Shown here piece by piece: positions 1-64,000 of a stretch of 64,000 nucleotides of DNA (its first letter is position 1; every line of letters begins with the position of its first letter). The translations under genes were made by a program, and so were the position numbers. Source of the DNA: Sedimenticola selenatireducens. GTDB taxonomy: Bacteria; Pseudomonadota; Gammaproteobacteria; Chromatiales; Chromatiaceae. The DNA is taken from assembly GCF_007625115.1 (NCBI RefSeq), contig NZ_VMNH01000011.1, positions 1-64,000 of the forward strand. Direction: 5' to 3'. The notes under the pieces were generated by a model. The model made no database searches and was not told the DNA's origin. It was given only the letters and a program-made list of their open reading frames with translations.

Positions 1-26
1 CACTATCTGTCTCAAGGAGAGCGAAC

Positions 27-536
27 ATGGAGATCAATGCATTACCCAAATACGACATGAGCGACAACCCGACCAGCTGTTGCCCGCGTTTTCATCCTGA
101 GGGTTGGGATAATCAGGCGCTACACTTCAAAGACAAACTGTTTGTACGCGCAACCACTAACAGCCTCTTCCACATGCCCATCAACATGGGTTCTGTTTTT
201 GCAAAAACATTGGGCGCCATCGAAAAGGCCGAAGCCACCAGCGACACTGATTTCATAGTCCTGTCACATGACCCTTCGGCTTGGCGTGCCGAGCACCTGT
301 TTGCCGTCACAAAAGAGGTTCCAGAACAGGAGATGGTACGTCTATCCGGGGATTATTTAACGAAAGTATTTGAAGGGCCCTATAAAAACATGGGGCAGTG
401 GGACAAAGCGATGCGGGACTTTGTGAAACAACAAGGCAAGCAGACAAAAAAGAGTTACTTCTTCTATACCACCTGCCCGAAGTGTGCCAAGTTTTATGGG
501 AAGAACTATGTGGTGGCGGTTACACAAGTGCAGTAG
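27..536 (+). CDS. conserved protein, possible GyrI/SOUL-like fold
   Basis: A 169-residue cytosolic protein with no signal peptide or membrane segment. The ATG is preceded by AAGGAG at 7 bases, so the start is good. It has a Cys-Cys pair near residue 18 and a CPKC motif near residue 151, which could bind a metal or be redox active. The stretch FEGPYKNMGQWDKAMRDF followed by a C-terminal beta-rich segment resembles GyrI-like small-molecule-binding proteins, but that is a weak inference. Related proteins are sometimes labelled simply hydrolase, and no catalytic motif is visible to support that. The gene begins at the window edge, so an upstream operon partner cannot be judged. Confidence 0.75.
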   Translation: MEINALPKYDMSDNPTSCCPRFHPEGWDNQALHFKDKLFVRATTNSLFHMPINMGSVFAKTLGAIEKAEATSDTDFIVLSHDPSAWRAEHLFAVTKEVPEQEMVRLSGDYLTKVFEGPYKNMGQWDKAMRDFVKQQGKQTKKSYFFYTTCPKCAKFYGKNYVVAVTQVQ

Positions 537-591
537 TTTGACTTGCCGGAATGTATGATTGGAAACATACCTTATCCAGCGCCAATGACGA

Positions 592-1329
592 TCATTGCCG
601 ATATAAACCACGAATCAAAGCGGGTATCTCACTCGGATGCATCACCGTATGGTGCGGCGTGATACCCAGCTCAGCATCCAGTGGTTGCTGGTGCTGTACC
701 CATACAGAGGTGATGCAGCTACCCTGCGCACCCGCTATATCTGCTGCCAGACTATCGCCTACATGAATAGCTTCATGCGCTTCACAGTTAGCCAACCGTA
801 GGGCCTTTTCAAAAATGGAACGCGCCGGCTTCTCTTCTGGCTCCTGACCACCGATGATAATATGATCCACATGGGCCGATAGATTTACCGCCTCAATCTT
901 TGGGATTTGGGAAAATTCAGGGCCGTTGGTAATCACTACGGTAGTGAATAGCTGACGGGCCTCTGCAAGAAACGCTAAAATTCCCGGAAAATAATCAAAG
1001 GCTTCAAGACGATCCCGGTCAAACTGATCCTGTAGCGCTTGAGCCTCATCATCACTCACCGTCGCCACTCCCTGTTCAATCAACAGATCTCTAATCAACT
1101 GCAGTCGAAAGGCGTCTTCGCCTTGTTGCTGGATAATGGGTAAATAGCGCACTCGCTGGTCGTCACGCCATAAGCGATATATACCATCCAGATAACCGTT
1201 AGCAAACAAATCACCTTCAATATCGAATACAGAACCTACCGACTTCGCGAGTAACGCCTTGGCAAGATTATTGGCCTTTCTGGTATCACAGAGGGTTTCA
1301 TCTAAATCGAGAAAAAGGGCTTTAAGCAT
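592..1329 (-). CDS. HAD-superfamily hydrolase (phosphatase)
   Basis: A 245-residue haloacid-dehalogenase family phosphatase. Motif I is DLDETLCD at the N terminus (nucleophile and acid/base Asp), motif II is the VVITNG segment near residue 130, and motif IV is HVGDSLAADIAGA near residue 190. The helical cap between motifs I and II places it in the HAD-IA group with YjjG and N-acylneuraminate-9-phosphatase. The substrate is not readable from sequence; a phosphosugar or nucleotide is usual. It lies just 12 bases downstream of the secreted-protein gene on the same strand, so co-transcription is possible. Confidence 0.85.
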   Translation of the reverse strand: MLKALFLDLDETLCDTRKANNLAKALLAKSVGSVFDIEGDLFANGYLDGIYRLWRDDQRVRYLPIIQQQGEDAFRLQLIRDLLIEQGVATVSDDEAQALQDQFDRDRLEAFDYFPGILAFLAEARQLFTTVVITNGPEFSQIPKIEAVNLSAHVDHIIIGGQEPEEKPARSIFEKALRLANCEAHEAIHVGDSLAADIAGAQGSCITSVWVQHQQPLDAELGITPHHTVMHPSEIPALIRGLYRQ

Positions 1330-1341
1330 AGTGAAGCTATT

Positions 1342-1851
1342 TCAATCACACTCGATCTTGCAATTATTGGCATCACCATCACAACTTGCACGTGTAACAA
1401 CTGCAGAACTCGGTGCAGCACCAACCCTGCAAACATTACGAGTACGCATACTCAACGAAACACCTTTCTGATAATTGCAGGTTATTTTATACAAACCATT
1501 CGTCTGTGAAATTGCGACACTGGAGGGTTTTCCATTGCTGATCTCACTAGCTGGCGCATTACAAGTCACATAGCCCATAAACTCGCCGTCAAATGACTCC
1601 CAGAGCGCACTGTATTTTTTTTGCTTGAATTCAGCGTATTTTTCACACTCCATAGAATCTTTTAACTGCGGATCACACTCCAGCCCAAATGTTCTTTTGA
1701 ACATGTTTTTTATTTCATCTTCCGTGACGCACTCACCAACCTGTTTTGCCTGTGACATATCTGGACAGAGTAATACTGTTCCCGCCAGCACATTACTGGT
1801 AGCAAGGGTTAAAGCCAACGTTATTATCAGGGTAATTACTGAATACTTCAC
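1342..1851 (-). CDS. secreted protein of unknown function
   Basis: A small exported protein that I do not recognise. I place the start at the GTG at 1851, preceded by GGAGA at 5 bases, giving 169 residues; an in-frame TTG at 1869 lacks a ribosome binding site. A classical signal peptide (KYSV, a hydrophobic core, then VLAGT) predicts export to the periplasm or outside. The mature part has about ten cysteines, including a C-terminal CKIECD, suggesting several disulfides. There is no known domain. It may be co-transcribed with the HAD phosphatase downstream. Confidence 0.6.
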   Translation of the reverse strand: MKYSVITLIITLALTLATSNVLAGTVLLCPDMSQAKQVGECVTEDEIKNMFKRTFGLECDPQLKDSMECEKYAEFKQKKYSALWESFDGEFMGYVTCNAPASEISNGKPSSVAISQTNGLYKITCNYQKGVSLSMRTRNVCRVGAAPSSAVVTRASCDGDANNCKIECD

Positions 1852-2047
1852 AGGTCTCTCCAGGATCAAATCACATGAACGGCAATGGTAGGAAGGTTGC
1901 GCAGCTATTACAAGATAAATAGCATTTTCACTACTTTTTCGGATGATCCTACTGAGACAATTCCCCTGACGGCTTAGTTCAAGGAGGTGAACCTGTTTCT
2001 AATAAAACCTATCAACCACCTGCAGTAAGATCCGTTTGGGATTCGGC

Positions 2048-3211
2048 TCAATCTTCGCTGGGGAGTAACTTGGTATCGTTAAACTCGGTTTCATCCCACT
2101 CGGATTGATCATCGGGAAAGTCCGCCAGAGGACCAATCGCCGCCTTGTCACGCTCAAACATTGGACCACTCTGCATGTAGAGGCTGATCAGCCGGGCCAC
2201 CGCTACCAGTGATTTTTCATGGGTTCGTTCATAACCGTGGGAACCATCCAGTGCAAAACAGATCAGCGCAGTACGGATATCATTACCCGCCTCCACTGCT
2301 GCTGCAGCGTCCGAGCGATAATAATTAAATACATCCCGCGAGTGCTCGATACCGTAGGTCTGGGATATGAAGATGAGTCGCCGGGTCAGATACCAGTCGA
2401 AGGGACCACTCGAGTCCTGCATGGTAATGGTTACACCGTACTCTGATGTATTCTGACCCGGTGCAATGGTCCCGTTGTCGACCGCTAACAGCTCCGCCAC
2501 ATCGCCGTGCAGAATATGCGAGGCCCCGGCACCGGTCTCTTCCGATATAGTAAACAGTAAGTGGCAATCCATCGGCAGCTCAGCCTTTGCCTCCAGCACC
2601 GCCTTGGTAGCCGTTAACAGGGCAGCAACCCCCGCCTTGTCATCCAGAAAGCGCGAGACCCAAAAGCCGTTTTTCAGAAACTCCGGCTGAGGATCGACAG
2701 CAATCATGTCGCCAGTGTGAATCTCAAGCTGCTGCAGATCCGCCTTGCTGGCTACCTGTTCATCAAGTCGTAATTCCAGGTTTGACCAGCTTGCCTCCTG
2801 GCTATCCACCTGTTTGCCAAACACGTGCCCTGACGCCTTCAACGGCATCAGGGTGCCGCGATACTGCCGCCCACCATCAGAAAACAACGTCACCCGCGCC
2901 CCTTCGGCAGAACGCGCCGGCCAAGTCCCCACCGAAACCACCTCCAAACGACCATTAGGCTTAAGGTTCTTGACCATCGCACCCAGAGTATCCAGATGCG
3001 CGGCAATGGCACGATCGGGTGAATGTACCTTACCAGGAAGATTGGCACGGATCGCCCCTCGCCGGGTCACCTCATAGCTAACACCCAACTCATTGAGCTT
3101 TTCGCAAACATACTGCACCACATTGTCAGTCATACCGGTCGGGCTGGGGACTTCAAGCAGACCCAGCAAAGTGTCGCGCAGGAATTGACGATCGATATCA
3201 ATAGCTTTCAT
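2048..3211 (-). CDS. NAGGN-associated M42-family peptidase
   Basis: A 387-residue metallopeptidase of clan MH, family M42, of the version found in NAGGN osmolyte operons. Metal ligands and catalytic residues are visible in IAAHLDTLGA (about residue 69), RFLDDKAG (about 188), ISEETGAG (about 224), AVDNG (about 243) and GSHGYERTH (about 325). It is probably an aminopeptidase that trims or recycles the dipeptide osmolyte or its precursors, which is inference from context. Its start overlaps the 3' end of ngg by 14 bases, showing tight translational coupling. It is the last gene of the asnO-ngg-peptidase operon. Confidence 0.9.
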   Translation of the reverse strand: MKAIDIDRQFLRDTLLGLLEVPSPTGMTDNVVQYVCEKLNELGVSYEVTRRGAIRANLPGKVHSPDRAIAAHLDTLGAMVKNLKPNGRLEVVSVGTWPARSAEGARVTLFSDGGRQYRGTLMPLKASGHVFGKQVDSQEASWSNLELRLDEQVASKADLQQLEIHTGDMIAVDPQPEFLKNGFWVSRFLDDKAGVAALLTATKAVLEAKAELPMDCHLLFTISEETGAGASHILHGDVAELLAVDNGTIAPGQNTSEYGVTITMQDSSGPFDWYLTRRLIFISQTYGIEHSRDVFNYYRSDAAAAVEAGNDIRTALICFALDGSHGYERTHEKSLVAVARLISLYMQSGPMFERDKAAIGPLADFPDDQSEWDETEFNDTKLLPSED

Positions 3212-4967
3212 AACGGGTTCTCAAGGAGCGGTCGGCGGTCTGTGGAAACAGCATGTCCAGCATGCGTTCAGCGGTGGGTTGGGGTTCGTGGTTGGCAAGG
3301 CCCGGGCGTTCATTGGCCTCGATAATGGCGTAACTTGGCTGATCTGCGGATTCGACAATAAAATCAAGACCAACCAACGGCATACCCAGAACCTGGGCCG
3401 CCTCTACTGCTGCATCGCGCAGTATCGGGTGCAACTCTGCGGTTACATCATGCAGGGTGCCACCCGTATGCAGATTAGCGGCCTTACGCACCTGGATCTC
3501 CACTCCATTGGGTAAGATCTGCTCCATCTCGTAGCCGGCATTGCTGACGCAGCGCTGGGTTTCATCATCCAGCGGGATACTGCTTTCGCCCTGGGTAGCA
3601 CTGCTGCGCCGGCGGCTCTGCTTCTCTATCAAGTGACGCACGGTATTGGCACCGTCCCCCACAATAGAAGCGGGACGCCTGATCGCGGCCGCCACAACTT
3701 CGTTGTTAATAACGAGAATGCGCAGATCCTCGCCCACCACAAAGGACTCACCCAGTACCTTGTCGCACAACTTGGCAGCAGTATGGAAGGCTTGCGCGGT
3801 CTCATCCGGCGCCCGAAGATCGACAAACACGCCGGCACCTTGCTCTCCCCGGGCCGGCTTGATCACCACCCGCGGGTGGCGGGAGAGGAACTCCAGGGCA
3901 TCGCTTTCCGATTGCAGCTCCTGCTGATCTGGTACTTTGAGTCCAGCCCGTTGCAGGAAGCGCCGCGTGGTCGATTTATCATCGCAGCGACTCAAGGCCA
4001 CCGCACTGGTCAGTTCGGTGAGGGATTCGCGACAACTCACTGTCCGGCCACCGAGGCTCAGATCAAAAAAACCACCCGATGCATCGACGATATCCACTGC
4101 GATACCCCGGCGACAGGCCTCATCCACAATGATCTGGGCATAGACATTGAGTGACTCCTCGCTACGCGGTCCGACGTAAAGCTGTTCGTTAATGACGTTC
4201 TTAGTCTTTACGCAATAGACCGGCACCTGATAGAAACCCAGCGACTGATAAAGCCGTATCGCTTCAGCATTATCGTGCATCACCGAAAGATCCATAAAGG
4301 CACGACCCGCTTGCTTAAACTCTTGTGCCAACCAGGTCACCAGCGCCCGGCCGATACCGGGGTGCAAACACTGTGGATCCACCGCCAGGGCCCATAGACT
4401 ACAGCCGTTATCGGGATCATCAAAAGCTCGGTAATGATCGACCCCAGCCACGCAGCCGATTACATCCCCCGACTGCTGATCCACCGCCACCAGGGTCTGT
4501 AACGCCGGTTCAGACAACAGATGTTCGCTGAAGCGTGGCTTAAGCTCAACCATGCCGCGCGCCTTATAGATCCGATTGATGTGATACTCGTCCCAGCCAC
4601 CGGTCAAGGCTCGAATCTGTACCCCCTCGGGTAATTTCAACTCCAGCTCTGCGGTCGGTAACTCCAACCGATAAGTCAGGGAGGGATCAATGAACAGTGC
4701 CTGGGGATCCTTCGATACCACTACGTGAGGGTCGCGTGTATACAGCGCAACATCACGCCGACCCGGTTGCTCGTTTTTCAGTTCTTGCGCCAAACGGCTA
4801 TTCGAACCGAAGGTCTGGCCAAAGATCAACCGCCCCCAACCACAGTCGACCACAGTCTCCTGGGTGAGTTCAGGGGCAAGGGCGCTGGGGGGATCCCCCC
4901 AACTCTTGAGCGAGGCCATATTTTCGATTTCAAGCTGGCGTTGTGGTTTGTTCTTCCGAGTCTCCAT
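3198..4967 (-). CDS. ngg: N-acetylglutaminylglutamine synthetase
   Basis: A two-domain enzyme of about 589 residues. An N-terminal GNAT acetyltransferase domain (about residues 100-240, with GIGRALVTWLAQEF and an NAEAIRLYQSLGF end) precedes an ATP-grasp ligase domain (about 290-560, with VVIKPARGEQGAGVF and a terminal IEANERPGL). It should acetylate glutamine and ligate a second glutamine to make N-acetylglutaminylglutamine, which AsnO then amidates. I chose the ATG at 4967, which has AGGA 9 bases upstream; an ATG at 4976 is also possible. Longer versions would run into asnO, which ends at 4979. Known homologues are in Sinorhizobium and Pseudomonas osmoadaptation loci. Confidence 0.92.
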   Translation of the reverse strand: METRKNKPQRQLEIENMASLKSWGDPPSALAPELTQETVVDCGWGRLIFGQTFGSNSRLAQELKNEQPGRRDVALYTRDPHVVVSKDPQALFIDPSLTYRLELPTAELELKLPEGVQIRALTGGWDEYHINRIYKARGMVELKPRFSEHLLSEPALQTLVAVDQQSGDVIGCVAGVDHYRAFDDPDNGCSLWALAVDPQCLHPGIGRALVTWLAQEFKQAGRAFMDLSVMHDNAEAIRLYQSLGFYQVPVYCVKTKNVINEQLYVGPRSEESLNVYAQIIVDEACRRGIAVDIVDASGGFFDLSLGGRTVSCRESLTELTSAVALSRCDDKSTTRRFLQRAGLKVPDQQELQSESDALEFLSRHPRVVIKPARGEQGAGVFVDLRAPDETAQAFHTAAKLCDKVLGESFVVGEDLRILVINNEVVAAAIRRPASIVGDGANTVRHLIEKQSRRRSSATQGESSIPLDDETQRCVSNAGYEMEQILPNGVEIQVRKAANLHTGGTLHDVTAELHPILRDAAVEAAQVLGMPLVGLDFIVESADQPSYAIIEANERPGLANHEPQPTAERMLDMLFPQTADRSLRTRYESY

Positions 4968-4978
4968 TTCAGGCATTC

Positions 4979-6751
4979 CTATATCCCATGGGTTTGCAGC
5001 CACAACTCGAGCAGCGCCACCTGCCACAGCTTGGATCCCCGTAGAGGCGTGATGTGCTCCTTGGGCTCCTTGAGCAACAGGTCAACATAATTACGATTGA
5101 AAAGGTTGCGCTGGGCGCAAGCATCAGAGTGCAGTGTGTCTGCAACATAGTCCAGGTAGGGTCCCTCAATATACTTCAGGGCTGGCACCGGGAAGTAACC
5201 CTTGGGCCGATCAATGACTTGGCTGGGAATCACCTGCCACGCCACCTCCTTGAGAATCCATTTACCTTCATCGCGAACTTTCAATTCAGCGGGCATGCGA
5301 CCGGCCAGTTCGACCAGTTCATGGTCAAGAAAGGGCACGCGCGCCTCCAGCCCCCAGGCCATGGTCATGTTATCCAGACGTTTGACCGGGTCATCGGTCA
5401 ACATCACCGTGGTATCCAATTGCAGCGCCTTGTCTACCGGGTCACTGCCGTCGTTAAAAGCAAACCGCAGGTCGATGAATGCACCGGCGAAATCGTGATC
5501 AATAAAGTCTCCGTTGACTACCGAGCTGTACTCGGCAAAATCCCGGTCCATGAACAGGCGACTATAATCAGCGGAGGCGTTACGACTGTCGAGCAGTGGC
5601 GGGTACCAGTGATATCCACCGAACACCTCGTCTGCCCCCTGGCCAGATTGCACGACCTTAAGATGCTTGGATACCTCCTGTGAAAGCAGGTAGAAACCAA
5701 TATTATCGTAGCTGACCATCGGCTCCGACATAGCACGAAAGGTCTCAGGCAGGGTCTCTAGGAGCTTGGCCGACGGCACCTCAATCTTGTGGTGATCAGT
5801 ACCGAAATGCTCGGCAATCAGGTCCGAATACTTGAATTCGTCGCCCTTTTCACCACCCGCCGATTCGAATCCCACCGAAAAGGTGGCAAGGCCGGTCTGG
5901 CCCTGTTCAGCGAGCAACCCTACAATCAGGCTTGAGTCGACACCGCCTGACAACAGCACACCCACCGGCACATCAGCGACCATGCGGCGCTTAACCGCCA
6001 GACGCAAGGCCTCAAGAAGCTGCTCCTTCCAATCGTTTACGGTCAACGCTTGATCAGCGTCGCTACAGCCCACTTTCAGACGCCAGTAGCTCTCGCTCTG
6101 CTCTTTGCCCAGGCCGTCATAGACCCGAACTGTGGCAGGTGGTAGCTTCCTTATGCCTTTCAGGAGGGTGTAGGGAGCCGGTACCACGGCATGAAAACTC
6201 ATGTAGAAATTGAGTGCCACCGGATCGATGGATTTATCGATACCCGGGCACTCGAGCAGTGCCGGCAGAGTCGACGCAAAGGCCAGACCGTTGGCAGTCT
6301 CGGCGATGTAGAGTGGCTTGATCCCCAGACGATCACGAGCCAGTATCAGGCGCCCCGTATCGCGCTCATGAATGGCAAAAGCGAACATGCCATTAAAACG
6401 CTTTACGCAATCGACACCCCAGGCGTGGTAGGCCTTGAGAATGACCTCGCTGTCACCTTGGGAAAAGAACCGGTAGCCCTGTTGCTTGAGTTCTTCACGC
6501 AGGGCTTGATAGTTGTATATGCAGCCGTTAAATACCATATCCAACCCGAGTTCCGGGTCGCACATCGGTTGTTGGGCATGCTCTGACAGGTCAATAATCT
6601 TTAAACGGCGGTGCCCCATAGCAATGCCATTGCGCACCAAAACACCCTCTCCGTCTGGCCCCCTGGGGGCCAGTCTTCGGGTCATACGCTCCACCAGTGA
6701 AACATCCAACTCCCCGGCATCGGGCGCGTACAGCCCGGCAAAACCGCACAT
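4979..6751 (-). CDS. asnO: N-acetylglutaminylglutamine amidotransferase
   Basis: A 590-residue asparagine-synthetase-like class II glutamine amidotransferase. Cys2 of MCGFAGLY is the glutaminase nucleophile. The C-terminal synthetase half carries the ATP pyrophosphatase P-loop LLSGGVDSSL near residue 265. In NAGGN operons this enzyme converts N-acetylglutaminylglutamine to its amide, a compatible solute made under salt stress. It is the first gene of the three-gene minus-strand operon and is divergent from a MarR regulator, with a 97-base intergenic region between them. Ordinary AsnB is an alternative only if context is ignored; the adjacent ngg makes the NAGGN role strong. Confidence 0.92.
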   Translation of the reverse strand: MCGFAGLYAPDAGELDVSLVERMTRRLAPRGPDGEGVLVRNGIAMGHRRLKIIDLSEHAQQPMCDPELGLDMVFNGCIYNYQALREELKQQGYRFFSQGDSEVILKAYHAWGVDCVKRFNGMFAFAIHERDTGRLILARDRLGIKPLYIAETANGLAFASTLPALLECPGIDKSIDPVALNFYMSFHAVVPAPYTLLKGIRKLPPATVRVYDGLGKEQSESYWRLKVGCSDADQALTVNDWKEQLLEALRLAVKRRMVADVPVGVLLSGGVDSSLIVGLLAEQGQTGLATFSVGFESAGGEKGDEFKYSDLIAEHFGTDHHKIEVPSAKLLETLPETFRAMSEPMVSYDNIGFYLLSQEVSKHLKVVQSGQGADEVFGGYHWYPPLLDSRNASADYSRLFMDRDFAEYSSVVNGDFIDHDFAGAFIDLRFAFNDGSDPVDKALQLDTTVMLTDDPVKRLDNMTMAWGLEARVPFLDHELVELAGRMPAELKVRDEGKWILKEVAWQVIPSQVIDRPKGYFPVPALKYIEGPYLDYVADTLHSDACAQRNLFNRNYVDLLLKEPKEHITPLRGSKLWQVALLELWLQTHGI

Positions 6752-6786
6752 ATTTACTCCATTTACTTAGCTTCTATAGTTAGGGG

Positions 6787-6819
6787 TTGAAGTTTACACC
6801 ACTAATGTTTAGAGTTCAA
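6787..6819. promoter_or_regulatory. overlapping divergent promoters, NAGGN operon and marR
   Basis: The asnO-marR gap holds two back-to-back sigma-70-like promoters in the same 33 bases. The plus strand reads TTGAAG, 17 bases, TAGAGT towards marR. The minus strand reads TTGAAC, 17 bases, TAAACT towards asnO. The flanking TTGAA/TTCAA arms make the region roughly symmetric, so a dimeric regulator bound here would block both. That the MarR protein binds it is inference. Confidence 0.4.
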
Positions 6820-6848
6820 ACTACATGGTTATTTTTGAGGAACAATAA

Positions 6849-7397
6849 ATGACGAGCCGCTATACTGCGACCTCAACCCAATACCGAGATCTCAATTACA
6901 TGCACGAGAACCTCTACTGGCAGGACGTCCTGGTCTCCCTGCGCCGCATCATTCGAGCCACCGATCTGCAGTCCAAGCGAATGGTGAAAAATTGCGGCCT
7001 AACCATCCCCCAAGTGATGGTACTGCGGGCCATCGACATGCTCGGAGATGTCACGGTCAAACGCATTTCGGATGAGATCTCACTCAGCCAGGCAACGGTC
7101 ACCACCATCCTCAATCGACTGGAGGACCGTCAACTGGTTGAGCGCGTACGGAGCAAGACCGACAAGCGTATTGTCAACGCCCGCCTGACCGAATCGGGGT
7201 GTGAGATTCTGACCTCGGCACCGCCCCTGTTGCATGAAAAGTTCATTGAACGCTTCGAGGGACTTCAGGACTGGGAGAAATCCCAAATACTCTCATCCTT
7301 GCAGCGAGTCGCCAGCATGATGGATGCCGAGACCATCGATGCTGCACCACTGCTCGATATCGCCTCGCCCATCCCCCCAAAAAATAGCGCACCGTAG
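6849..7397 (+). CDS. MarR-family transcriptional regulator
   Basis: A 182-residue MarR-type winged-helix protein. The recognition region (VKRISDEISLSQATVTTIL, about residues 78-96) and wing (RVRSKTDKRIVNARLTESG) are both clear. GAGGAA lies 6 bases before the ATG. It is transcribed divergently from the NAGGN operon and probably controls it and itself, as MarR-like EctR regulators do for ectoine operons; that is analogy, not proof. The N terminus carries about 25 residues of non-conserved lead. Confidence 0.88.
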   Translation: MTSRYTATSTQYRDLNYMHENLYWQDVLVSLRRIIRATDLQSKRMVKNCGLTIPQVMVLRAIDMLGDVTVKRISDEISLSQATVTTILNRLEDRQLVERVRSKTDKRIVNARLTESGCEILTSAPPLLHEKFIERFEGLQDWEKSQILSSLQRVASMMDAETIDAAPLLDIASPIPPKNSAP

Positions 7398-7696
7398 CAC
7401 TGGGGACAGCACTTTGCTGGGCTACCACATTGCCCCTGACACTACCCAAGGGCGCACTACTCCACCAGCCTTACTACCTGACCTGGAGCGATCTGCCTCC
7501 ACAAAGATTTGCACGCTTGCTATTTGAATTAAAACTAAAAGTCCTGCGGAACAACAGACCTGGCTCTTCAGTGAAGGCAAATACCTCGCACCGACTGCCA
7601 GCAACAAACGGAACGACCGAGCAGACCGCAGGCAAGTGATACTCTTGGTTATTTGCTGCTGTTTATCTTAAATAGTTCCAATATTAAAAGCTTAAA
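7398..7696. other. intergenic stretch, possible decayed coding sequence
   Basis: A 299-base convergent gap between marR and hupV. Frame 2 from about 7430 reads plausibly (LPKGALLHQPYYLTW onwards) to about 7548, after which sensible residues (EQQTWLFSEGKYLAPT) continue in another frame to a stop near 7670. This could be a frameshifted gene remnant, but no family is recognisable. No terminator hairpin with a T-run was seen. Confidence 0.2.
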
Positions 7697-9148
7697 TCAG
7701 TGAACAGTACAGACCATACAGGGATCGAATGACCTAACTATATGTTGCACCGCCACCGGTTCATTCTCACCTTCTCGTACAGGCGCACCGACCAGTGCCT
7801 GCTCAAGCGGACCGGTGACACCCGCTTGATCACGGGGTGAGAAGTTCCAGGTGGTGGGCGCGACGATCTGGTAGTTGAGAATACGGCCGTTCTTGATCCG
7901 CACCCAGTGGCCGAGACTGCCACGCGCGGCTTCTGTCAGACCGAATCCTTCCGACTCTCGAGTGACACCGCTGTCGACACAGAAGGGTTCTTTCGGCTTT
8001 AGCTGTCGACACCACTGCTCCATCTCAATCAGTACACGGGGTATTTCCAGCAATCTGGCGATGACGCGGTTGCGCACATTGCTGCCGCTGCTTGCTACCA
8101 GATCATTGATCAGCGGTTGCCCATCAATCAGTTGCCGTGCCAGTGCGCCCACTTCCACCACTTGCCCATCCAGACGAGGGGCTTTGCACCAGGTGTATCC
8201 GGAATCCATATCGGCATTGGGTAGTGTTACACCGTGATAGGGATGTGTTGGATCAGCCTGTCCTTCCATCCAGCTATGGCTGATATCTTCTGTGATCTTA
8301 TTCGGATTCAATTCGGTTAACTGACCTTCATACCAGACACCTGATTTGAAAGTGCGCTCCCCATCCAGCGGATAGACACCGTAGCTCATGAACCGACCCG
8401 TTGTCTGGCCCAGCGTTTCCAGCCGCAGGTCCTGCGAGAGCTGCAGAAGACGACGGAAGTCACTCTGACCGGGGTCGCCTGCATCCCGCCAGTTATCGAG
8501 CTGTTGTTGATTGGTAATCTCCAGTATAGCTTCGAGTTCGGTTCCAAACAGTCGCGCTTCAAGAAAGCGTCTGAAACCAGAAATGATAGACAACAGTCGC
8601 ACCTTTTCCGTGGCTTCGATACTTCGGGCACTGCCACCCGGCTGTATCCCCAAGGTGTGCGGCCACTTACCGGCCATGATCCCCATCAGGTGCATGAACT
8701 CAGCCCGGGCCTGCATGACATCAGCCGCGGCCCTGCCCTTCACCGCCTTGAAGCGTTTTTCGACTGCTTCAAACCAGGGCTCTTTGGTATAGATTGCCCG
8801 AGCAAAATCGGGCATGAAGAAGAGATAAAAATGGGTAAAGTGATCTGCCAGGTTTTCACAGGCGTGAATCAGATTGAGTGACAGTTCACCATTCATTGGG
8901 CGTTCAACACCCTGGGCATTGGCCAGTGCATCTGCCGCTGCAATAGATTGGGAAACAGAACAGATACCACAGATACGGGGGGTGTAGATGAGGGCATCGC
9001 GCGGATCCTTACCGTGCAGGATCTGCTCAAACCCCCGATACATCGGTGACACCACCCAAGCCTCACTTACCTTACCGTCGGCAATCTCCAGCTGTACCTC
9101 GAGATCGCCCTCGACTCGATTGAATGGACCGACGATGGTTCTGCTCAT
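7697..9148 (-). CDS. hupV: regulatory (H2-sensing) [NiFe] hydrogenase large subunit
   Basis: The 483-residue large subunit of an H2-sensing [NiFe] hydrogenase (HupV/HoxC type, group 2b). The Ni-Fe site cysteines are in RICGICSVSQS near residue 60 and in DPCMVCTVH at the extreme C terminus. The protein ends exactly at that histidine, so no C-terminal peptide needs proteolytic removal. This is a hallmark of regulatory hydrogenases, as is SVSQ in place of the usual His-containing end of the first motif. It would pair with HupU in the cytosol and report H2 to the HoxJ kinase. Its ATG overlaps the hupU stop (TAATG). It is the last gene of the hup/hyp operon. Confidence 0.93.
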   Translation of the reverse strand: MSRTIVGPFNRVEGDLEVQLEIADGKVSEAWVVSPMYRGFEQILHGKDPRDALIYTPRICGICSVSQSIAAADALANAQGVERPMNGELSLNLIHACENLADHFTHFYLFFMPDFARAIYTKEPWFEAVEKRFKAVKGRAAADVMQARAEFMHLMGIMAGKWPHTLGIQPGGSARSIEATEKVRLLSIISGFRRFLEARLFGTELEAILEITNQQQLDNWRDAGDPGQSDFRRLLQLSQDLRLETLGQTTGRFMSYGVYPLDGERTFKSGVWYEGQLTELNPNKITEDISHSWMEGQADPTHPYHGVTLPNADMDSGYTWCKAPRLDGQVVEVGALARQLIDGQPLINDLVASSGSNVRNRVIARLLEIPRVLIEMEQWCRQLKPKEPFCVDSGVTRESEGFGLTEAARGSLGHWVRIKNGRILNYQIVAPTTWNFSPRDQAGVTGPLEQALVGAPVREGENEPVAVQHIVRSFDPCMVCTVH

Positions 9149-10158
9149 TATGTTCCCTTTTTCTTGGTCTGTGGTGGAACAACAATATGATCTGCTACGG
9201 CATTCTGGCGCAGTCTTTTAGGTGTTGCCGCCTTGGAGAGCGAGGCCAAGGCGACAAACCATGCCTTCGGCATATCCGATGGCAGGCCAATCGGTATGCC
9301 AGCAATCTTCGGAGTCTCCTGGAAACGATGCCCCGGCTCTTGGAAGCCCGGTGCCGTACAATTGATGCAGGCGTAACCACCACGCAGACAGGAGCCCTCG
9401 CCATTCCAGAGGCGGGTATTACAATCGGCATGAGCCTGTGTACCCAAACAGCCCATGTGTTCCATCATGCAACCGAGTTGTGAATGCTCTTCGGCGCTCG
9501 CCTTGAATTCGTAATATTCATTACGGGGGCAACCGTGATGAACCAGATGATCGGCATACCCCCGAGGGCGCTGCCATTCATCCAGGTCCTCCTCAGTGAA
9601 ATCATCCAGTGCCAACTGCATCAGGGTTTCAGTAATCCAGTTGGGATGGGTGGGACAACCCGCCACATTGATCACCGGCATATTACTGAGTGATCGATAA
9701 GACTCACCGAGCGCTCCACCCCGTTCTGTTTCTGCATACTGAAGACCACAGGCATCGGTTGGGTTGCCGCCCCCCGCAGTGATACCACCAAAGCTGGCGC
9801 CAGTGCCAATGCCTAGTGTGTATTTCGCCACGACTGAAAGATCACGCACCCAATCAAGCATTGAGCGACCCGTTCCCGCCAGAATGTGAAAACGGCCTGT
9901 CTTATTTGGCCCGCGAAGAATTGCGCCTTCGATACAGAGGGCGTCCAATCTTATTTCACCAGCCACAATCTGTGTTAGCAGGGCAATCATCTCTGATCCA
10001 GTCTCTTCACTCAACATGGGATGCCACAACAGATTAATCCCTGCGCCTTCCAGTGTATGAAGCAGAGTGGGCGATTCAGCATTCAGCAGCGACAGGCTGC
10101 AGCCGCCGCAGCCGCCCGATTGCAGCCAGAGTACGTTGAAGCCTGTCTGTTGTGTCAT
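9148..10158 (-). CDS. hupU: regulatory [NiFe] hydrogenase small subunit
   Basis: The small, Fe-S-carrying subunit of the H2-sensor hydrogenase (HupU/HoxB type). It starts cleanly with MTQQTGFNVLWLQSGGCGGC and has no twin-arginine signal peptide, so it is cytosolic, unlike uptake hydrogenase small subunits. Cysteines for three Fe-S clusters are visible: SGGCGGC, NVAGCPTHP, HHGCPRNEYYEF, and the C-terminal CLGTQAHADCN/GSCLRGGYACINC region. I use the ATG at 10158, since upstream in-frame ATGs at 10203 and 10188 lack ribosome binding sites and family homology. It is translationally coupled to hupV. Confidence 0.92.
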   Translation of the reverse strand: MTQQTGFNVLWLQSGGCGGCSLSLLNAESPTLLHTLEGAGINLLWHPMLSEETGSEMIALLTQIVAGEIRLDALCIEGAILRGPNKTGRFHILAGTGRSMLDWVRDLSVVAKYTLGIGTGASFGGITAGGGNPTDACGLQYAETERGGALGESYRSLSNMPVINVAGCPTHPNWITETLMQLALDDFTEEDLDEWQRPRGYADHLVHHGCPRNEYYEFKASAEEHSQLGCMMEHMGCLGTQAHADCNTRLWNGEGSCLRGGYACINCTAPGFQEPGHRFQETPKIAGIPIGLPSDMPKAWFVALASLSKAATPKRLRQNAVADHIVVPPQTKKKGT

Positions 10159-10240
10159 TGGATTGCCATCTCTGTTGCCGCTTTCCATTATATGCATGGG
10201 CACACATAGTGTGCCGATGCCGTTATGCCATATCGTGTTC

Positions 10241-10274
10241 GCGTGGGCATGGACAACATCACATCACCCTACGC
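10241..10274. repeat. degenerate copy of the GTGGGCAC intergenic repeat
   Basis: In the hoxJ-hupU gap, the segment beginning GCGTGGGCAT and ending ACCCTACGC matches the outline of the intact repeats at 16060-16087 and 18851-18930, but its inner palindrome has decayed. It shows that the element has been at this locus for some time. Confidence 0.5.
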
Positions 10275-10318
10275 TGACATACCGAATATCGATTGCAATG
10301 GGCGCCTTGGGATTCCAT

Positions 10319-11677
10319 TCACACTGCCTTCAGTGTGAGAGTAAACATGGCACCCCCATCCGGGTGGTTGGATGCTATCAGGGAACCTCCCTGATCACTT
10401 GCTAATCCATAGCTGATATAAAGACCAAGACCCGTACCTTTCCCCACATCCTTGGTGGTAAAGAAGGGATCGAACACTCGCATCAGATCCTGCTTGGGTA
10501 TACCGGGACCAAAATCCCTTACCTCAATGCGCACATTATCCCAATCCTGCCAGCCACGGATCTGTAAGCGCGGCGCATCAACTTCATCCATTACATCAAT
10601 CGCATTTTGTACCAGATTGACCAATATCTGGTGAACAAGCCCCTTAATACCAACAGCTTCCAGTTCTTCAGGAATATCAACGGATACTTCCGGTTTTCTA
10701 CGAGCAGCCTTCACCACCCAATCCACCGCTGTAGCGACAACAGGTGCCAGTGGGAACGGCTGCGTATCTTCTTGTTGATTACCGGAGAAACGCCGCAAGT
10801 CGAGCACGATATCGCTGACCCGCTCAGCACCTTCCAGGGTGCCATCAATCAGTGATCCGATATCCGACAAGATATGATCAATCTTGAGCTGTTTGCGTAA
10901 AGCTTCTCGCTCCTCTTCGGCTGTTCCTTTATGAATGGCATCAAGATATTGAGTGATACGACTGCCGTAGCGTTTGAGTGCATGCATGTTGCCAAATACA
11001 AAACTGATAGGGTTATTCAACTCATGGGCCACGCCCGCCACCAGACGACCCAGTGAGGCCATCTTTTCAGAGTGCACCAGTTGTTCCTGCGCTTGCTTCA
11101 GCTCTCGATGCGTGGCATGCAACTCTTCATAGGCACGGCGCAGTTCACCGACGGGCCGACCAATCAGCACCATACCCACCAGCCGACCATTATGGTCATA
11201 ACGTGAACTGCAATTCATCGCCAGCGGTGTTGGCTTACCATCTGCACGAAGCAAGTTAACTTCGCAATCATAGACCGTCTCAGAACGGATCTTGTCGGCA
11301 AAACCATCTACAAGATGTTGCGAGGATTCACCAAACAACTCTTTAAACGAGCGATTCAGCAACTCTTTTTCGGAGCGACCGGTGATTGTTTCCAAGGCCT
11401 TGTTGGCCTGTTGAATACGACCTTGAATATCACAGACAATCAATACATCAGTCATGGCCGTCTGCACACTTTCAATAAAGTGCTGCGCCTCTTCCAACGC
11501 ACTGTTCTTCTCTTCAAGCTCTACTTGATAGCGAACCAGATCAGCATAAACCAAATCCATCTTTTGAATGACTTCGATCCACGCCTCTTCACTACCTGAG
11601 TCATGCATCATCTGATTATCCGTACCAAGGTTGGCAATCAAACCGCCAGAAGGTTTTGCTGAATAATCAGTTACCAT
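10319..11677 (-). CDS. hoxJ: H2-responsive PAS histidine kinase
   Basis: A 452-residue soluble sensor kinase (HoxJ/HupT). The order is an N-terminal coiled coil (residues 30-65), a PAS domain (about 70-180), a HisKA domain with the H-box SLGRLVAGVAHELNNP (about 215), and HATPase_c with the N-box NLVQNAIDVM, FGPGIP and GKGTGLGL. There are no membrane segments. In Rhodobacter and Ralstonia the equivalent kinase is controlled by contact with HupUV/HoxBC, usually phosphorylating the response regulator in the absence of H2. It sits between hoxA and hupUV, exactly the expected signalling order. Confidence 0.92.
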   Translation of the reverse strand: MVTDYSAKPSGGLIANLGTDNQMMHDSGSEEAWIEVIQKMDLVYADLVRYQVELEEKNSALEEAQHFIESVQTAMTDVLIVCDIQGRIQQANKALETITGRSEKELLNRSFKELFGESSQHLVDGFADKIRSETVYDCEVNLLRADGKPTPLAMNCSSRYDHNGRLVGMVLIGRPVGELRRAYEELHATHRELKQAQEQLVHSEKMASLGRLVAGVAHELNNPISFVFGNMHALKRYGSRITQYLDAIHKGTAEEEREALRKQLKIDHILSDIGSLIDGTLEGAERVSDIVLDLRRFSGNQQEDTQPFPLAPVVATAVDWVVKAARRKPEVSVDIPEELEAVGIKGLVHQILVNLVQNAIDVMDEVDAPRLQIRGWQDWDNVRIEVRDFGPGIPKQDLMRVFDPFFTTKDVGKGTGLGLYISYGLASDQGGSLIASNHPDGGAMFTLTLKAV

Positions 11678-11734
11678 GCCACCACCGCCCGGCTAGCGCT
11701 TGAGCAACATGGCCGCGCAATTATGCCCTGTGAT

Positions 11735-13228
11735 TTAGATATTAGAATCGACATCCGCTTCACCACACACCTCGTCCACCTGAGAAATCTGCTCCAATCC
11801 ATAGCGTTCCAATTTACTACGTAAACCAACTCTGGACAGGCCAAGATCCCGTGCAGCCTGGCTCTTGTTCCAGCGATGTCGGATCAGTGACTCACGCAGT
11901 ATGCGCGCCTCTATGGACTCGATACGCTCTTTCAAAGAACCGTCCAGTGTTGCAAGCACATCCATCTGCGCCTCATCCTCTTTCGGAGCCGCACGCAGCA
12001 CTCGTGGAGACAGCAGTTCTGCGCCCAGTATTTTATCGTTGCTCATTACCAGCATGTGCTGAATTTCATTCTGTAATTCACGTACATTGCCTGGCCAGTG
12101 ATAGGCCTGCATGCAGGCCAGTGTTTCCCGACTGAATCCGTTGACCTGCTTGTTCAGCGATCGCATGGCAGATTGCAACAGCGCATTGGCAATGGGCGGA
12201 ATATCGATCTTGCGATCACGCAAGGGCGGCAGATGAATAGAGATGGTTGAGAGCCGATAATAGAGATCCTGCCGAAAGCGTCCCGCACGCACTTCGGTCT
12301 CAAGATCTTTGTTAGTTGCGGCAATTATGCGTACATCCACATTGCGTCTGCGGGCACAGCCAAGCGGGCGAATCTCCCCCTCCTGAATAACCCGCAACAG
12401 TTTCACCTGAAATGCGGGTGATACTTCGCCGATCTCATCCAGAAAAATAGTGCCGCCATCGGCTCGTTCAAACAGGCCAGCCCGATCTTCCACTGCGCCA
12501 GTGAATGCGCCACGCTTGTAGCCGAACAGTTCACTTTCTAATAACTCATCGGGCAGTGCAGCGCAATTCTCCACGACAAAAGGTTTATCGCCACGCAGAC
12601 TGTTATAGTGCAGCGCTCGTGCGCACAACTCTTTACCCGTACCCGACTCACCAGAGAGCAACACCGTGACATCGTATGGTGAAACGCGATTGACCTTGGC
12701 ACAGACCACATCCATCGGACTGCCTTCGGCACGGACAATGCCGTCATCACTATGGTGCTGCTGCTTAAGCTGTTTCCGTTTATCACTGACCTTCTTTTCC
12801 AGTACATCCGGATTACGTTTCAGTTCTATATTGAGCAGTTCATTTTCACGTTGCAGCTTGAAAAGATGAGCAGCATTTTTCAAAGTCAACAGTAAACTAT
12901 CGGGATGCCAGGGCTTGGTGATGTACTGATAGATACCTGCCTCGTTAATACCCTGAATAATATCTTCGGCATCGGTATAGCCGGAGATAATCATGCGTAC
13001 CACATCGGGCCACTGTTGGCGTACTTTGGTCAGAAACTCTACACCGGTTGTCTCCGGCATACGCTGATCACAGAGCACAATACTGACCCACTCCCGTTCC
13101 AATATCTGTTCTGCATCCTTCGCATTGGTTGCCGTCTTAACATCAAAGTCATCTTCCAGAATACGGGCCAGCGCCTCCAGGCCACGTACTTCATCATCGA
13201 CAATCAACAGGGTGGGTTGTCTGTTCAT
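11735..13228 (-). CDS. hoxA: sigma-54-dependent hydrogenase response regulator
   Basis: A 497-residue NtrC-family activator (HoxA/HupR). A receiver domain (IVDDE, phospho-acceptor Asp in VLCDQRMPE) is followed by an AAA+ sigma-54 activation domain with Walker A GESGTGKE, the GAFTGA sigma-54 contact loop and DEIGEV, then a Fis-type HTH ([22 protein letters not shown]). It should activate sigma-54 hydrogenase promoters, including the one in front of hupK at 20179-20194. In studied systems HoxA/HupR is active when not phosphorylated. Its ATG overlaps the hypX stop by 4 bases. Confidence 0.93.
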
Positions 13229-14931
13229 GAGACCTCACTCCAGTCTTCGCTGTTACGCCTTCTGATATCCCGGTGATGGGCAATGGTAACTGGCGTGCGT
13301 GACTTTGGTACTTTATAGACAAAGTTATACCGCGCTACATGGTAGCTGGGATCAAAGCCATAGAAGTTCAGGTTCATCCGCTCCAGCTCTTCCCGACGAT
13401 ACTCTGCCAGAGGTTTTTCCTGTTCATCCGCCTGCCGGGTAGAGCACTTCTGTTCGAGTTTTTCTGCTAAAGCAGGATCTTCTGCCAGTAGCTTGGCCCG
13501 CTGTTTGAGCTGTTCAACGAAGGCCACGTTATCAATGGCGAAGTAGGCATCCAACAGTCCCAGCTCGTTTGCTTCAACCGTTCCCATCGGCAGCCGGGCC
13601 TGGGTGATACGATGCGCACGCTCTTCGCCGACACGTTTCGGTAACAGATAGGTCCAGTACTCTGAACCAAACAGATTACCCATATCCTTGTAGTGAGGGT
13701 TCAGCACCACACCGCTGCGCGCCCAGACATGATCGGCCGCACGTGCGAGGAAGACACCACCCGCACCCGCGTTGCCCTGTAAGGCCGAAACCGTGACATG
13801 AGATTCTGTAGTGATGATCTCGCGAGCCAGATCATTGATGGCGTTGATATTGGCCCAGGACTCATCGGCAGGACTCTCAGCCGCTTCAATCGTATTAAGA
13901 TGAATACCGTTTGACCAGAAATCCGGGCCACCCATCAGGACAATCACACGGGTATCCCGCTTGCGCGCCTCGATATAGGCCTCACGCAGGCGATTACACT
14001 GCGTGGTACTCATGGCACCGTTATAGAATCGGAAGTGCAGATAACCCACACCCTCCTGCTCTTCATAGCGGATATCACTGTAGCCATCCGTTATTTCAGT
14101 CAGCGTGGCTAACTGCTTACCCAACACCTGTGTTGCGGGCAACTTAAAGGGGTGCGCCCCCTGTTTGTCTTTCAGATGACCGATCCAGACTGCGCCATCC
14201 ACGGTGGCACGACAGATCGCTACACCACAGTAACCCAGTATGGCGCCCGGCTCACCACGCAACCCTTCAGCCTTATGGGCATCAAACAGTGACAGCTCTT
14301 TTCCATACAGCATGTCCTGTACGCCAGGAAAACCATCCGCACTACGTATCTTGCGCAATACGGTTTCTGTATTATCCTGCTGCCAATCAATACGCCTATC
14401 TGTCTGGCGCATCAGTGGTTGCAGTTTTCCACGCACATCAACCTGGTTGTAATCCAGCGGCTCGGGTTTGAACTGCTCTTCACGCATAGAATCGACCGCC
14501 AGCAGTACACCCTTCAGTGCGGCCTCAGTCACCTCATTACGATAGAGACTCGCCTTGGTGGTTTCACGCATGGGGAAGTTGACACTGGCCCAGATATCGC
14601 CAGCATCCATCTCTTCTATAGCCTGAAGAACAGTGACACCCCACTCTTTCTCGCCATTGAGGATTGCCCAATCCAGAGCCGAGGGTCCGCGATCACCTTT
14701 AATACCTGGATGAACAATCAGACACAGGTATTTCGACCAGATCGATTCCGCTATGGCACGTTTGAGAAACGGTGCCAGGATAAGATCAGGAGTGGATTGA
14801 TCAACTGCCTGCTGGGTAACCGCGTCATTGACATCGAACTCCACGGAAACGGCGTGACCCCGTTTTTTTAGTTCAATATGCAGTCGCTGAGTCAGGCTGT
14901 TGAAGGCGTGAGTTAAGAGTAAGATCTTCAT
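13225..14931 (-). CDS. hypX: hydrogenase maturation protein HypX (CO ligand synthesis)
   Basis: A 568-residue fusion. The N-terminal half is a formyl-THF transferase-like domain (HPGIKGDRGPSALDWAI near residue 75). The C-terminal half is an enoyl-CoA-hydratase-like domain (about residues 275-500, with VIVLMGGPDFWSNGIHLN and an oxyanion region SALQGNAGAGG). HypX makes the CO ligand of the NiFe centre from N10-formyl-THF by way of formyl-CoA. It is typical of bacteria that assemble hydrogenase in air, so its presence suggests aerobic or microaerobic H2 use. It sits 12 bases after hypE and overlaps hoxA by 4 bases. Confidence 0.92.
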   Translation of the reverse strand: MKILLLTHAFNSLTQRLHIELKKRGHAVSVEFDVNDAVTQQAVDQSTPDLILAPFLKRAIAESIWSKYLCLIVHPGIKGDRGPSALDWAILNGEKEWGVTVLQAIEEMDAGDIWASVNFPMRETTKASLYRNEVTEAALKGVLLAVDSMREEQFKPEPLDYNQVDVRGKLQPLMRQTDRRIDWQQDNTETVLRKIRSADGFPGVQDMLYGKELSLFDAHKAEGLRGEPGAILGYCGVAICRATVDGAVWIGHLKDKQGAHPFKLPATQVLGKQLATLTEITDGYSDIRYEEQEGVGYLHFRFYNGAMSTTQCNRLREAYIEARKRDTRVIVLMGGPDFWSNGIHLNTIEAAESPADESWANINAINDLAREIITTESHVTVSALQGNAGAGGVFLARAADHVWARSGVVLNPHYKDMGNLFGSEYWTYLLPKRVGEERAHRITQARLPMGTVEANELGLLDAYFAIDNVAFVEQLKQRAKLLAEDPALAEKLEQKCSTRQADEQEKPLAEYRREELERMNLNFYGFDPSYHVARYNFVYKVPKSRTPVTIAHHRDIRRRNSEDWSEVS

Positions 14932-14943
14932 ATTCGATTCCGC

Positions 14944-15987
14944 TCAGCAGATTCTGGGTAACTGTTCGCCAGCCAGCCAGTCAACAATCCGACTGCCACC
15001 AAAACTGGTTTCCATCTGGATAAAGTTATGCTCATCTTCAATCACATCACCGATGATAGAGGCATCTTCTCCTTTTGGATGGGCACGCATGACCGCCAAT
15101 AACTTGTCTGCGTCATCCGCTGAGCAGATAGCAATCAGCTTCCCTTCGTTCGCCACATAAAGCGGATCAAGACCCAGCAACTCACAGGCCGCATGTACCT
15201 CGGGTTTGATCGGGATATCTTCCTCACGCAATTTCATCCCGACATTTGACTGCTGTGCCATCTCATTCAGCGTCGATGCCAGTCCGCCCCGAGTGGGATC
15301 ACGCAGGCAGTGAATCGTTGGAACCGCCTGCACCATCTCCGCTATCAGATCATGCAGGGCCTGCGAATCCGATTCGATGGTGGTTTCAAAGGTGAGGTTT
15401 TCACGTTTGGACATGATGGCCACGCCATGATCGCCCATACTGCCGGATACAATAATCTTGTCACCGGGTCGCGCCAGATCACCTGATATATTGACCCCTT
15501 CCGGCACCACGCCAATACCCGTGGTGGTGATGAATACGCCGTCACCTTTACCCTTTTCAACCACCTTGGTGTCACCGGTAACAACCGGCACACCCGCCAG
15601 GTTTGCAGCGGCCGCCATACTTTCGACAATACGTTTAAGATCAGCCAGCGGAAAACCCTCTTCCAGGATAAAGCCGGCAGAGAGATAGAGTGGCTTGGCT
15701 CCCGACATCGCTACATCATTGACAGTGCCATGTACCGATAACGAGCCGATATCACCGCCCGGAAAAAACAACGGAGAGATCACATGACCATCCACACTCA
15801 TCACCATACGGCCCTTCTCAACATCAAAGGCCGCCTGATCATTACCCTGCCTGAGCAGTTCATTATCCAGATTGCTGATAAACAGCTCTTCAATCAGTTG
15901 CGCCATGGCACGACCGCCACTGCCATGGGTCATATCCACGGTACCGTTCTTAATATCCAAGCGTGATGTGTATCTTTTTTTGTTCAT
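14944..15987 (-). CDS. hypE: hydrogenase maturation protein HypE
   Basis: A 347-residue PurM-like ATPase that dehydrates an S-carboxamide to the thiocyanate on its C-terminal cysteine, the source of CN ligands for the NiFe site. The conserved end PRIC and the N-terminal MTHGSGGRAM and GDIGSLSVHGTVNDVAMSGA motifs are intact. Its partner HypF, which supplies the carbamoyl group, is not in this window. It is separated from hypD by 105 bases that contain two palindromic elements, the only large gap inside the hyp set apart from hupK-hypA. Confidence 0.95.
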   Translation of the reverse strand: MNKKRYTSRLDIKNGTVDMTHGSGGRAMAQLIEELFISNLDNELLRQGNDQAAFDVEKGRMVMSVDGHVISPLFFPGGDIGSLSVHGTVNDVAMSGAKPLYLSAGFILEEGFPLADLKRIVESMAAAANLAGVPVVTGDTKVVEKGKGDGVFITTTGIGVVPEGVNISGDLARPGDKIIVSGSMGDHGVAIMSKRENLTFETTIESDSQALHDLIAEMVQAVPTIHCLRDPTRGGLASTLNEMAQQSNVGMKLREEDIPIKPEVHAACELLGLDPLYVANEGKLIAICSADDADKLLAVMRAHPKGEDASIIGDVIEDEHNFIQMETSFGGSRIVDWLAGEQLPRIC

Positions 15988-16014
15988 CTGATTGAATTCG
16001 TCTTGTTAGATTTC

Positions 16015-16044
16015 GGGGTCGGAGTCAACTTTGACTCCGACCCC
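16015..16044. repeat. perfect 14-bp inverted repeat in the hypD-hypE gap
   Basis: GGGGTCGGAGTCAA and its exact complement are separated by only CT. The arms resemble the GGGTCAGAGTCA ends of the larger repeats at 20600 and 21321, so this looks like a collapsed member of the same family. In mRNA it would fold as a very stable hairpin. There is no T-run after it, so it is unlikely to be a complete terminator, though it could stabilise or process the upstream transcript. Confidence 0.8.
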
Positions 16045-16059
16045 TCGGTTCGTAACAGC

Positions 16060-16087
16060 GTGGGCACACACAACGTGCCCACCCTAC
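16060..16087. repeat. GTGGGCAC hairpin repeat, single unit
   Basis: GTGGGCAC (16060-16067), a 7-base spacer, GTGCCCAC (16075-16082), then CCTAC. It lies 5 bases beyond the hypD stop codon and belongs to the same family as the doublet at 18851-18930. Confidence 0.75.
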
Positions 16088-16092
16088 AATAC

Positions 16093-17226
16093 TTATGATG
16101 CCGCCTGTTCTCTGAAACGACCGTAGGTCCAGTAGGCGGCACAGGCGCCCTCAGAACTCACCATGCAGGAGCCCATGGGGTTTTCCGGCGTACAGACCGT
16201 ACCGAACAGTTTGCAATCGGTAGGGCGTTTTACCCCGCGTAGAATCGCTGGGCATTCACACCCTTTAATATCCGCAGCAGGTACCTCTTCAACCGGAAAG
16301 CGTAACTCGGCATCGTACTCAGCAAACGGCTTCTTGATACGCAGCGCGCTATAAGGCACTAATCCAAGGCCGCGCCATTCGAACGTACGACGCAATTCGA
16401 AGATCTCTGCCACCAGCTTTTTTGCTTTGACATTGCCTTCAGCTGAAACAACCCGGGTGTATTCGTTCTCTACGTCATGCCGTCCTTCATTGAGTTGTCG
16501 CACCAACATCAGGATCGACTGCATCACATCCAGCGGTTCAAAGCCGGCAATCACTACCGGACGCTGAAACTCTTCAGCAAAAAACTCGTAGGGCTGGCTG
16601 CCGATAATGGAGCTGACATGAGAAGGGCCAAGAAAACCATCCAGTGAGACAGTTCCAAGTTCACGCACTTCGGGTGACTCCAGAATATTTTGTATCGCCG
16701 CCGGTGTAAGTACATGGTTACAGAAGACAGAGAAATTCTTCAGCCCCATGGTTTGGGCCTGTTTTATGGCGACAGCAGTAGGTGGCGTGGTTGTTTCAAA
16801 TCCTATGGCAAAAAACACCACCTGCTTCTCAGGCTCCGCCTGGGCGATGTTCAAGGCATCCTGAGTGGAGTAGACCATGCGGATATCGGCCCCTTCTGCC
16901 TTGGCCTTCAGCAGGCTTCTTCTTTTGGAGGCTGGGACACGCAGCATGTCACCATAGGAGCAAAGGGTCACACCGTGTTGCTCGGCCATATTGATCGCCA
17001 TGTCGATACGGGATATCGGCAGAACACAGACCGGGCAACCGGGGCCATGCACCAGTTTTACATTGTCAGGTAACAGATCCTGCACACCATAACGAAAGAT
17101 GGCGTGGGTATGACCGCCACAGAATTCCATTAGATGGTATTTACGATCAGGGTGGGCTTCTGCCGCGATAGCGCGTGAAAGTTTCTGCGCAGTGGCCTTG
17201 GCACGAAATTCATCGACATATTTCAT
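16093..17226 (-). CDS. hypD: hydrogenase maturation protein HypD
   Basis: A 377-residue iron-sulfur scaffold that, with HypC, carries the Fe(CN)2CO unit. Signatures are CGGHTH near residue 36, GPGCPVCVLP near residue 63, FAIGFETTTPPTA near residue 140, and the C-terminal cysteine-rich end (CECPAILRG, DCKLFGTVCTPENPMGSCMVSSEGAC) that binds the 4Fe-4S cluster and redox thiols. Length and motifs are standard. Its start overlaps the hypC stop by 4 bases (ATGA). Confidence 0.96.
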   Translation of the reverse strand: MKYVDEFRAKATAQKLSRAIAAEAHPDRKYHLMEFCGGHTHAIFRYGVQDLLPDNVKLVHGPGCPVCVLPISRIDMAINMAEQHGVTLCSYGDMLRVPASKRRSLLKAKAEGADIRMVYSTQDALNIAQAEPEKQVVFFAIGFETTTPPTAVAIKQAQTMGLKNFSVFCNHVLTPAAIQNILESPEVRELGTVSLDGFLGPSHVSSIIGSQPYEFFAEEFQRPVVIAGFEPLDVMQSILMLVRQLNEGRHDVENEYTRVVSAEGNVKAKKLVAEIFELRRTFEWRGLGLVPYSALRIKKPFAEYDAELRFPVEEVPAADIKGCECPAILRGVKRPTDCKLFGTVCTPENPMGSCMVSSEGACAAYWTYGRFREQAAS

Positions 17227-17456
17227 ACATCGGCCTCCGTCAGGCCCGCCTCTTCAAACATCTTCAGCGTATTGGCGGCCTCCTCTTCACTGATCTTGTT
17301 CAGGGCATAGCCGACATGAATCAGTAGGTAGTCACCCAGGTTCACATCCTCAACCAAGGCAATGGAGACATCCTTTTTCACATTACCCACAGAGACCGTA
17401 GCCATATCCGTCGCTTCATCGAGGGCGACTACTTTTCCAGGTATTGCAAGGCACAT
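17223..17456 (-). CDS. hypC: hydrogenase maturation chaperone HypC
   Basis: A 77-residue HypC/HupF family chaperone. The N terminus MCLAIPGKV carries the essential Cys2, which helps hold the Fe(CN)2CO unit with HypD and delivers it to the large-subunit precursor. It has the normal OB-fold length. The gene is 35 bases after hypB and overlaps hypD, so it is translated as part of the same operon. Confidence 0.95.
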   Translation of the reverse strand: MCLAIPGKVVALDEATDMATVSVGNVKKDVSIALVEDVNLGDYLLIHVGYALNKISEEEAANTLKMFEEAGLTEADV

Positions 17457-17491
17457 GCGTTTAGCAACTCCAGATTGGTTTTACAAAAAAA

Positions 17492-18421
17492 TCAAGACTG
17501 ACTCATACGAGACTTGATCCACTGATACCAGAGATCCATTCCCTCGCCACTCTTGGCCGAGAGTTGAATCACTTCAATATCAGGATTGACCCGACGCGCA
17601 TACTCAATGCACTTATCCACATCAAAATCGAGATAAGGGAGCAGATCTGTTTTATTCAAGATCATCAGGTCGGCCGCATGGAACATATCGGGATACTTGA
17701 TCGGTTTGTCTTCACCTTCAGTGACAGAGAGAATTGCCACCTTGTGCGCCTCGCCCAGATCAAAGGCCGCCGGGCAGACCAGATTCCCTACGTTTTCAAT
17801 AAACAGCAGGCTGTTGTTTTCCGGACGCAGTGTCTCCATGGCATGGCCAATCATATGGGCATCCAGATGACACCCCTTACCGGTATTGATCTGTAACGCC
17901 GGCACTCCGGTTTCACGAATGCGATCCGCATCATTGGCGGTCTGCTGATCACCCTCAATCACTGCGATCGAGAGATCACTCTTTAGATCATTAATACTGG
18001 CCGTCAGTAACGTGGTCTTGCCGGATCCGGGGCTGGAGACCAGATTCAGTGCCAGTATGTTGAGGTATTTGAACAGTTGTCTGTTGGCCAGTGCATACTG
18101 ATTATTCTTGCCCAGAATATCCTGCTCAATCTGTACCATGCGCGATTGACTCAGACCTGGCGCATGCGCGTGAGCAGGCCCTTTGCCATAGTCATGATTA
18201 TGGCCATCGTGGTGATGGTGATGCGCTTCATCATCATGGGTATGATCGTGTGAATGTGTATGGCCAGCATGGTCGTGCGAATGGCTGTGCGCATGCGCGT
18301 GCCCATGATGCTCATGGGTGTGATCATGATGGTGGTCATGGTCATGATCGTGGTGATGATGCCCCTCTTCCTGACCTTCGATGCGAGTCTCGCCCTCGCC
18401 ACAGCCACATACGGTACACAT
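17492..18421 (-). CDS. hypB: hydrogenase nickel-incorporation GTPase HypB
   Basis: A 309-residue SIMIBI GTPase that loads nickel into hydrogenase. It has the N-terminal high-affinity metal motif CTVCGC, then an unusually long His/Asp-rich run (about residues 20-90) that probably stores nickel, then the GTPase core with P-loop [17 protein letters not shown], the metal-site region [10 protein letters not shown] and NKTD. The His-rich tract is encoded by many repeated CAT/CAC and GAT codons, so it is prone to length change. It overlaps the hypA stop by 1 base. Confidence 0.95.
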
Positions 18422-18762
18422 CAGTCCACCTCCAGTTCTTTAATACGCAGCTCATCGCCGCCGGTAATCTGTAATTGAAAACTTCCGCAATCAGGACAGG
18501 CATCAAAGCGCTGTTTGATCGGGACATTTTTGGAACACTCCAGACACCAGGCCACACCTGGCATCTCGATAATCTCTAGTTTGGCACCTTCTGCCAGACT
18601 GTTTCGGGTGACCACATCAAAGCCAAATCGCAACGCTTCAATCTCGACACCCGCCAGCGGGCCAATCTCCAGCCAAACGGATTTCACCCGTTTGAACTGC
18701 TGGCTGCTGGCCTGTTCTTCCATGACCGTTAATATTCCTTCGCATATCGACATTTCGTGCAT
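18421..18762 (-). CDS. hypA: hydrogenase nickel chaperone HypA
   Basis: A 113-residue nickel metallochaperone. MHEMSIC at the start gives the N-terminal nickel ligands (His2), and two cysteine pairs (CLECS and CPDCG) form the structural zinc site. It works with HypB to insert nickel. The gene is 165 bases downstream of hupK; that gap is filled with repeats and hairpins, but no alternative promoter is obvious. Confidence 0.95.
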
Positions 18763-18782
18763 TCATTAGACCTGTGCGCTAA

Positions 18783-18847
18783 TACATCCCTGTAGCTTGG
18801 TTCCGGCCTGGCCCTCCATGGCCAGTCGTTCGATACATCTCTGTAGC
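18783..18847. repeat. direct repeat flanking a small hairpin
   Basis: TACATCCCTGTAGC at 18783-18796 recurs as TACATCTCTGTAGC at 18834-18847, 51 bases apart. Between them is the palindrome CTGGCC...GGCCAG at 18808-18825. This resembles the short mobile intergenic repeats common in gammaproteobacteria. Confidence 0.6.
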
Positions 18848-18850
18848 GCG

Positions 18851-18930
18851 TAGGGTGGGCACGTTGTTTGTGCCCACGCGTTTGCGCCGAATCATAAAGC
18901 TGTGTGGGCACAGAATACGTGCCCACCCTA
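18851..18930. repeat. 80-bp miniature inverted-repeat element
   Basis: TAGGGTGGGCACGT (18851-18864) and its exact complement (18917-18930) bound an element holding two GTGGGCAC...GTGCCCAC hairpins in tandem. The hupK stop codon (18928-18930) lies within the right terminal arm, so the element supplies the stop. Related copies are at 16060-16087 and 10241-10274. Confidence 0.85.
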
Positions 18931-20118
18931 CCGCGGCTCGATGTGCAACTCATAACCCACACAGGGGTCAATCGCATTAATCAAAAAGGCTGCCTGCTGT
19001 TTCAACTGATCAATTGAATCCGCATTCAATACCTTTAAACTTTCAACGACCACACCAGATGGATGGAAATTCCACTCTGTTGGAGCCAGGATCTGGTAGC
19101 GTGTTATTAACTCATTGTCCATTACGACACGATGAATAAGCCTACCTCGGGCCGCTTCTATCTGGGCAATGCCCACGCCTTCCGACAACTGCTTATTCGG
19201 ATCATCCGTTTGAACCGGCTCTTCCGTGTTTCGTAGATAGCTTGGTATACCGGCCAACTCTACCAGCCTTGCAAGCTGCCGGGTAAAGAGCCCAGCCCCA
19301 TCAATCGCGCATACCGCTGCAACCAGGGGATGATCCTGAACCCGAGTAAAGGGTGATGTCTCAAAACAACAACCGTCAATTTGTGGGGCAGCTATAAACT
19401 GATCAGCCTCCACATCATCCAACTGTTGGTCATAAAATCCGTGGGACTGGTTTGGTAATGATGCAATAGAGGCCGCGCCCAGTGAATTCCACTCTTTGGT
19501 CTGAACAAACTGCAGCATGGCAGCGGCCGGTGTATCCACCTGATCAGCCCATTGCAACAACGCATCATATGAACCAAGGGCCAGCCACTCTGCGGCTGGC
19601 ATTCCAAAAAACCGCTGCTCCAACAAGGTTTCCAGTTCAACGATTAAACCTGCGGCTGATCCATCAAACCCGGCCGCTGGGTGAACACCCGGAAAAAAGG
19701 GTCGCTCATTCGGATAACAAGCGAGTCGATAGCGCTTTATAAGCTGCATGGTTTCGCCAACACCCGTTGCTTCCGGCGAGAGTCCAAGCAGATCAGGCCA
19801 ATCCAGCAGTACGCGCCAGAGGTGCTCTTTCGCGGTCTCTAGAGAGACCAGATGGCTTCTGGCCTTTGTACAGATGGGCTCTTGAGCAATGCCCAACGCC
19901 TGCTCACAAGCTGTAACCGCAGCATTGGCCTGGGCTGTACCACAAATGCTGTACAACAGAGGCAAGGTGGTAAGCAAATGCTCCACAGACTTGCCAGTGA
20001 AAATTCGGGGCGTGAGCAGAGGACGGGAGGATTGGATAGCCACATCCGTAATAGCCCCATCAACCAACCGAATATGGATATCCAAACGCCCTTCTATATT
20101 GTCACTACCGTTACCCAT
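18928..20118 (-). CDS. hupK: hydrogenase large-subunit-like assembly protein HupK/HoxV
   Basis: A 396-residue relative of the [NiFe] large subunit with depleted metal motifs: the first motif keeps only SICGTAQ and the last only DPCVGYELH, one cysteine each. HupK/HoxV proteins of this kind act as scaffolds when the Fe(CN)2CO unit passes from HypCD to the real large subunit. It leads the operon, 50 bases behind a predicted sigma-54 transcription start. The stop codon lies in a repeat element, so the native C terminus may have been slightly altered, although the EPR tail adds only a few residues. Confidence 0.85.
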   Translation of the reverse strand: MGNGSDNIEGRLDIHIRLVDGAITDVAIQSSRPLLTPRIFTGKSVEHLLTTLPLLYSICGTAQANAAVTACEQALGIAQEPICTKARSHLVSLETAKEHLWRVLLDWPDLLGLSPEATGVGETMQLIKRYRLACYPNERPFFPGVHPAAGFDGSAAGLIVELETLLEQRFFGMPAAEWLALGSYDALLQWADQVDTPAAAMLQFVQTKEWNSLGAASIASLPNQSHGFYDQQLDDVEADQFIAAPQIDGCCFETSPFTRVQDHPLVAAVCAIDGAGLFTRQLARLVELAGIPSYLRNTEEPVQTDDPNKQLSEGVGIAQIEAARGRLIHRVVMDNELITRYQILAPTEWNFHPSGVVVESLKVLNADSIDQLKQQAAFLINAIDPCVGYELHIEPR

Positions 20119-20178
20119 GAGCCAACCTAGCCCTCCAGATTACAGATTGTTATACCCAAGCCCGGGTGATTGAAGTAG

Positions 20179-20194
20179 AGCAAAATACAGGCCA
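20179..20194 (-). promoter_or_regulatory. sigma-54 promoter of the hupK-hyp-hup operon
   Basis: On the minus strand the sequence is TGGCCTGTATTTTGCT. It has GG and GC separated by exactly 10 bases and a perfect TTGCT -12 box. The predicted start is near 20168, about 50 bases before the hupK ATG. HoxA, encoded in the same operon, is a sigma-54 activator, so positive autoregulation is likely. Confidence 0.7.
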
Positions 20195-20337
20195 GCCATA
20201 ACCATTCCACTCGACTAAAGCACCGAGGCCTGCTGCAAAGCGATTAACCAGCACCATATTCCTTTCATTAAAAACCGACTAAAAGATCCTGTAATAAAGA
20301 TATATTCCCTTATATTCAGTTAGTTAAAGGGATACAA

Positions 20338-20403
20338 ATGATCTCATCAATGATCAAAACCAACCGATATAAGACTCCATACGAATCCTTTATCTGGGAG
20401 TAA
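20338..20403 (+). CDS. possible 21-residue peptide
   Basis: ATG preceded by AAAGGGA at 5 bases opens a 21-codon frame, MISSMIKTNRYKTPYESFIW plus one Glu. It is in unusually AT-rich DNA. I see no family match; the size recalls RiPP precursors, but no radical-SAM or other modifying enzyme is nearby. It may be chance. Confidence 0.2.
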   Translation: MISSMIKTNRYKTPYESFIWE

Positions 20404-20411
20404 TTAGTAGA

Positions 20412-20480
20412 ATGAGCAGCATAATTAAAAAATATGAAAACCTACTAACCGGTAACTTGATAACCAGTTTAGCGCAATAA
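20412..20480 (+). CDS. possible 22-residue peptide
   Basis: A second very short frame, 8 bases after the first, starting MSSIIKKYENLLTGN. Its nearest GGGAG is 11 bases upstream, which is long spacing. There is no recognisable function, and it is listed only because it follows the first so closely. Confidence 0.15.
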   Translation: MSSIIKKYENLLTGNLITSLAQ

Positions 20481-20599
20481 ATGGATAGTTTACTTGCTCT
20501 AGGGCAATTTGAAGGGATTAGCGCTGCTGACTCACGAAAGGAGAATAACCAGAACGAGATGCCTTCTATATAGTAGCTATTCAGATAACGACTTATTTA

Positions 20600-20672
20600 C
20601 CGGGTCAGAGTCAAGTCGCTCACTGCAGTCCAGCCAGTATTATGAAAACCTGGTTCGCCTTAACTCTGACCC
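20600..20672. repeat. GGGTCAGAGTCA palindromic element, copy 1
   Basis: A 73-base element with complementary ends (GGGTCAGAGT and ACTCTGACCC) ending 5 bases beyond the stop codon of the winged-helix gene. A 27-base core (20617-20643) is identical to 21341-21367 in copy 2. The hairpin could act as a transcript end for the gene. Confidence 0.8.
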
Positions 20673-20677
20673 TGCCC

Positions 20678-21193
20678 TTAGAGAGACGATGCGGCACGCG
20701 CTGCCTGATCATAAAGCCCTGAGAGTGAACGCAGCACCTTGGCCAACTCACCGATCTCCTGATTGCCCGCCCCCAGAATACCGAGTGAGTCAACAAGGCA
20801 ATCCTCACGAATCTCTTTATAACGGAGACAAAGCGCCTCCCCTTTTACTGTCGTCGAGAAAAAGTTCTCCTTACCCTGGCGTTCGGTCTCCACCAATTCC
20901 AGTTTGCTGAGCTTACGCAGCGAGTAGGTGGCCGTGTGGGTGTCTTCAATATTGAGATTGAAACAGATATCCGCGACCTTTTTGGCCCGGCCACGATGAT
21001 TAACATTGTGGAGTATCAGAATATCGGTTGGATTGAGATCCGGCATGCCACTAGCGGTCATGCAGCGTTCAATCCAGCGATTGAATGCATTACCGGCGAT
21101 GATGAGGCCATACTCTAGCTCACTGAGTTCGGTACTCTTCTCAGAGACAAGATGTGAAGAGGATACAATCGGCTGTTTCTTTTTTTCTGACAT
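20678..21193 (-). CDS. winged-helix (MarR-like) transcriptional regulator
   Basis: A 171-residue DNA-binding protein with a MarR-like winged helix: PTDILILHNVNHRGRAKKVADICFNL then the recognition-helix and wing region around YSLRKLSKLELVETERQG (about residues 55-115). It lies last in the same-strand run dctP-dctQ-dctM-oplAH-lysE, though separated from it by a repeat insertion. A role in controlling that run is inferred; the palindrome at 28591-28614 in front of dctP is a candidate site. Some relatives carry this fold beside transport and hydantoinase genes. Confidence 0.75.
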   Translation of the reverse strand: MSEKKKQPIVSSSHLVSEKSTELSELEYGLIIAGNAFNRWIERCMTASGMPDLNPTDILILHNVNHRGRAKKVADICFNLNIEDTHTATYSLRKLSKLELVETERQGKENFFSTTVKGEALCLRYKEIREDCLVDSLGILGAGNQEIGELAKVLRSLSGLYDQAARAASSL

Positions 21194-21237
21194 CAGGCAA
21201 TACCTACGGCGAAAATCTAATCCCAGACTAGCACGCT

Positions 21238-21433
21238 GATCAACGCTCTGTCGTCACCAACCCGGCACCAGACTCAATGAAAAGACTTCACGTTTATTGG
21301 TTAATAGATGCAGCCGTTCTACCGGGGGTCAGAGTCACGCCGCTCACTGCAGTCCAGCCAGTATTATAAAGTATGGATCGGCTTGACTCTGACCCCAGTC
21401 CTGCAGACCATCATCAGATCAACGCTCTGTCGT
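21238..21433. repeat. 17-bp direct duplication bracketing a repeat insertion
   Basis: GATCAACGCTCTGTCGT occurs at 21238-21254 and again at 21417-21433, where it covers the lysE stop codon. The 162 bases between include the palindromic element copy 2. This looks like an insertion with duplication of its target. Confidence 0.65.
21321..21396. repeat. GGGTCAGAGTCA palindromic element, copy 2
   Basis: A second element with ends GGGGTCAGAGTCA and TTGACTCTGACCCC, sharing a 27-base identical core (21341-21367) with copy 1. It lies 23 bases beyond the lysE stop. Both copies therefore sit just after minus-strand genes. Confidence 0.8.
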
Positions 21434-22042
21434 TATCAGCAAGGAACCAAGTCCCACAAACAGACCACCCGACACACGATTAAATCGCCGCATCAGGTGA
21501 CTCTTCAAAAAACAACGGCTGGATCGACTGGCGAGCAACGCATAGCCGAGTAAAAATAGAAATGAGAGCAGGCCAAAGGTGCCGGCTAACAAGGCAAACT
21601 GCGGTGCCATCAAAGCCGTTGGTTCTATGAATTGGGGAAACAGAGCTGTTATAAACGCGATCGCCTTCGGGTTGGTGACCGCCACAATAAATGCCTGCCG
21701 GAATAGCTGTCTCGGAGTGGGTGATTTACGGGTTGCACCAGACTCTGGCACAGGCGTCACCTGCATCTTCCACAAGCGTACTCCAAGGTAAATCAGGTAG
21801 ATCCCCCCGACCCATTTGACTAACTGAAACACTAATTCAGAGGTCTGCATCAAGGCGCCAAGACCGGCAGAGGTTACTGCCGCCAGGAGAATCACCCCTA
21901 ACACATTACCCAGGATAGCAATGACGGTGGGTTTGATACCATGGGTGACGGCATTGGTCACGGCCAGTAACACCGCTGGTCCCGGTGATGCCGTAGCCAC
22001 AATCGCAATCAACAGGAATGCCAGATACTCAGTCAGCCCCAT
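21419..22042 (-). CDS. LysE/RhtB-family amino acid exporter
   Basis: A 207-residue inner-membrane exporter with about six membrane segments. I use the ATG at 22042, preceded by a strong AGGAGGAGGGGG; the longer frame would have an atypical N terminus. The N-terminal [18 protein letters not shown] segment is the family signature. It overlaps oplAH by 14 bases, so it is translationally coupled to 5-oxoprolinase. Export of glutamate or a related amino acid produced by the oxoprolinase is plausible but unproven. Confidence 0.88.
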
Positions 22043-25000
22043 AGCCCCCTCCTCCTGGGGTCTCAATAATAAACAGATCACCGGGTTTCATCTCAACCTG
22101 CCCCTGATGCGCCAATTCGGTGACCCGGCCATCGCGGTGCTCAACAGTGTTATGCCCCACCCGTCCCGAGCCACCACCGGCTAATCCGTAGGGGGCCACC
22201 GAACGATGACCCGCCAGGATATTGGCCGTCATGGCTTCAAGAAAGCGTACCTGACGAATCGTCCCATCACCACCCCGATGCTTCCCTTCGCCACCAGAGC
22301 CGTGACGAATAGAGAAGGACTCCAGCCGCACTGGGAAACGCCACTCCAGCACCTCCGGGTCGGTCAGCCGGGAGTTGGTCATATGGGTATGCACGGCCGA
22401 GGTGCCGGGCCGCTGACGGGTAGCGCCAGCCCCACCACAAATGGTCTCGTAATATTGATACTGAGCATTTCCCCAGGTGAAATTATTCATGGTCCCTTGA
22501 GACCCAGCCGCCACACCCAAGGCACCCAGCAAGGTATCCACAATCACCTGTGACGTCTCCACATTACCGGCCACTACCGCCGCCGGATAATCGGGATTAA
22601 TCATGGAGTGCGCTGGGATAATCACCTCAAGTGGTTTCAGGCAGCCTTCATTAAGCGGAATCATGTCGCCCACCAGACAGCGGAATACATAGAGTACAGC
22701 CGCACGGCAGACCGCCGCAGGGGCATTGTAATTACCCGGATGCTGCCCACTGGTACCGCTGAAATCTATCGTTGCCCGGCGCGCCGGCTTATCCAAGGTA
22801 ATCTTCACACAAACCTGGTGACCATCATCCATGGGATAGCAGAATTCGCCATCATTGAGCACATCGAGTACCCGTCGCACAGACTCCTCAGCGTTATCCT
22901 GTACATGCTCCATATAGGCATGCACCACCTCAAGGCCGAAGTGATCTACCATGCGCATCAACTCCTGCACACCCTTTTCGCAGGCCGCGAGCTGGGCCTG
23001 AAAATCGGCAATATTGGTGTCGATATTGCGTGCGGGCCAGGGACCACTGGCCAGCAGAGTACGTATCTCCTGCTCACAGAAGCGCCCCTGATCGACCAGC
23101 TTGACGTTGTTGATCAGGATCCCCTCTTGTTCAACCGAGGTTGAATCTGGCGGCATGGAACCGGGCGTCGTACCACCAATATCGGCATGGTGTCCACGGG
23201 ATGCGACATAGAAAATCACTCGATCACCCGCCGGATTGAATACCGGCTTTATCAGGGTCACATCCGGCAGATGGGTGCCACCGTTATAGGGATCGTTCAA
23301 CAGATAGGCATCACCCGGTTGCATCGTGCCGGTTCGCTCCCGGATAACGGTCTTGATACTCTCACTCATGGAACCCAGATGAACCGGCATATGGGGCGCA
23401 TTGGCGATCAGATCACCCTGCAGATCAAACACCGCGCAGGAGAAGTCGAGCCGCTCCTTGATATTGACCGAGGCGGCCGTATTTTCCAGCACCATACCCA
23501 TCTGCTCAGCAATGGACATAAACAGATTATTGAAGATCTCCAACATCACCGGGTCAACCTGGGTGCCGATAGCCACTCGTTCCGGCAGCGGCAGGTAGCG
23601 CTCCATCACAATGTTGTTATCCGGGGTCAGGGTCGCCTGCCAGCCCGGCTCGATAACGATCGTCCCGGTGCGCTCCACCAGCACCGCAGGCCCTGATACT
23701 GGCTCATCACAGGGGAGCTGGTCCCGGTCATAAAAAGCTGTATCACAAACATCACCTGCCATGCGGGTGGTATGCATGGCACCAATCTGCAGTTCCGTTT
23801 TATCACAGGCATTAACGCTGGACAGATCTGGCTGCTCACCGGCACCGATAATCTCTACCTGAATCGCTTCTACAACCAATGTTTTTTCAGGCGACGTAAA
23901 TCCGAAACGTTGCTGATGGGCCTGCTCAAATTCCGCCTGAATCTTTTCCAGGTTTGCAAAATTCACCAGCAGCGCCGTGTCTGAACCCTGGTAACGCAGG
24001 TGCAGTTTTTGCTCACACCGGATAGCAGAATACGCAACGCCCTGGACCCGCATCTCTGCCACACCCTCTGCCTCTAACGCCTCAAGCCCCCGCTTTAGTT
24101 CAGCCATAAGATCTGGTTCAAGGGACGCTTCCACCGCCTGATCCCGCATCAACCGACGGTCGGCCAACCCCATACCAAACGCAGACAGTACCCCTGAGTA
24201 AGGGTGCAGGTAGATCCGTTTCATCCCCAGAGAATCCGCTACCAGACAGGCATGCTGTCCACCCGCCCCTCCGAAACAGCAGAGGGTATATTCAGAGACA
24301 TCATAACCACGCTGCACCGAGATCCGCTTGATGGCATTAGCCATATTCTCAACGGCAATCGCCAGGAAACCTTCCGCGACCTGTTCAGGCGTGCGCTGGT
24401 CACCCGTCGCCTGGTTTATCTGTTCGGCCATCGCTGAAAACTTTTGTCGAACAATGTCCACATCCAGTGGCTGATCGGCCTCTGGACCAAACACCCTGGG
24501 GAAATGATCTGGCTGGAGTTTTCCAAGCATTACATTGCAGTCGGTCACTGTCAGTGGCCCACCATTGCGGTAACAGGCCGGGCCAGGATTGGCGCCGGCA
24601 GACTCCGGTCCAACCCGAAAACGTGATCCATCAAACTGCAGCATCGATCCACCACCCGCTGCGACGGTATGAATCAGCATCATGGGCGCCCGTAACCGGA
24701 TACCCGCCACTTGGGTTTCGAAGGCTCTTTCATACTCACCGGCATAGTGACTGACATCGGTGGAAGTACCACCCATGTCGAATCCGATCAGCTTATCAAA
24801 ACCGGCCGCCTCGGCGGTGCGCACCATGCCCACCACGCCACCGGCAGGGCCCGACAAAATGGCATCCTTTCCTTGAAAACGATAGGCATCGGTCAAACCG
24901 CCGTTTGACTGCATAAACAGCAGACGTCCCCCGGACTCCTGCATACCGCCCAATGCAGCAGCAACCTGCTCTACATAACGGCGCAGAATAGGTGAAAGGT

Positions 25001-25673
25001 AGGCATCTACCACCGTGGTATCACCCCGACTAACCAGCTTCATCAAAGGGCTCACTTCCGAGCTGACAGAGACCTGGCTAAACCCAATCTCTTTTGCAAT
25101 TTGTGCCACCTGCAGTTCATGGGTGGGATAGCGATAGCTATGCATAAAGAGGATCGCCAGGGTTCGCACGCCCTGATCATAGGCCTGCTGCAATCCTATG
25201 CGCACTTCCGCTTCATCCACGCCCTTGATGAGTTCGCCCTGTGCATCCACACGCTCATCAACTTCAAGCACCTGGCTATAGAGCATCTCTGGCAGCTCTA
25301 TATCCAGTGCAAATAGATCCGGTCGCGTCTGATAACCAATTCTCAGCGCGTCACGAAAGCCCTTGGTCACCACCAATAGCGTTGGCTCGCCTTGACGTTC
25401 CAACAGGGCATTGGTGGCTACCGTAGTGCCCATTTTGACTGCATCAATCGTCTCTGCCGGAAGAGGCTGATCCTTTGCCACACCCAACAGGTCACGTATA
25501 CCCTGAATGGCTGCATCCCGATACTGTGCTGGATTCTCGGACAACAACTTGTGGGTCACCAACTCACCATCAGGCTTGCGCGCTACCACATCGGTAAAGG
25601 TGCCACCTCGATCAATCCAGAACTGCCATTTACTATCAGCACAGTGATTCACATTTTCTGAAACATCGCTCAT
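22029..25673 (-). CDS. oplAH: 5-oxoprolinase (fused hydantoinase A/B type)
   Basis: A 1214-residue ATP-dependent amidohydrolase. The HyuA-like half (1 to about 690) begins with [15 protein letters not shown], a phosphate-binding motif, and contains [16 protein letters not shown] and [15 protein letters not shown]. The HyuB-like half (about 710-1214) has [16 protein letters not shown] and [19 protein letters not shown]. Fusion in one chain is typical of 5-oxoprolinase, which opens 5-oxoproline (pyroglutamate) to glutamate. It follows the TRAP transporter genes closely, so the transporter may bring in the substrate. A hydantoin or related lactam is the main alternative. Confidence 0.88.
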
Positions 25674-25698
25674 AAATCATCATTCCTGAGACAGCGTA

Positions 25699-27003
25699 TT
25701 AACCCCGGGTCATCAATGCAGGCAACCAGGTGGCAATCATTGGAAAGGCCGTAACCAGTACTACCGCGATCAGCAGCAATAGAAAAAACGGTAACGAATA
25801 ACGGGCAATTAGCAGGATGTTTTTACCGGTTAATCCCTGCAACACAAACAGGTTGAAACCGACCGGCGGTGTGATCTGGGACATCTCCACCACCAGTACC
25901 AGATAGATGCCAAACCAGAGCAGATCAATACCAGCCTGCTCCACCATCGGCAACACCACCGAGGTGGTCAGCACCACCACTGAGATGCCATCCAGGAAAC
26001 AGCCAAGCAAGACAAAAAACAGGGTCAGGACAACAATCAGACCCAAAGGTGAAAGGCCCAGCGTGGCGATATATTCAGCCAACGCCCGGGGAATTCCAGT
26101 AAATCCCATCGCAATGGTTAAAAACGCTGCACCCGCCAGAATGAACGCAATCATGCAACTGGTACGGGTCGCCCCCATGAGACTGGCCATGAAGGTCTTA
26201 CGGGTCAGCGTTCCTGTTAACCAGGACAGGACCAGCGCGCCAAATACACCGAAGACAGCCGCTTCGGTCGCCGTGGCCAACCCACCATAGATTGATCCCA
26301 ACACAAACAGGATCAAGCCAATCACCGGGAACAGACTCATTGAGGCCTTGAACTTCTGAACGAGCGGCATATCCGGTTCAGCGGGTGGCATCTTACTGTG
26401 GTTCAACAGCGCCCAGATCATGGTATAGCCCATGAACAACATAATCAGCATCAGCCCCGGTAATGCCCCCGCGACAAACAATCGGGCAATAGAGACTTCA
26501 GCAGAGACACCATAGACAATCAGGATAATAGAGGGTGGAATCAGCAGACCCAGCGTGCCCGACCCCGCCAGTGTGCCAAGCGACATCCGCTCATCATAGC
26601 CACGCCGCTCCAGTTCCGGTGCCGTCATACGACCGATCGTCGCGGCGGTCGCAGCGGATGAGCCAGAGACGGCTGCAAAGATGCCACAGCCTAAAATATT
26701 GACATGCAGCAGCCGGCCAGGCAGATGATTCAGCCAAGGCGCCAGACCACTGAACAGATCCTCGGACAGTCGGGTACGGAACAGAATCTCTCCCATCCAA
26801 ATAAACAGAGGAAGGGCCGTTAATGTCCAACTGGACGAGGCACCCCAGGTTGTAGTCGCCATGATCAAGCCGATATTACCGGTCTCATTCAGCACCAGGC
26901 CAACGAAGGCTACCAGGAACAAGGTAATGGCAACCCAGAGTCCACTGGCCAACAGACCAAACAACAACAGCGTGAGAATCAGTGTAAGCAGCAGAGGATC
27001 CAT
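25699..27003 (-). CDS. dctM: TRAP transporter large permease (DctM type)
   Basis: The 434-residue large membrane subunit of a tripartite ATP-independent periplasmic transporter, with about 12 membrane helices (for example LLLTLILTLLLFGLLASGL at the start, and repeated glycine-rich segments). The ATG at 27003 is used because it directly follows the dctQ stop; a GTG at 27018 is less likely. It couples uptake of an organic acid-like solute to an ion gradient. Substrate identity follows the operon (5-oxoproline or a similar carboxylate), which is inference. Confidence 0.92.
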   Translation of the reverse strand: MDPLLLTLILTLLLFGLLASGLWVAITLFLVAFVGLVLNETGNIGLIMATTTWGASSSWTLTALPLFIWMGEILFRTRLSEDLFSGLAPWLNHLPGRLLHVNILGCGIFAAVSGSSAATAATIGRMTAPELERRGYDERMSLGTLAGSGTLGLLIPPSIILIVYGVSAEVSIARLFVAGALPGLMLIMLFMGYTMIWALLNHSKMPPAEPDMPLVQKFKASMSLFPVIGLILFVLGSIYGGLATATEAAVFGVFGALVLSWLTGTLTRKTFMASLMGATRTSCMIAFILAGAAFLTIAMGFTGIPRALAEYIATLGLSPLGLIVVLTLFFVLLGCFLDGISVVVLTTSVVLPMVEQAGIDLLWFGIYLVLVVEMSQITPPVGFNLFVLQGLTGKNILLIARYSLPFFLLLLIAVVLVTAFPMIATWLPALMTRG

Positions 27004-27004
27004 C

Positions 27005-27526
27005 TCATTCACCCTCACTCTGTATCAGCGCATCATCATGCTGCATATACAGCGGTTTCCGACCACGCAGAAGCAGGATCAATTCATCCAACACGGCTAT
27101 AGAGAGAATAATCAGACCCAAAGCCATCGGTACCTGGGGTATCCAGAGAGGCACTGGAATATAACCTTGGCTCAGTTCTTCAAACTGATAGGACTCAATA
27201 ACAAGCCACAGGACAGACCAGGCCGCATAGCTAATCAGGGTCAGCGCCAGTAGCAAGACCATGCCCTCAATCATATATCGAACACGCCCCTGTAGATGCG
27301 TAATCACAAGGTTGACCCGGATGTGACCACCGCTACGCAGCGTATAGGCCAACGCCAGGAAGCTTGCGGCCGCCAGCAGAAAGCCTGAGAAATCTTCAGT
27401 GGATGGAATGACCACACCAAACCAGCGACCAACAATCTGCGCCAGAATAAGCATGGCCATGAACGCTAGGCAGATACCGGCAACGATGCCCGCCGTTAGA
27501 TAGAGTCTGTCGAGTAATAGACGCAT
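27005..27526 (-). CDS. dctQ: TRAP transporter small permease (DctQ type)
   Basis: A 173-residue, four-helix membrane subunit. The segment LAYTLRSGGHIRVNLV near residue 60 is the DctQ family hallmark. It joins DctM in the inner membrane. It starts 46 bases after dctP, and its stop is one base from the dctM start. Confidence 0.9.
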   Translation of the reverse strand: MRLLLDRLYLTAGIVAGICLAFMAMLILAQIVGRWFGVVIPSTEDFSGFLLAAASFLALAYTLRSGGHIRVNLVITHLQGRVRYMIEGMVLLLALTLISYAAWSVLWLVIESYQFEELSQGYIPVPLWIPQVPMALGLIILSIAVLDELILLLRGRKPLYMQHDDALIQSEGE

Positions 27527-27572
27527 GGCTAGAGTGGCGAACAGGTAACCGGGTCACCCGTTCGCCTGTCCA

Positions 27573-28550
27573 CTATTTCATCGCTTTGAGAATATCTGCT
27601 CCAGTCTCACCTGCCTCCTTGGCCCACTCATCCCCCATAATGCGACCGATCGCTTTCAATTCTGCCTTGAACTGATCTGCGGGAGAACTGACCTGCATCC
27701 CCTTCTCCTTCAGCGTGGCCGTCTTTTCAGCCGTTTCAGTGACAGCCATCTCCCAGCCTCGCGCCTCCGCCTTGGCAGCCGCATCCAATACAGCCTTCTG
27801 CATATCTGCGGATAGACGTTTGAACGCACGCACATTAACAATGACCATATTTTTCGGAATCCACGCCTGAGTATCGGTATAGTGACCAACAAAGTCCCAT
27901 GCCTGACTGCTCACACCGGTGGAGGGTGAAGTGACCATGGCATCAATGATACCCGTACTAAAGGCTTGCGGAATCTCTGGCGTCTGGACCGTGGTGGGTG
28001 CGCCCTTTAGCAAAACCGCCAGACGTGACGTAGTCGGACTATAGGCACGCATCTTGACCCCTTCGAAATCTTTCACAGAAGAGACCGCTTTTTTGGTATA
28101 GAACCCTTGGGGTGGCCAAGGCACCGCATAGAGTAACTGCAAACCATCTTTGGCCAGACTCTTCTCAACATGGGGCCGGCTTGCCTTCCACAGCTGCTGA
28201 GTACTTTCAAAATCACTGGCCAGGAAAGGAATGTTATCGACCTTGAACACAGGATCCTGGTTACCCAATAAGCCCATAAACATCTCACCAATGCTGACCT
28301 GACCGCTCCTGATCGCCCGATGAATCTCCGGGTGCTTGAACAGTGAGGCACCCGAGTGAACGGTGATATCCAGCTCCCCATTGGTCGCACTTTTCACATC
28401 CGCAGCAAACTGCCGCACATTCTTGGTGTGGTGTACCCCATCGCCATAGGGGGTTGGCATATCCCATTGCGTAGCGGCGATGGCCAAACCACTGAAAAGC
28501 ACACTGCAGAGAACGGGAACCAGTATTCGATCTAACAGGATCTTCTTCAC
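27573..28550 (-). CDS. dctP: TRAP transporter solute-binding protein (DctP type)
   Basis: A 325-residue periplasmic binding protein. The GTG at 28550 is favoured: AGGAGGAG ends 6 bases upstream, whereas the TTG at 28556 would be on top of it. A signal peptide ends near AIAATQWDMP. The conserved arginine region KMRAYSPTTSRLAVLLKGAP (about 165-185) would bind a carboxylate group. It heads the dctPQM-oplAH-lysE set, behind a palindromic operator candidate. Confidence 0.9.
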   Translation of the reverse strand: MKKILLDRILVPVLCSVLFSGLAIAATQWDMPTPYGDGVHHTKNVRQFAADVKSATNGELDITVHSGASLFKHPEIHRAIRSGQVSIGEMFMGLLGNQDPVFKVDNIPFLASDFESTQQLWKASRPHVEKSLAKDGLQLLYAVPWPPQGFYTKKAVSSVKDFEGVKMRAYSPTTSRLAVLLKGAPTTVQTPEIPQAFSTGIIDAMVTSPSTGVSSQAWDFVGHYTDTQAWIPKNMVIVNVRAFKRLSADMQKAVLDAAAKAEARGWEMAVTETAEKTATLKEKGMQVSSPADQFKAELKAIGRIMGDEWAKEAGETGADILKAMK

Positions 28551-28590
28551 GGGCAACTCCTCCTATCCGGGTATTATAATTTCGTTTTAT

Positions 28591-28614
28591 ATGCGATTTA
28601 TAGATAAATCGTAT
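28591..28614. promoter_or_regulatory. operator-like inverted repeat before dctP
   Basis: ATGCGATTTAT, AG, ATAAATCGTAT: two 11-base arms with one mismatch, 41 bases upstream of the dctP start in AT-rich DNA. The size and symmetry suit a winged-helix dimer. The regulator is not identified; the MarR-like gene at 20678 is one candidate. Confidence 0.5.
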
Positions 28615-28749
28615 GCATAAACATAGTAGAGACCACCACCCCTGTCAAGAAAGTGCCTCATTAAGTGCTTTTAAAACAACTAGTTGGATATATTCTAATA
28701 AAGAAGATGGCAGAGACAAGCAATCACCGACACCCTCAACAGATATGTA

Positions 28750-29373
28750 TTAACGCTCAGATAACAACAGCTTAACTGCCAGCCCGGCAAACACAAAACC
28801 ACTGAGGCGATTGAGAATCAAGGCACCTTTACCTTTGCGAAGAAAGCGGCCAATTCGACCTGCGGCGAGACTGATCAGGCCAAATACCGCAAAGGCGCTG
28901 CCCATAAACATCAAACCCAGCAGTGCAATCTGCAAGGTCACACTACCCAATTGGGGATTGACGAATTGAGGCAAAAAGGCGAGAAAGAAGAGTGATACTT
29001 TTGGGTTCATGATGTTCATCAACACCCCGCGAAAGTAAAGCCGCTTATAGCTCTCGCTACTGGTCGATGACACCAGCTCCTCAGCCGGCGCCCTGAAAAT
29101 CTTCCACGCCAACCACGCCAGATAGAGCGCGCCGGCCAACTTGAGCAGAGAAAACGCCAGAGCTGACTCCTGAATAAACACCGCCACACCGAGGACTACC
29201 GCAAGCGTATGGACTACCAGCCCACTACAAAGACCCAGAGTCGTTGTGATACCCGCCAGCGGCCCCCTAGAGATCGAGATGGTCAAGACAAAGATGTTAT
29301 CTGGCCCTGGCGACAAGGCCAACAGGATTGCTGATGAAACAAACAACAAAATCGTAGCGACTTCAAACATCAC
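28750..29373 (-). CDS. LysE/RhtB-family exporter
   Basis: A 207-residue amino acid exporter homologue, distinct from the one at 21419. The signature AILLALSPGPDNIFVL is near residue 15, and about six membrane segments are visible. It is 41 bases downstream of the glycerate kinase gene on the same strand, and the substrate is unknown. Having two LysE-family genes within 8 kb, each beside a catabolic enzyme, is notable. Confidence 0.87.
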   Translation of the reverse strand: MMFEVATILLFVSSAILLALSPGPDNIFVLTISISRGPLAGITTTLGLCSGLVVHTLAVVLGVAVFIQESALAFSLLKLAGALYLAWLAWKIFRAPAEELVSSTSSESYKRLYFRGVLMNIMNPKVSLFFLAFLPQFVNPQLGSVTLQIALLGLMFMGSAFAVFGLISLAAGRIGRFLRKGKGALILNRLSGFVFAGLAVKLLLSER

Positions 29374-29414
29374 ATATCCTCATAAGATGGCGACGACCTT
29401 GCGCTGAGCAGTGT

Positions 29415-30647
29415 TCAAAGTTTGATTCCGAGCATCAAATCCATCACATTGGTTCCGGTTGGGCCGGTATTGATCAGGTCGCCACTGGCTTCAAGAAAGG
29501 TACCACTATCCGCCTTCAGCAAACACACCTCATAATCCAAACCGGACGCTCGACTGCCTCGGCTGATCGTTGCACCATCCACCACGGCACCGGCATCCTC
29601 ACCAGGACCATCCCCACCATCCGTTCCCGCAGAAAGAAAGCAGACATGTCGATTGCCGGCAATCTGCCCTGCCACAGAGAGGGCCAGGTGCTGGTTTCGC
29701 CCCCCTCTCCCTGGCTGTTCTGGAAGCTTGATCGTCGGCTCACCACCCCAGATATATAATCCAGGCCAGGCATCGCGTAACTCATAGGCTAATCGTCGTC
29801 CAACAACCTCTACATCGCCGCCGATATGGGCATGGTATACCGAAACCACGTAGCCCAGCTCACGCGCCTTTTCTGCCGCCGCTTCACGGGCCATTCGCAG
29901 TGAAGCGACAATATCCACCTGGATATGCGTTAGCCCCTCCACGGCAGGGTCAGTCGGTTCGGGTAGACATTCTAGCAGCCAATCTGGCAACTGGAGATCC
30001 TGCAGATCATCAGCCGCTGCCTGCTGTGGAACAAGCAAGCCCGACCCGATCACAGCAGGATCATCACCCGGCACATCAGAGATCAACAACACACGTGCAG
30101 GACGCCCCCCAAGAGTATTAATCAACCCACCTCCCTTGATGCATGAGATTGATTTACGCACCCGGTTCATTGCATCGATGGGCAGACCACTTCCGAGCAA
30201 CCAGCTATTGATTCGTTGTAAATGGGCCAGGTCAACACACTCCCGTAAGCGCTCGACCAGACTGGAAGCCCCACCTGAAATCAAAAACACCATTTGGCGA
30301 TCTTGCGGTAACGCCTCTATATAGCGAACCAATTCTTCGCCCGCCACCAGACTAGACGCATTAGGTACCGGATGACCACCCTGCAACCCTTTCAGCCCCT
30401 TTGACGCTAACCAATCAAGGTCCAGATGCCCTGGCTTGGAGATCACCAGCCCATCCACTACCCGGTGACCCAACACATCAACGGCCCCTTGGGTCATTGC
30501 CTGAGCGGCCTTTCCAATCGCCACCAGTGAAATGTTTCCTTGTAAGGTTTTGAGTGTCTCCTTGACGCATTCCCGGCCATCAACACGCGCCAGGCCCGCT
30601 TGAAAGACAGTCAGCAGATCGATTCGGGCACGTGCGATATCGAGCAT
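29415..30647 (-). CDS. glycerate 2-kinase family protein
   Basis: A 410-residue type-2 glycerate kinase (MOFRL family, GckA/TtuD). Motifs include LVAIGKAAQAMTQGA (about 40), SKPGHLD, GGHPVPN, FLISGGASSLVE (about 127), and the C-terminal GTDGGDGPGEDAGAVVDG (about 345). It should phosphorylate D-glycerate to 2-phosphoglycerate, feeding central metabolism from glyoxylate, serine or tartrate routes. No tartronate semialdehyde reductase is adjacent, so the source pathway is not defined. Confidence 0.87.
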   Translation of the reverse strand: MLDIARARIDLLTVFQAGLARVDGRECVKETLKTLQGNISLVAIGKAAQAMTQGAVDVLGHRVVDGLVISKPGHLDLDWLASKGLKGLQGGHPVPNASSLVAGEELVRYIEALPQDRQMVFLISGGASSLVERLRECVDLAHLQRINSWLLGSGLPIDAMNRVRKSISCIKGGGLINTLGGRPARVLLISDVPGDDPAVIGSGLLVPQQAAADDLQDLQLPDWLLECLPEPTDPAVEGLTHIQVDIVASLRMAREAAAEKARELGYVVSVYHAHIGGDVEVVGRRLAYELRDAWPGLYIWGGEPTIKLPEQPGRGGRNQHLALSVAGQIAGNRHVCFLSAGTDGGDGPGEDAGAVVDGATISRGSRASGLDYEVCLLKADSGTFLEASGDLINTGPTGTNVMDLMLGIKL

Positions 30648-30779
30648 GGAGCAACTCCTGTTTTGAACGAGCTATGAACTGACTCTATGCCAGCATAAAA
30701 AAAGGTCCATTCTATCCCCCAGACCCAGATATGATAAGCTGAAGCTCACGCCGGCTTGGGAACCGCATGGGGAATACAC

Positions 30780-31751
30780 TTGGAAAGTATACAGATACGC
30801 CGTTATTTCAGCCGCAACATCCTCTTTCGCATGCTAGTCCTCGGTGCCATCGTTGCCGGGCTACTCTACTGGAAGCTGGATTTTATTAATGATATCTACT
30901 TCAGAGATCAGTTAACGCCGACGGGTCTCATCATCAACGGCGCCATTGTCGGGCTATTCGTACTGGGCCTACTCAGGATCATCGGCATCCTGCTCAGCTA
31001 TAGCCTGGAAGAGCGTGCACTGATTCAGTTCATGCGTAATCTTCGGGACAAGGTCGACCCCATCTACGAGATCTCTGAAAATCGCATGATCGCCAGGCGC
31101 TATCGCAACCTGGAGGTCCTGAGCAATGCCAACACCCCGATTAATCACAATGCCCTGGCGACAACACTGGTTGCCTCAGAGAGCACGCGCAACAGTCTAC
31201 CTAAATTCATTAACAATACACTGATCTTAACCGGCGTATTTGGCACCATTGTTTCGCTCTCTATTGCCTTGATCGGTGCATCAGACCTGCTAGCGTCGGC
31301 CGTCAACGTAAACGGAATGGGCCTGATCATTCATGGTATGTCCACGGCACTTTCAACCACGATAACCGCGATAGTTTGCTACATCTACTTCGGTTACTTC
31401 TATATGAAGTTGACTGATGTACAAACCAACCTGATCAGTGGCATTGAGCAAGTCACCGCTACCCACCTGATGCCCCGATTCCAAATTCAGACCGAGAGCG
31501 TCCTGTTTGAATTCAGCGGTCTGATCCGCTCACTGCAGAGCCTTATCAGCAAGATGGAAGCCTCGCAGTCCTCATTTCAGAACCTGGCCAATGAGATGCA
31601 GAATTCTCAGAGCAACATCGAATCACTGGAGCAATGCATCAGTAATGCCGTCAATAAGGTCTACGACGACCGTATTCAGCCGGTCACACAGGAGATGGAA
31701 GATATCAAGAAACTTCTCCGGGATGGCTTCAGGTTGCACGAGGATCTATGA
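30780..31751 (+). CDS. MotA/TolQ/ExbB-like proton-channel protein
   Basis: About 323 residues; I favour the TTG at 30780 with GGGGAA five bases upstream, although an in-frame TTG at 30756 exists. There are four membrane helices: two near the N terminus, then a pair with the channel signatures TLILTGVFGTIVSLSIALIG and GMSTALSTTITAIVCYIYF (about residues 147-210). A cytoplasmic C-terminal coiled coil of about 95 residues follows. It should form an oligomeric ion channel around the next gene's product, to which it is coupled by a 4-base overlap. It is neither standard MotA (no torque-helix region seen) nor TolQ (no tolR, tolA or tolB nearby). Confidence 0.75.
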   Translation: MESIQIRRYFSRNILFRMLVLGAIVAGLLYWKLDFINDIYFRDQLTPTGLIINGAIVGLFVLGLLRIIGILLSYSLEERALIQFMRNLRDKVDPIYEISENRMIARRYRNLEVLSNANTPINHNALATTLVASESTRNSLPKFINNTLILTGVFGTIVSLSIALIGASDLLASAVNVNGMGLIIHGMSTALSTTITAIVCYIYFGYFYMKLTDVQTNLISGIEQVTATHLMPRFQIQTESVLFEFSGLIRSLQSLISKMEASQSSFQNLANEMQNSQSNIESLEQCISNAVNKVYDDRIQPVTQEMEDIKKLLRDGFRLHEDL

Positions 31752-32818
31752 ACCCGGACAGCAGCTTCGTTGATCTGCGGTTGAACCGTCAGGATGGCCA
31801 GAACCAGGAGAGTTTCTGGCCGTCCTTTACCGACATAATGACCGTAATCGTGATGATCTTTGTTATCGCGATGGTTGTGCTGCTGTTACGAAATATTGAA
31901 CTGGTCAACCAGTTGCGTTCCACCATGGAGGCTGAACGCACAGCCATGGAACTGGCCAAGGTGACCGGTGAAGAGAAGGAGAGCCTGGCGCTGAAGCTGT
32001 TCACTGCAGAGAATGATAACTCCATGCTGCGCATGCAGTTGATGCAGATGGAGGAGCAGGGACTGAAACAGGCGGGCACGATCGATCTGCAACACCGAGA
32101 CATCGTAACCCTCCAGGCTGAAAAAGAGTCACTGCAACTGCTACGCGATCAGTTAAATGCAGAAAACTACACCCTGAATCAGCGACTGACTAAAAGCCAG
32201 GCGGCGCTTGCGCAGCAGCAGCAAATCTTGACTGAACTACAACAGACATTACGCTCAACAGAGAGTCAGCTCATACAGTTCCAGGCTGAAATAGCATCGA
32301 CACGAGCTGAACTTAAAAACCTTGAAACCGATCATGCCGCCACCCAAGAACAGCTTCGCTTACTACAACAGCGATACAACACACAGACAGGGGATCTGTT
32401 GACATCACGAGTCGCTGAAAGAGAAAGTGGCCGGCAACTAAGCAGCCTGAAGAGTGACTTTGATCGGCTGAAATTGAAATATGACAAACTGGTTAGACCG
32501 GCGCGTACACCTGCGGGCCGCTATCTGGTTGAGGTCCGCTATACCAAACCCGCCGATAGCGTCATTGTTGAGTATCAGACCCAGGATAAAGAGGGCTACA
32601 GCCCCATCTCCCAGGCAAAACTGGAAAGCTTGCTGACTGATCTTAAACAAAAACAGGCGAGCGGACTCTATATCAAGGTTATTTTCCCAGAGAATAGTGG
32701 ATTGACCTTCACAGAAGCCTGGAGTCTCACATCCCACCTGCACGGTCAGTATGACTACTATTTCCAGGAAGGGGGGAATGAACTGGTACCCGTGCTGCCG
32801 GAAGCCCGCGGCGAGTAG
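31748..32818 (+). CDS. MotB/ExbD-like coiled-coil partner of the channel
   Basis: A 356-residue single-pass protein. FWPSFTDIMTVIVMIFVIAM (about residues 22-41) is a MotB/ExbD-type helix with the proton-carrying Asp in SFTDIM. A long coiled coil rich in Gln, Leu and Glu (about 45-245) follows, then a compact C-terminal domain (about 255-350). That end lacks the OmpA peptidoglycan-binding motif. It is more like a TolR/ExbD periplasmic domain (LESLLTDLKQK..., YIKVIFPENSGLTF), but this is a tentative resemblance. Such a long stalk with no peptidoglycan anchor is unusual for stator units. Confidence 0.7.
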   Translation: MNPDSSFVDLRLNRQDGQNQESFWPSFTDIMTVIVMIFVIAMVVLLLRNIELVNQLRSTMEAERTAMELAKVTGEEKESLALKLFTAENDNSMLRMQLMQMEEQGLKQAGTIDLQHRDIVTLQAEKESLQLLRDQLNAENYTLNQRLTKSQAALAQQQQILTELQQTLRSTESQLIQFQAEIASTRAELKNLETDHAATQEQLRLLQQRYNTQTGDLLTSRVAERESGRQLSSLKSDFDRLKLKYDKLVRPARTPAGRYLVEVRYTKPADSVIVEYQTQDKEGYSPISQAKLESLLTDLKQKQASGLYIKVIFPENSGLTFTEAWSLTSHLHGQYDYYFQEGGNELVPVLPEARGE

Positions 32819-32958
32819 AAACGTCATTCTGAAGAAGTGCGATGCAGCACACGCCTCCGGCCGTCTATCGCCGTTACGCTTGCTATTAGGGGCAGACAAC
32901 CATTTTATTGTTATACTTCGGGCAAGTACTTTAAAAATAATTACAACTCGGTCTTACT

Positions 32959-33954
32959 ATGCCAACACCTGTCATCATCTGTGACGATTCAAGCTTTGCC
33001 CGAAAACAGGTTATGCGCGCCCTCCCAACCGGCTGGGATGTGGACATTACTTTCTGTGAAAACGGCCTCGAAGCGGTTGAAGCGATTGAGGCTGGCAAAG
33101 GCGACATCCTGTTACTTGATCTGACCATGCCGGTCATGGACGGCTTTGGTGTACTGGAACATATCCGAAAAAAAGATCTCCCCACTCTCCCGATCGTCAT
33201 ATCCGGTGATATTCAACCGGAAAGTTATAACCGAGTGATGTCCCTTGGTGCCGTTGCCTTCATTAAAAAGCCGGTCGATGCCGCTGAACTGACCAAGGTA
33301 TTGGATGACTTTGGCGTACTGGGTCTGCTCACTGAACAGATCGTTACAGATTCTGTGCAAGTCTCCTTCAACGAATGGTGTCAGGAGATCACCAATGTTG
33401 CCATGGGGCGAGCAGCTGATCTGCTGGTGCGGGTCATTAATGAGAAAATAGAGCTGAGCATTCCCCATGTCAGCCTGATGGAAAGAGGCGAATTGGTAAT
33501 GGCCCTCAATGCTGCAGCGCAGGGTGACAGTTTTTCCTGTATCAGCCAAGGCTTTATCGGTGGTGGCATTGCTGGAGAAAATCTGCTGATGTTCCACGAC
33601 ACCGATATCACTCATGTCGCTCGCATGCTGGATTTTGATGTTGCCCAATTGGAAGAGTCTAAAGAGATAGAGCTCTACATGGACATCGCTAACGTCCTGG
33701 TAGGCGCATTTCTTAAAGGCTTTGCAGAACAACTGGATGTCTGCTTCAGCCAAGGACATCCACGTATCACTATTCATACAGAAGACAGCGAGGGAATTCT
33801 GAATAAAAGCAATACCCACGATAAAATCTTGACCATTGAGGTCAACTACATGATTGGCGACAACCAGATAAGCTGCAATCAATTAGTACTCATCACACCT
33901 GAATCAATACCCGCAATGAAGATGCGGTCTGGTGAGGAGATTTTTGAACTATGA
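32959..33954 (+). CDS. response regulator with CheC-like phosphatase domain
   Basis: A 331-residue fusion. The receiver domain (1-120) has IICDDS, phospho-acceptor Asp in LLLDLTMPVMDG and the conserved Lys in FIKKPVDA. The C-terminal part (about 135-325) is CheC/CheX-like, with two active-site-type helices, QEITNVAMGRAADLL and MDIANVLVGAFLKGF, each carrying an acidic residue and Asn three apart. It could dephosphorylate itself or another receiver. It lies 140 bases after the channel pair and overlaps the next gene by 4 bases. Confidence 0.82.
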   Translation: MPTPVIICDDSSFARKQVMRALPTGWDVDITFCENGLEAVEAIEAGKGDILLLDLTMPVMDGFGVLEHIRKKDLPTLPIVISGDIQPESYNRVMSLGAVAFIKKPVDAAELTKVLDDFGVLGLLTEQIVTDSVQVSFNEWCQEITNVAMGRAADLLVRVINEKIELSIPHVSLMERGELVMALNAAAQGDSFSCISQGFIGGGIAGENLLMFHDTDITHVARMLDFDVAQLEESKEIELYMDIANVLVGAFLKGFAEQLDVCFSQGHPRITIHTEDSEGILNKSNTHDKILTIEVNYMIGDNQISCNQLVLITPESIPAMKMRSGEEIFEL

Positions 33955-34907
33955 ATCAACTCAGCGAAGATATTTCAGAAATGCATTTACTGCTGGGTAT
34001 TATTCACAATGTCGACGTGGGGCTTGTGGTACTGGATCGTGGACACAGAATCAAGATCTGGAACCACTTTATGTGGAATCACAGTGGCATTAATCCCTCT
34101 ACCCTAAATGATAAGAATCTATTTGAAGAGTTTCCTCTACTGCCGAAACAGTGGTTGCAAAAGAAATTGGATACCGTTTTTCTATTAAACAATCGCGCCT
34201 TCTCATCCTGGCAGCAGCGGCCGTATATTTTTAAGTTCAACAGCTATAATCCCATTACCGGCCGCTCTGAAACTATGTTTCAGAATATGACCATATTTCC
34301 GCTGACGGGCGTCTCCGGTGAGGTGGAACATGTCTGCCTGATGCTTTATGACGCTACTGATGCCGCCCTGGATGAACAGGCACTTCAATCAGCCAATCTG
34401 GAACTGGATAGACTGGGGCGCATAGACGGATTGACCGGGCTACTTAATCGGCGTGCCTGGGAAAATGCTATGCTATCTGAATTCAAGCGTTTCCCCCGTA
34501 GCGGCCAGAAATCAAGTCTGGTGATGTTTGACATTGACCACTTCAAGAAGGTCAATGATACTTATGGACACCAGGCCGGCGACGAAGTAATTCGCATCGT
34601 CTCGGCACTCCTGCAAGAGACTAAACGAGAAGTGGATATTGCAGGCCGCTACGGTGGTGAAGAGTTTTGTGTCGTTCTGCTTGGTTCTGACAAGCAAGGT
34701 GGAATGCTCTTTGCTGAAAGACTTCGAGAGGCGGTGGAGTCTACAGAAGTCATATACGAAGACCTGCTGATAAAATTCACCATCAGCCTTGGTATTTCTG
34801 AGATTGACGATTCATTGAAGAGCCATACCGAATGGCTGGAGCAGTCTGACAAGGCGCTCTATCAATCAAAAGAAGGGGGCAGAAACCGCTCCACCCTGTT
34901 TAAATAA
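33951..34907 (+). CDS. PAS-GGDEF diguanylate cyclase
   Basis: A 318-residue soluble enzyme. An N-terminal PAS-like domain (about 10-135) precedes a GGDEF domain (about 160-318) with the catalytic GGEEF and metal Asp in FDIDHFKKVND. The inhibitory site RxxD is present as REVD just upstream, so c-di-GMP feedback is expected. It overlaps the REC-CheC gene by 4 bases, suggesting that the receiver output and c-di-GMP synthesis are linked. It is convergent with the TPR protein, with the 3' ends overlapping by 8 bases. Confidence 0.9.
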   Translation: MNQLSEDISEMHLLLGIIHNVDVGLVVLDRGHRIKIWNHFMWNHSGINPSTLNDKNLFEEFPLLPKQWLQKKLDTVFLLNNRAFSSWQQRPYIFKFNSYNPITGRSETMFQNMTIFPLTGVSGEVEHVCLMLYDATDAALDEQALQSANLELDRLGRIDGLTGLLNRRAWENAMLSEFKRFPRSGQKSSLVMFDIDHFKKVNDTYGHQAGDEVIRIVSALLQETKREVDIAGRYGGEEFCVVLLGSDKQGGMLFAERLREAVESTEVIYEDLLIKFTISLGISEIDDSLKSHTEWLEQSDKALYQSKEGGRNRSTLFK

Positions 34908-35796
34908 TCCGCTCACTGATAATTTTCCACCCGGTCCCTTCACGGATGAACACTAACTCCTTAGTTACGACATCCTGATAGTTACTGGCACTGTAGTGTT
35001 GTTTGAAGCGTACGGATATCTGTGCATTAGAGAGGGAGAATACAGGGGTATCGAATTGAATCTTGATCCACTCCGGGCGTTTCAGGGATCGCTCCCGCTG
35101 AACTCGCCATTGTGTGAGAGCGCTCTTCTTGGGTACAAACCGTACAGAATAAAAACCCAAATAGCGCTTCACATCCTGTGCTTCCCAAGCGGTACGCCAT
35201 TGGCCCAGTGTATCCAGCACCTCATTCATAAGGGACTCGGTCAGCTCATCCGCATCAGTTTTAGCCGTCATTGGTTTTACCGGAACAATCGGCTTCGGCT
35301 CAACCACTTCACAGAACGCGGGAATCTTAATACTTGAACCGGCAGGAATCCGACCATAGGTACGACAAGCCATTTCAGCATGGACATCCCCTAGATTGCG
35401 GACGGCTTGATGGTACTCAGGCTTGATTTTAATGGCTTTTTCAAAGGCCTCTTTGGCCTTATCCAACTCACCCCGTTCGGCATGGATCACGCCAATGTTA
35501 TTATGAATGGCCGCATCATTTGGATAGTTTTCAGACAACAGTTTAAACAGCGTCATCCCCTCATCAAGCCGCCCCATTCTAACCAGCACGGCCCCTTTAA
35601 GTAGCGTGAGCGAGGCCAGATCCGATCCATCCTGATTGTTCAAATCATCAATGCGCTTCAGCGCATCACTGTAAGCACCCTGATCAATTAATTTACCCAC
35701 TTGCTCATCGGCCTGTACCACACCGATCATGATTACGAGTGAAACAGCCAGCAACAGGGCCTTCCTCGACCATTGGAGTCCATCAAAAAACATCAT
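34900..35796 (-). CDS. TPR protein with Cds6-like C-terminal domain
   Basis: About 298 residues from the ATG at 35796, which follows GGGCAGGAAA; the frame extends further upstream without a ribosome binding site. The order is a signal peptide or anchor (RKALLLAVSLVIMIGVVQA), three or four TPR units (about 40-145), a Pro-rich linker, then an NTF2/SnoaL-like domain (about 195-298). That last domain clearly resembles the repeats in the divergent L,D-transpeptidase (YLGFYS..., SNYQDVVTKELVF). It is probably a periplasmic scaffold in cell-wall remodelling, inferred from the shared domain. Confidence 0.75.
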   Translation of the reverse strand: MMFFDGLQWSRKALLLAVSLVIMIGVVQADEQVGKLIDQGAYSDALKRIDDLNNQDGSDLASLTLLKGAVLVRMGRLDEGMTLFKLLSENYPNDAAIHNNIGVIHAERGELDKAKEAFEKAIKIKPEYHQAVRNLGDVHAEMACRTYGRIPAGSSIKIPAFCEVVEPKPIVPVKPMTAKTDADELTESLMNEVLDTLGQWRTAWEAQDVKRYLGFYSVRFVPKKSALTQWRVQRERSLKRPEWIKIQFDTPVFSLSNAQISVRFKQHYSASNYQDVVTKELVFIREGTGWKIISERII

Positions 35797-35931
35797 TTTC
35801 CTGCCATGCCCATAGAAATCACTGTAAAAGGCGATTATACCTAATATCGACACATTTGCCGCAACCGTCAGCTAATTGTAGAATCGCGAACCGACGCCAA
35901 ATATTCGAGCCCAGATAACCCAGAACCGGCC

Positions 35932-37236
35932 ATGATTGAGTGCACAACAACAACCGCCCTGCAAAACACTCCCTGTGCAATGCCGCTACTCAGTGGACTG
36001 CTCGCACTGGCACTTTCTGCCGGATCAGGACTAGCACATGCGGTGCAGGAGTTACCCAATCATATATTTTCAAGAAATGGCGGCAATAGCACAACGGTAT
36101 TGGTGGACAAGCGCACGCGCTCAGCCTATCTGGTTGACCTGGAACAGGACGAGCCACGGTTAACCCGTAGTTTCGATGATCTGCTATTTGGAGAGATCGA
36201 CGGCGAAAAGACACGTGAAGGGGATAAGCGCACACCCGAAGGCGTCTATCGCATCACCCACTACATCCCAAAAGATAAACTGGCGCCCATCTATGGTGAT
36301 GGTGCTTTCCCCATCGACTATCCAAATACGCTGGATCAGATCGAAGGTCGCAACGGCAGCGGTATCTGGCTTCACGGGCGGGATGAGAGCGACCCCAAAA
36401 AACAGGTCACACGTGGTTGTGTCGCATTCAATAACAACCAAATTGACGAACTAAGGTCACTGTTGCAGAAGGACACACCGGTCATCATTACCCGGGAAAC
36501 AGAGTTTATCCCGGCCACGGAGTATCAACAGCAAAGAGAAGCGCTGTTTGCCCTATTTGATGGATTTATAGATGCCTGGGAAACGGGCGATATCGATAAG
36601 CTAAGCAACTATCTTCATCCCGATTTCCATAGCCCTGGCGGAATCGATCGGGAGATGTGGGTTGCACGTAAGGCCCAACTAAGCCAACTTTATCCAAAGC
36701 GCCGCATCGAGACCGATGACATCTACGCCTTCAAAGAAGATGGCGAGCAGGTGGTATTTGACTTTACCCAGTTCTATTGTGCCGACAACATCAGCACTCG
36801 AGGAAAGAAAAAGCTCTTCTTCAAACGCATTGGTGGGCAGCTTAAACTGATTACTGAATCCTATGCAGGCCTCTCAACAGCCAGCTATACCGACCAGAAG
36901 ATCGATCACTTCATCAATGACTGGCTGAATGCTTGGCGAAGCAAGGATCTAACCCAGTATCTCGGCTTCTACGGCGAGCAGTTCAAGGATGGCAGCGGTA
37001 AAAACCTCGCTCAGTGGCGAGACTATAAACAAGCCATCTTCCATGAACGCTCGGATCAGCAGATCAAGATCGCAGATATAAAGATCAAAGAACTGCGCGG
37101 CAATCGCTATCAGATCAAGTTTCGACAGGATTATCGTAGCGCTGATTATCAGGACACCGGGATTAAGACACTGATCCTTGAAGGCTGCCCTGGTGAATTT
37201 CAGATCGTCGCTGAAAAATGGCGCAAACTAAGGTAG
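35932..37236 (+). CDS. L,D-transpeptidase with two Cds6-like domains
   Basis: 434 residues: a signal peptide (LLSGLLALALSAGSGLAHA), a YkuD catalytic domain (about 60-180) and two NTF2-like domains (about 195-310 and 320-434). The active site reads IWLHGRD...TRGCVAF with the catalytic Cys and His. It would make 3-3 peptidoglycan cross-links or attach proteins to peptidoglycan in the periplasm. The tandem accessory domains match the family sometimes called Cds6, implicated in copper or cell-wall stress in other bacteria. An internal ATG at 35980 could also start it. It is divergent from the TPR gene with the same domain. Confidence 0.87.
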   Translation: MIECTTTTALQNTPCAMPLLSGLLALALSAGSGLAHAVQELPNHIFSRNGGNSTTVLVDKRTRSAYLVDLEQDEPRLTRSFDDLLFGEIDGEKTREGDKRTPEGVYRITHYIPKDKLAPIYGDGAFPIDYPNTLDQIEGRNGSGIWLHGRDESDPKKQVTRGCVAFNNNQIDELRSLLQKDTPVIITRETEFIPATEYQQQREALFALFDGFIDAWETGDIDKLSNYLHPDFHSPGGIDREMWVARKAQLSQLYPKRRIETDDIYAFKEDGEQVVFDFTQFYCADNISTRGKKKLFFKRIGGQLKLITESYAGLSTASYTDQKIDHFINDWLNAWRSKDLTQYLGFYGEQFKDGSGKNLAQWRDYKQAIFHERSDQQIKIADIKIKELRGNRYQIKFRQDYRSADYQDTGIKTLILEGCPGEFQIVAEKWRKLR

Positions 37237-37248
37237 CCCCAAGCACGT

Positions 37249-37941
37249 TTACTGATTAACCTGTTTAGGTTTGGCCGCCACCTTATCACGAAGATAGACG
37301 GGCAGTGCCTGCTCAGCAGCGACTGACTCACCCTCGTTAAACAGAGCGGCCCCCAGCAACGCCACGTCCTCGGCACTGCAGAACAATCCTGGCTCACATC
37401 CACTGAAGGCATTCCCCAGACGTGCTTCCAGCACAGATCGATAACTATCCCACCCTGCCCCAACACCCTGCCAATTCAACCCATCTGGCAATGTGACGCT
37501 TTCCGGGGTTGAAACTTCCTCATCAAAAACAGATCGAACGAGACCTTGTCCATCAACAACATAGCCGCCCCAGTACACCTCTTGCATACGCGCATCGTAG
37601 GCGGGTAACAGCTGTCTAAAGCCAAACTCCCGATACCCCCTTTGAGCAAGCGCCGCCAGGGTAGAGACAGGCACCACGGGTAAATCAGCCGCAAATGCGG
37701 CACCCTGCGCGACACCTACCGCGATGCGCACCCCGGTAAAGGCACCGGGCCCCCGACCAAACGCAATAGCATCCAGCGCGGAAAGGCCTATCCCAGCCTC
37801 GTTCAACAACTCCTCCATCATGGGGAGAATCAATTGACTGTGCATACGGGGTTGAACCTGATAGCGCAAAGATATCGCCCCATCGATCAGAAGGGCCGCT
37901 GAGCAGGCTTCGGTTGCCGTTTCAATAGCGAGTATTTTCAT
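37249..37941 (-). CDS. tsaB: tRNA t6A biosynthesis protein TsaB
   Basis: A 230-residue ASKHA-fold protein. The opening MKILAIETATEACSAAL and the GRGPGAFTGVRIAVGVAQG motif near residue 65 are diagnostic. TsaB dimerises with TsaD to install threonylcarbamoyl on A37 of ANN-decoding tRNAs and is essential in many bacteria. tsaD and tsaE are not adjacent. It is convergent with the L,D-transpeptidase gene. Confidence 0.94.
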   Translation of the reverse strand: MKILAIETATEACSAALLIDGAISLRYQVQPRMHSQLILPMMEELLNEAGIGLSALDAIAFGRGPGAFTGVRIAVGVAQGAAFAADLPVVPVSTLAALAQRGYREFGFRQLLPAYDARMQEVYWGGYVVDGQGLVRSVFDEEVSTPESVTLPDGLNWQGVGAGWDSYRSVLEARLGNAFSGCEPGLFCSAEDVALLGAALFNEGESVAAEQALPVYLRDKVAAKPKQVNQ

Positions 37942-38051
37942 AGTAACGATTGTATCTCAGGTTGCCCTGTAATCGATCATTTTATACAGCATCCCTGCCA
38001 TTTTCTGTCTACAATTGGGGTAATTATGTTTTTCATCTTGCGGAGCCCCTT

Positions 38052-38444
38052 ATGTACTTTGGAAATAAATATGAGACAGCTCATCCGGGAGAGAGTGTCG
38101 GTGATGAGCGCAGGGCCGTTTTACGACGACACCTGATCTACTATTTGCGCGTCTGGGACACCGCAACCGATAAACAGATAGGCCATGTTGTTGATATCAA
38201 CATAGACGGGCTGATGTTGATCAGCGAAAAACCCATTGAAACCGGCAAAGAATTTGAGTTGGAGATACGTAGCCATGACATGGAAGGTGCACCCAACATC
38301 ATCCGCTTCAGGGCCGTCAGTCGCTGGAGCAACAATGACGTCAATAACGCCTTTTATGACACCGGTTTCCAGCTAATTGATCCAACCGAAGAGATACTGG
38401 ACCCTATCCGTGACATGATTCAGCAGTATGGGTTTGGTGATTGA
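38052..38444 (+). CDS. PilZ-domain protein (c-di-GMP receptor candidate)
   Basis: 130 residues from the ATG at 38052 (GGAG at 7 bases); the longer frame from 37950 is not needed. PilZ motifs are RRHLIYYLRVWD (arginine cluster) and VVDINIDGLML, a variant of the usual D/NxSxxG with Asn in the Ser position. Binding of c-di-GMP is therefore likely but less certain. It stands alone on its strand between tsaB and yoaA. Confidence 0.8.
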   Translation: MYFGNKYETAHPGESVGDERRAVLRRHLIYYLRVWDTATDKQIGHVVDINIDGLMLISEKPIETGKEFELEIRSHDMEGAPNIIRFRAVSRWSNNDVNNAFYDTGFQLIDPTEEILDPIRDMIQQYGFGD

Positions 38445-38486
38445 GACGAAACAGAAGACGGCTCTGACAAGAACCAAAGGCAAAAC

Positions 38487-40403
38487 CTAGTCTAATTGAA
38501 AAAAATCTGCCACGTCACGGATATCACGCGTGCGAGCCATGGGAGGCATGCTGTCAAGGAAGACCTGTCCGTAACCTTTTTTCAGTAGGCGGGGGTCACA
38601 AATCACCAACACCCCGCGATCTGTTTCATCCCGGATCAGACGCCCCGCCCCCTGCTTTAATGCGATAGCGGCCTGTGGTACCTGAAACTCCATGAAGGGA
38701 TTACCCCCCTGTTTCCTCAGGGCATCAATGCGTGCCTGCAGCACTGGATCACCGGGTGAGGCGAATGGCAGCTTATCAATAATCACACAAGAGAGCGCTT
38801 CGCCACGTACATCTACCCCTTCCCAGAAGCTGGCTGTACCCAATAAAACGGCATTCCCCAGATTTCTAAAACGGGCCAGTAACTCACCCTTTGGCATACT
38901 GCCTTGAACCAGCAAGGGGTACTCAACGCGGGATTCCAACGTCTCTGCGGCTTCACGCAAAGCACGATGACTGGTAAACAGGATAAATGCCCGCCCCTGA
39001 CTCGCTTCTATCACCGGCACCACCGTATCCAAAACAGCTTTATTGTAGTGCGACTCTCGGGGTTGCGGCATACCTTTAGGGACAAACCAGAGTGCCTGTC
39101 TCTGATAATCAAACGGACTGTCCCAACAGGCAGTGATGGCATTCTCCAAGCCAAGTTGGCGCTGAAAGTGGTCAAAATTACCCCCAACCGCCAAGGTCGC
39201 TGAGGTAAAGATCCAACTGCCTGGATGGGCACTCATCTGCTCTTTAAACAGACCCGATATATCTAGCGGGGTGCGGTTTAAGCGAAAACTTTGGCGGTAG
39301 GTTTCAAACCAGCGAATATAGCCACTCTGCGTCTCATCTTCGGCTATCAGCTGATTAAGGCATAATCGAATTGATTTGCAACGGGTGAGGCAACTATCCA
39401 ACCCCTTGCCTCGTCCTTCGATGACCGCCAACAGGTCTGTCATCTCTTGCAGACGCTCACTTACCAGGTTGAGACCTCTAATAATCTGCGGATCAGCAGA
39501 CAGCTCTTTCCAGGCACCACGACGAAGATCCAAGCCAAATAACAGCCGCAGATCTCTAACACCTTTGCTAAGCGCGGCGGATTGTTCCGGGATCTCTTTC
39601 AGATCACCCGCCTCGCGCTGATACTCCGTTTCGATATCACGACAGAGATCAAGTAACTGTCGCCCACTGATACCGGAACCAAAAAAGTTCCCGGCCACTT
39701 CGGGTAGTTGATGCGCCTCATCGATGATAAAACAGTCGGCACTCGGCAACAGTTCACCAAATCCCCCCTCTTTTAGCGCAAAATCAGCGCACAGTAGATG
39801 GTGGTTGATCACTACCAGATCGGCCTCCTGAGCCCGACGGCGCGCCTCAACCAGATGGCAGGTACTGTAGGCACTGCACTCCTGCCCCAAACAGTTTTCG
39901 GTTGTCGATGTCACCAGCGGCCAAATCCGAGCATCCTCAGGGATATCAGACAACTCAGCCACATCGCCACTTCGGGTACGGCCTGACCAGCGTTGAATCT
40001 GCATCAACTGATCGACCATTTCACGACTATTCAACCTACCCTCCAGCAGGGTCATCTCCATTCGATGAGTACAGAGGTAGTTGGCTCTCCCCTTCAGCAG
40101 GGCCACTTCGACAGGAATGGCCAGCGCCTGCTTAATTCGCGGCAAGTCACGATGAAACAGTTGATCCTGAAGGTTTTTAGTGCCGGTAGAGATGATGACT
40201 TTCTGGGAGGAGAGCAGTGCCGGTATCAAATAGGCGAAGGTTTTGCCGGTGCCAGTGCCCGCCTCACTGATCAGCACCTCGCCCTCACTCATGGCCTGCA
40301 GCACGGCTTCAGCCATAGCCTCCTGCTGCGGACGATAGGCGAAGCCATCCACGCAATTAGCCAATAGACCATCCGGCCCCAAAATATCTGCAATTTCAGA
40401 CAT
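38487..40403 (-). CDS. yoaA: YoaA/DinG-family Fe-S DNA helicase
   Basis: A 638-residue XPD-like superfamily 2 helicase. Walker A is SEAGTGTGKTFAY near residue 45, and the DEAH box is FIIDEAHQLPE. Four cysteines between motifs Ia and II (YLCTHRM, NCLGQECSAYSTC) would bind a 4Fe-4S cluster. The C-terminal motif VI is QGAGRLIRDETDRG. The start MSEIADILG at 40403 fits the family; the upstream 25 residues do not. In E. coli YoaA works with the HolC clamp-loader subunit in replication repair. It is 7 bases after the neighbouring hypothetical gene. Confidence 0.92.
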   Translation of the reverse strand: MSEIADILGPDGLLANCVDGFAYRPQQEAMAEAVLQAMSEGEVLISEAGTGTGKTFAYLIPALLSSQKVIISTGTKNLQDQLFHRDLPRIKQALAIPVEVALLKGRANYLCTHRMEMTLLEGRLNSREMVDQLMQIQRWSGRTRSGDVAELSDIPEDARIWPLVTSTTENCLGQECSAYSTCHLVEARRRAQEADLVVINHHLLCADFALKEGGFGELLPSADCFIIDEAHQLPEVAGNFFGSGISGRQLLDLCRDIETEYQREAGDLKEIPEQSAALSKGVRDLRLLFGLDLRRGAWKELSADPQIIRGLNLVSERLQEMTDLLAVIEGRGKGLDSCLTRCKSIRLCLNQLIAEDETQSGYIRWFETYRQSFRLNRTPLDISGLFKEQMSAHPGSWIFTSATLAVGGNFDHFQRQLGLENAITACWDSPFDYQRQALWFVPKGMPQPRESHYNKAVLDTVVPVIEASQGRAFILFTSHRALREAAETLESRVEYPLLVQGSMPKGELLARFRNLGNAVLLGTASFWEGVDVRGEALSCVIIDKLPFASPGDPVLQARIDALRKQGGNPFMEFQVPQAAIALKQGAGRLIRDETDRGVLVICDPRLLKKGYGQVFLDSMPPMARTRDIRDVADFFQLD

Positions 40404-40410
40404 GCACCCG

Positions 40411-40908
40411 TTATCCGGCCTGATTGTCCCAAATTTCAGGGGCCAATCCTTGATCTCTTGACCAGGCCAAACGACCAATAATCTTGAAGCGGGCTACTGA
40501 GAGTGCGCCACGTTTGGCGCGGTTGCTGCTTGAGTGCTCCATGAATTCGAGCAGTTCATTGCGGTCAGCCTCGTATATTTCATAGGGCTCGTACTCTTCA
40601 TCCATGAGCACCAGCACTACACAATCCCAGGACTGATCCGCCTTGACCTGACCAATTCGCTGCCCCGTCTTGCTCTCGTCAAAGATGGTGCGACTCTTGA
40701 TTTGAATACGCCGATTATCACGGGAAGGATCCACAGCATCATAACCACCCGTAGAGGCATCAACTGGTTTCAGACGTAACAAACGGATGGCATCATGCAG
40801 CGCGATCTCATTGCTAATGCCTGGCAGTGGTTTGCCCATAGTTCGCCGATACTCGGCAGCTAGCTGTCGAGCCTGACCAATCAACTTGTCGGCGGCATAT
40901 AGGCTCAT
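40411..40908 (-). CDS. conserved protein, possible PD-(D/E)XK-like fold
   Basis: 165 residues, cytosolic, no recognised family by name. It begins with helices, then has GYDAVDPSRDNRRIQIKSR (about residues 54-72), which resembles the D...(E/Q)xK core of restriction-like nucleases, followed by a beta strand WDCVVLVLMDEEY. Nuclease activity is only a possibility. It sits 7 bases upstream of yoaA on the same strand, so it is probably co-transcribed with the helicase. Confidence 0.7.
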   Translation of the reverse strand: MSLYAADKLIGQARQLAAEYRRTMGKPLPGISNEIALHDAIRLLRLKPVDASTGGYDAVDPSRDNRRIQIKSRTIFDESKTGQRIGQVKADQSWDCVVLVLMDEEYEPYEIYEADRNELLEFMEHSSSNRAKRGALSVARFKIIGRLAWSRDQGLAPEIWDNQAG

Positions 40909-41032
40909 GCCGATAAATCTCCACGAATTTCAATAGCTTTCTGCGGAATTGTATCCTAAACAGTTAGCAACTGCTGCATTGTTGCAAAAAAAGGTTCGTT
41001 GTAACAGGCAGGGAGAATTCAAGGTCACCCGT

Positions 41033-41575
41033 TTAGTGCAGCATACGTGCCTTACGTTCTGCCACCTTGGCACCCGTGATATCGCCAGCAGAACGTTTTG
41101 CCCTGGCGATCAACAGCCAATTTTTCTGTTTTAACTCTACATCGGCGCCTGCCAGTGCCAATGACTTTACGGCCAAATCACTTGCCAGCATTACCTTCCC
41201 CTGATCCAAGCGAAGATTTGCCAAGCGGTGCCATAGATGTGCATTGCGTGGCTCGATTCGCAAGGCACGCTCTATCGTACCGACTGCCCCATCCAGGTCA
41301 TTGTTCTGCGCTTGCTGATTGGCACTTTTCAGCAATGCCTCAACCGCCTTGCTGTGCATGGGTACTAGGCTTACCCGACTGGCGGGTTCATAAGCGCTGA
41401 TCTGAATACCCCCTCGTTCCTGTGCCGGCGCAATCACTGCTCCCTGCTCCAATTCAGGCGATTGCGGATAACTGGGCCGTTGGGTCATTGGCTCCGCGGG
41501 TCGCTGCGGGGGGGTATAACAGCCACCCAATAATAAAGTAGGCAAAATCGCCAAACATATGTGCTTCAAATTCAT
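41033..41575 (-). CDS. TPR lipoprotein coupled to PBP1B
   Basis: A 180-residue lipoprotein. Signal peptide and lipobox LLLGGC place the mature Cys at about residue 19, followed by a Pro-rich linker and two or three TPR units (about 85-175). No Asp follows the Cys (CYTPP), so outer-membrane sorting is expected. Its ATG overlaps the mrcB stop by 4 bases, so the two are translated together. An outer-membrane activator or cofactor of PBP1B, functionally like LpoB or CpoB, is a reasonable inference, although the sequence is not LpoB. Confidence 0.75.
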   Translation of the reverse strand: MNLKHICLAILPTLLLGGCYTPPQRPAEPMTQRPSYPQSPELEQGAVIAPAQERGGIQISAYEPASRVSLVPMHSKAVEALLKSANQQAQNNDLDGAVGTIERALRIEPRNAHLWHRLANLRLDQGKVMLASDLAVKSLALAGADVELKQKNWLLIARAKRSAGDITGAKVAERKARMLH

Positions 41576-43950
41576 TCAAAAAAACTCCGAAACAGTCGCC
41601 GCATAGATGTCCCCACTTGACCGACACAAGAAGCCGTCACCGTAGGCGCCGTACCCGCGATAAAAGGATACTGGCGAGCCCCTTCGCACCCCTCATCTGC
41701 CCTGAAGCCAGACTCAGGATCAATCCACACAGTCTCTACCGAATCAGGCCTGAGCAGTTCCAGGGAGACAGGCTGTAGTCGGCGCATCATATCACCCCAG
41801 ACCTGCAATGCACCTGTGGATCCAGTTAAACCAGCCGGCTTATTATCATCCCTTCCGACCCAAACCACGGCCACCTTATCGCCACTGAACCCAGCAAACC
41901 AGCTATCTCTCAACTTATCTGTTGTGCCTGTTTTCCCAGCAATATTCAGTGACGTATCAACATAATTAGCCAATCCTTTACCTGTCCCATTACGCACCAC
42001 TTCCTGCAGATTTCGGTTTAACAGATACACTGGACCGGACGGGACTGATTGCTTTACGGTTAAAGGATAGCGTTGTAGTGGTTGACCACTATTGGACTGC
42101 ACGCCCCGGATAGCTCTCAGGGGAGAATAAAACCCACCCGCCGCGAATGTTTGGTAGAGCTGTGCCACCTCGAGAGGTGAGAGTGAAAGCGATCCCAGCA
42201 GCATAGCCGGGACTTGCTGTATTGGCCGACTGATGCCCATCTGTTCCAGAAGATCGGATACCGTCCCCAAACCCACTTCCATACCCAACCTGACAGTAGC
42301 CAGGTTATAGGAGTTTGCCAGCGCGGTATGCAGGGGTACTTTTCCATGTGATACGTGATCATAATTGTCCGGCGTCCATAGTTCACCATCTTCACCCTTG
42401 ATGCTGGGCGCTGTATCGTCAATCCGGGTTACCAAGTTATAGCGATCTGTTTGCATCAATGCAGCCAGATAGACTACCGGCTTAACCAAAGATCCTATCG
42501 GTCTTACAGCATCCAATGCGCGGTTAAATCCGGCATAGCGGGCACTTCTACCACCCACAAGGGCACGTATCTCTCCACTCTCACTGTCAACCAGAATGGC
42601 CGCACTCTCAAGCTTCCCCGATGGCAGGCGATACCCCTTTTCCAAACGGGATAGCCGCTCTGTAACAGCCTCCTCGGCCTGCTGCTGAGCCCATGGGTCC
42701 AGGGTTGTAAAAATCCGCAGCCCTTCAGAGGTCAGGTCCTCTTCACGATAGTCACGATGCAGTTGCCTGCGTACGAGATCCATAAAGGCCGGATAACTAC
42801 CACGGCCATCCCCCTTCTGCTGAACCCCCAATGGGGCCTTTATCGCGGCCAGAGCCTCTTTTTGCGTGATCAGACCCTGTTCCTGCATCACGGTCAGAAC
42901 CAGGTCTCTGCGCACTTTTGCCCGCTTGGGATGGCGGCGAGGATCATAAAAGGAAGGCCCCCTCACCTGTGCCACTAACAGTGCCAGCTGAGAAAGATTG
43001 AGTTCACCTAAGCTGCGATTAAAGTAGAAATGACTGGCCAGACCAAAGCCATGGATGGCTCGCCCGCCATCCTGTCCGAGATAGATCTCGTTGGCATAGG
43101 CCCCCAGGATCTCATCCTTGTCATAGTGCGCATCCAGCAACAGGGCCATAGCCGCTTCATTCAGCTTACGAATCAAACTTCGCTCACGGGTAAGATAGAA
43201 ATTCTTAACCAGCTGCTGGGTCAAGGTACTTCCACCCTGCACCACACCACCCGCTCTCAGGTTGGCCCAAATGGCTCGCGCTATTGCCTTTGGGTCAACG
43301 CCGTGATGTTCATAGAAGGTACGATCCTCCATCACGATCAAGGCTTTGACTAACTTTTCTGGCAGTTCGTCTCGCCGGACCAAGACGCGATCTTCATTAT
43401 GCGCCGGATAGATACTGCCAATTTCAGGTGCTTCCAGCCTGATCAGAGCCAAATCACCCTTACCCACTTCCGCGAGATGTTCGATCTGTCCGCCGGAAAA
43501 GCGCACATCCAGAAAACGACCCGGTTCTTCTCCATCCCAAAAATTGAAACTTCTGGATCGTATGAGGATGCGCTCTTTGTTGCGTGACCAACTGGCCGCC
43601 TGCTTTGGATGGGTACTCTTCTGATAACCCATTCGTTGCAATTCGGCCGCAAGCTGATCTGCTGACACAGAGGCCCCCGGATAGAGTTCGAGTGGTCTGC
43701 CATATACCCTGGCAGGTACCGCCCAGCGCTTCCCTTCAAATTTAACCCGAACGGTATGATCCAGGTACAGGACATAAACACCCAGAACCAAAGAGAACAG
43801 GAATCCAAGCGCTAAAAGGCGGCTAAACCAGCGCCCAAAGCGTCCGCCCTTCCGCGGCCTACGTTTTGTCGATTTAGCACGTCTCGCACGGGAAGTTGTC
43901 TTGCGTTTTGCTAGCGCTTTTTTAGTCGTTCTAGGAGTTTTGGCCATCAA
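41572..43950 (-). CDS. mrcB: penicillin-binding protein 1B (bifunctional PBP)
   Basis: A 792-residue class A PBP. A very basic cytoplasmic tail (residues 1-40, mostly Arg and Lys) is followed by one membrane helix (about 43-65), a UvrB-like UB2H region, the GT51 glycosyltransferase (EDRTFYEHHGVDP, GGSTLTQQLVKN) and the transpeptidase with Ser in RPIGSLVKP, ANSYNLAT and KTGTT. It polymerises and cross-links peptidoglycan. All catalytic motifs are intact. The gene is translationally coupled to a TPR lipoprotein. Confidence 0.93.
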   Translation of the reverse strand: MMAKTPRTTKKALAKRKTTSRARRAKSTKRRPRKGGRFGRWFSRLLALGFLFSLVLGVYVLYLDHTVRVKFEGKRWAVPARVYGRPLELYPGASVSADQLAAELQRMGYQKSTHPKQAASWSRNKERILIRSRSFNFWDGEEPGRFLDVRFSGGQIEHLAEVGKGDLALIRLEAPEIGSIYPAHNEDRVLVRRDELPEKLVKALIVMEDRTFYEHHGVDPKAIARAIWANLRAGGVVQGGSTLTQQLVKNFYLTRERSLIRKLNEAAMALLLDAHYDKDEILGAYANEIYLGQDGGRAIHGFGLASHFYFNRSLGELNLSQLALLVAQVRGPSFYDPRRHPKRAKVRRDLVLTVMQEQGLITQKEALAAIKAPLGVQQKGDGRGSYPAFMDLVRRQLHRDYREEDLTSEGLRIFTTLDPWAQQQAEEAVTERLSRLEKGYRLPSGKLESAAILVDSESGEIRALVGGRSARYAGFNRALDAVRPIGSLVKPVVYLAALMQTDRYNLVTRIDDTAPSIKGEDGELWTPDNYDHVSHGKVPLHTALANSYNLATVRLGMEVGLGTVSDLLEQMGISRPIQQVPAMLLGSLSLSPLEVAQLYQTFAAGGFYSPLRAIRGVQSNSGQPLQRYPLTVKQSVPSGPVYLLNRNLQEVVRNGTGKGLANYVDTSLNIAGKTGTTDKLRDSWFAGFSGDKVAVVWVGRDDNKPAGLTGSTGALQVWGDMMRRLQPVSLELLRPDSVETVWIDPESGFRADEGCEGARQYPFIAGTAPTVTASCVGQVGTSMRRLFRSFFE

Positions 43951-44019
43951 CAGCTACTTGATTGGTTGATCTGTGTGTATGGAGGAATCATCTGTTTAAT
44001 CGAGAGAAAAGCCGGTACA

Positions 44020-44772
44020 TCACCAGCTACGCTTGTCAGCCAAAGGAAACCGCCGCAAATGACTGGAAATCCGTGTATTCAACTCACCCGTCCAAGCAGG
44101 TAAATTATCCGCAACGGGTAGCTGTGGGCGAAATCTAAAATCTCTTGGTGTGATCAATACAGAAACATTCTGTTCACCGATCATAGCCGCCATGATAAAC
44201 AACTCTTCAGCGGCTCGATCACCAAGTGCCAAACATCCCTTTGACGATCGCCCCCCATGAATAAAGATATCCCCCCCCAAGTCTACCCGGCCATCCTGTT
44301 CCGCCTGTTGACGATCATAGGCATTCGGGTAATCCAGTTTGAGTGACAGGTGATAGGCACTATTAGGGTTTAAAAGTTCAATGCCATAGGACCCCTCTGG
44401 TACTTGATAATCCCCTTCACGCAGTTTGGGGCCACGCGTTCCGCTCATCCCTTTGACACGATAATCCTTGATGTGTTGCCAACGGCCAGCAGTATACGCC
44501 CACAATTCCAAAAGCCGGGTGTCCTTGAAAGCAACCAGGGCAACTTTCTCTGGCGGCCAATCCACATCGGCAAAATCAAATCGGGGCTTCAGCCGCTGCT
44601 GTACTTTCTCCTGATACAACCCAAGCACATCGTCAATAGTAAGGCGCTGCTCTAAAGCATGTGATCGCGCAGGCGCAAACAGGTTAAGGATAATTAAAAT
44701 CACTAATAAAAGAACAGGATTTAGGGTTGGCCGCCGCAAACAACCCATAGTTTTTATAGGGAGGTGTCTCAT
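44020..44772 (-). CDS. L,D-transpeptidase (YafK-like)
   Basis: A 250-residue secreted YkuD-domain protein: an N-terminal signal or anchor (LLLVILIILNLFAPARSHA), then a catalytic domain with IFIHGGRSSKGCLALGD (Cys and His near residue 170-180). In E. coli the YafK-type enzyme (DpaA) releases Braun's lipoprotein from peptidoglycan rather than making cross-links, so the direction of the reaction is open. It is 69 bases upstream of mrcB on the same strand and may belong to the same wall-synthesis unit. Confidence 0.85.
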   Translation of the reverse strand: MRHLPIKTMGCLRRPTLNPVLLLVILIILNLFAPARSHALEQRLTIDDVLGLYQEKVQQRLKPRFDFADVDWPPEKVALVAFKDTRLLELWAYTAGRWQHIKDYRVKGMSGTRGPKLREGDYQVPEGSYGIELLNPNSAYHLSLKLDYPNAYDRQQAEQDGRVDLGGDIFIHGGRSSKGCLALGDRAAEELFIMAAMIGEQNVSVLITPRDFRFRPQLPVADNLPAWTGELNTRISSHLRRFPLADKRSW

Positions 44773-44969
44773 AGCACAGCATATCTACACCATACGGGTA
44801 AAAAATGAAACCTTAGCGGTCCGATCAAAGACACTCAGAAACGTAAATTTATCCCGCAATCAGCAACTTCAGCGCCATTCAATCTGCGATCCACTGCACA
44901 ACAAACCGTACTAAGATCGCTAGAATGACTATCCATTGACCTCTCATTTCTGACAAGGAGCGGTAGAAT

Positions 44970-45392
44970 ATGTGGATCATCATCCAGAAAATCCCACTGA
45001 CCACAACCCAGAGAGAACTGAATCTGTTTCTCAACAAGCAAATCAACGGTAACCGCTGGTTTGGCTTGTCATCCAACCAGCAAACTCGTTTGAAAAGTTT
45101 TTCGATCCTCCGGATGACTGATCGAACATCCGGAGAGATAGAGTGTCATGGACTAGCCGAAGTGGAAACATCCAAGCCAGAAGAAGAGATGCTTAGAGTA
45201 CTGAATGGGCATCAACTGCATGGTCAAACGATCGCTGTTCGCAAATACTATCATCGATCAAACATCAGCACCCAAACAGCCCACACTAAAAGCACATCCA
45301 GCTTTCCGGGGCTGCGTGATCGCAGACGGCACTCTTTGCATATCGAGATGCTCAAAGCCAACAGCGGTGGGCTTGCTATAGGCATCTTCTGA
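44970..45392 (+). CDS. RRM-like small protein
   Basis: 140 residues, with AAGGAG 9 bases before the ATG. The first 90 residues have an RNA-recognition-motif pattern: strand MWIIIQKIP, helix TTTQRELNLFLNKQ, strand ECHGLAEVE, helix EEEMLRVLNGHQLHGQ and strand TIAVRKYY. The C terminus is basic and disordered. RNA binding is inferred. It has no clear operon partner. Confidence 0.6.
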   Translation: MWIIIQKIPLTTTQRELNLFLNKQINGNRWFGLSSNQQTRLKSFSILRMTDRTSGEIECHGLAEVETSKPEEEMLRVLNGHQLHGQTIAVRKYYHRSNISTQTAHTKSTSSFPGLRDRRRHSLHIEMLKANSGGLAIGIF

Positions 45393-45440
45393 CAAGCGTT
45401 TATTTCTAAACAGCGCTTCCTAAAACGGAGTGAACAAGGA

Positions 45441-46262
45441 TTAACTTAACTGGCTTCCCCTAGCCACCAAAACCGCCTCTATAGCGTGGACAATCGTGTC
45501 AGATTTCTGCGAATTAAGCGCATCGGGATGGGGTGAGGTGAATTGACCTGAATCGTTATCGAAATACTGTCCGGAAGTTGTGGCGAACTCATCTGCCAGT
45601 GCGGCACGAATCAATATATCAGCACCAATACGGATGTCGTTGCCAGCCATCCCAAAGCCCTCTTTTACCATTTTGGTAGCCAACAGCGATCCTGGATTCA
45701 CCGCGATAAAAATTGGGCCTTTATCCTTAATCGAAAGCGCCATAACGCGAGACCACATGGTGATGGCCAGTTTGCTTTGCGCATACGCCTCATAGTCATC
45801 AATCAGCCTGACTTGGCCAGCCAGCGCTTCTGGTTTAACCGGCGACTGAGCTGCTGATGAAAGGTTGATCACACGCCCGGAATCATTAAGCAGTGGCAGA
45901 AGCCGTTGCGTTAGCAGATAAGGTGCAATGGTATTCACCGCAAAGCGCACATCCAGCCCGTCCTGGGTGATGGGATCGGGGGTTTTAAAGATACCGGCGT
46001 TATTAATCAGCACATCAAGCTTATCGTGCTTCTGGACCACTGCCTTCGCGAAGGCCTCAACACTACTCATGCTTGACAGATCCACGACATAACATTCCAC
46101 TTTCCCGCCACCCGATAACTCAGCAAGTTCTTTTTCCGCTTGTTCCAACTTTGCTGGGTTGCGTCCGTGCAGCAAAACATGGTGCCCCATCGAGGTAAGC
46201 GACTTTGCTGTTTCCAAACCGATGCCGTCAGTAGAGCCCGTAATTAGAATGGTTTTTGGCAT
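45441..46262 (-). CDS. short-chain dehydrogenase/reductase
   Basis: A 273-residue classical-type SDR. The NAD(P) motif is ITGSTDGIGLETA at the N terminus, LINNAGI near residue 87, the catalytic Ser in INLSSAAQ and the YxxxK pair in YAQSK near residue 165. GAGGAG is 8 bases before the ATG. Substrate is unknown. It is the last gene of a four-gene minus-strand redox cluster with LLM, ABM and nitroreductase genes. Confidence 0.88.
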   Translation of the reverse strand: MPKTILITGSTDGIGLETAKSLTSMGHHVLLHGRNPAKLEQAEKELAELSGGGKVECYVVDLSSMSSVEAFAKAVVQKHDKLDVLINNAGIFKTPDPITQDGLDVRFAVNTIAPYLLTQRLLPLLNDSGRVINLSSAAQSPVKPEALAGQVRLIDDYEAYAQSKLAITMWSRVMALSIKDKGPIFIAVNPGSLLATKMVKEGFGMAGNDIRIGADILIRAALADEFATTSGQYFDNDSGQFTSPHPDALNSQKSDTIVHAIEAVLVARGSQLS

Positions 46263-46274
46263 GCTAGTATCTCC

Positions 46275-47243
46275 TCATCCAGGGAAGTCTGGGAGAAGCG
46301 CTTCAGCCAGACGTTGTAGCGTTGTTTCAATATCACGCTTGTTAAATCGCAAGTTCAACGCCACATGGTTGATGCCAATCGCTTCCAGTGATTTCAAATA
46401 AGCTCGAAGATGATTAACTCCCGACCGGAATCCCAGATGGATGGGCTCCGGAGGAGCGTCGGACGATTCGACCAGATCGATGTATAGCGACTGCACTGCT
46501 GGCTTGGCAGGACCACCCACGGCCTCAACGCGCGCGCGCCAATCGCTAATGATTTTCCCCTGCGCGATTACATTGCGGGGATAGGTTATCCAGCCCTCAC
46601 CATTACGCGCAATCCAGTCCGGGTCTTGCTGGCTGCCACCCGTGATGAGCAAAGGCAGTTTTCCCAACACGGGTTTGGGTAGCATGTCCATGCCACCATA
46701 GGGACTACCATATATATTCTCGAACGAGGGTGCGTCATCCCACATGCGGTTTATATATTCAAAGCTTGCGCGAAAACGCTCACTACGATCATCAAAGTTC
46801 ATATTAAGCGCTGGGTACTCTTCTGGTCGATCACCTGAAGCAATACCCAGGATGAGTCGCCCACCGGATAACAGATCAACACTGGCCGCTGCCTTAGCCA
46901 CATGTGCCGGATGGCGCAGTGGTAGCACGATACTTGCGACACCCAAGGCAATGCGCTCCGTCTGACCTGCCAACAAACCCAGGTAGACGAAAGGATCAAA
47001 CAGTTGTCCGGCATCTCCAAATGTTGGTACGTTAAACGGCACGTCTCGCAACCAGATGGCCGAAAAACCCAGCGTCTCAGCCAGCTGTACTCGCTCAATA
47101 TGCCGAATCATGCGAGGCACTGGGCCCGTTGAGTAAGACTCCAGCGGCGCCACCAAACCTAGGCTCAACCGTTTCGGACGGAACGTGGTGTTGTATCCCC
47201 GGTTGATAGCCTGGAATTCAGTACTATCGACTAGCGTTGGCAT
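46275..47243 (-). CDS. LLM-class flavin-dependent oxidoreductase
   Basis: A 322-residue luciferase-like monooxygenase. The start MPTLVDS at 47243 has GGAG 7 bases upstream; a longer frame to 47381 lacks support and overlaps the upstream gene. The TIM-barrel segments LGFSAIWLRDVPFNVP, RIALGVASIVLPLRHP and GRLILGIASGDRP are typical. It would use reduced FMN to oxidise an unknown small substrate. Part of the redox cluster under the divergent LysR. Confidence 0.87.
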   Translation of the reverse strand: MPTLVDSTEFQAINRGYNTTFRPKRLSLGLVAPLESYSTGPVPRMIRHIERVQLAETLGFSAIWLRDVPFNVPTFGDAGQLFDPFVYLGLLAGQTERIALGVASIVLPLRHPAHVAKAAASVDLLSGGRLILGIASGDRPEEYPALNMNFDDRSERFRASFEYINRMWDDAPSFENIYGSPYGGMDMLPKPVLGKLPLLITGGSQQDPDWIARNGEGWITYPRNVIAQGKIISDWRARVEAVGGPAKPAVQSLYIDLVESSDAPPEPIHLGFRSGVNHLRAYLKSLEAIGINHVALNLRFNKRDIETTLQRLAEALLPDFPG

Positions 47244-47278
47244 TTTGAGCTCCGTTGAAAGAATACTCCGAATAACGC

Positions 47279-47569
47279 TTAAGCAATTTGCACCATCTCG
47301 TTCAGAGTAAAGAGTTCTACCGCGCCATCTGTTGCAGCCATATAATTCTTTAAGTGCTGGCTGTTCATGTGCGCCTCCCACAATTCATGCGATGCCCAAT
47401 TCTCATAAAACAGGAAATGAGCCGGGTTTTCATTATCCTGATGCAAATCATAATTAATGCAGCCTTCCTCAGCACGGGTAACATCGATCAACTTTTTAAG
47501 TTCAGCTTTCACCCGATCTATCTGATCAGCTTTGGCAGTGACATTTGCAACGATAGTTAATTTTTCCAC
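47279..47569 (-). CDS. antibiotic-biosynthesis-monooxygenase-fold (quinol monooxygenase) protein
   Basis: 96 residues from a GTG at 47569, preceded by GAGGAA at about 5 bases; a longer frame upstream is unsupported. The ABM fold is recognisable: LTIVANVTAKADQIDRVKAEL, EEGCINYDLHQD, FLFYENWASHELWEAH. It is like YgiN, a quinol monooxygenase that works without cofactor. Its neighbours, a nitroreductase and LLM enzyme, fit quinone or electrophile detoxification. Confidence 0.85.
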   Translation of the reverse strand: MEKLTIVANVTAKADQIDRVKAELKKLIDVTRAEEGCINYDLHQDNENPAHFLFYENWASHELWEAHMNSQHLKNYMAATDGAVELFTLNEMVQIA

Positions 47570-47603
47570 ATTATTTCCTCTATTACAGTTAGCTGATTTG
47601 ATC

Positions 47604-48323
47604 TCATACCCAGCTGACAACAGCTTCCATCTTACGACGAGTCTTGGGGAACACTGGTCCGTCAGCACGATAACCAAAGGCCCCCATAACAGCAGGTTTG
47701 TAAAGTTTAGGGTCTATACCAAAGCGCTCTTCAAGAACAGCGATGGTTTTGCCCATCTCGAATCCTTCGATTGGGCATGAATCAATACCCATCAGCGCAG
47801 CAACCGTCATCATGTTGCCAAGCGCGATGTAGGCCTGACGTGCCGACCAATCGACAATCTGGCGGTCACCCTCAATATGAAAATCATGCTCTTGGAATTT
47901 CTGAAAAGCATCGTTAATGAATCCGATCACCTCATCCGGGAGTTGTTTAACCTCCTTCATGTGTTTTTGCTGATAATCTGAATGGTGCGCCATCGTCGCC
48001 CCGGTATGTGCCAGGAAGATACAAAAATGGCTGGCTGTACCAAGCTGCCCAGCAGTCCCATTGGTGGCACCATTTGCCCCCCAAGCAAACTCACGAAACA
48101 GCTCACGCTTTTCAGTACTTTGGATAACCAAAAGCTGCCACGGCTCCATTCCGAAAGAACTTGGAGAGAGGCGTGCCGTTTCCAGGATCGTGTTGAACTC
48201 GCTCTCACTGATCTTGGCCTCTGAATCAAAGACTTTTGTGGCATGGCGGAAGTTATTGGCTTCCATGATCTGAGCTTGAATGTCATTCATTGTCATCGAC
48301 TTAATCTCTTGAGCAATGCTCAT
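47604..48323 (-). CDS. nitroreductase-family NAD(P)H oxidoreductase
   Basis: About 239 residues. Of three consecutive ATGs (48329, 48326, 48323) the last is best spaced from GGAGA. FMN-binding features include RHATKVFD, RLSPSSFGMEPWQL and GIDSCPIEGFEM. It probably reduces quinones or nitroaromatics by two electrons, like NfsB. First gene of the redox cluster, divergent from a LysR regulator at 48474. Confidence 0.88.
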   Translation of the reverse strand: MSIAQEIKSMTMNDIQAQIMEANNFRHATKVFDSEAKISESEFNTILETARLSPSSFGMEPWQLLVIQSTEKRELFREFAWGANGATNGTAGQLGTASHFCIFLAHTGATMAHHSDYQQKHMKEVKQLPDEVIGFINDAFQKFQEHDFHIEGDRQIVDWSARQAYIALGNMMTVAALMGIDSCPIEGFEMGKTIAVLEERFGIDPKLYKPAVMGAFGYRADGPVFPKTRRKMEAVVSWV

Positions 48324-48473
48324 CATCATTCTCCAGTTAAATAATCCCTGCAGTAGGGAAGCCAGTAGTCCACAGGGTCAAATCCAGTGGCTATCTGAGC
48401 GAAATAGTAATCCTTGATTACCCATTGAAAAACAGCATAATGGAAGAATCATTTTCTAATATTTTTTGATAAT

Positions 48474-49409
48474 ATGCTGCTAGAAGACCTTCTCGTCATC
48501 CAAAAAGTGGCTGAATTCCGCAGTATTACTGCAGCTGCCACTGATTTGGATATGCGTGTAGCGACGGCCAGTGCCGCACTCAAACGTGTGGAGAGTGCGT
48601 TAGGCGTGGAGTTGTTCATCCGCACAACGCGTCAGCTTCGACTCTCCAGTGCAGGTGAAAAGTATATTCCCCAGTGTAACCAGGCCCTGCTGATGCTGGA
48701 GCAGGCCAAACAGAACATGAAAGATGATCTGGATATTGTTGATGGTGAACTGCGTATCTCACTGGCCTCTGATTTGGGACGAAATCTGGTGACTTCCTGG
48801 CTGGATGAGTTCATGGAAACCTATCCAAGCATCACGTTAAGAACACACATCAGTGACAGTAATATCGACTTTTACCGCGACTCGGTTGATATTGCCCTGC
48901 GCTATGGTTCGCCGGATGATGCCAATCTTTATGGATTCAAGATCTGTAATGTCCCAGGCCTACTCTGTGCTACACAGGAGTACCTTGAAAAATATGGCAC
49001 GCCCAAGCACCCTTCCGATCTGGAGTCTCATAACGGCCTTTTTTACCAGCTTTACAATATCACTCACGATAACTGGACGTTCTCGCACCGTGACGAGGAG
49101 TACAAAATCAAGATGAGTGGTAACCGCGTATCCAATGATGGTGATCTCGTCAGACGCTGGTGTGTCGCAGGCAAAGGAATTGCCGTTAAATCCTGTCTCG
49201 ACATGTCCAATGATCTTTTATCAGGAAAGGTTGTTAGCGTCATGTCTGAGTTTAAACCCAGATCGACTGAACTATGGCTCATCTGCCCGAGTCGACAATC
49301 GATTACACCTGCAGTCCGATTGCTCAGAGATACCTTTAAAGAGAAATGCACCGGCATACTGAATCAACTAATCAAAAAGGGAATTATAGATGACAGCGCA
49401 CTTGCCTAG
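48474..49409 (+). CDS. LysR-family transcriptional regulator
   Basis: A 311-residue LysR regulator: N-terminal winged HTH (SITAAATDLDMRVATASAALKRVESALGVELF) and a periplasmic-binding-like effector domain from about residue 90. It has no clear ribosome binding site. It is divergent from the nitroreductase-led cluster with a 150-base gap, so it probably controls those genes in response to an electrophile or quinone. Confidence 0.9.
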   Translation: MLLEDLLVIQKVAEFRSITAAATDLDMRVATASAALKRVESALGVELFIRTTRQLRLSSAGEKYIPQCNQALLMLEQAKQNMKDDLDIVDGELRISLASDLGRNLVTSWLDEFMETYPSITLRTHISDSNIDFYRDSVDIALRYGSPDDANLYGFKICNVPGLLCATQEYLEKYGTPKHPSDLESHNGLFYQLYNITHDNWTFSHRDEEYKIKMSGNRVSNDGDLVRRWCVAGKGIAVKSCLDMSNDLLSGKVVSVMSEFKPRSTELWLICPSRQSITPAVRLLRDTFKEKCTGILNQLIKKGIIDDSALA

Positions 49410-49498
49410 ACGTTGGCAGGCATCATAAATGGAAGGATTCAAATGTTAATCTTGATGTCTGCAGATGGGCTAATAGCTGAGCACGTGACTGCTCTGAC

Positions 49499-50005
49499 TT
49501 AATCTTCCAGCGCCGTCTCAAAGGCCTTTACTACATCCTGGAATTGAACACGATTTGCTTCATTCAACGCCATCAAGGCACGATGTGCTTCTAGAAGGAG
49601 TTGTGTGGTTTTGACATCACCCGAGGTAGTGACTGGGATTTCTGAAAGCTTAGCTAGCGCACCCTCTCGGGTTTCAACAATATCAAATACTCGATCAAAA
49701 CCGACCGCTTCCAATAATTCATTAATATCAGGTTGATCTGATATTAATGTCACCTTGGGCAGACCCTCTTTCTGCATGACTCTTGCCAAACGCGCCAAGA
49801 TACCCAGATTGGTGCTATCAACACTTTCAGCTTGCGTAAGATCCACAACAAAACCCTTAAGATCTTTTTTGTCCATTAGCGTTTGCAGATAGCGATCCAA
49901 CGCCACGCAGAGGGTATGCCTTATATCACCCTTATAACAGAGGATCTCCACACCATCCTGCGATCCATGCAATATCTGACCGCTACTATTCATCATTTCC
50001 ACCAT
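49499..50005 (-). CDS. STAS-domain anti-sigma factor antagonist
   Basis: A 168-residue protein with a STAS domain (about 10-115). The phosphorylatable Ser lies in SVDSTNLGIL near residue 63. A helical extension (about 120-168) follows. It overlaps the phosphatase gene by 20 bases and is likely its substrate, as in the HsbR-HsbA pair of Pseudomonas, where the antagonist regulates FlgM or c-di-GMP production. The start could instead be 49996 or 49993. Confidence 0.85.
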   Translation of the reverse strand: MVEMMNSSGQILHGSQDGVEILCYKGDIRHTLCVALDRYLQTLMDKKDLKGFVVDLTQAESVDSTNLGILARLARVMQKEGLPKVTLISDQPDINELLEAVGFDRVFDIVETREGALAKLSEIPVTTSGDVKTTQLLLEAHRALMALNEANRVQFQDVVKAFETALED

Positions 50006-51173
50006 GCACTATGGATAAAAAGGCTATATCATCAGGTATCTCATCGAGTCCTTCAATATTGAAGCGTTCTATCAAATCATCAATCTCAGGACTGCCATCA
50101 GCGACCATCTGCAATAACCACTCCGTTCTTCTACGAGCTGAATCCCTGGGAAACAACTCAAGGATGCCATCTGAAATCATCAACATCTGCTTAACAGGTG
50201 TGAAATCGATTTCGTGCTGCATGAAGATGGAATCTTCAAACAAGCCGACCGGCTTATCATGACTTGTGAGCGTGCTAATGCCTTCATTACTAAAAAGCAT
50301 CGGATATGGAAACTGTCCGCCTGAACAGAAACGTAAGCGTTGTTCCCGAAGATCCAGCACACCATAGAATATGGTCAGATATTTCTCGATGGGAGAGAGG
50401 TAGAGCGCCCGATTCAGATGATCCAACATTTCCCCAGGTTGTCTAATAATATCTTCCTGATCACGCTGAAAAGCATCCAAGTGCTTTTCAAACAAAGTCT
50501 TCAGCATCACGGTCACAAAGGCAGAAGCCGCTCCGTGTCCGGAGATATCGGCAATGTAAAAACCAACCTCATGATCGCCTATGGGAAAATAATCGACAAA
50601 ATCCCCGCTCAACAGGAGCGAAGGAAAAAGCTGGCGGCGAAACTCATAATCACCAAACCGGGCCCTGGGAGGCGGTAGCAAACTGGATTGTAGCGCCCGT
50701 GCAGCTTCTTCATCCTCTCTCAGTTGCCCCAACGCCACAGAAAGCTCAATATTCAGCGTCTCCAGATGCTTTTGATACGCCCGGTTCTCTTGGATCAATC
50801 GCGCCCGATTCAAGGCCCGTTCAATAGCCGTATCCAGAATCTGAAAATCCACAATGGGCTTGGTGATGTAGTCCCAAGCCCCACGCTTCAGGGCCTGGAT
50901 CGCGTCCGCAACCTGATTAGCCCCGGAAACAATAATAATCGGTGTATCAGGTGAACGCTCCGCAAGTGTCGAAAGAACATCCAGCCCATCCATTCCTGGT
51001 AAGCGCAAATCACAAAGCACCAGGTCAGGTTTCGTCTCATCGAACAGCGCAATCCCTTCGCGGCCGCTGGAGGCTTCTATATAGTCATACTCCAGATCTT
51101 CAAGATGTGCCACCAAGCTCCGCCTGACAGCCATTTCATCTTCTATCGTGAGTATTTTTACCACCGCTCCCAT
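49986..51173 (-). CDS. response regulator with SpoIIE/PP2C phosphatase
   Basis: About 395 residues from the ATG at 51173. A receiver domain (phospho-acceptor Asp in LVLCDLRLPGMDG, Lys in YITKP) is followed by a coiled coil (about 120-170) and a PP2C-type SpoIIE phosphatase (LLSGDFVDYF, FYIADISGHGAASA, MLMISDGILELF). Phosphorylation should control dephosphorylation of the STAS partner encoded next. A typical partner-switching module, HsbR-like; a kinase for the STAS protein is not adjacent. Confidence 0.88.
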   Translation of the reverse strand: MGAVVKILTIEDEMAVRRSLVAHLEDLEYDYIEASSGREGIALFDETKPDLVLCDLRLPGMDGLDVLSTLAERSPDTPIIIVSGANQVADAIQALKRGAWDYITKPIVDFQILDTAIERALNRARLIQENRAYQKHLETLNIELSVALGQLREDEEAARALQSSLLPPPRARFGDYEFRRQLFPSLLLSGDFVDYFPIGDHEVGFYIADISGHGAASAFVTVMLKTLFEKHLDAFQRDQEDIIRQPGEMLDHLNRALYLSPIEKYLTIFYGVLDLREQRLRFCSGGQFPYPMLFSNEGISTLTSHDKPVGLFEDSIFMQHEIDFTPVKQMLMISDGILELFPRDSARRRTEWLLQMVADGSPEIDDLIERFNIEGLDEIPDDIAFLSIVHGGNDE

Positions 51174-51404
51174 TATTAATCTGCCAACCCTAAACTGAAA
51201 TCCCAAAAAGTAATGCCCATTTGTGGACCACCCACCGATTTTATTAAGCTATCTAGTAAGTTTAGACAGCATCTAACCTGACAGGGTAGTTTATATTGAC
51301 GAAAGCGTGGTTTTATTTACTGATGGGGCAAACAAAAGGCCCTTATCTAGCCTGTTCAGGCGTTGGAGTGGTTCTGAATGCACAAAAACGGCCGTTTCTC
51401 AGGA

Positions 51405-51431
51405 CAGCACAGAGGCATGGCTTCTGTGCTG
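51405..51431. repeat. 9-bp stem hairpin downstream of the DUF1127 gene
   Basis: CAGCACAGA and TCTGTGCTG are separated by 9 bases. It lies 17 bases past the stop of the DUF1127 gene and has no T-run; transcript stabilisation is possible. A second small palindrome, AAACGGCCGTTT, is at 51386-51397. Confidence 0.5.
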
Positions 51432-51447
51432 CTGCAAGTTCTGAGCC

Positions 51448-51711
51448 TCACCATTTGACACCCCTTTCATCCCAAAAGGGTCTGATGGCTTCTCTTTCGG
51501 CATCCGCACGACTAATACCAATATCCTTGAGCATATAATCACTCATACTCATGAGTTGGTATCGCTGCCTTGACAATATACGCCATCTATCCAATCTGTT
51601 CGCCAGCAATATCAATAGTGTACGCAGGCTGAAAATTTTTACAGCCACCTCTTCACCTGAGCAACATCCGCCACCTGAAATGGCTTGCCCTGCATAAATG
51701 AGTTTTTTCAT
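51448..51711 (-). CDS. DUF1127 (YjiS-like) small protein
   Basis: 87 residues. The C-terminal half is the DUF1127 domain: a basic helix (LANRLDRWRILSRQR) followed by the hallmark SDYMLKDIGISRADAEREA. The N terminus has a Cys-Cys in GGGCCSGEE. DUF1127 proteins are small and basic; some bind RNA and tune phosphate or arginine metabolism in alphaproteobacteria. It is divergent from a LysR regulator, a common arrangement for DUF1127 genes. Confidence 0.85.
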   Translation of the reverse strand: MKKLIYAGQAISGGGCCSGEEVAVKIFSLRTLLILLANRLDRWRILSRQRYQLMSMSDYMLKDIGISRADAEREAIRPFWDERGVKW

Positions 51712-51836
51712 AGTGCCTCCTAATCGGGAAAATCCAATACGTTGAATACCTGTTGCAGAAAGTCTGGGCTCATGCTAAAGATTAATCTAACGAATAGTTT
51801 TGATTGAATACATCAATAGAACTGATGGATTAAAAT

Positions 51837-52709
51837 ATGACACCCGTATTTGATAACGAGCTCCTCCGTACCTTTGTAGCCATTGCAGATTCAGGCGGAT
51901 TTACCCGGGCCGCCGAACAGGTACACCGCTCTCAATCAGCCGTCAGCATGCAGATGAAAAAACTGGAAGAGATGGTAGGCCGACCGCTTTTTGAAAAAGT
52001 GGGGCGCAGTATGGTACTCACATCCGATGGCGAGATTCTGCTCAACTATGCGAGACGGATACTCAGGCTTCACGATGAAGCGGTATCAACGCTGCAACAA
52101 CCCGATATGGTTGGTAGCGTTCGACTCGGTATCCCTGATGACTATGTAGCAGCCTTTATACCGCGCATCATGGCCCGATTTGCCAAATCTTATCCCATGG
52201 TTCAGGTTGAGGTGATCTGTAACCACAGCGAGCATCTGACCAAGGCTATTAAGGGCGGTGAAATTGATCTAGCTATTGTCACCACGGTTCCTGGCAGCAT
52301 GGAGGGTGAAATATTGCGGCGTGAGGCGACTGTCTGGGCAACATCAAAACATCACTTCATCCATGAGGAAGAGCCACTGCCTCTGGTACTTTTTCAACCG
52401 GGTTGCATCTTTCGCCATTGGGCAATGAAGGCGCTTGATAAGATTGATAAACCTTATCGTGTCGCCTATTCCAGCCCCAGTATTACTGGCATTGAGGCGA
52501 TCGTCGGTTGTGGGCTGGGCGTAACCGTGCTGGTCAACAGCATTGTGAACGACGCCATGCGTGTCCTGACAGCCGCTGAAGGATTTCCACTTTTGCCTGA
52601 ATCAGCAATCACACTGCTAAAAACCAAGACTTCATCTTCACCGGCTATTCAGTGTCTTTCAGAATACATCACTGAAGGCTTCCGTGACCATCAAGCCAAT
52701 GCCGCCTGA
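51837..52709 (+). CDS. LysR-family transcriptional regulator
   Basis: A 290-residue LysR regulator with the N-terminal HTH (GGFTRAAEQVHRSQSAVSMQMKKLEEMVGRPLFEK), followed by the effector-binding domain. It is divergent from the DUF1127 gene and probably regulates it. Target and ligand are unknown. It lies 49 bases before ribE but its role there is not evident. Confidence 0.9.
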   Translation: MTPVFDNELLRTFVAIADSGGFTRAAEQVHRSQSAVSMQMKKLEEMVGRPLFEKVGRSMVLTSDGEILLNYARRILRLHDEAVSTLQQPDMVGSVRLGIPDDYVAAFIPRIMARFAKSYPMVQVEVICNHSEHLTKAIKGGEIDLAIVTTVPGSMEGEILRREATVWATSKHHFIHEEEPLPLVLFQPGCIFRHWAMKALDKIDKPYRVAYSSPSITGIEAIVGCGLGVTVLVNSIVNDAMRVLTAAEGFPLLPESAITLLKTKTSSSPAIQCLSEYITEGFRDHQANAA

Positions 52710-52757
52710 TTGGTGCATGTTAAAATTGATTAGCTGTCATTCATAGGAGATCACTCG

Positions 52758-53369
52758 ATGTTCACCGGCATTATCCAGGGCACCGCAGAAATCATAAAAA
52801 TCGAAGCAAAAGAGCAGTTCCGTACCCATGTTATTCGACTACCAAAACAGTATATCGACGGCCTGGTAAACGGCGCATCGGTAGCCCATAACGGTTGCTG
52901 TCTTACAGTTACTGGAATCGAAGATGATCTCGTGTCATTTGATCTCATGCAAGAGACTCTGCGCGTCACCAATCTTGGCTTATTAAGTAAGGGTGACAAA
53001 GTAAACTTTGAACGGGCTGCACGCTTTGGTGACGAGATAGGCGGACACCAGATGTCGGGTCACATTCTCTGCATGGCCACGATCACCCGAATAATCCGAA
53101 GTGAAAACAATCGGCAAATCTGGTTTGAGATCCCACAGGAGTACACAGGATACATCTTTACCAAAGGGTATATTGGCATTGATGGCATAAGCCTGACGAT
53201 TGGAGAAGTGGTTGGCAATCAGTTTTGCGTCAACCTGATTCCCGAGACGCTAGAACGTACCAACATGGGCTTTAGAGCAGAACAGGATCAGGTGAATATA
53301 GAGATAGACCCACAGACACAGGCCATCGTGGATACGGTAGAGCGGGTACTGGCTGAAAGGAGAGATTAA
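52758..53369 (+). CDS. ribE: riboflavin synthase alpha subunit
   Basis: A 203-residue two-barrel lumazine-binding protein. [12 protein letters not shown] opens the N barrel, with [15 protein letters not shown] and the repeat [12 protein letters not shown] in the C barrel. It dismutates two 6,7-dimethyl-8-ribityllumazine molecules to riboflavin. Its N barrel and C barrel motifs match the E. coli RibC/RibE form. It stands alone; the usual ribBAH genes are not adjacent. Confidence 0.93.
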
Positions 53370-53386
53370 TGCGGTTAGTCTCGACC

Positions 53387-53977
53387 TTAATCAGTCAGCA
53401 ACTGAGCAATTCGATTTTGCAGTACCGGTATCACCTCCTGCTCAAACCAGGGGTTACGCCGCAACCAGAGATTATTACGCGGACTGGGATGAGGTAGCGG
53501 TAAAAAAGCTGGCCAATATTCTTGCCAATGCGCCACAGTTTGGGTGAGATTGGATTTACGCATCTCTTTTAGGTGGTAGGCCTGCGCATACTGCCCAATG
53601 GCCAGCACCAACTGAATATTTGGGAGGTGCGCCAATAAACGCTCATGCCATTGTTTCGCACACTCTGGACGAGGCGGCAGATCACCGCGCTGCCCTGTAC
53701 CCGGATAGCAAAAACCCATCGGAATTATAGCAATACGTGTAGCATCATAAAATTGCTCACGATCAATGCCCATCCAAGATCGGAGGCGGTCTCCACTGGG
53801 GTCATTGAACGGTATGCCGGTTTCATGTACGCGTCTGCCGGGAGCCTGTCCCGCGATGAGAATGACGGCGCCTGGATCGGCGCGAAACACGGGATTACAA
53901 CCAGCGGGAAGATGATCACTGCAGAGTGTGCAGTGCTTAATATCTTGGACGAGTGAGTTAAAGGCTGTTTTGCCCAT
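53387..53977 (-). CDS. uracil-DNA glycosylase family protein
   Basis: About 196 residues from the ATG at 53977 (MGKTAFNSL); a longer frame to 54049 lacks a ribosome binding site. Family motifs: CTLCSDHLP near the start (a partial Fe-S-type pair), GQAPGRRVHETGIPFND (the motif-A-like region) and LPHPSPRNN (motif-B-like, with HPSPR). It is like the small UDG-family proteins whose uracil-excision activity is uncertain. Convergent with ribE. Confidence 0.85.
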   Translation of the reverse strand: MGKTAFNSLVQDIKHCTLCSDHLPAGCNPVFRADPGAVILIAGQAPGRRVHETGIPFNDPSGDRLRSWMGIDREQFYDATRIAIIPMGFCYPGTGQRGDLPPRPECAKQWHERLLAHLPNIQLVLAIGQYAQAYHLKEMRKSNLTQTVAHWQEYWPAFLPLPHPSPRNNLWLRRNPWFEQEVIPVLQNRIAQLLTD

Positions 53978-54110
53978 TCTGCCAATCTCTACAAAGAAGT
54001 CAGTATCGACGATAACAACTCCAGAGAGAAATGTGTAGCGAGACAACACCCGGAAGTGGGTGCTGCCTCACTATGAAAGATGCAGTCGCAGTACGAGCTT
54101 AAAAGAAGCG

Positions 54111-54593
54111 TTACATTCCAACGGCGACCGGAGGAGTTGCCGTCTTGCTGCCCGCCATATTGGCCTGGAATATGGCTTTATGGACATCACCCAGACTGAG
54201 CATGCCCTGCAGCACACCCGCTTCAGCAACAGGAATGCGTCTGAACTTATGACGCACCATCGTGGTAGCGGCTTGCAAGATGTGTTGATTTGGGGAAACA
54301 GTAATCACATCGGTCGCCATAAGATCTGACACCTTAAGATTCACCACATCTTTGTATTTATCCATCATGTTGGAATAGTCACCCGCACCCAAACCATCAG
54401 ACATCATATCCTCAAGGGTTGGGAACAAACGGTGGAACACATCTTTCTCGGCAATAAAGCCGACCATCTTCTCACCTTCCATCACGGGTAATCCACTGTA
54501 GCGATAGAGACACATCAGTGAAACGACTTCCAGAAGACCGGTATCCGGAGTAACTGTCCGTGGGGACTTGGTCATTATCTCTTTAACCTGCAT
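54111..54593 (-). CDS. CBS-domain pair protein
   Basis: 160 residues from the ATG at 54593, which has GGAGG 8 bases upstream; a TTG 15 bases earlier is less likely. Two CBS motifs (MTKSPRTVTPDTGLLEVVSLM and LMATDVITVSPNQHILQAATTM) form an adenine-nucleotide-binding module. Stand-alone CBS pairs often sense AMP/ATP or regulate partners. No partner can be named. Confidence 0.87.
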   Translation of the reverse strand: MQVKEIMTKSPRTVTPDTGLLEVVSLMCLYRYSGLPVMEGEKMVGFIAEKDVFHRLFPTLEDMMSDGLGAGDYSNMMDKYKDVVNLKVSDLMATDVITVSPNQHILQAATTMVRHKFRRIPVAEAGVLQGMLSLGDVHKAIFQANMAGSKTATPPVAVGM

Positions 54594-54882
54594 ATCATCA
54601 TCCTCCAATTAATCAGCACAACATCGGTTGTTAAATGCAACCCGTTCCAAACTACTGCGCTGTTGTTATTGTTATTACTAACGACGTATGACTACCTACA
54701 AAACCGACTCTCTTCACGCTATGAATGAGGTGATAAACAGCGGTTTTCACTTTCCGTCAGTATCGGCCTGAAACAGGGCTGACCCTAGTAATCGCTGATT
54801 TATCACCCCTTTGTCCACCCGGATTGTCTTTATGTGGTCATAAAATGCGGGGGATATATTATTAGATTTTTGTAATATACTC
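54594..54882. other. 289-bp intergenic stretch
   Basis: Between the CBS gene and nirD. It is AT-rich near nirD (54850-54885) and contains no convincing hairpin with T-run, no tRNA-like structure and no long reading frame. Confidence 0.5.
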
Positions 54883-55206
54883 TCAAATTCCCAACAAAAT
54901 CTGCTCACCTTCCATGCGCACTGGATAATTCCTCGTACAACCCACATCCGGCGCAACTGCTTCGCCATTTTCCAATTCAATCACCCAGTTATGCAGCGGA
55001 CAGGTCACACGATGACCGTGCAAGATACCTTCCGACAGAGGTCCTTGCTTATGCGGACAGCGATTGGAAAGTGCAAAAACCGTATCATCTGCCGCGCGAA
55101 AGACAGCAATCTCGTCATCCTTGGTTTGAACTACCCGCGAACCTAATCGCGGGATCTCTGACAGACGCCCAACTTCGACCCATTTTTCAGTCATTACTGC
55201 AGACAT
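54883..55206 (-). CDS. nirD: assimilatory nitrite reductase small subunit
   Basis: A 107-residue Rieske-type subunit. CPHKQGPLSEG and CPLHNW are the two cluster motifs; NirD proteins of other bacteria differ in whether they keep all ligands. The start MSAVMTEKW at 55206 follows GGAGAGTGAT. It pairs with NirB for NADH-dependent reduction of nitrite to ammonium. It lies one base after the nirB stop. Confidence 0.92.
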   Translation of the reverse strand: MSAVMTEKWVEVGRLSEIPRLGSRVVQTKDDEIAVFRAADDTVFALSNRCPHKQGPLSEGILHGHRVTCPLHNWVIELENGEAVAPDVGCTRNYPVRMEGEQILLGI

Positions 55207-55207
55207 A

Positions 55208-57646
55208 TCACTCTCCAAGCTTTTTCATTGGTGTAAATTCATGTGCTTCAGCACCCTTGGCGCGAGCAGTCCAGGGGTCATGCTGCGCCACATCCTGGGA
55301 ATCAACAAAGCGACGACGCAACTCCTTTCTTCCAACCGCATCCTCTACAACACGCTTTTTGATATAGGAGAGGCCTATACGTTCAACCCAGGGTGCTGTG
55401 CGTTCCAGATAACGCGCCTCTTCTCTATAGAGCTGAATGAAAGCGGTGCAGTACTCCATCACTTCTTGTTCTGTATTCACACGACACAACACATCAGTCG
55501 CCCGAACCTTTACGCCACCATTACCACCAATATGTAACTCATAACCGGAGTCGACACAGACAACACCAAAATCTTTGATTGTCGCTTCAGCACAGTTTCG
55601 AGGACAACCTGACACGGCCATCTTGAATTTATGCGGCATCCATGAAGCCCAGGTCGCCTCTTCCAATTGCATGCCGAGCGAGGTTGAATCCTGTGTACCA
55701 AAACGACACCAGGTTGATCCCACACAGGTTTTTACCGTGCGTAGCGCCTTACCATAGGCATGTCCTGAAACCATTCCACGATCGGTAAGAAACTCCCACA
55801 TTGCCGGTAGATCTTCCTTTTTTACTCCCAGCATATTGATACGCTGCCCGCCGGTGAAATGAACTTCACCCACGTTAAATTTCTCCGCAGCTTCGGCAAT
55901 GGTGCGCAACTCATGGGGTGTAGTACGTCCACCTAAAATTCTTGGAATAACAGAGAAGGTGCCATCTTTTTGAATATTGCCATGTACCCGCTCATTAATA
56001 AAACGTGACTGCGCATCATCCTTTGCCTTACCTGGCCATGCTGATATCAGATAATAGTTGATCGCTGGCCGACACACATGGCAACCATCCGGTGTACGCC
56101 AATCCATTTTGTCAAAAACGGCTTGTTTATCCATCAGTTCATATTCACGAATCGTTGAACGAACCTGATCATGGGTAAACTCAGTACATGCACAGAGTGG
56201 CTTGGCTTCTGGTGCAGAATAATCACCACCCAGAGTATTTGCCAAAATCTGTTCAACCAATCCGACACAAGAGCCACAAGAAGCACCCGCTTTTGTATGG
56301 GACTTCACCTCATCTACAGTAAAGAGGCCTTCGCTGGTAATGGCCTTAACGATGTCACCTTTGCAAACCCCATTACAGTCACACACCTGCGCGGCATCAC
56401 TCATGGCAGAGGCTTGCGTCTCACCCCCATGCCCTGAACTACCAAGATGGGCTGACTGCCCAAATAGCAGGCTCTCACGCATATCAGAGATATTCGTCCC
56501 TTCACGCATCAACTGGAAATACCAGGCACCATCAACGGTATTACCGTATAGAACAGCGCCACTGATACGATTATCCTTTATCACCAGCTTCTTGTAGGTA
56601 CCTCCTGCGAGATCCTGAAAAACAATCTCTTCCGTGGTGTCATCGCCGTGAAAATCACCGGCTGAAAAGAGATCAATACCAGTTACTTTTAATTTCGTTG
56701 AAGTAACAGAACCCTCATAGCGTCCATAGCCCAACTCGGCAAGATGATTGGCACACACCTTGGCCTGCTCAAATAAGGGTGCGACCAATCCATAACAGGT
56801 TTCACGATGTTGCACACATTCACCCAATGCATAAATCCGAGGGTCGTAGGTCTGCATGGTGTCATTCACCACCACACCCCGTTCACAATAAAGGCCTGCC
56901 TTTTTAGCGAGTTCAATATTGGGGCGTATACCCACAGCCATCACGACAAGATCGGCTTTAACAATCGAGCCATCTGCAAAACGAACACTTTCAACGCGCT
57001 TATCACCCAGGATAGCATCCGTCTGCGCCCCCATCAGGAAATGCATACCGTTCTCTTCCAGTGAACGCTTCAGCATAGCGCCTGCAGCGGCATCAAGCTG
57101 TCGCTCCATCAGCGTATCCATCAAATGAACAACCGACACTTCCATGCCCTGTTTAATCAGTCCATTCGCTGCTTCAAGTCCCAGCAAACCACCACCAATG
57201 ACAACGGCATTCTTGTACTGTTTTGATGCTGCCAGCATCTGCTCAACATCATGAATATCCCTGAAGCTTATAACACCCTCAAGATCAGCCCCTGGCACAG
57301 GAATAATGAAAGGTGAAGAGCCAGTAGCCAGTAGCAATCGATCATATTCGGCTTCACTGCCATCCGCCGTAATCACCTTACGTTTGACGCGATTGATCTC
57401 CACTACAGGAGAACCGGCATGCAGAGTAATACTGTTTTTGTCATACCACTCTCTTTTATTGAGTACGATCTCCTCAAACTTTTTCTCACCGGCTAACACA
57501 GGAGAAAGCAGGATGCGATTGTAATTAGGATGAGGTTCAGAACCGAAGACAGTGATGTCATATTTATTGGGCTCCAGCTTCAACAACTCTTCAAGGGTTC
57601 TAACCCCCGCCATGCCGTTTCCAATCAATACCAATCTCTCTTTCAT
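55208..57646 (-). CDS. nirB: assimilatory nitrite reductase large subunit
   Basis: An 812-residue NADH-dependent nitrite reductase. The order is an FAD/NADH oxidoreductase part (IGNGMAGVRTLEEL at the start, VIGGGLLGLEAANGL near 155), a BFD-like 2Fe-2S domain (CDCNGVCKGDIV and CGSCVGLV, about 435-475), then the siroheme-4Fe-4S module with TCVGSTWCRFGTQDS and SGCPRNCAEATIKD. Start at 57646 has AGAGG 7 bases upstream, and fits the sigma-54 promoter. It reduces nitrite to ammonium in the cytoplasm, together with NirD. Confidence 0.95.
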   Translation of the reverse strand: MKERLVLIGNGMAGVRTLEELLKLEPNKYDITVFGSEPHPNYNRILLSPVLAGEKKFEEIVLNKREWYDKNSITLHAGSPVVEINRVKRKVITADGSEAEYDRLLLATGSSPFIIPVPGADLEGVISFRDIHDVEQMLAASKQYKNAVVIGGGLLGLEAANGLIKQGMEVSVVHLMDTLMERQLDAAAGAMLKRSLEENGMHFLMGAQTDAILGDKRVESVRFADGSIVKADLVVMAVGIRPNIELAKKAGLYCERGVVVNDTMQTYDPRIYALGECVQHRETCYGLVAPLFEQAKVCANHLAELGYGRYEGSVTSTKLKVTGIDLFSAGDFHGDDTTEEIVFQDLAGGTYKKLVIKDNRISGAVLYGNTVDGAWYFQLMREGTNISDMRESLLFGQSAHLGSSGHGGETQASAMSDAAQVCDCNGVCKGDIVKAITSEGLFTVDEVKSHTKAGASCGSCVGLVEQILANTLGGDYSAPEAKPLCACTEFTHDQVRSTIREYELMDKQAVFDKMDWRTPDGCHVCRPAINYYLISAWPGKAKDDAQSRFINERVHGNIQKDGTFSVIPRILGGRTTPHELRTIAEAAEKFNVGEVHFTGGQRINMLGVKKEDLPAMWEFLTDRGMVSGHAYGKALRTVKTCVGSTWCRFGTQDSTSLGMQLEEATWASWMPHKFKMAVSGCPRNCAEATIKDFGVVCVDSGYELHIGGNGGVKVRATDVLCRVNTEQEVMEYCTAFIQLYREEARYLERTAPWVERIGLSYIKKRVVEDAVGRKELRRRFVDSQDVAQHDPWTARAKGAEAHEFTPMKKLGE

Positions 57647-57701
57647 GCGATGCCTCTTTACATTCCGGGTCAATGACCAACTAATTCAATGACTCCCTTT
57701 C

Positions 57702-57718
57702 TGCAACGCTTATGCCAA
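57702..57718 (-). promoter_or_regulatory. sigma-54 promoter of nirBD
   Basis: On the minus strand TTGGCATAAGCGTTGCA: GG and GC are 10 bases apart and the -12 box is TTGCA. Start of transcription would be near 57691, leaving a 45-base leader before the nirB ATG. It is almost identical to the promoter facing the transporter gene. Confidence 0.75.
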
Positions 57719-57883
57719 CTTAGAAAAAACCATCAACCGCTCCATTCACAGGGCCATACATAATGTTTTACAACGTAGAAATGATTCATCATGGTGCTGA
57801 AACAAACATTTTTGCACCGAAAAAACGCATGCCCCGAGCAAAGATAAATCCCTGTTCACTAAAAGGGCAATAAACCTAATATT

Positions 57884-57900
57884 TGCCCCTTCGCAGTGCA
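57884..57900. promoter_or_regulatory. NtrC-like activator site
   Basis: TGCCC, 7 bases, GTGCA: one mismatch to the NtrC pattern TGCAC-N7-GTGCA. It lies about 90 bases before the predicted start of the transporter transcript and could serve both promoters. Confidence 0.45.
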
Positions 57901-57962
57901 AAATAGATTGACCAACCTCAAGAAATATTACTTTTAACCTGTAAATACAATGGGTTAAAAAA

Positions 57963-57980
57963 TTGGCATAAGCAGTGCAA
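57963..57980 (+). promoter_or_regulatory. sigma-54 promoter of the nitrate transporter gene
   Basis: TTGGCATAAGCAGTGCAA has GG and GC exactly 10 bases apart; the -12 box is GTGCA rather than TTGCA. Predicted start is near 57990, 29 bases before the ATG at 58019. Confidence 0.7.
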
Positions 57981-58018
57981 TAGCAAAGAAAAGTTTTTTA
58001 CCGCTTTGGAGCACAGTA

Positions 58019-59485
58019 ATGTCAGATAACAAAATAAGCCTCTTGTCTTTCTCAGGGAAAATACGAACGCTACATCTTACCTGGTTTGCCTTTTTCCTCT
58101 CCTTCATGGTGTGGTTTAACCATGCCCCATTGTTGGCATCCATTCAACAAACATTGGGGCTTTCCGCACAGGAGGTGAAAGCGCTATTGATACTAAACGT
58201 GGCACTCACTATTCCTGCTCGCATCATCATTGGCATGCTGGTAGACAAATTCGGGCCACGCATTGTTTACTCATTACTCCTGTTTGTTTCGAGTTTTATC
58301 TGTTTTGCATTCGCCCTGGCAGACTCTTTTGAAACACTGGCCATCACGCGCTTCTTACTTGGCTTTGTTGGTGCAGGATTTGTCATCGGTATACGGATGA
58401 TTGGCGAGTGGTTTCCAGCCAAACAGGTCGGATTGGCCGAAGGTATTTATGGAGGATGGGGTAACTTTGGTTCAGCCGCTGCAGCGCTCTCTCTTCCAAC
58501 GCTCGCTCTGTTTTACGGTGGTGATGAAGGATGGCGGTATGCGATTGCTACGACGGGTGTGATTACGCTGATTTACTCCATCATCTATTACAGACTTGCG
58601 CGTAACACGCCTAAAGGATCAACCTATTTCAAGCCGAAAAAAACGGGTGCAATGGAAGTCACCAGCAAAGGCGATTTCTTTTTCTACCTGCTGATGAACA
58701 TCCCGATGTACGCCGCACTGGCCGTTCTAACCTGGAAGCTGAGCCCCGCTAATCTCGGCATGTTGAGCGAAACCGTTAGTTATGGCATCTACGCAGGCCT
58801 GGTTGCTCTCTACGCATACCAGACATCCCAGGTATGGCGTATTAATGGCCATATCTTTAAAGAGCCTGTAGCGGAGATACACCGCTATAAATTTAAACAG
58901 GTCGCTATTCTGGATGTCGCCTATCTGGTGACTTTTGGATCTGAGTTAGCCGTTGTATCCATGTTGCCACTGTTTTTCAAAGACACCTTTGATCTCTCAC
59001 TGATTCAGGCTGGACTCTTAGCCTCTGGCTTTGCATTTATGAATCTGCTGGCGCGACCCACAGGAGGATTGTTTAGCGATAAATTTGGTCGGAAGAGATC
59101 ACTTACCATCCTGATTGGCGGTTTGGCTGTCGGATATATCGTACTCAGTAACATCACTTCCGAGTGGCCCATTGCACTGGCTGTGCTCGCTACCATGGCT
59201 TGTTCGTTCTTTGTGCAGGCGGGTGAAGGTGCGGTATTTGCCATTGTTCCACTGGTTAAACGCCGCATGACAGGTCAGGTCGCCGGTATGGCAGGTGCTT
59301 ATGGTAATGTAGGTGCGGTGCTATTCCTGACAGTATTCTCTTTTGTAACGCCCTCAGCATTCTTTCTGGTGATTGCTGCCGCTGCTATTGTTACCCTGGC
59401 GGCTGTACAGTTCCTTGATGAACCCGAAGGACAAACAGCAGAAGTGATGCCAGACGGCACTGTTCAGATGATTGATGTTAGTTGA
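58019..59485 (+). CDS. nasA: NarK/NasA-type nitrate/nitrite MFS transporter
   Basis: A 488-residue major facilitator with 12 helices. The two nitrate signatures of the NarK/NasA group are visible as [16 protein letters not shown] (about residue 140) and [16 protein letters not shown] (about 425). GGAG is 8 bases before the ATG. It imports nitrate or nitrite for assimilation by NirBD. The nitrate reductase itself (nasC) is not in the window. A hairpin follows before the kinase gene. Confidence 0.9.
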
Positions 59486-59496
59486 TAGTGTAGATT

Positions 59497-59523
59497 GCGA
59501 CGAGCATGCTTTATGCTCGTCGC
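59497..59523. terminator. hairpin between nasA and the kinase gene
   Basis: GCGACGAGCAT and its exact complement surround a 5-base loop: an 11-bp stem with no T-run after it. It is probably an attenuator or an mRNA-processing hairpin, lowering expression of the downstream gene, rather than a full terminator. Confidence 0.55.
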
Positions 59524-59550
59524 ATACCAGAATGTAAACGAGGGATCTTC

Positions 59551-61260
59551 ATGTCATCCACCCTGGTAATTGATTACGCTTGCTGCACTGAAAAAGGCGT
59601 AAAACAGGAGAATGCAGATGCCGCAGATGCCCGCATTCCTCCTGGCGATTTGCTATTAAGCAAAGGGGTCGCCGCTGTAATTGCCGACGGCATGAGTAGT
59701 AGCGAAGGGGGGCACGAAGCCAGTCAAATTTGTGTCACGGGTTTTCTAAACGACTATTTCAGCACACCTGAATCATGGAGTGTGAAAACTTCCGCCAGTA
59801 AAATTCTGAGTGCATTAAATACCTGGCTCTGCGGACAGGGCCAAAGCCGCTACGATTCACCAAAGGGAATGGTCACCACCATCAGTGCGGCCGTTATCAA
59901 ATCAACCACTGCACATCTTTTCCATGTAGGCGATAGTCGAATATATCTCTACCGAAACAACTCCCTGGAACAATTAACACGCGATCATCGTGTCTGGGTT
60001 TCTAAAGAGCAGGATTTATTGGCTCGAGCAATGGGAATCGATACCCACCTTGAGATCGATTACCGCTCCGTTTCACTCTACTCAGGGGATCTGTTGTTTT
60101 TTTCAACGGATGGTGTGCACGACTTCCTGACTGATCGTCAGATACAAAAACTGATTGAAGAACATTCCAGCAATGTACAGCAAGCTGTTAAACTTATTAC
60201 CAGTAGCGCATTAGAACAGGGCAGTACGGATAACGTTACATGCCAACTTGTCAAGATCATCTCCCTTCCCAGTGAAGATGTTGACGATATCTATCAGCGG
60301 GTTACTGAGTTACCCTTCCCCCCCAATCTAAGACCCGGAATGAACATTGATGGATACGAGATCATTCGGGAAATCCATGCCAGCAAACGCAGTGAAGTTT
60401 ATTTGGCAATCAATAGTGAAACAGGGGCGCAGGTCGCATTAAAGACGCCTTCAGTCAACTTTAATGATGACCCTGAATTCCTAAATGGATTTCTAAACGA
60501 AGAGTGGGTGGGTAGGCGTATCAGCAACCCCCATGTACTCAAAGTCTATGAACCAAGACGCCGACGCTTCCTCTACCATGTCACAGAATATCTTGATGGC
60601 CAGACACTCAGACAGCGTATGGATGATGTCGGGCAAATGAGTCTGGAAGAGATGCGGGAATACTTAGTTCAGATGATTGATGGTATCAGGGCCTTTCATC
60701 GAATGGAGATGGTCCATCAGGATCTGAAGCCTGATAATATGCTGATCAATAAAAACGGCATCCTTAAAATCATCGATTTTGGTTCTACACGCATTGCGGG
60801 GGTGCAGGAGATCCGCAGTAACCTTGACCGCTCAACACCACTCGGCACCATCAATTACACTGCACCGGAATACCTCTCCGGCGAGCCGGGCAGTAATCAG
60901 TCAGATATCTTTTCTCTGGCTATCATCGCCTATGAGATGCTGACAGGTCAGTTGCCCTATGGTGACAATGAAAAACCGCTTCCTGTCAAAAAGATGCACT
61001 ATCAACCCGCGAACAATCATAATTCCGCCATCCCTGCATGGATTGACGGCGCGCTCAAGAAGGCAACCCACCCAACCCCTGGCAAGCGCTATGAAACGCT
61101 TTCAGAGTTCATCTATGACATGACCCACCCCAATGCTGAACTGGTCGACACAAGCCCAAAACCCTTGTTGGAGAAGCGGCCGGTACTCTTTTGGCAGATG
61201 ATTGCAACAACCTTACTGCTAGCAAACCTTATTACGCTCTATTTTCTGCTTGCAGATTGA
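59551..61260 (+). CDS. PP2C phosphatase-Ser/Thr kinase fusion with C-terminal membrane anchor
   Basis: 569 residues from the ATG at 59551 (GAGGG 7 bases upstream). A PP2C-type phosphatase (1 to about 240; ENADAADA, VIADGMSSSEGG, VGDSRIYLYR, LFFSTDGVHDF, STDNVTC) is followed by a Hanks-type kinase (about 265-525; VALK, HQDLKPDN, DFGSTR) and one C-terminal membrane helix (about 545-567). The kinase Gly-rich loop is not of the GxGxxG form. Fusion genes of this type lie beside nasA in other proteobacteria (for example PA1782 of P. aeruginosa). It is likely to modulate nitrate transport or reduction by phosphorylation; the target is unknown. Confidence 0.9.
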   Translation: MSSTLVIDYACCTEKGVKQENADAADARIPPGDLLLSKGVAAVIADGMSSSEGGHEASQICVTGFLNDYFSTPESWSVKTSASKILSALNTWLCGQGQSRYDSPKGMVTTISAAVIKSTTAHLFHVGDSRIYLYRNNSLEQLTRDHRVWVSKEQDLLARAMGIDTHLEIDYRSVSLYSGDLLFFSTDGVHDFLTDRQIQKLIEEHSSNVQQAVKLITSSALEQGSTDNVTCQLVKIISLPSEDVDDIYQRVTELPFPPNLRPGMNIDGYEIIREIHASKRSEVYLAINSETGAQVALKTPSVNFNDDPEFLNGFLNEEWVGRRISNPHVLKVYEPRRRRFLYHVTEYLDGQTLRQRMDDVGQMSLEEMREYLVQMIDGIRAFHRMEMVHQDLKPDNMLINKNGILKIIDFGSTRIAGVQEIRSNLDRSTPLGTINYTAPEYLSGEPGSNQSDIFSLAIIAYEMLTGQLPYGDNEKPLPVKKMHYQPANNHNSAIPAWIDGALKKATHPTPGKRYETLSEFIYDMTHPNAELVDTSPKPLLEKRPVLFWQMIATTLLLANLITLYFLLAD

Positions 61261-61292
61261 TATAAAACCACATTACGCTGTCTATCAATGAG

Positions 61293-61327
61293 GCCCATAA
61301 AAACTAACTAAAGTTGTTTTTATGGGC
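61293..61327. terminator. 12-bp stem hairpin after the kinase gene
   Basis: GCCCATAAAAAC and GTTTTTATGGGC form a perfect 12-bp stem with an 11-base loop, 33 bases past the kinase stop. The T-run is inside the right arm rather than after it, so it could terminate in either direction with moderate efficiency. Confidence 0.55.
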
Positions 61328-61385
61328 TAAACACTTAAGAGCCGGCTACCGGCCACGATGTATTGCCAATATGGGAGGATAATCC

Positions 61386-62417
61386 ATGGCTAACCGACTA
61401 GTGCGGGTATTTGCCCTGTTCTGTTACTTACTGTACAGCTTTAACGCTATCGCCAACGCTAATGCAGTTACCCCAGGAAAGATCACTGGCGGCAAACAAT
61501 CCGAACATCCAGATTGGTTTAAAGAGAGTTTTCTGGATATCGCAGGCGATGTTGAAGAGGCTACTGAAGCTGGAAAACATGTCATCCTTTTCATGCACCT
61601 GAATAACTGCCCTTATTGCGCCAAGATGGCCGATGAAAATTTTGCTCACGCGCCCTATACACCCTTCATCCGTGAACACTTTGACGTCATCCAGATCAAC
61701 ATCAAGGGTGACCGTGAAGTAGCCTTTGATGCCAATACCAGCCTCAGTGAAAAGGAATTGGCAAGGACACTAAAAGTTCGATACACACCGACCATTCTGT
61801 TCCTGAACAAAGAGAACAAGACCGTACTGAGACTTAACGGTTATCGATCAGTACCCGCGTTTAAACATGCCTTGGATTATGTTCAACAGCAAGCCTATCT
61901 GAAAACTTCGCTCAGTCGCTTTATTGAAGACCAACAGACAACGCCTGTTTATGCGTTTCGTGATCATCCCATGCTGAAAAATATCAGCGACCTAAAGTCT
62001 GTAGCAAGTGAGCCATTAGCGATTCTATTTGAAGACAGTAGCTGTGATGCCTGTAACGAACTGCATGATGGACATCTGAAAAATCCAGATACACTCAAGA
62101 TCTTGGAGGATTTTAATTTTGTGAGACTGGATGCAAATGCTGAAGACTCCCTTATCGACCCCGAAGGAAACAAGACCACTGCAAAAGCATTCGCAGAAAA
62201 ACTGGGGTTAACCTATCGCCCCGGAATTGTACTTTTTGATAAAGGAAAAGAGATCAGCCGCATCGATGGACTGCTCTACACCTATCACTTTCAAGAGGTG
62301 CTGCGTTATGTAGGCGAGCGACACTACATCAAGTATCCGAAAAACTTTTATGATTACTTAGGTGTTCGTACTGAAGCGATACTAAAATCGGGGAAGAGTA
62401 TTGATCTTTCAAAGTAG
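61386..62417 (+). CDS. periplasmic protein with two thioredoxin-like domains
   Basis: 343 residues, with GGAGG 7 bases before the ATG and a signal peptide (VRVFALFCYLLYSFNAIANA). Two thioredoxin-fold domains follow: the first with active site NNCPYCAKM near residue 78, the second with SSCDACNEL near residue 215. It resembles SoxW-like and DsbD-gamma-like thiol proteins. It might keep a periplasmic enzyme's thiols reduced, possibly sulfur-oxidising or cytochrome-maturing machinery; no partner is adjacent. Confidence 0.82.
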   Translation: MANRLVRVFALFCYLLYSFNAIANANAVTPGKITGGKQSEHPDWFKESFLDIAGDVEEATEAGKHVILFMHLNNCPYCAKMADENFAHAPYTPFIREHFDVIQINIKGDREVAFDANTSLSEKELARTLKVRYTPTILFLNKENKTVLRLNGYRSVPAFKHALDYVQQQAYLKTSLSRFIEDQQTTPVYAFRDHPMLKNISDLKSVASEPLAILFEDSSCDACNELHDGHLKNPDTLKILEDFNFVRLDANAEDSLIDPEGNKTTAKAFAEKLGLTYRPGIVLFDKGKEISRIDGLLYTYHFQEVLRYVGERHYIKYPKNFYDYLGVRTEAILKSGKSIDLSK

Positions 62418-62500
62418 TCAAACTAACGAATAAATCATTTGTTTAGCTTGTCCAGATTATTTTTATCAAATTCAGGCAGTAAATAGTTATTCATGAGGCA

Positions 62501-62528
62501 AAAAAAGCCCCGGGTTACGGGGTTTTTT
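62501..62528 (+). terminator. Rho-independent terminator
   Basis: AAAAAAGCCCCGGGTTACGGGG followed by TTTTTT: a G+C stem with an A-run before and T-run after it, 84 bases past the thioredoxin-like gene, so bidirectional. Confidence 0.8.
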
Positions 62529-62553
62529 CATTACTGAGGATATTCAAAACTCT

Positions 62554-62769
62554 GTGTCAGTCCCGCCCATACTTCAACGACTGGGTATTAATGCAGATTC
62601 GTGGTTGTCACTTACCCAACAGTTTGAGTCACACTTCTCCACATTCGCCGGACGAGCGAATGATATTCGACAGGCCAGTCAGTCCAGAGGGCAATCCTGG
62701 GGTCATGATATTGGCTCAGCCAGGCAAACTGTTCGGCCCCGGAAACTCAAGGCAGTCAATCCACTGTGA
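62554..62769 (+). pseudogene. short frame, possible gene remnant
   Basis: A 71-codon frame opening on GTG, reading SVPPILQRLGINADSWLSL and onward. The pattern is like the C-terminal end of some transposase-associated proteins, but I cannot name a family. There is no ribosome binding site. It is flanked by terminators and could be a decayed mobile element fragment. Confidence 0.25.
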
Positions 62770-62970
62770 TTTATGCATGCTATAACCTTGGCAGGGTGGT
62801 GTACGACCGACTTGCCCAGTTTCCTCTCTATAGCCTCACCACTCGACTTTTGATCTATCAAATAGCCTGTTCTGGGGACCTTGCTAGACGAAACATCGGA
62901 AGTGAAGCAGTGCTTTAGCTTTTCTTCAATTAATGAGTGTCTCTGACCTTTTCGGGGAAAGTTTACGGAA

Positions 62971-63012
62971 AACGGCTCAAGGTACCGTGCTAGCGCCTTG
63001 GGCCGTTTTTTT
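62971..63012. terminator. terminator-like hairpin near the PEP-CTERM gene
   Basis: AACGGCTCAAGG pairs with CCTTGGGCCGTT (one G-T pair) around a 13-base loop, followed by a T-run on the plus strand (63006-63012). Its minus-strand reading ends in TTTT and could serve the PEP-CTERM gene, whose stop is at 63062. Confidence 0.7.
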
Positions 63013-63061
63013 AAGCGGATAGCATCGAGTCAGATGACGGTGACTCGGGGCCTGCTCATCA

Positions 63062-63754
63062 TCAAGTCATATTGCTTTGGCGTGTTCTGAGAGATCCCAT
63101 AACGGCCAGCCCGAGTCCCAGCAGCAAAAGAGGCGCTGGAGCAGGAACCGGGTTATTGGGGTTGACTACCACATTTGCACCTACGCCAGTTGTGAAATTA
63201 TCCCAGCTGGTGATGCCGCCAGGATCAGTTCCCGACACGCGTAGTGCCGAAATGAATGTTGACGTGTCAAAAACAACACCAAAGAACTCACGGTCACCAC
63301 TACCGGGTGTGGACTGTAGACTGAACGTAGTAACGACGTTGGTAAACGCGTCGGTCAAGTAGAGATCCATGGTGCCACCGTCGTTGTCATAGACGTCAAA
63401 TCCGACGGCATTGACGAAACTCGGAAAGGTGACATCAAACTGGATGAAAGGTGCGCTATTACGGCGCCCATAAACATCGCTGCCCGTCCAGCTAATGGAG
63501 CTTCCGTTGCCCGTCTCGCTGTAGGTGAAGCCGGCAGGAGTGGTGAATGGTGCGCTGCTGTTTGTTCCGGTCAAGGTATCAATCTGGAACGACTGCAATT
63601 CCGCTTCCCAAGCAGTACGCGCTTCGGCAGGAGTCATAGTGACTGCCCCTGAAGGATCACTTGAACCCTGGAAAATCAGTGGTATAGCATTGGCGTTGGC
63701 GGCAGCCATTAGAACCGCCAAAGCACCAAGCAACCGGATTAAATTCTTTTTCAT
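63062..63754 (-). CDS. PEP-CTERM-sorted secreted protein
   Basis: 230 residues from the ATG at 63754 (a longer start at 63772 lacks a ribosome binding site). N-terminal signal peptide (MKKNLIRLLGALAVLMAA), a beta-rich secreted domain (about 30-200), then a C-terminal tag: VPAPAPLLLLGLGLAVMG followed by Arg residues, i.e. the motif, hydrophobic helix and basic end recognised by exosortase. It should be processed at the cell envelope and released or attached to exopolysaccharide. Exosortase and EPS genes are not in the window. A sigma-54-type promoter lies upstream. Confidence 0.85.
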   Translation of the reverse strand: MKKNLIRLLGALAVLMAAANANAIPLIFQGSSDPSGAVTMTPAEARTAWEAELQSFQIDTLTGTNSSAPFTTPAGFTYSETGNGSSISWTGSDVYGRRNSAPFIQFDVTFPSFVNAVGFDVYDNDGGTMDLYLTDAFTNVVTTFSLQSTPGSGDREFFGVVFDTSTFISALRVSGTDPGGITSWDNFTTGVGANVVVNPNNPVPAPAPLLLLGLGLAVMGSLRTRQSNMT

Positions 63755-63825
63755 TATTAGAGAAGCTCCCATTTGTTTAGTTGAGTTATGTATGCCAATT
63801 TCCGTATAGTCAGTTACTTAAGCGT

Positions 63826-63843
63826 AAGCGAAATTCATGCCAT
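63826..63843 (-). promoter_or_regulatory. sigma-54-type promoter of the PEP-CTERM gene
   Basis: On the minus strand TGGCATGAATTTCGCTT: GG and GC are separated by 10 bases and the tail CGCTT is close to the TTGCTT reported in PEP-CTERM promoters controlled by PrsK/PrsR and RpoN. Transcription would start near 63816, about 62 bases before the ATG. Confidence 0.6.
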
Positions 63844-63940
63844 AAATCTTAAATGTCGAATAATCAATATCTTAAGAGCCATATGTCACGGGCCTTGAGA
63901 TTCAATGTAAAAAAACCTGACATTCTTAGTATTATAGGGG

Positions 63941-63989
63941 TCAGATTAGAGGGGTCAGAGCCGAATGGCACTTACTTAAGCTTTTTAGG
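63941..63989. repeat. GGGGTCAGA-type repeat edge
   Basis: GGGGTCAGATTAGAGGGGTCAGAGCC followed by GAATGGCACTTACTTAAG (given in parts). The GGGGTCAGA unit occurs twice and matches the ends of the elements at 20600 and 21321. This sort of sequence commonly flanks REP-associated (RAYT) transposase genes, which could lie just outside the window. Confidence 0.5.
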
Positions 63990-64000
63990 GTGGCCATTTA

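Follow-up and report, generated by a model that had tools for sequence, protein, structure and literature searches.

The window analysed here, the whole stretch of 64,000 nucleotides at the start of a Sedimenticola selenatireducens contig (NZ_VMNH01000011.1), contains four consecutive genes, A to D, that raise two linked questions: what kind of machine the channel-like pair A-B encodes, and whether the two signalling genes behind it form part of that machine. All four open reading frames lie where the original prediction had placed them, with the MotA/TolQ-like gene overlapping the MotB/ExbD-like gene by 4 bases (ATGA, joining the B start codon to the A stop codon) and two signalling genes following on the same strand, as it had described. 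C and D also overlap by 4 bases and the gap from B to C measures 140 bases, so that the ‘four genes’ are better taken as two two-gene units. The features are as follows.

30780..31751, + strand: gene A, putative MotA/TolQ/ExbB-type channel subunit, 323 residues, TTG start
A residues about 13-33, 50-73, 147-169 and 185-208: four transmembrane segments, predicted from hydropathy and charge
A cytoplasmic parts: a loop of ~70 residues and a helical tail of ~115 residues, predicted likewise
31245..31247, + strand: Thr156 of A, in the G-x-x-G-T motif of transmembrane segment 3, aligned by hhalign to the TolQ/ExbB GTV motif
31356..31361, + strand: Thr193-Thr194 of A, in transmembrane segment 4, aligned by hhalign to the TolQ/ExbB EALIATA motif
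31725..31736, + strand: C-terminal GFRL motif of A, closing the cytoplasmic tail
31748..32818, + strand: gene B, putative MotB/ExbD-type axle subunit, 356 residues
31832..31834, + strand: Asp29 of B, the predicted channel aspartate
31895..32485, + strand: coiled-coil rod of B, spanning residues about 50-246 and some 29 nm in length if straight
32489..32815, + strand: C-terminal domain of B, about 100 residues, of no named family
32959..33954, + strand: gene C, a receiver domain joined to a domain of CheX/CheC type; adjacent to the motor genes, apparently not part of the motor
33951..34907, + strand: gene D, PAS-GGDEF diguanylate cyclase; apparently a partner of C and not of A-B

A longer version of the A frame begins at 30756. 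No flagellar, tol-pal or exb gene is among the twelve other nearby genes of the window that were scanned, and the sole helicase nearby, a DinG-type gene at 38487-40478 on the opposite strand, is matched by no Zorya model, in agreement with the expectation that such genes would be missing from the surroundings. No known RNA element was matched at the Rfam gathering threshold within 28000-38500, and promoter and terminator scans of 30600-33100 returned sites no more numerous than in shuffled sequences.

A divergent channel pair

The match of A to PF01618 is weak (18.3 bits, below the 22.9 cut-off). Profile alignment with hhalign matches 172 columns of A in register to TolQ/ExbB at E 1.4e-4, and none of 122 decoys does better than E 0.0038; against three MotA paralogues alone the alignment is not significant (E 0.032). 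Thr156, Thr193 and Thr194 are each invariant in all 60 A proteins, and by this homology and these ion-path threonines A is classed as an A-type subunit of the MotA/TolQ/ExbB superfamily in the broad sense. The Gly, Phe and Arg of the terminal GFRL motif are likewise present in 60 of 60 proteins and the Leu in 59. The structure model of A is poor (mean pLDDT 52.6). Two A genes (L082 and L088) show apparent N-terminal fusions of ~500 residues; the additional sequence has no Pfam match (E <= 0.01) and resembles open frames arising by chance in GC-rich antisense DNA.

B has a single transmembrane segment, in which Asp29 lies within ‘FWPSFTDIMT’. The channel aspartate, which had been predicted to be conserved, is indeed found in 59 of the 60 B proteins showing the motif, the exception (L023) having Gly. 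The OmpA, MotB_plug and ExbD families have no Pfam match in B at E <= 1, which upholds the predicted lack of an OmpA-type anchor. PF02472 (ExbD/TolR) does not match the B of the window, two distant B relatives matching it weakly from the transmembrane end, below cut-off, and a vWA domain is not matched in B. Judged by its transmembrane aspartate and its place beside A, B is classed as a B-type subunit of the same superfamily.

A low-confidence model draws the terminal domain of B as strand-helix-strand-helix-strand, and one more strand, near the start, can be made out by eye. This may resemble the order of strands and helices in the periplasmic domain of ExbD/TolR. That family ranked first of 123 when compared by hhalign with the B domain, at a probability of only 5% (E 0.0073, versus 0.010 for the best decoy). 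Across 56 aligned sequences the domain yields no significant or consistent meaningful Pfam match, a single one matching ExbD (E 0.019) and 16 matching an unrelated family, and it has no significant PDB match. Sequence searches of the PDB returned coiled-coil or chance matches (in one search, among the best 60 of 332), except that the transmembrane region of B weakly matches one MotB-related chain. Two held-out loci (L241 and L246) encode B proteins that lack the domain.

The survey of the pair covered one phylum. Of 369 genomes sampled from the class, 55 contain A-B; another 27 carriers belong to two more families (f207 and f227), labelled ‘same phylum’. All matches in the class sample except three fragments fall at E <= 1e-60 (limit 1e-8), and none in the phylum sample lies between 1e-75 and the limit of 1e-5. 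Among 61 loci compared, A is present in 60, each with a B match; B follows A at a spacing of -86 to +37 bases, exactly -4 in 34 of 59 placed pairs. Among 33 later loci, A lacks an adjacent B in two genomes (L242 and L245). No other gene recurs beside the pair in over 14 of the 61 loci. Candidate upstream partners on the same strand (ThiC, ferrochelatase, NnrS, M3 peptidase, RmuC, one unknown, a chaperonin and a dicarboxylate symporter) are all unrelated, and no relative of A was found in viral contigs or plasmids. FliG, counted in 80 of the 82 carriers, is present in 47 (39 of 67 among good genomes) and absent from 33, which rules out a purely flagellar accessory stator.

Comparison with the standard systems sets the pair apart from each of them. 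In common with TolQR and ExbBD, the pair has an A core alignable over its 172 columns, GTV and EALIATA motifs included, one aspartate-bearing helix in B and, on the weak hhalign evidence above, possibly the same strand and helix order in the terminal domain. Unlike these systems, A possesses an extra N-terminal transmembrane segment and the long cytoplasmic tail, B carries a rod of roughly 150-550 residues, which ExbD and TolR are not known to have, and neither tol-pal nor tonB genes occur among the nearby genes scanned. With MotAB and PomAB the pair shares a two-gene layout, the aspartate in the B helix and four predicted transmembrane segments in A, but B lacks both MotB_plug and OmpA domains, FliG is missing from the carriers noted above, and MotB linkers do not vary in heptads in the small sample measured (see below). 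The PF13677 matches of the same genome lie on other contigs. Likeness to ZorAB extends to weak profile matches, the best being 2e-5 for B (transmembrane helix region only) and 2.3e-4 for A (transmembrane segment 4 and tail), to a helical cytoplasmic tail on A, and to an aspartate facing a Ser/Thr ring (PMC11890865); B differs in having no OmpA-type peptidoglycan-binding domain, and the subset of neighbours scanned includes no Zorya operon or defence effector genes.

Profile searches of both proteins, which the original prediction had proposed as a check, thus assign neither to a standard stator or Tol family. On sequence grounds, A-B is a very divergent MotA/TolQ/ExbB-type channel pair forming one discrete family outside the standard stator, Tol, Ton and Zorya groups, and it seems to represent a family of ion-driven membrane motors in its own right that has yet to be characterised. 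No published description of it was recognised in the literature searched, although this does not prove its absence from print; the data set of 205 genomes in PMC12505986 may include members under another label.

Length and register of the B rod

The coiled coil of about 200 residues that had been predicted in B is recovered as a rod within a helix that an AlphaFold2 model continues from residue 27 to 246, with block means of 71-97 pLDDT between residues 31 and 240. Across the family, the span between two fixed B motifs ranges from 176 to 575 residues, and the length of the rod steps almost only in whole heptads, or in heptads plus one 4-residue stutter, an observation that is new here. The motif-to-motif distance equals 1 or 5 modulo 7 in 57 of 57 proteins with 20 distinct lengths, a result equalled in 0 of 200,000 random draws, and two distances measured later also obey, giving 59 of 59 for the first set. 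When 19 independent pairs were taken on the A tree, 17 differed in length by exact multiples of 7, and the other two (-11 and -235) by heptads plus a stutter. The rule was predicted beforehand for held-out loci and was obeyed in 28 of the 29 measured, the exception being L243 with a distance of 184; many of these genomes come from genera or families already represented in the first set, and the independence of the two sets is therefore incomplete. Three of the four lengths new to the held-out set (184, 222, 299 and 386) obey, bringing the family to 24 distinct axle lengths, nearly all in one register.

Neither of two controls, both small, follows such a rule: the A tail has 6 lengths in 4 residue classes (50 of 60 measured) and flagellar MotB linkers, measurable in 12 of 31 loci, have 7 lengths that fall into 4 classes. 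Hydrophobic residues occupy the identical two heptad positions at both rod ends, and close to the membrane a further position is also enriched in them. Length change almost confined to heptads, or heptads plus a stutter, argues that the channel helix, the coiled coil and the terminal domain are held in one fixed register. Heptad-phased change is found also in the length classes of chemoreceptors (PMC5907407) and in the phase-true linkers of BvgS (PMC5829827), both coiled-coil signal transmitters, and so does not by itself prove that torque is transmitted. Most rods measure about 22-30 nm. Nine of 57 exceed about 30 nm, the longest reaching about 81 nm if straight, so that not every member can have a simple perpendicular shaft.

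Proposed mechanism and its alternatives

The conserved ion path, the consistent pairing of A with B and the heptad-stepped rod can be read directly from the sequences. With moderate confidence, we propose that A and B form an ion-driven motor of the inner membrane, belonging to the MotA/TolQ/ExbB superfamily, in which the fixed-register rod of a B dimer would act as a stiff shaft; the pair appears self-contained, with C and D separate from it. A pentamer of A would probably surround the B dimer, the 5:2 ratio being taken from homology, and protons or sodium ions would pass between Asp29 and the threonine ring of A, causing relative rotation. From its channel helix the B dimer would continue as an uninterrupted two-stranded coiled coil and end in the small conserved domain, placed in the outer periplasm near the outer membrane. 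From the fixed register we infer a stiff shaft that links the channel to the outer domain and conveys torque or angular position from one to the other; the motor would then act on something in the cell wall or outer membrane. An ion-powered, force-transmitting machine of unfamiliar type had been predicted for this locus, and of that description the motor type, the long coiled coil and the missing OmpA anchor stand, with force transmission probable.

A more specific version can be held only tentatively. It makes A-B the proteobacterial counterpart of GldLM: a self-contained rotary motor whose torsion-true coiled-coil driveshaft reaches the outer membrane, its length free to vary and its angular phase kept because it is through the phase that channel and outer domain are coupled. 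The libraries searched include GldL and GldM models, and neither family is listed for A or B at E <= 1. The likeness lies in an inner subunit able to span the periplasm as a shaft in the type 9 secretion and gliding motor, which a 2022 review (PMC9389320) describes as restricted to Bacteroidetes. The motor pairs proposed in PMC12204202 similarly use the axle itself to transmit force to the envelope; B differs from these in having no vWA match, in its coiled-coil rod and in the kind of terminal domain it bears.

The same parts could work the other way round, with the terminal domain of B anchored in peptidoglycan or outer membrane while the pentamer of A turns and drives a cytoplasmic partner through its tail and GFRL motif, as in MotAB and ZorAB with a longer tether. 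The invariant GFR at the end of A would be expected of a fixed cytoplasmic contact, and ZorAB, with its peptidoglycan-bound ZorB and long ZorA tail, offers a precedent (PMC11890865). Nevertheless, this arrangement is judged unlikely: no widely common partner gene adjoins A-B, FliG is missing from 33 of 80 carriers, B yields no OmpA-type domain, and a fixed heptad phase maintained over 20 to 80 heptads would be needless in a pure tether.

A sensor of the envelope appears more improbable still. Here twisting or pulling in the outer periplasm would be relayed along the rod and open the channel, the ions themselves being the signal, so that the pair would be an input device rather than a motor. 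The phase-true coiled coils of chemoreceptors and BvgS lend themselves to this, as do the receiver and cyclase genes directly downstream in Sedimenticola, but these signalling genes do not accompany A-B in the other genera examined and the full ion-path residues of force-generating relatives are retained.

As to those genes, C combines REC and CheX/CheC domains and D a weak PAS match with GGDEF, the GGEEF sequence and an upstream RxxD being visible in the translated sequence. Eight of nine Sedimenticola genomes keep the order A-B-C-D, a contig end falling inside B in the ninth (G005), and the B-C gap is 133-151 bases in all six Sedimenticola loci measured. C-D beside A-B is seen only in Sedimenticola: no homologue of C at E 1e-25 occurs in 11 genomes from 11 other genera of the family, and three genomes (G034, G040 and G043) have the adjacent C-D pair without A-B. 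The proposed survey of gene order therefore finds the four genes together within the genus and not beyond it. A four-gene machine under receiver or c-di-GMP control, which had been suggested from adjacency, is largely refuted by this distribution and by the B-C gap, and the REC-CheC and GGDEF genes look like unrelated neighbours forming a separate module. Neighbouring c-di-GMP genes should accordingly not be taken as evidence of control over A-B.

With this proposal, a widespread and unassigned gene pair gains a testable mechanism. A 2025 study (PMC12204202) concluded that a variety of envelope systems powered by 5:2 motors still await discovery. It has also been speculated, in the 2022 review, that the size of such motors is limited by the torque that the anchoring coiled coil withstands, and single-molecule work on coiled-coil dimers was named there as a test (PMC9389320). 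The A-B family provides material for such a test in the form of natural axles of many lengths in nearly a single register, encoded by a two-gene unit small enough for transfer into a laboratory strain.

Genes A and B as a probable ion-motor pair

The original prediction described an ion-driven channel pair beside two signalling genes that perhaps control it; the positions of all four, together with the short overlap between the first two, are real. These open reading frames and the gene preceding them are arranged as follows.

29415-30647, minus strand: glycerate-kinase-type gene (MOFRL), divergent
30780-31751, plus strand: gene A, the putative channel subunit
31748-32818, plus strand: gene B, the putative axle subunit, overlapping A by 4 bases
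32959-33954, plus strand: gene C, receiver plus CheX domains (Pfam)
33951-34907, plus strand: gene D, GGDEF domain with weak PAS (Pfam)

Against Pfam, A matches PF01618 alone and below threshold; six other proteins of the same genome exceed the cut-off for this family, so that A-B constitutes an additional, divergent pair. In profile comparison (hhalign), A aligns with TolQ/ExbB across 172 columns at a probability of 53% (E 1.4e-4), and the GTV and EALIATA motifs fall in register; E 0.0038 was the best value among 122 decoy windows. The alignment with three MotA paralogues is not significant (E 0.032). Set against the general topology of TolQ, hydropathy suggests for A an extra N-terminal transmembrane segment and a helical tail of ~115 residues. 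A is read as a true but very divergent member of the superfamily. The claim that B has no OmpA-type anchor agrees with Pfam, in which neither MotB_plug nor OmpA nor ExbD is matched at E ≤ 1. From NCBIfam and PADLOC, B draws only weak matches: ZorB and PRK09040 models at the transmembrane helix, PRK09039 over helix and coil, and generic coiled-coil families.

Initial alignments of 20 A and 18 B homologues were later enlarged to 60 and 61 proteins, respectively. Thr156, Thr193 and Thr194 of A and its terminal Gly-Phe-Arg are invariant in 60/60 proteins, whilst Asp29 of B is conserved as Asp in 59 of the 60 that show the motif. At locus L023, a Gly replaces the channel Asp of B (8507-9589) and A looks intact; this form may be non-conducting, or the sequence may be in error. 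The TTG start of A (30780) is shared, at the corresponding position, by Sedimenticola and the majority of relatives compared, ATG being found only at L025, L027 and L028 (L022 is truncated); this start may entail low expression.

By homology, A and B would assemble with 5:2 stoichiometry. They appear to form a separate, uncharacterised family of motors whose rod is unusual, and our literature search recognised no paper describing it. In a MotAB phylogeny, non-flagellar relatives are treated as structurally diverse 'generic ion transporters' (PMC12505986), and another study proposes new motor-coupled vWA proteins and holds that diversity of 5:2-driven systems remains to be discovered (PMC12204202). 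A basis for comparison with ZorAB is provided by PMC11890865.

A set of 55 close relatives, own genome counted, includes 24 with a match to B, although the weakest (G029) is probably a chance coiled coil. The A profile matched 55 of 369 class genomes and 28 of 398 in the phylum sample; the latter are the own genome and 27 members of two families that carry no label beyond 'same phylum'. All rows score E 1e-60 or better bar three fragmentary ones, which indicates a discrete family, and because the second rows in three class-sample genomes are fragments, each carrier apparently has one copy of A. Searches for relatives of A in viral contigs and in plasmids found none. The flagellar rotor protein FliG, sought in 80 of 82 A-B genomes (the two left out are of low completeness), is present in 47 and absent from 33; among those ≥90% complete and ≤5% contaminated it occurs in 39 of 67. 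A-B is not tied to flagella.

Length and heptad phase of the rod

In an AlphaFold2 model built with seven sequences, residues 27-246 of B form one helix, with block-mean pLDDT of 71-97 at residues 31-240, exceeding 90 between about 121 and 210. Rod length was gauged by the distance from the channel motif FWPSFT to LVRPARS, the motif that opens the terminal domain. Across the 57 measurable of 61 proteins it is 176 residues at its shortest and 575 at its longest and takes 20 distinct values; modulo 7, 51 proteins fall on 1, six on 5 and none elsewhere. None of 200,000 random draws fitted as well, nor was anything comparable seen at moduli 3-6 or 8-11. The two classes are offset by 4, a stutter of the kind that coiled coils can accommodate. 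A looser motif recovered two of the four skipped proteins (176 and 180, both fitting), the other two being contig-edge fragments. A tree of 56 A proteins requires no fewer than 29 length changes; of 19 independent pairs, 17 show a length difference that is an exact multiple of 7, the remaining two differences (-11 and -235) being heptads plus stutter. The two heptad positions that carry hydrophobic residues are the same at either end of the rod, and in main-class members Leu fills 42% of one and 37% of the other; one more position is raised near the membrane.

The heptad prediction was written before 33 further loci were examined. With one motif slightly loosened, 24 of 25 measured loci obey the rule, and with both loosened 28 of 29, in a test that is not fully independent since the first set includes members of the same genus or family for many of the genomes. 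The exception, L243 (184 residues; genome G499), has an A match that also holds a stop codon. Lengths new in this set are 184, 222, 299 and 386, three of which obey. The remaining four loci belong to one genus (g374, family f207): L241 and L246 have B without a terminal domain, L242 and L245 have A without an adjoining B, and this sub-lineage seems to be losing the axle. As controls, both small, the tail of A shows six lengths in four residue classes (50/60 measured) and flagellar MotB linkers seven lengths in four classes (12/31 loci measured).

A straight rod would measure about 29 nm in this protein and 22-25 nm in shorter members, and 48 of 57 rods do not exceed about 30 nm. Five loci (L087, L123, L028, L231 and L235) encode rods of 386 to 575 residues motif to motif, still heptad-phased or with one stutter; such rods, the longest up to about 81 nm, could not stand straight in a periplasm of ordinary width.

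The pair combines a conserved ion path and steady pairing with a long helix in phase with both of its ends. Ion flow would turn B relative to A, and the rod would transmit either torsion or position to the outer periplasm; a heptad rule would be expected if it is important at what angle the outer domain stands to the channel. Chemoreceptor hairpins (PMC5907407) and BvgS linkers (PMC5829827) likewise vary heptad-wise, a parallel that favours the rival reading as an envelope sensor as well. A comparable protein is GldM, described in PMC9389320 as a proposed periplasm-spanning shaft, where coiled-coil torque limits are a matter of speculation. The rod of B makes torque transmission in 5:2 motors testable.

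The terminal domain reached by the rod comprises about 100 residues with near-invariant P-A-R, L-Y-x5-P-x-x-S-G-L, A-W and D-Y-Y motifs. Pfam returned no meaningful match for 56 such domains, the commonest being Pax2_C (16/56, at best E 0.01), with ExbD in 1/56 (E 0.019), and a PDB sequence search gave nothing significant. A low-confidence model has the order strand-helix-strand-helix-strand which, with one further strand placed by eye, would recall ExbD/TolR. In hhalign, ExbD ranked first of 123, narrowly (E 0.0073 versus 0.010 for the best decoy; probability 5%), its alignment covering 64 columns versus at most 28 in the ten best decoys. We treat this likeness as a lead only.

Gene neighbourhood and the C-D signalling module

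Of the 61 loci compared, 60 contain A, each together with a B match; the sixty-first (L029) is a contig end. Spacing from A to B is -86 to +37 bases in the 59 loci with both placed, and exactly -4 in 34 of them. No widely shared third gene was found: the MOFRL gene is the commonest neighbour (14/61), and the next reach 7/61. A-B thus looks self-contained, and the recurrence of MOFRL suggests vertical inheritance at a stable site in this family. Other tested neighbours were ThiC, ferrochelatase, NnrS, an M3 peptidase, RmuC, one unknown, a TMP-TENI/NUDIX protein, GlnE, PmbA/TldD, an aminotransferase and a glycosyltransferase; acyl-CoA dehydrogenase, HDOD, Slp, chaperonin and symporter genes also adjoin the pair. 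At L020, L022 and L024, tandem genes of one cluster lie 3' of B, one of which (L024:7768-8316) encodes an outer membrane lipoprotein of the Slp type, which may, although this is unproven, point to an outer-membrane partner.

The order A-B-C-D is found in 8 of 9 Sedimenticola genomes (the contig of G005 starts inside B), with a B-C gap of 133-151 bases at the six loci measured. A search of 32 relatives (E ≤ 1e-25) detected C homologues in 9/9 genomes of this genus, in 0/11 that represent 11 further genera of the family, and in 3/12 of other families. In these three (G034, G040 and G043) a D homologue adjoins C (L197, L198 and L199, C being split across two frames at L199) and A-B is absent. C-D is thus an independent module lying downstream of A-B in one genus, and the proposed coupling of all four genes looks like adjacency. 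C-D couples a receiver-phosphatase-type protein to a cyclase, apparently as a signalling module of its own.

Further along, a small protein (37950-38444, plus strand) with no Pfam match at E 1e-5 appears by eye to be PilZ-like, a c-di-GMP receptor type. Directly after the cyclase gene, 34900-37236 encodes a TPR protein and an L,D-transpeptidase (YkuD), both of which end in a Cds6_C NTF2-like C-terminal domain (Pfam).
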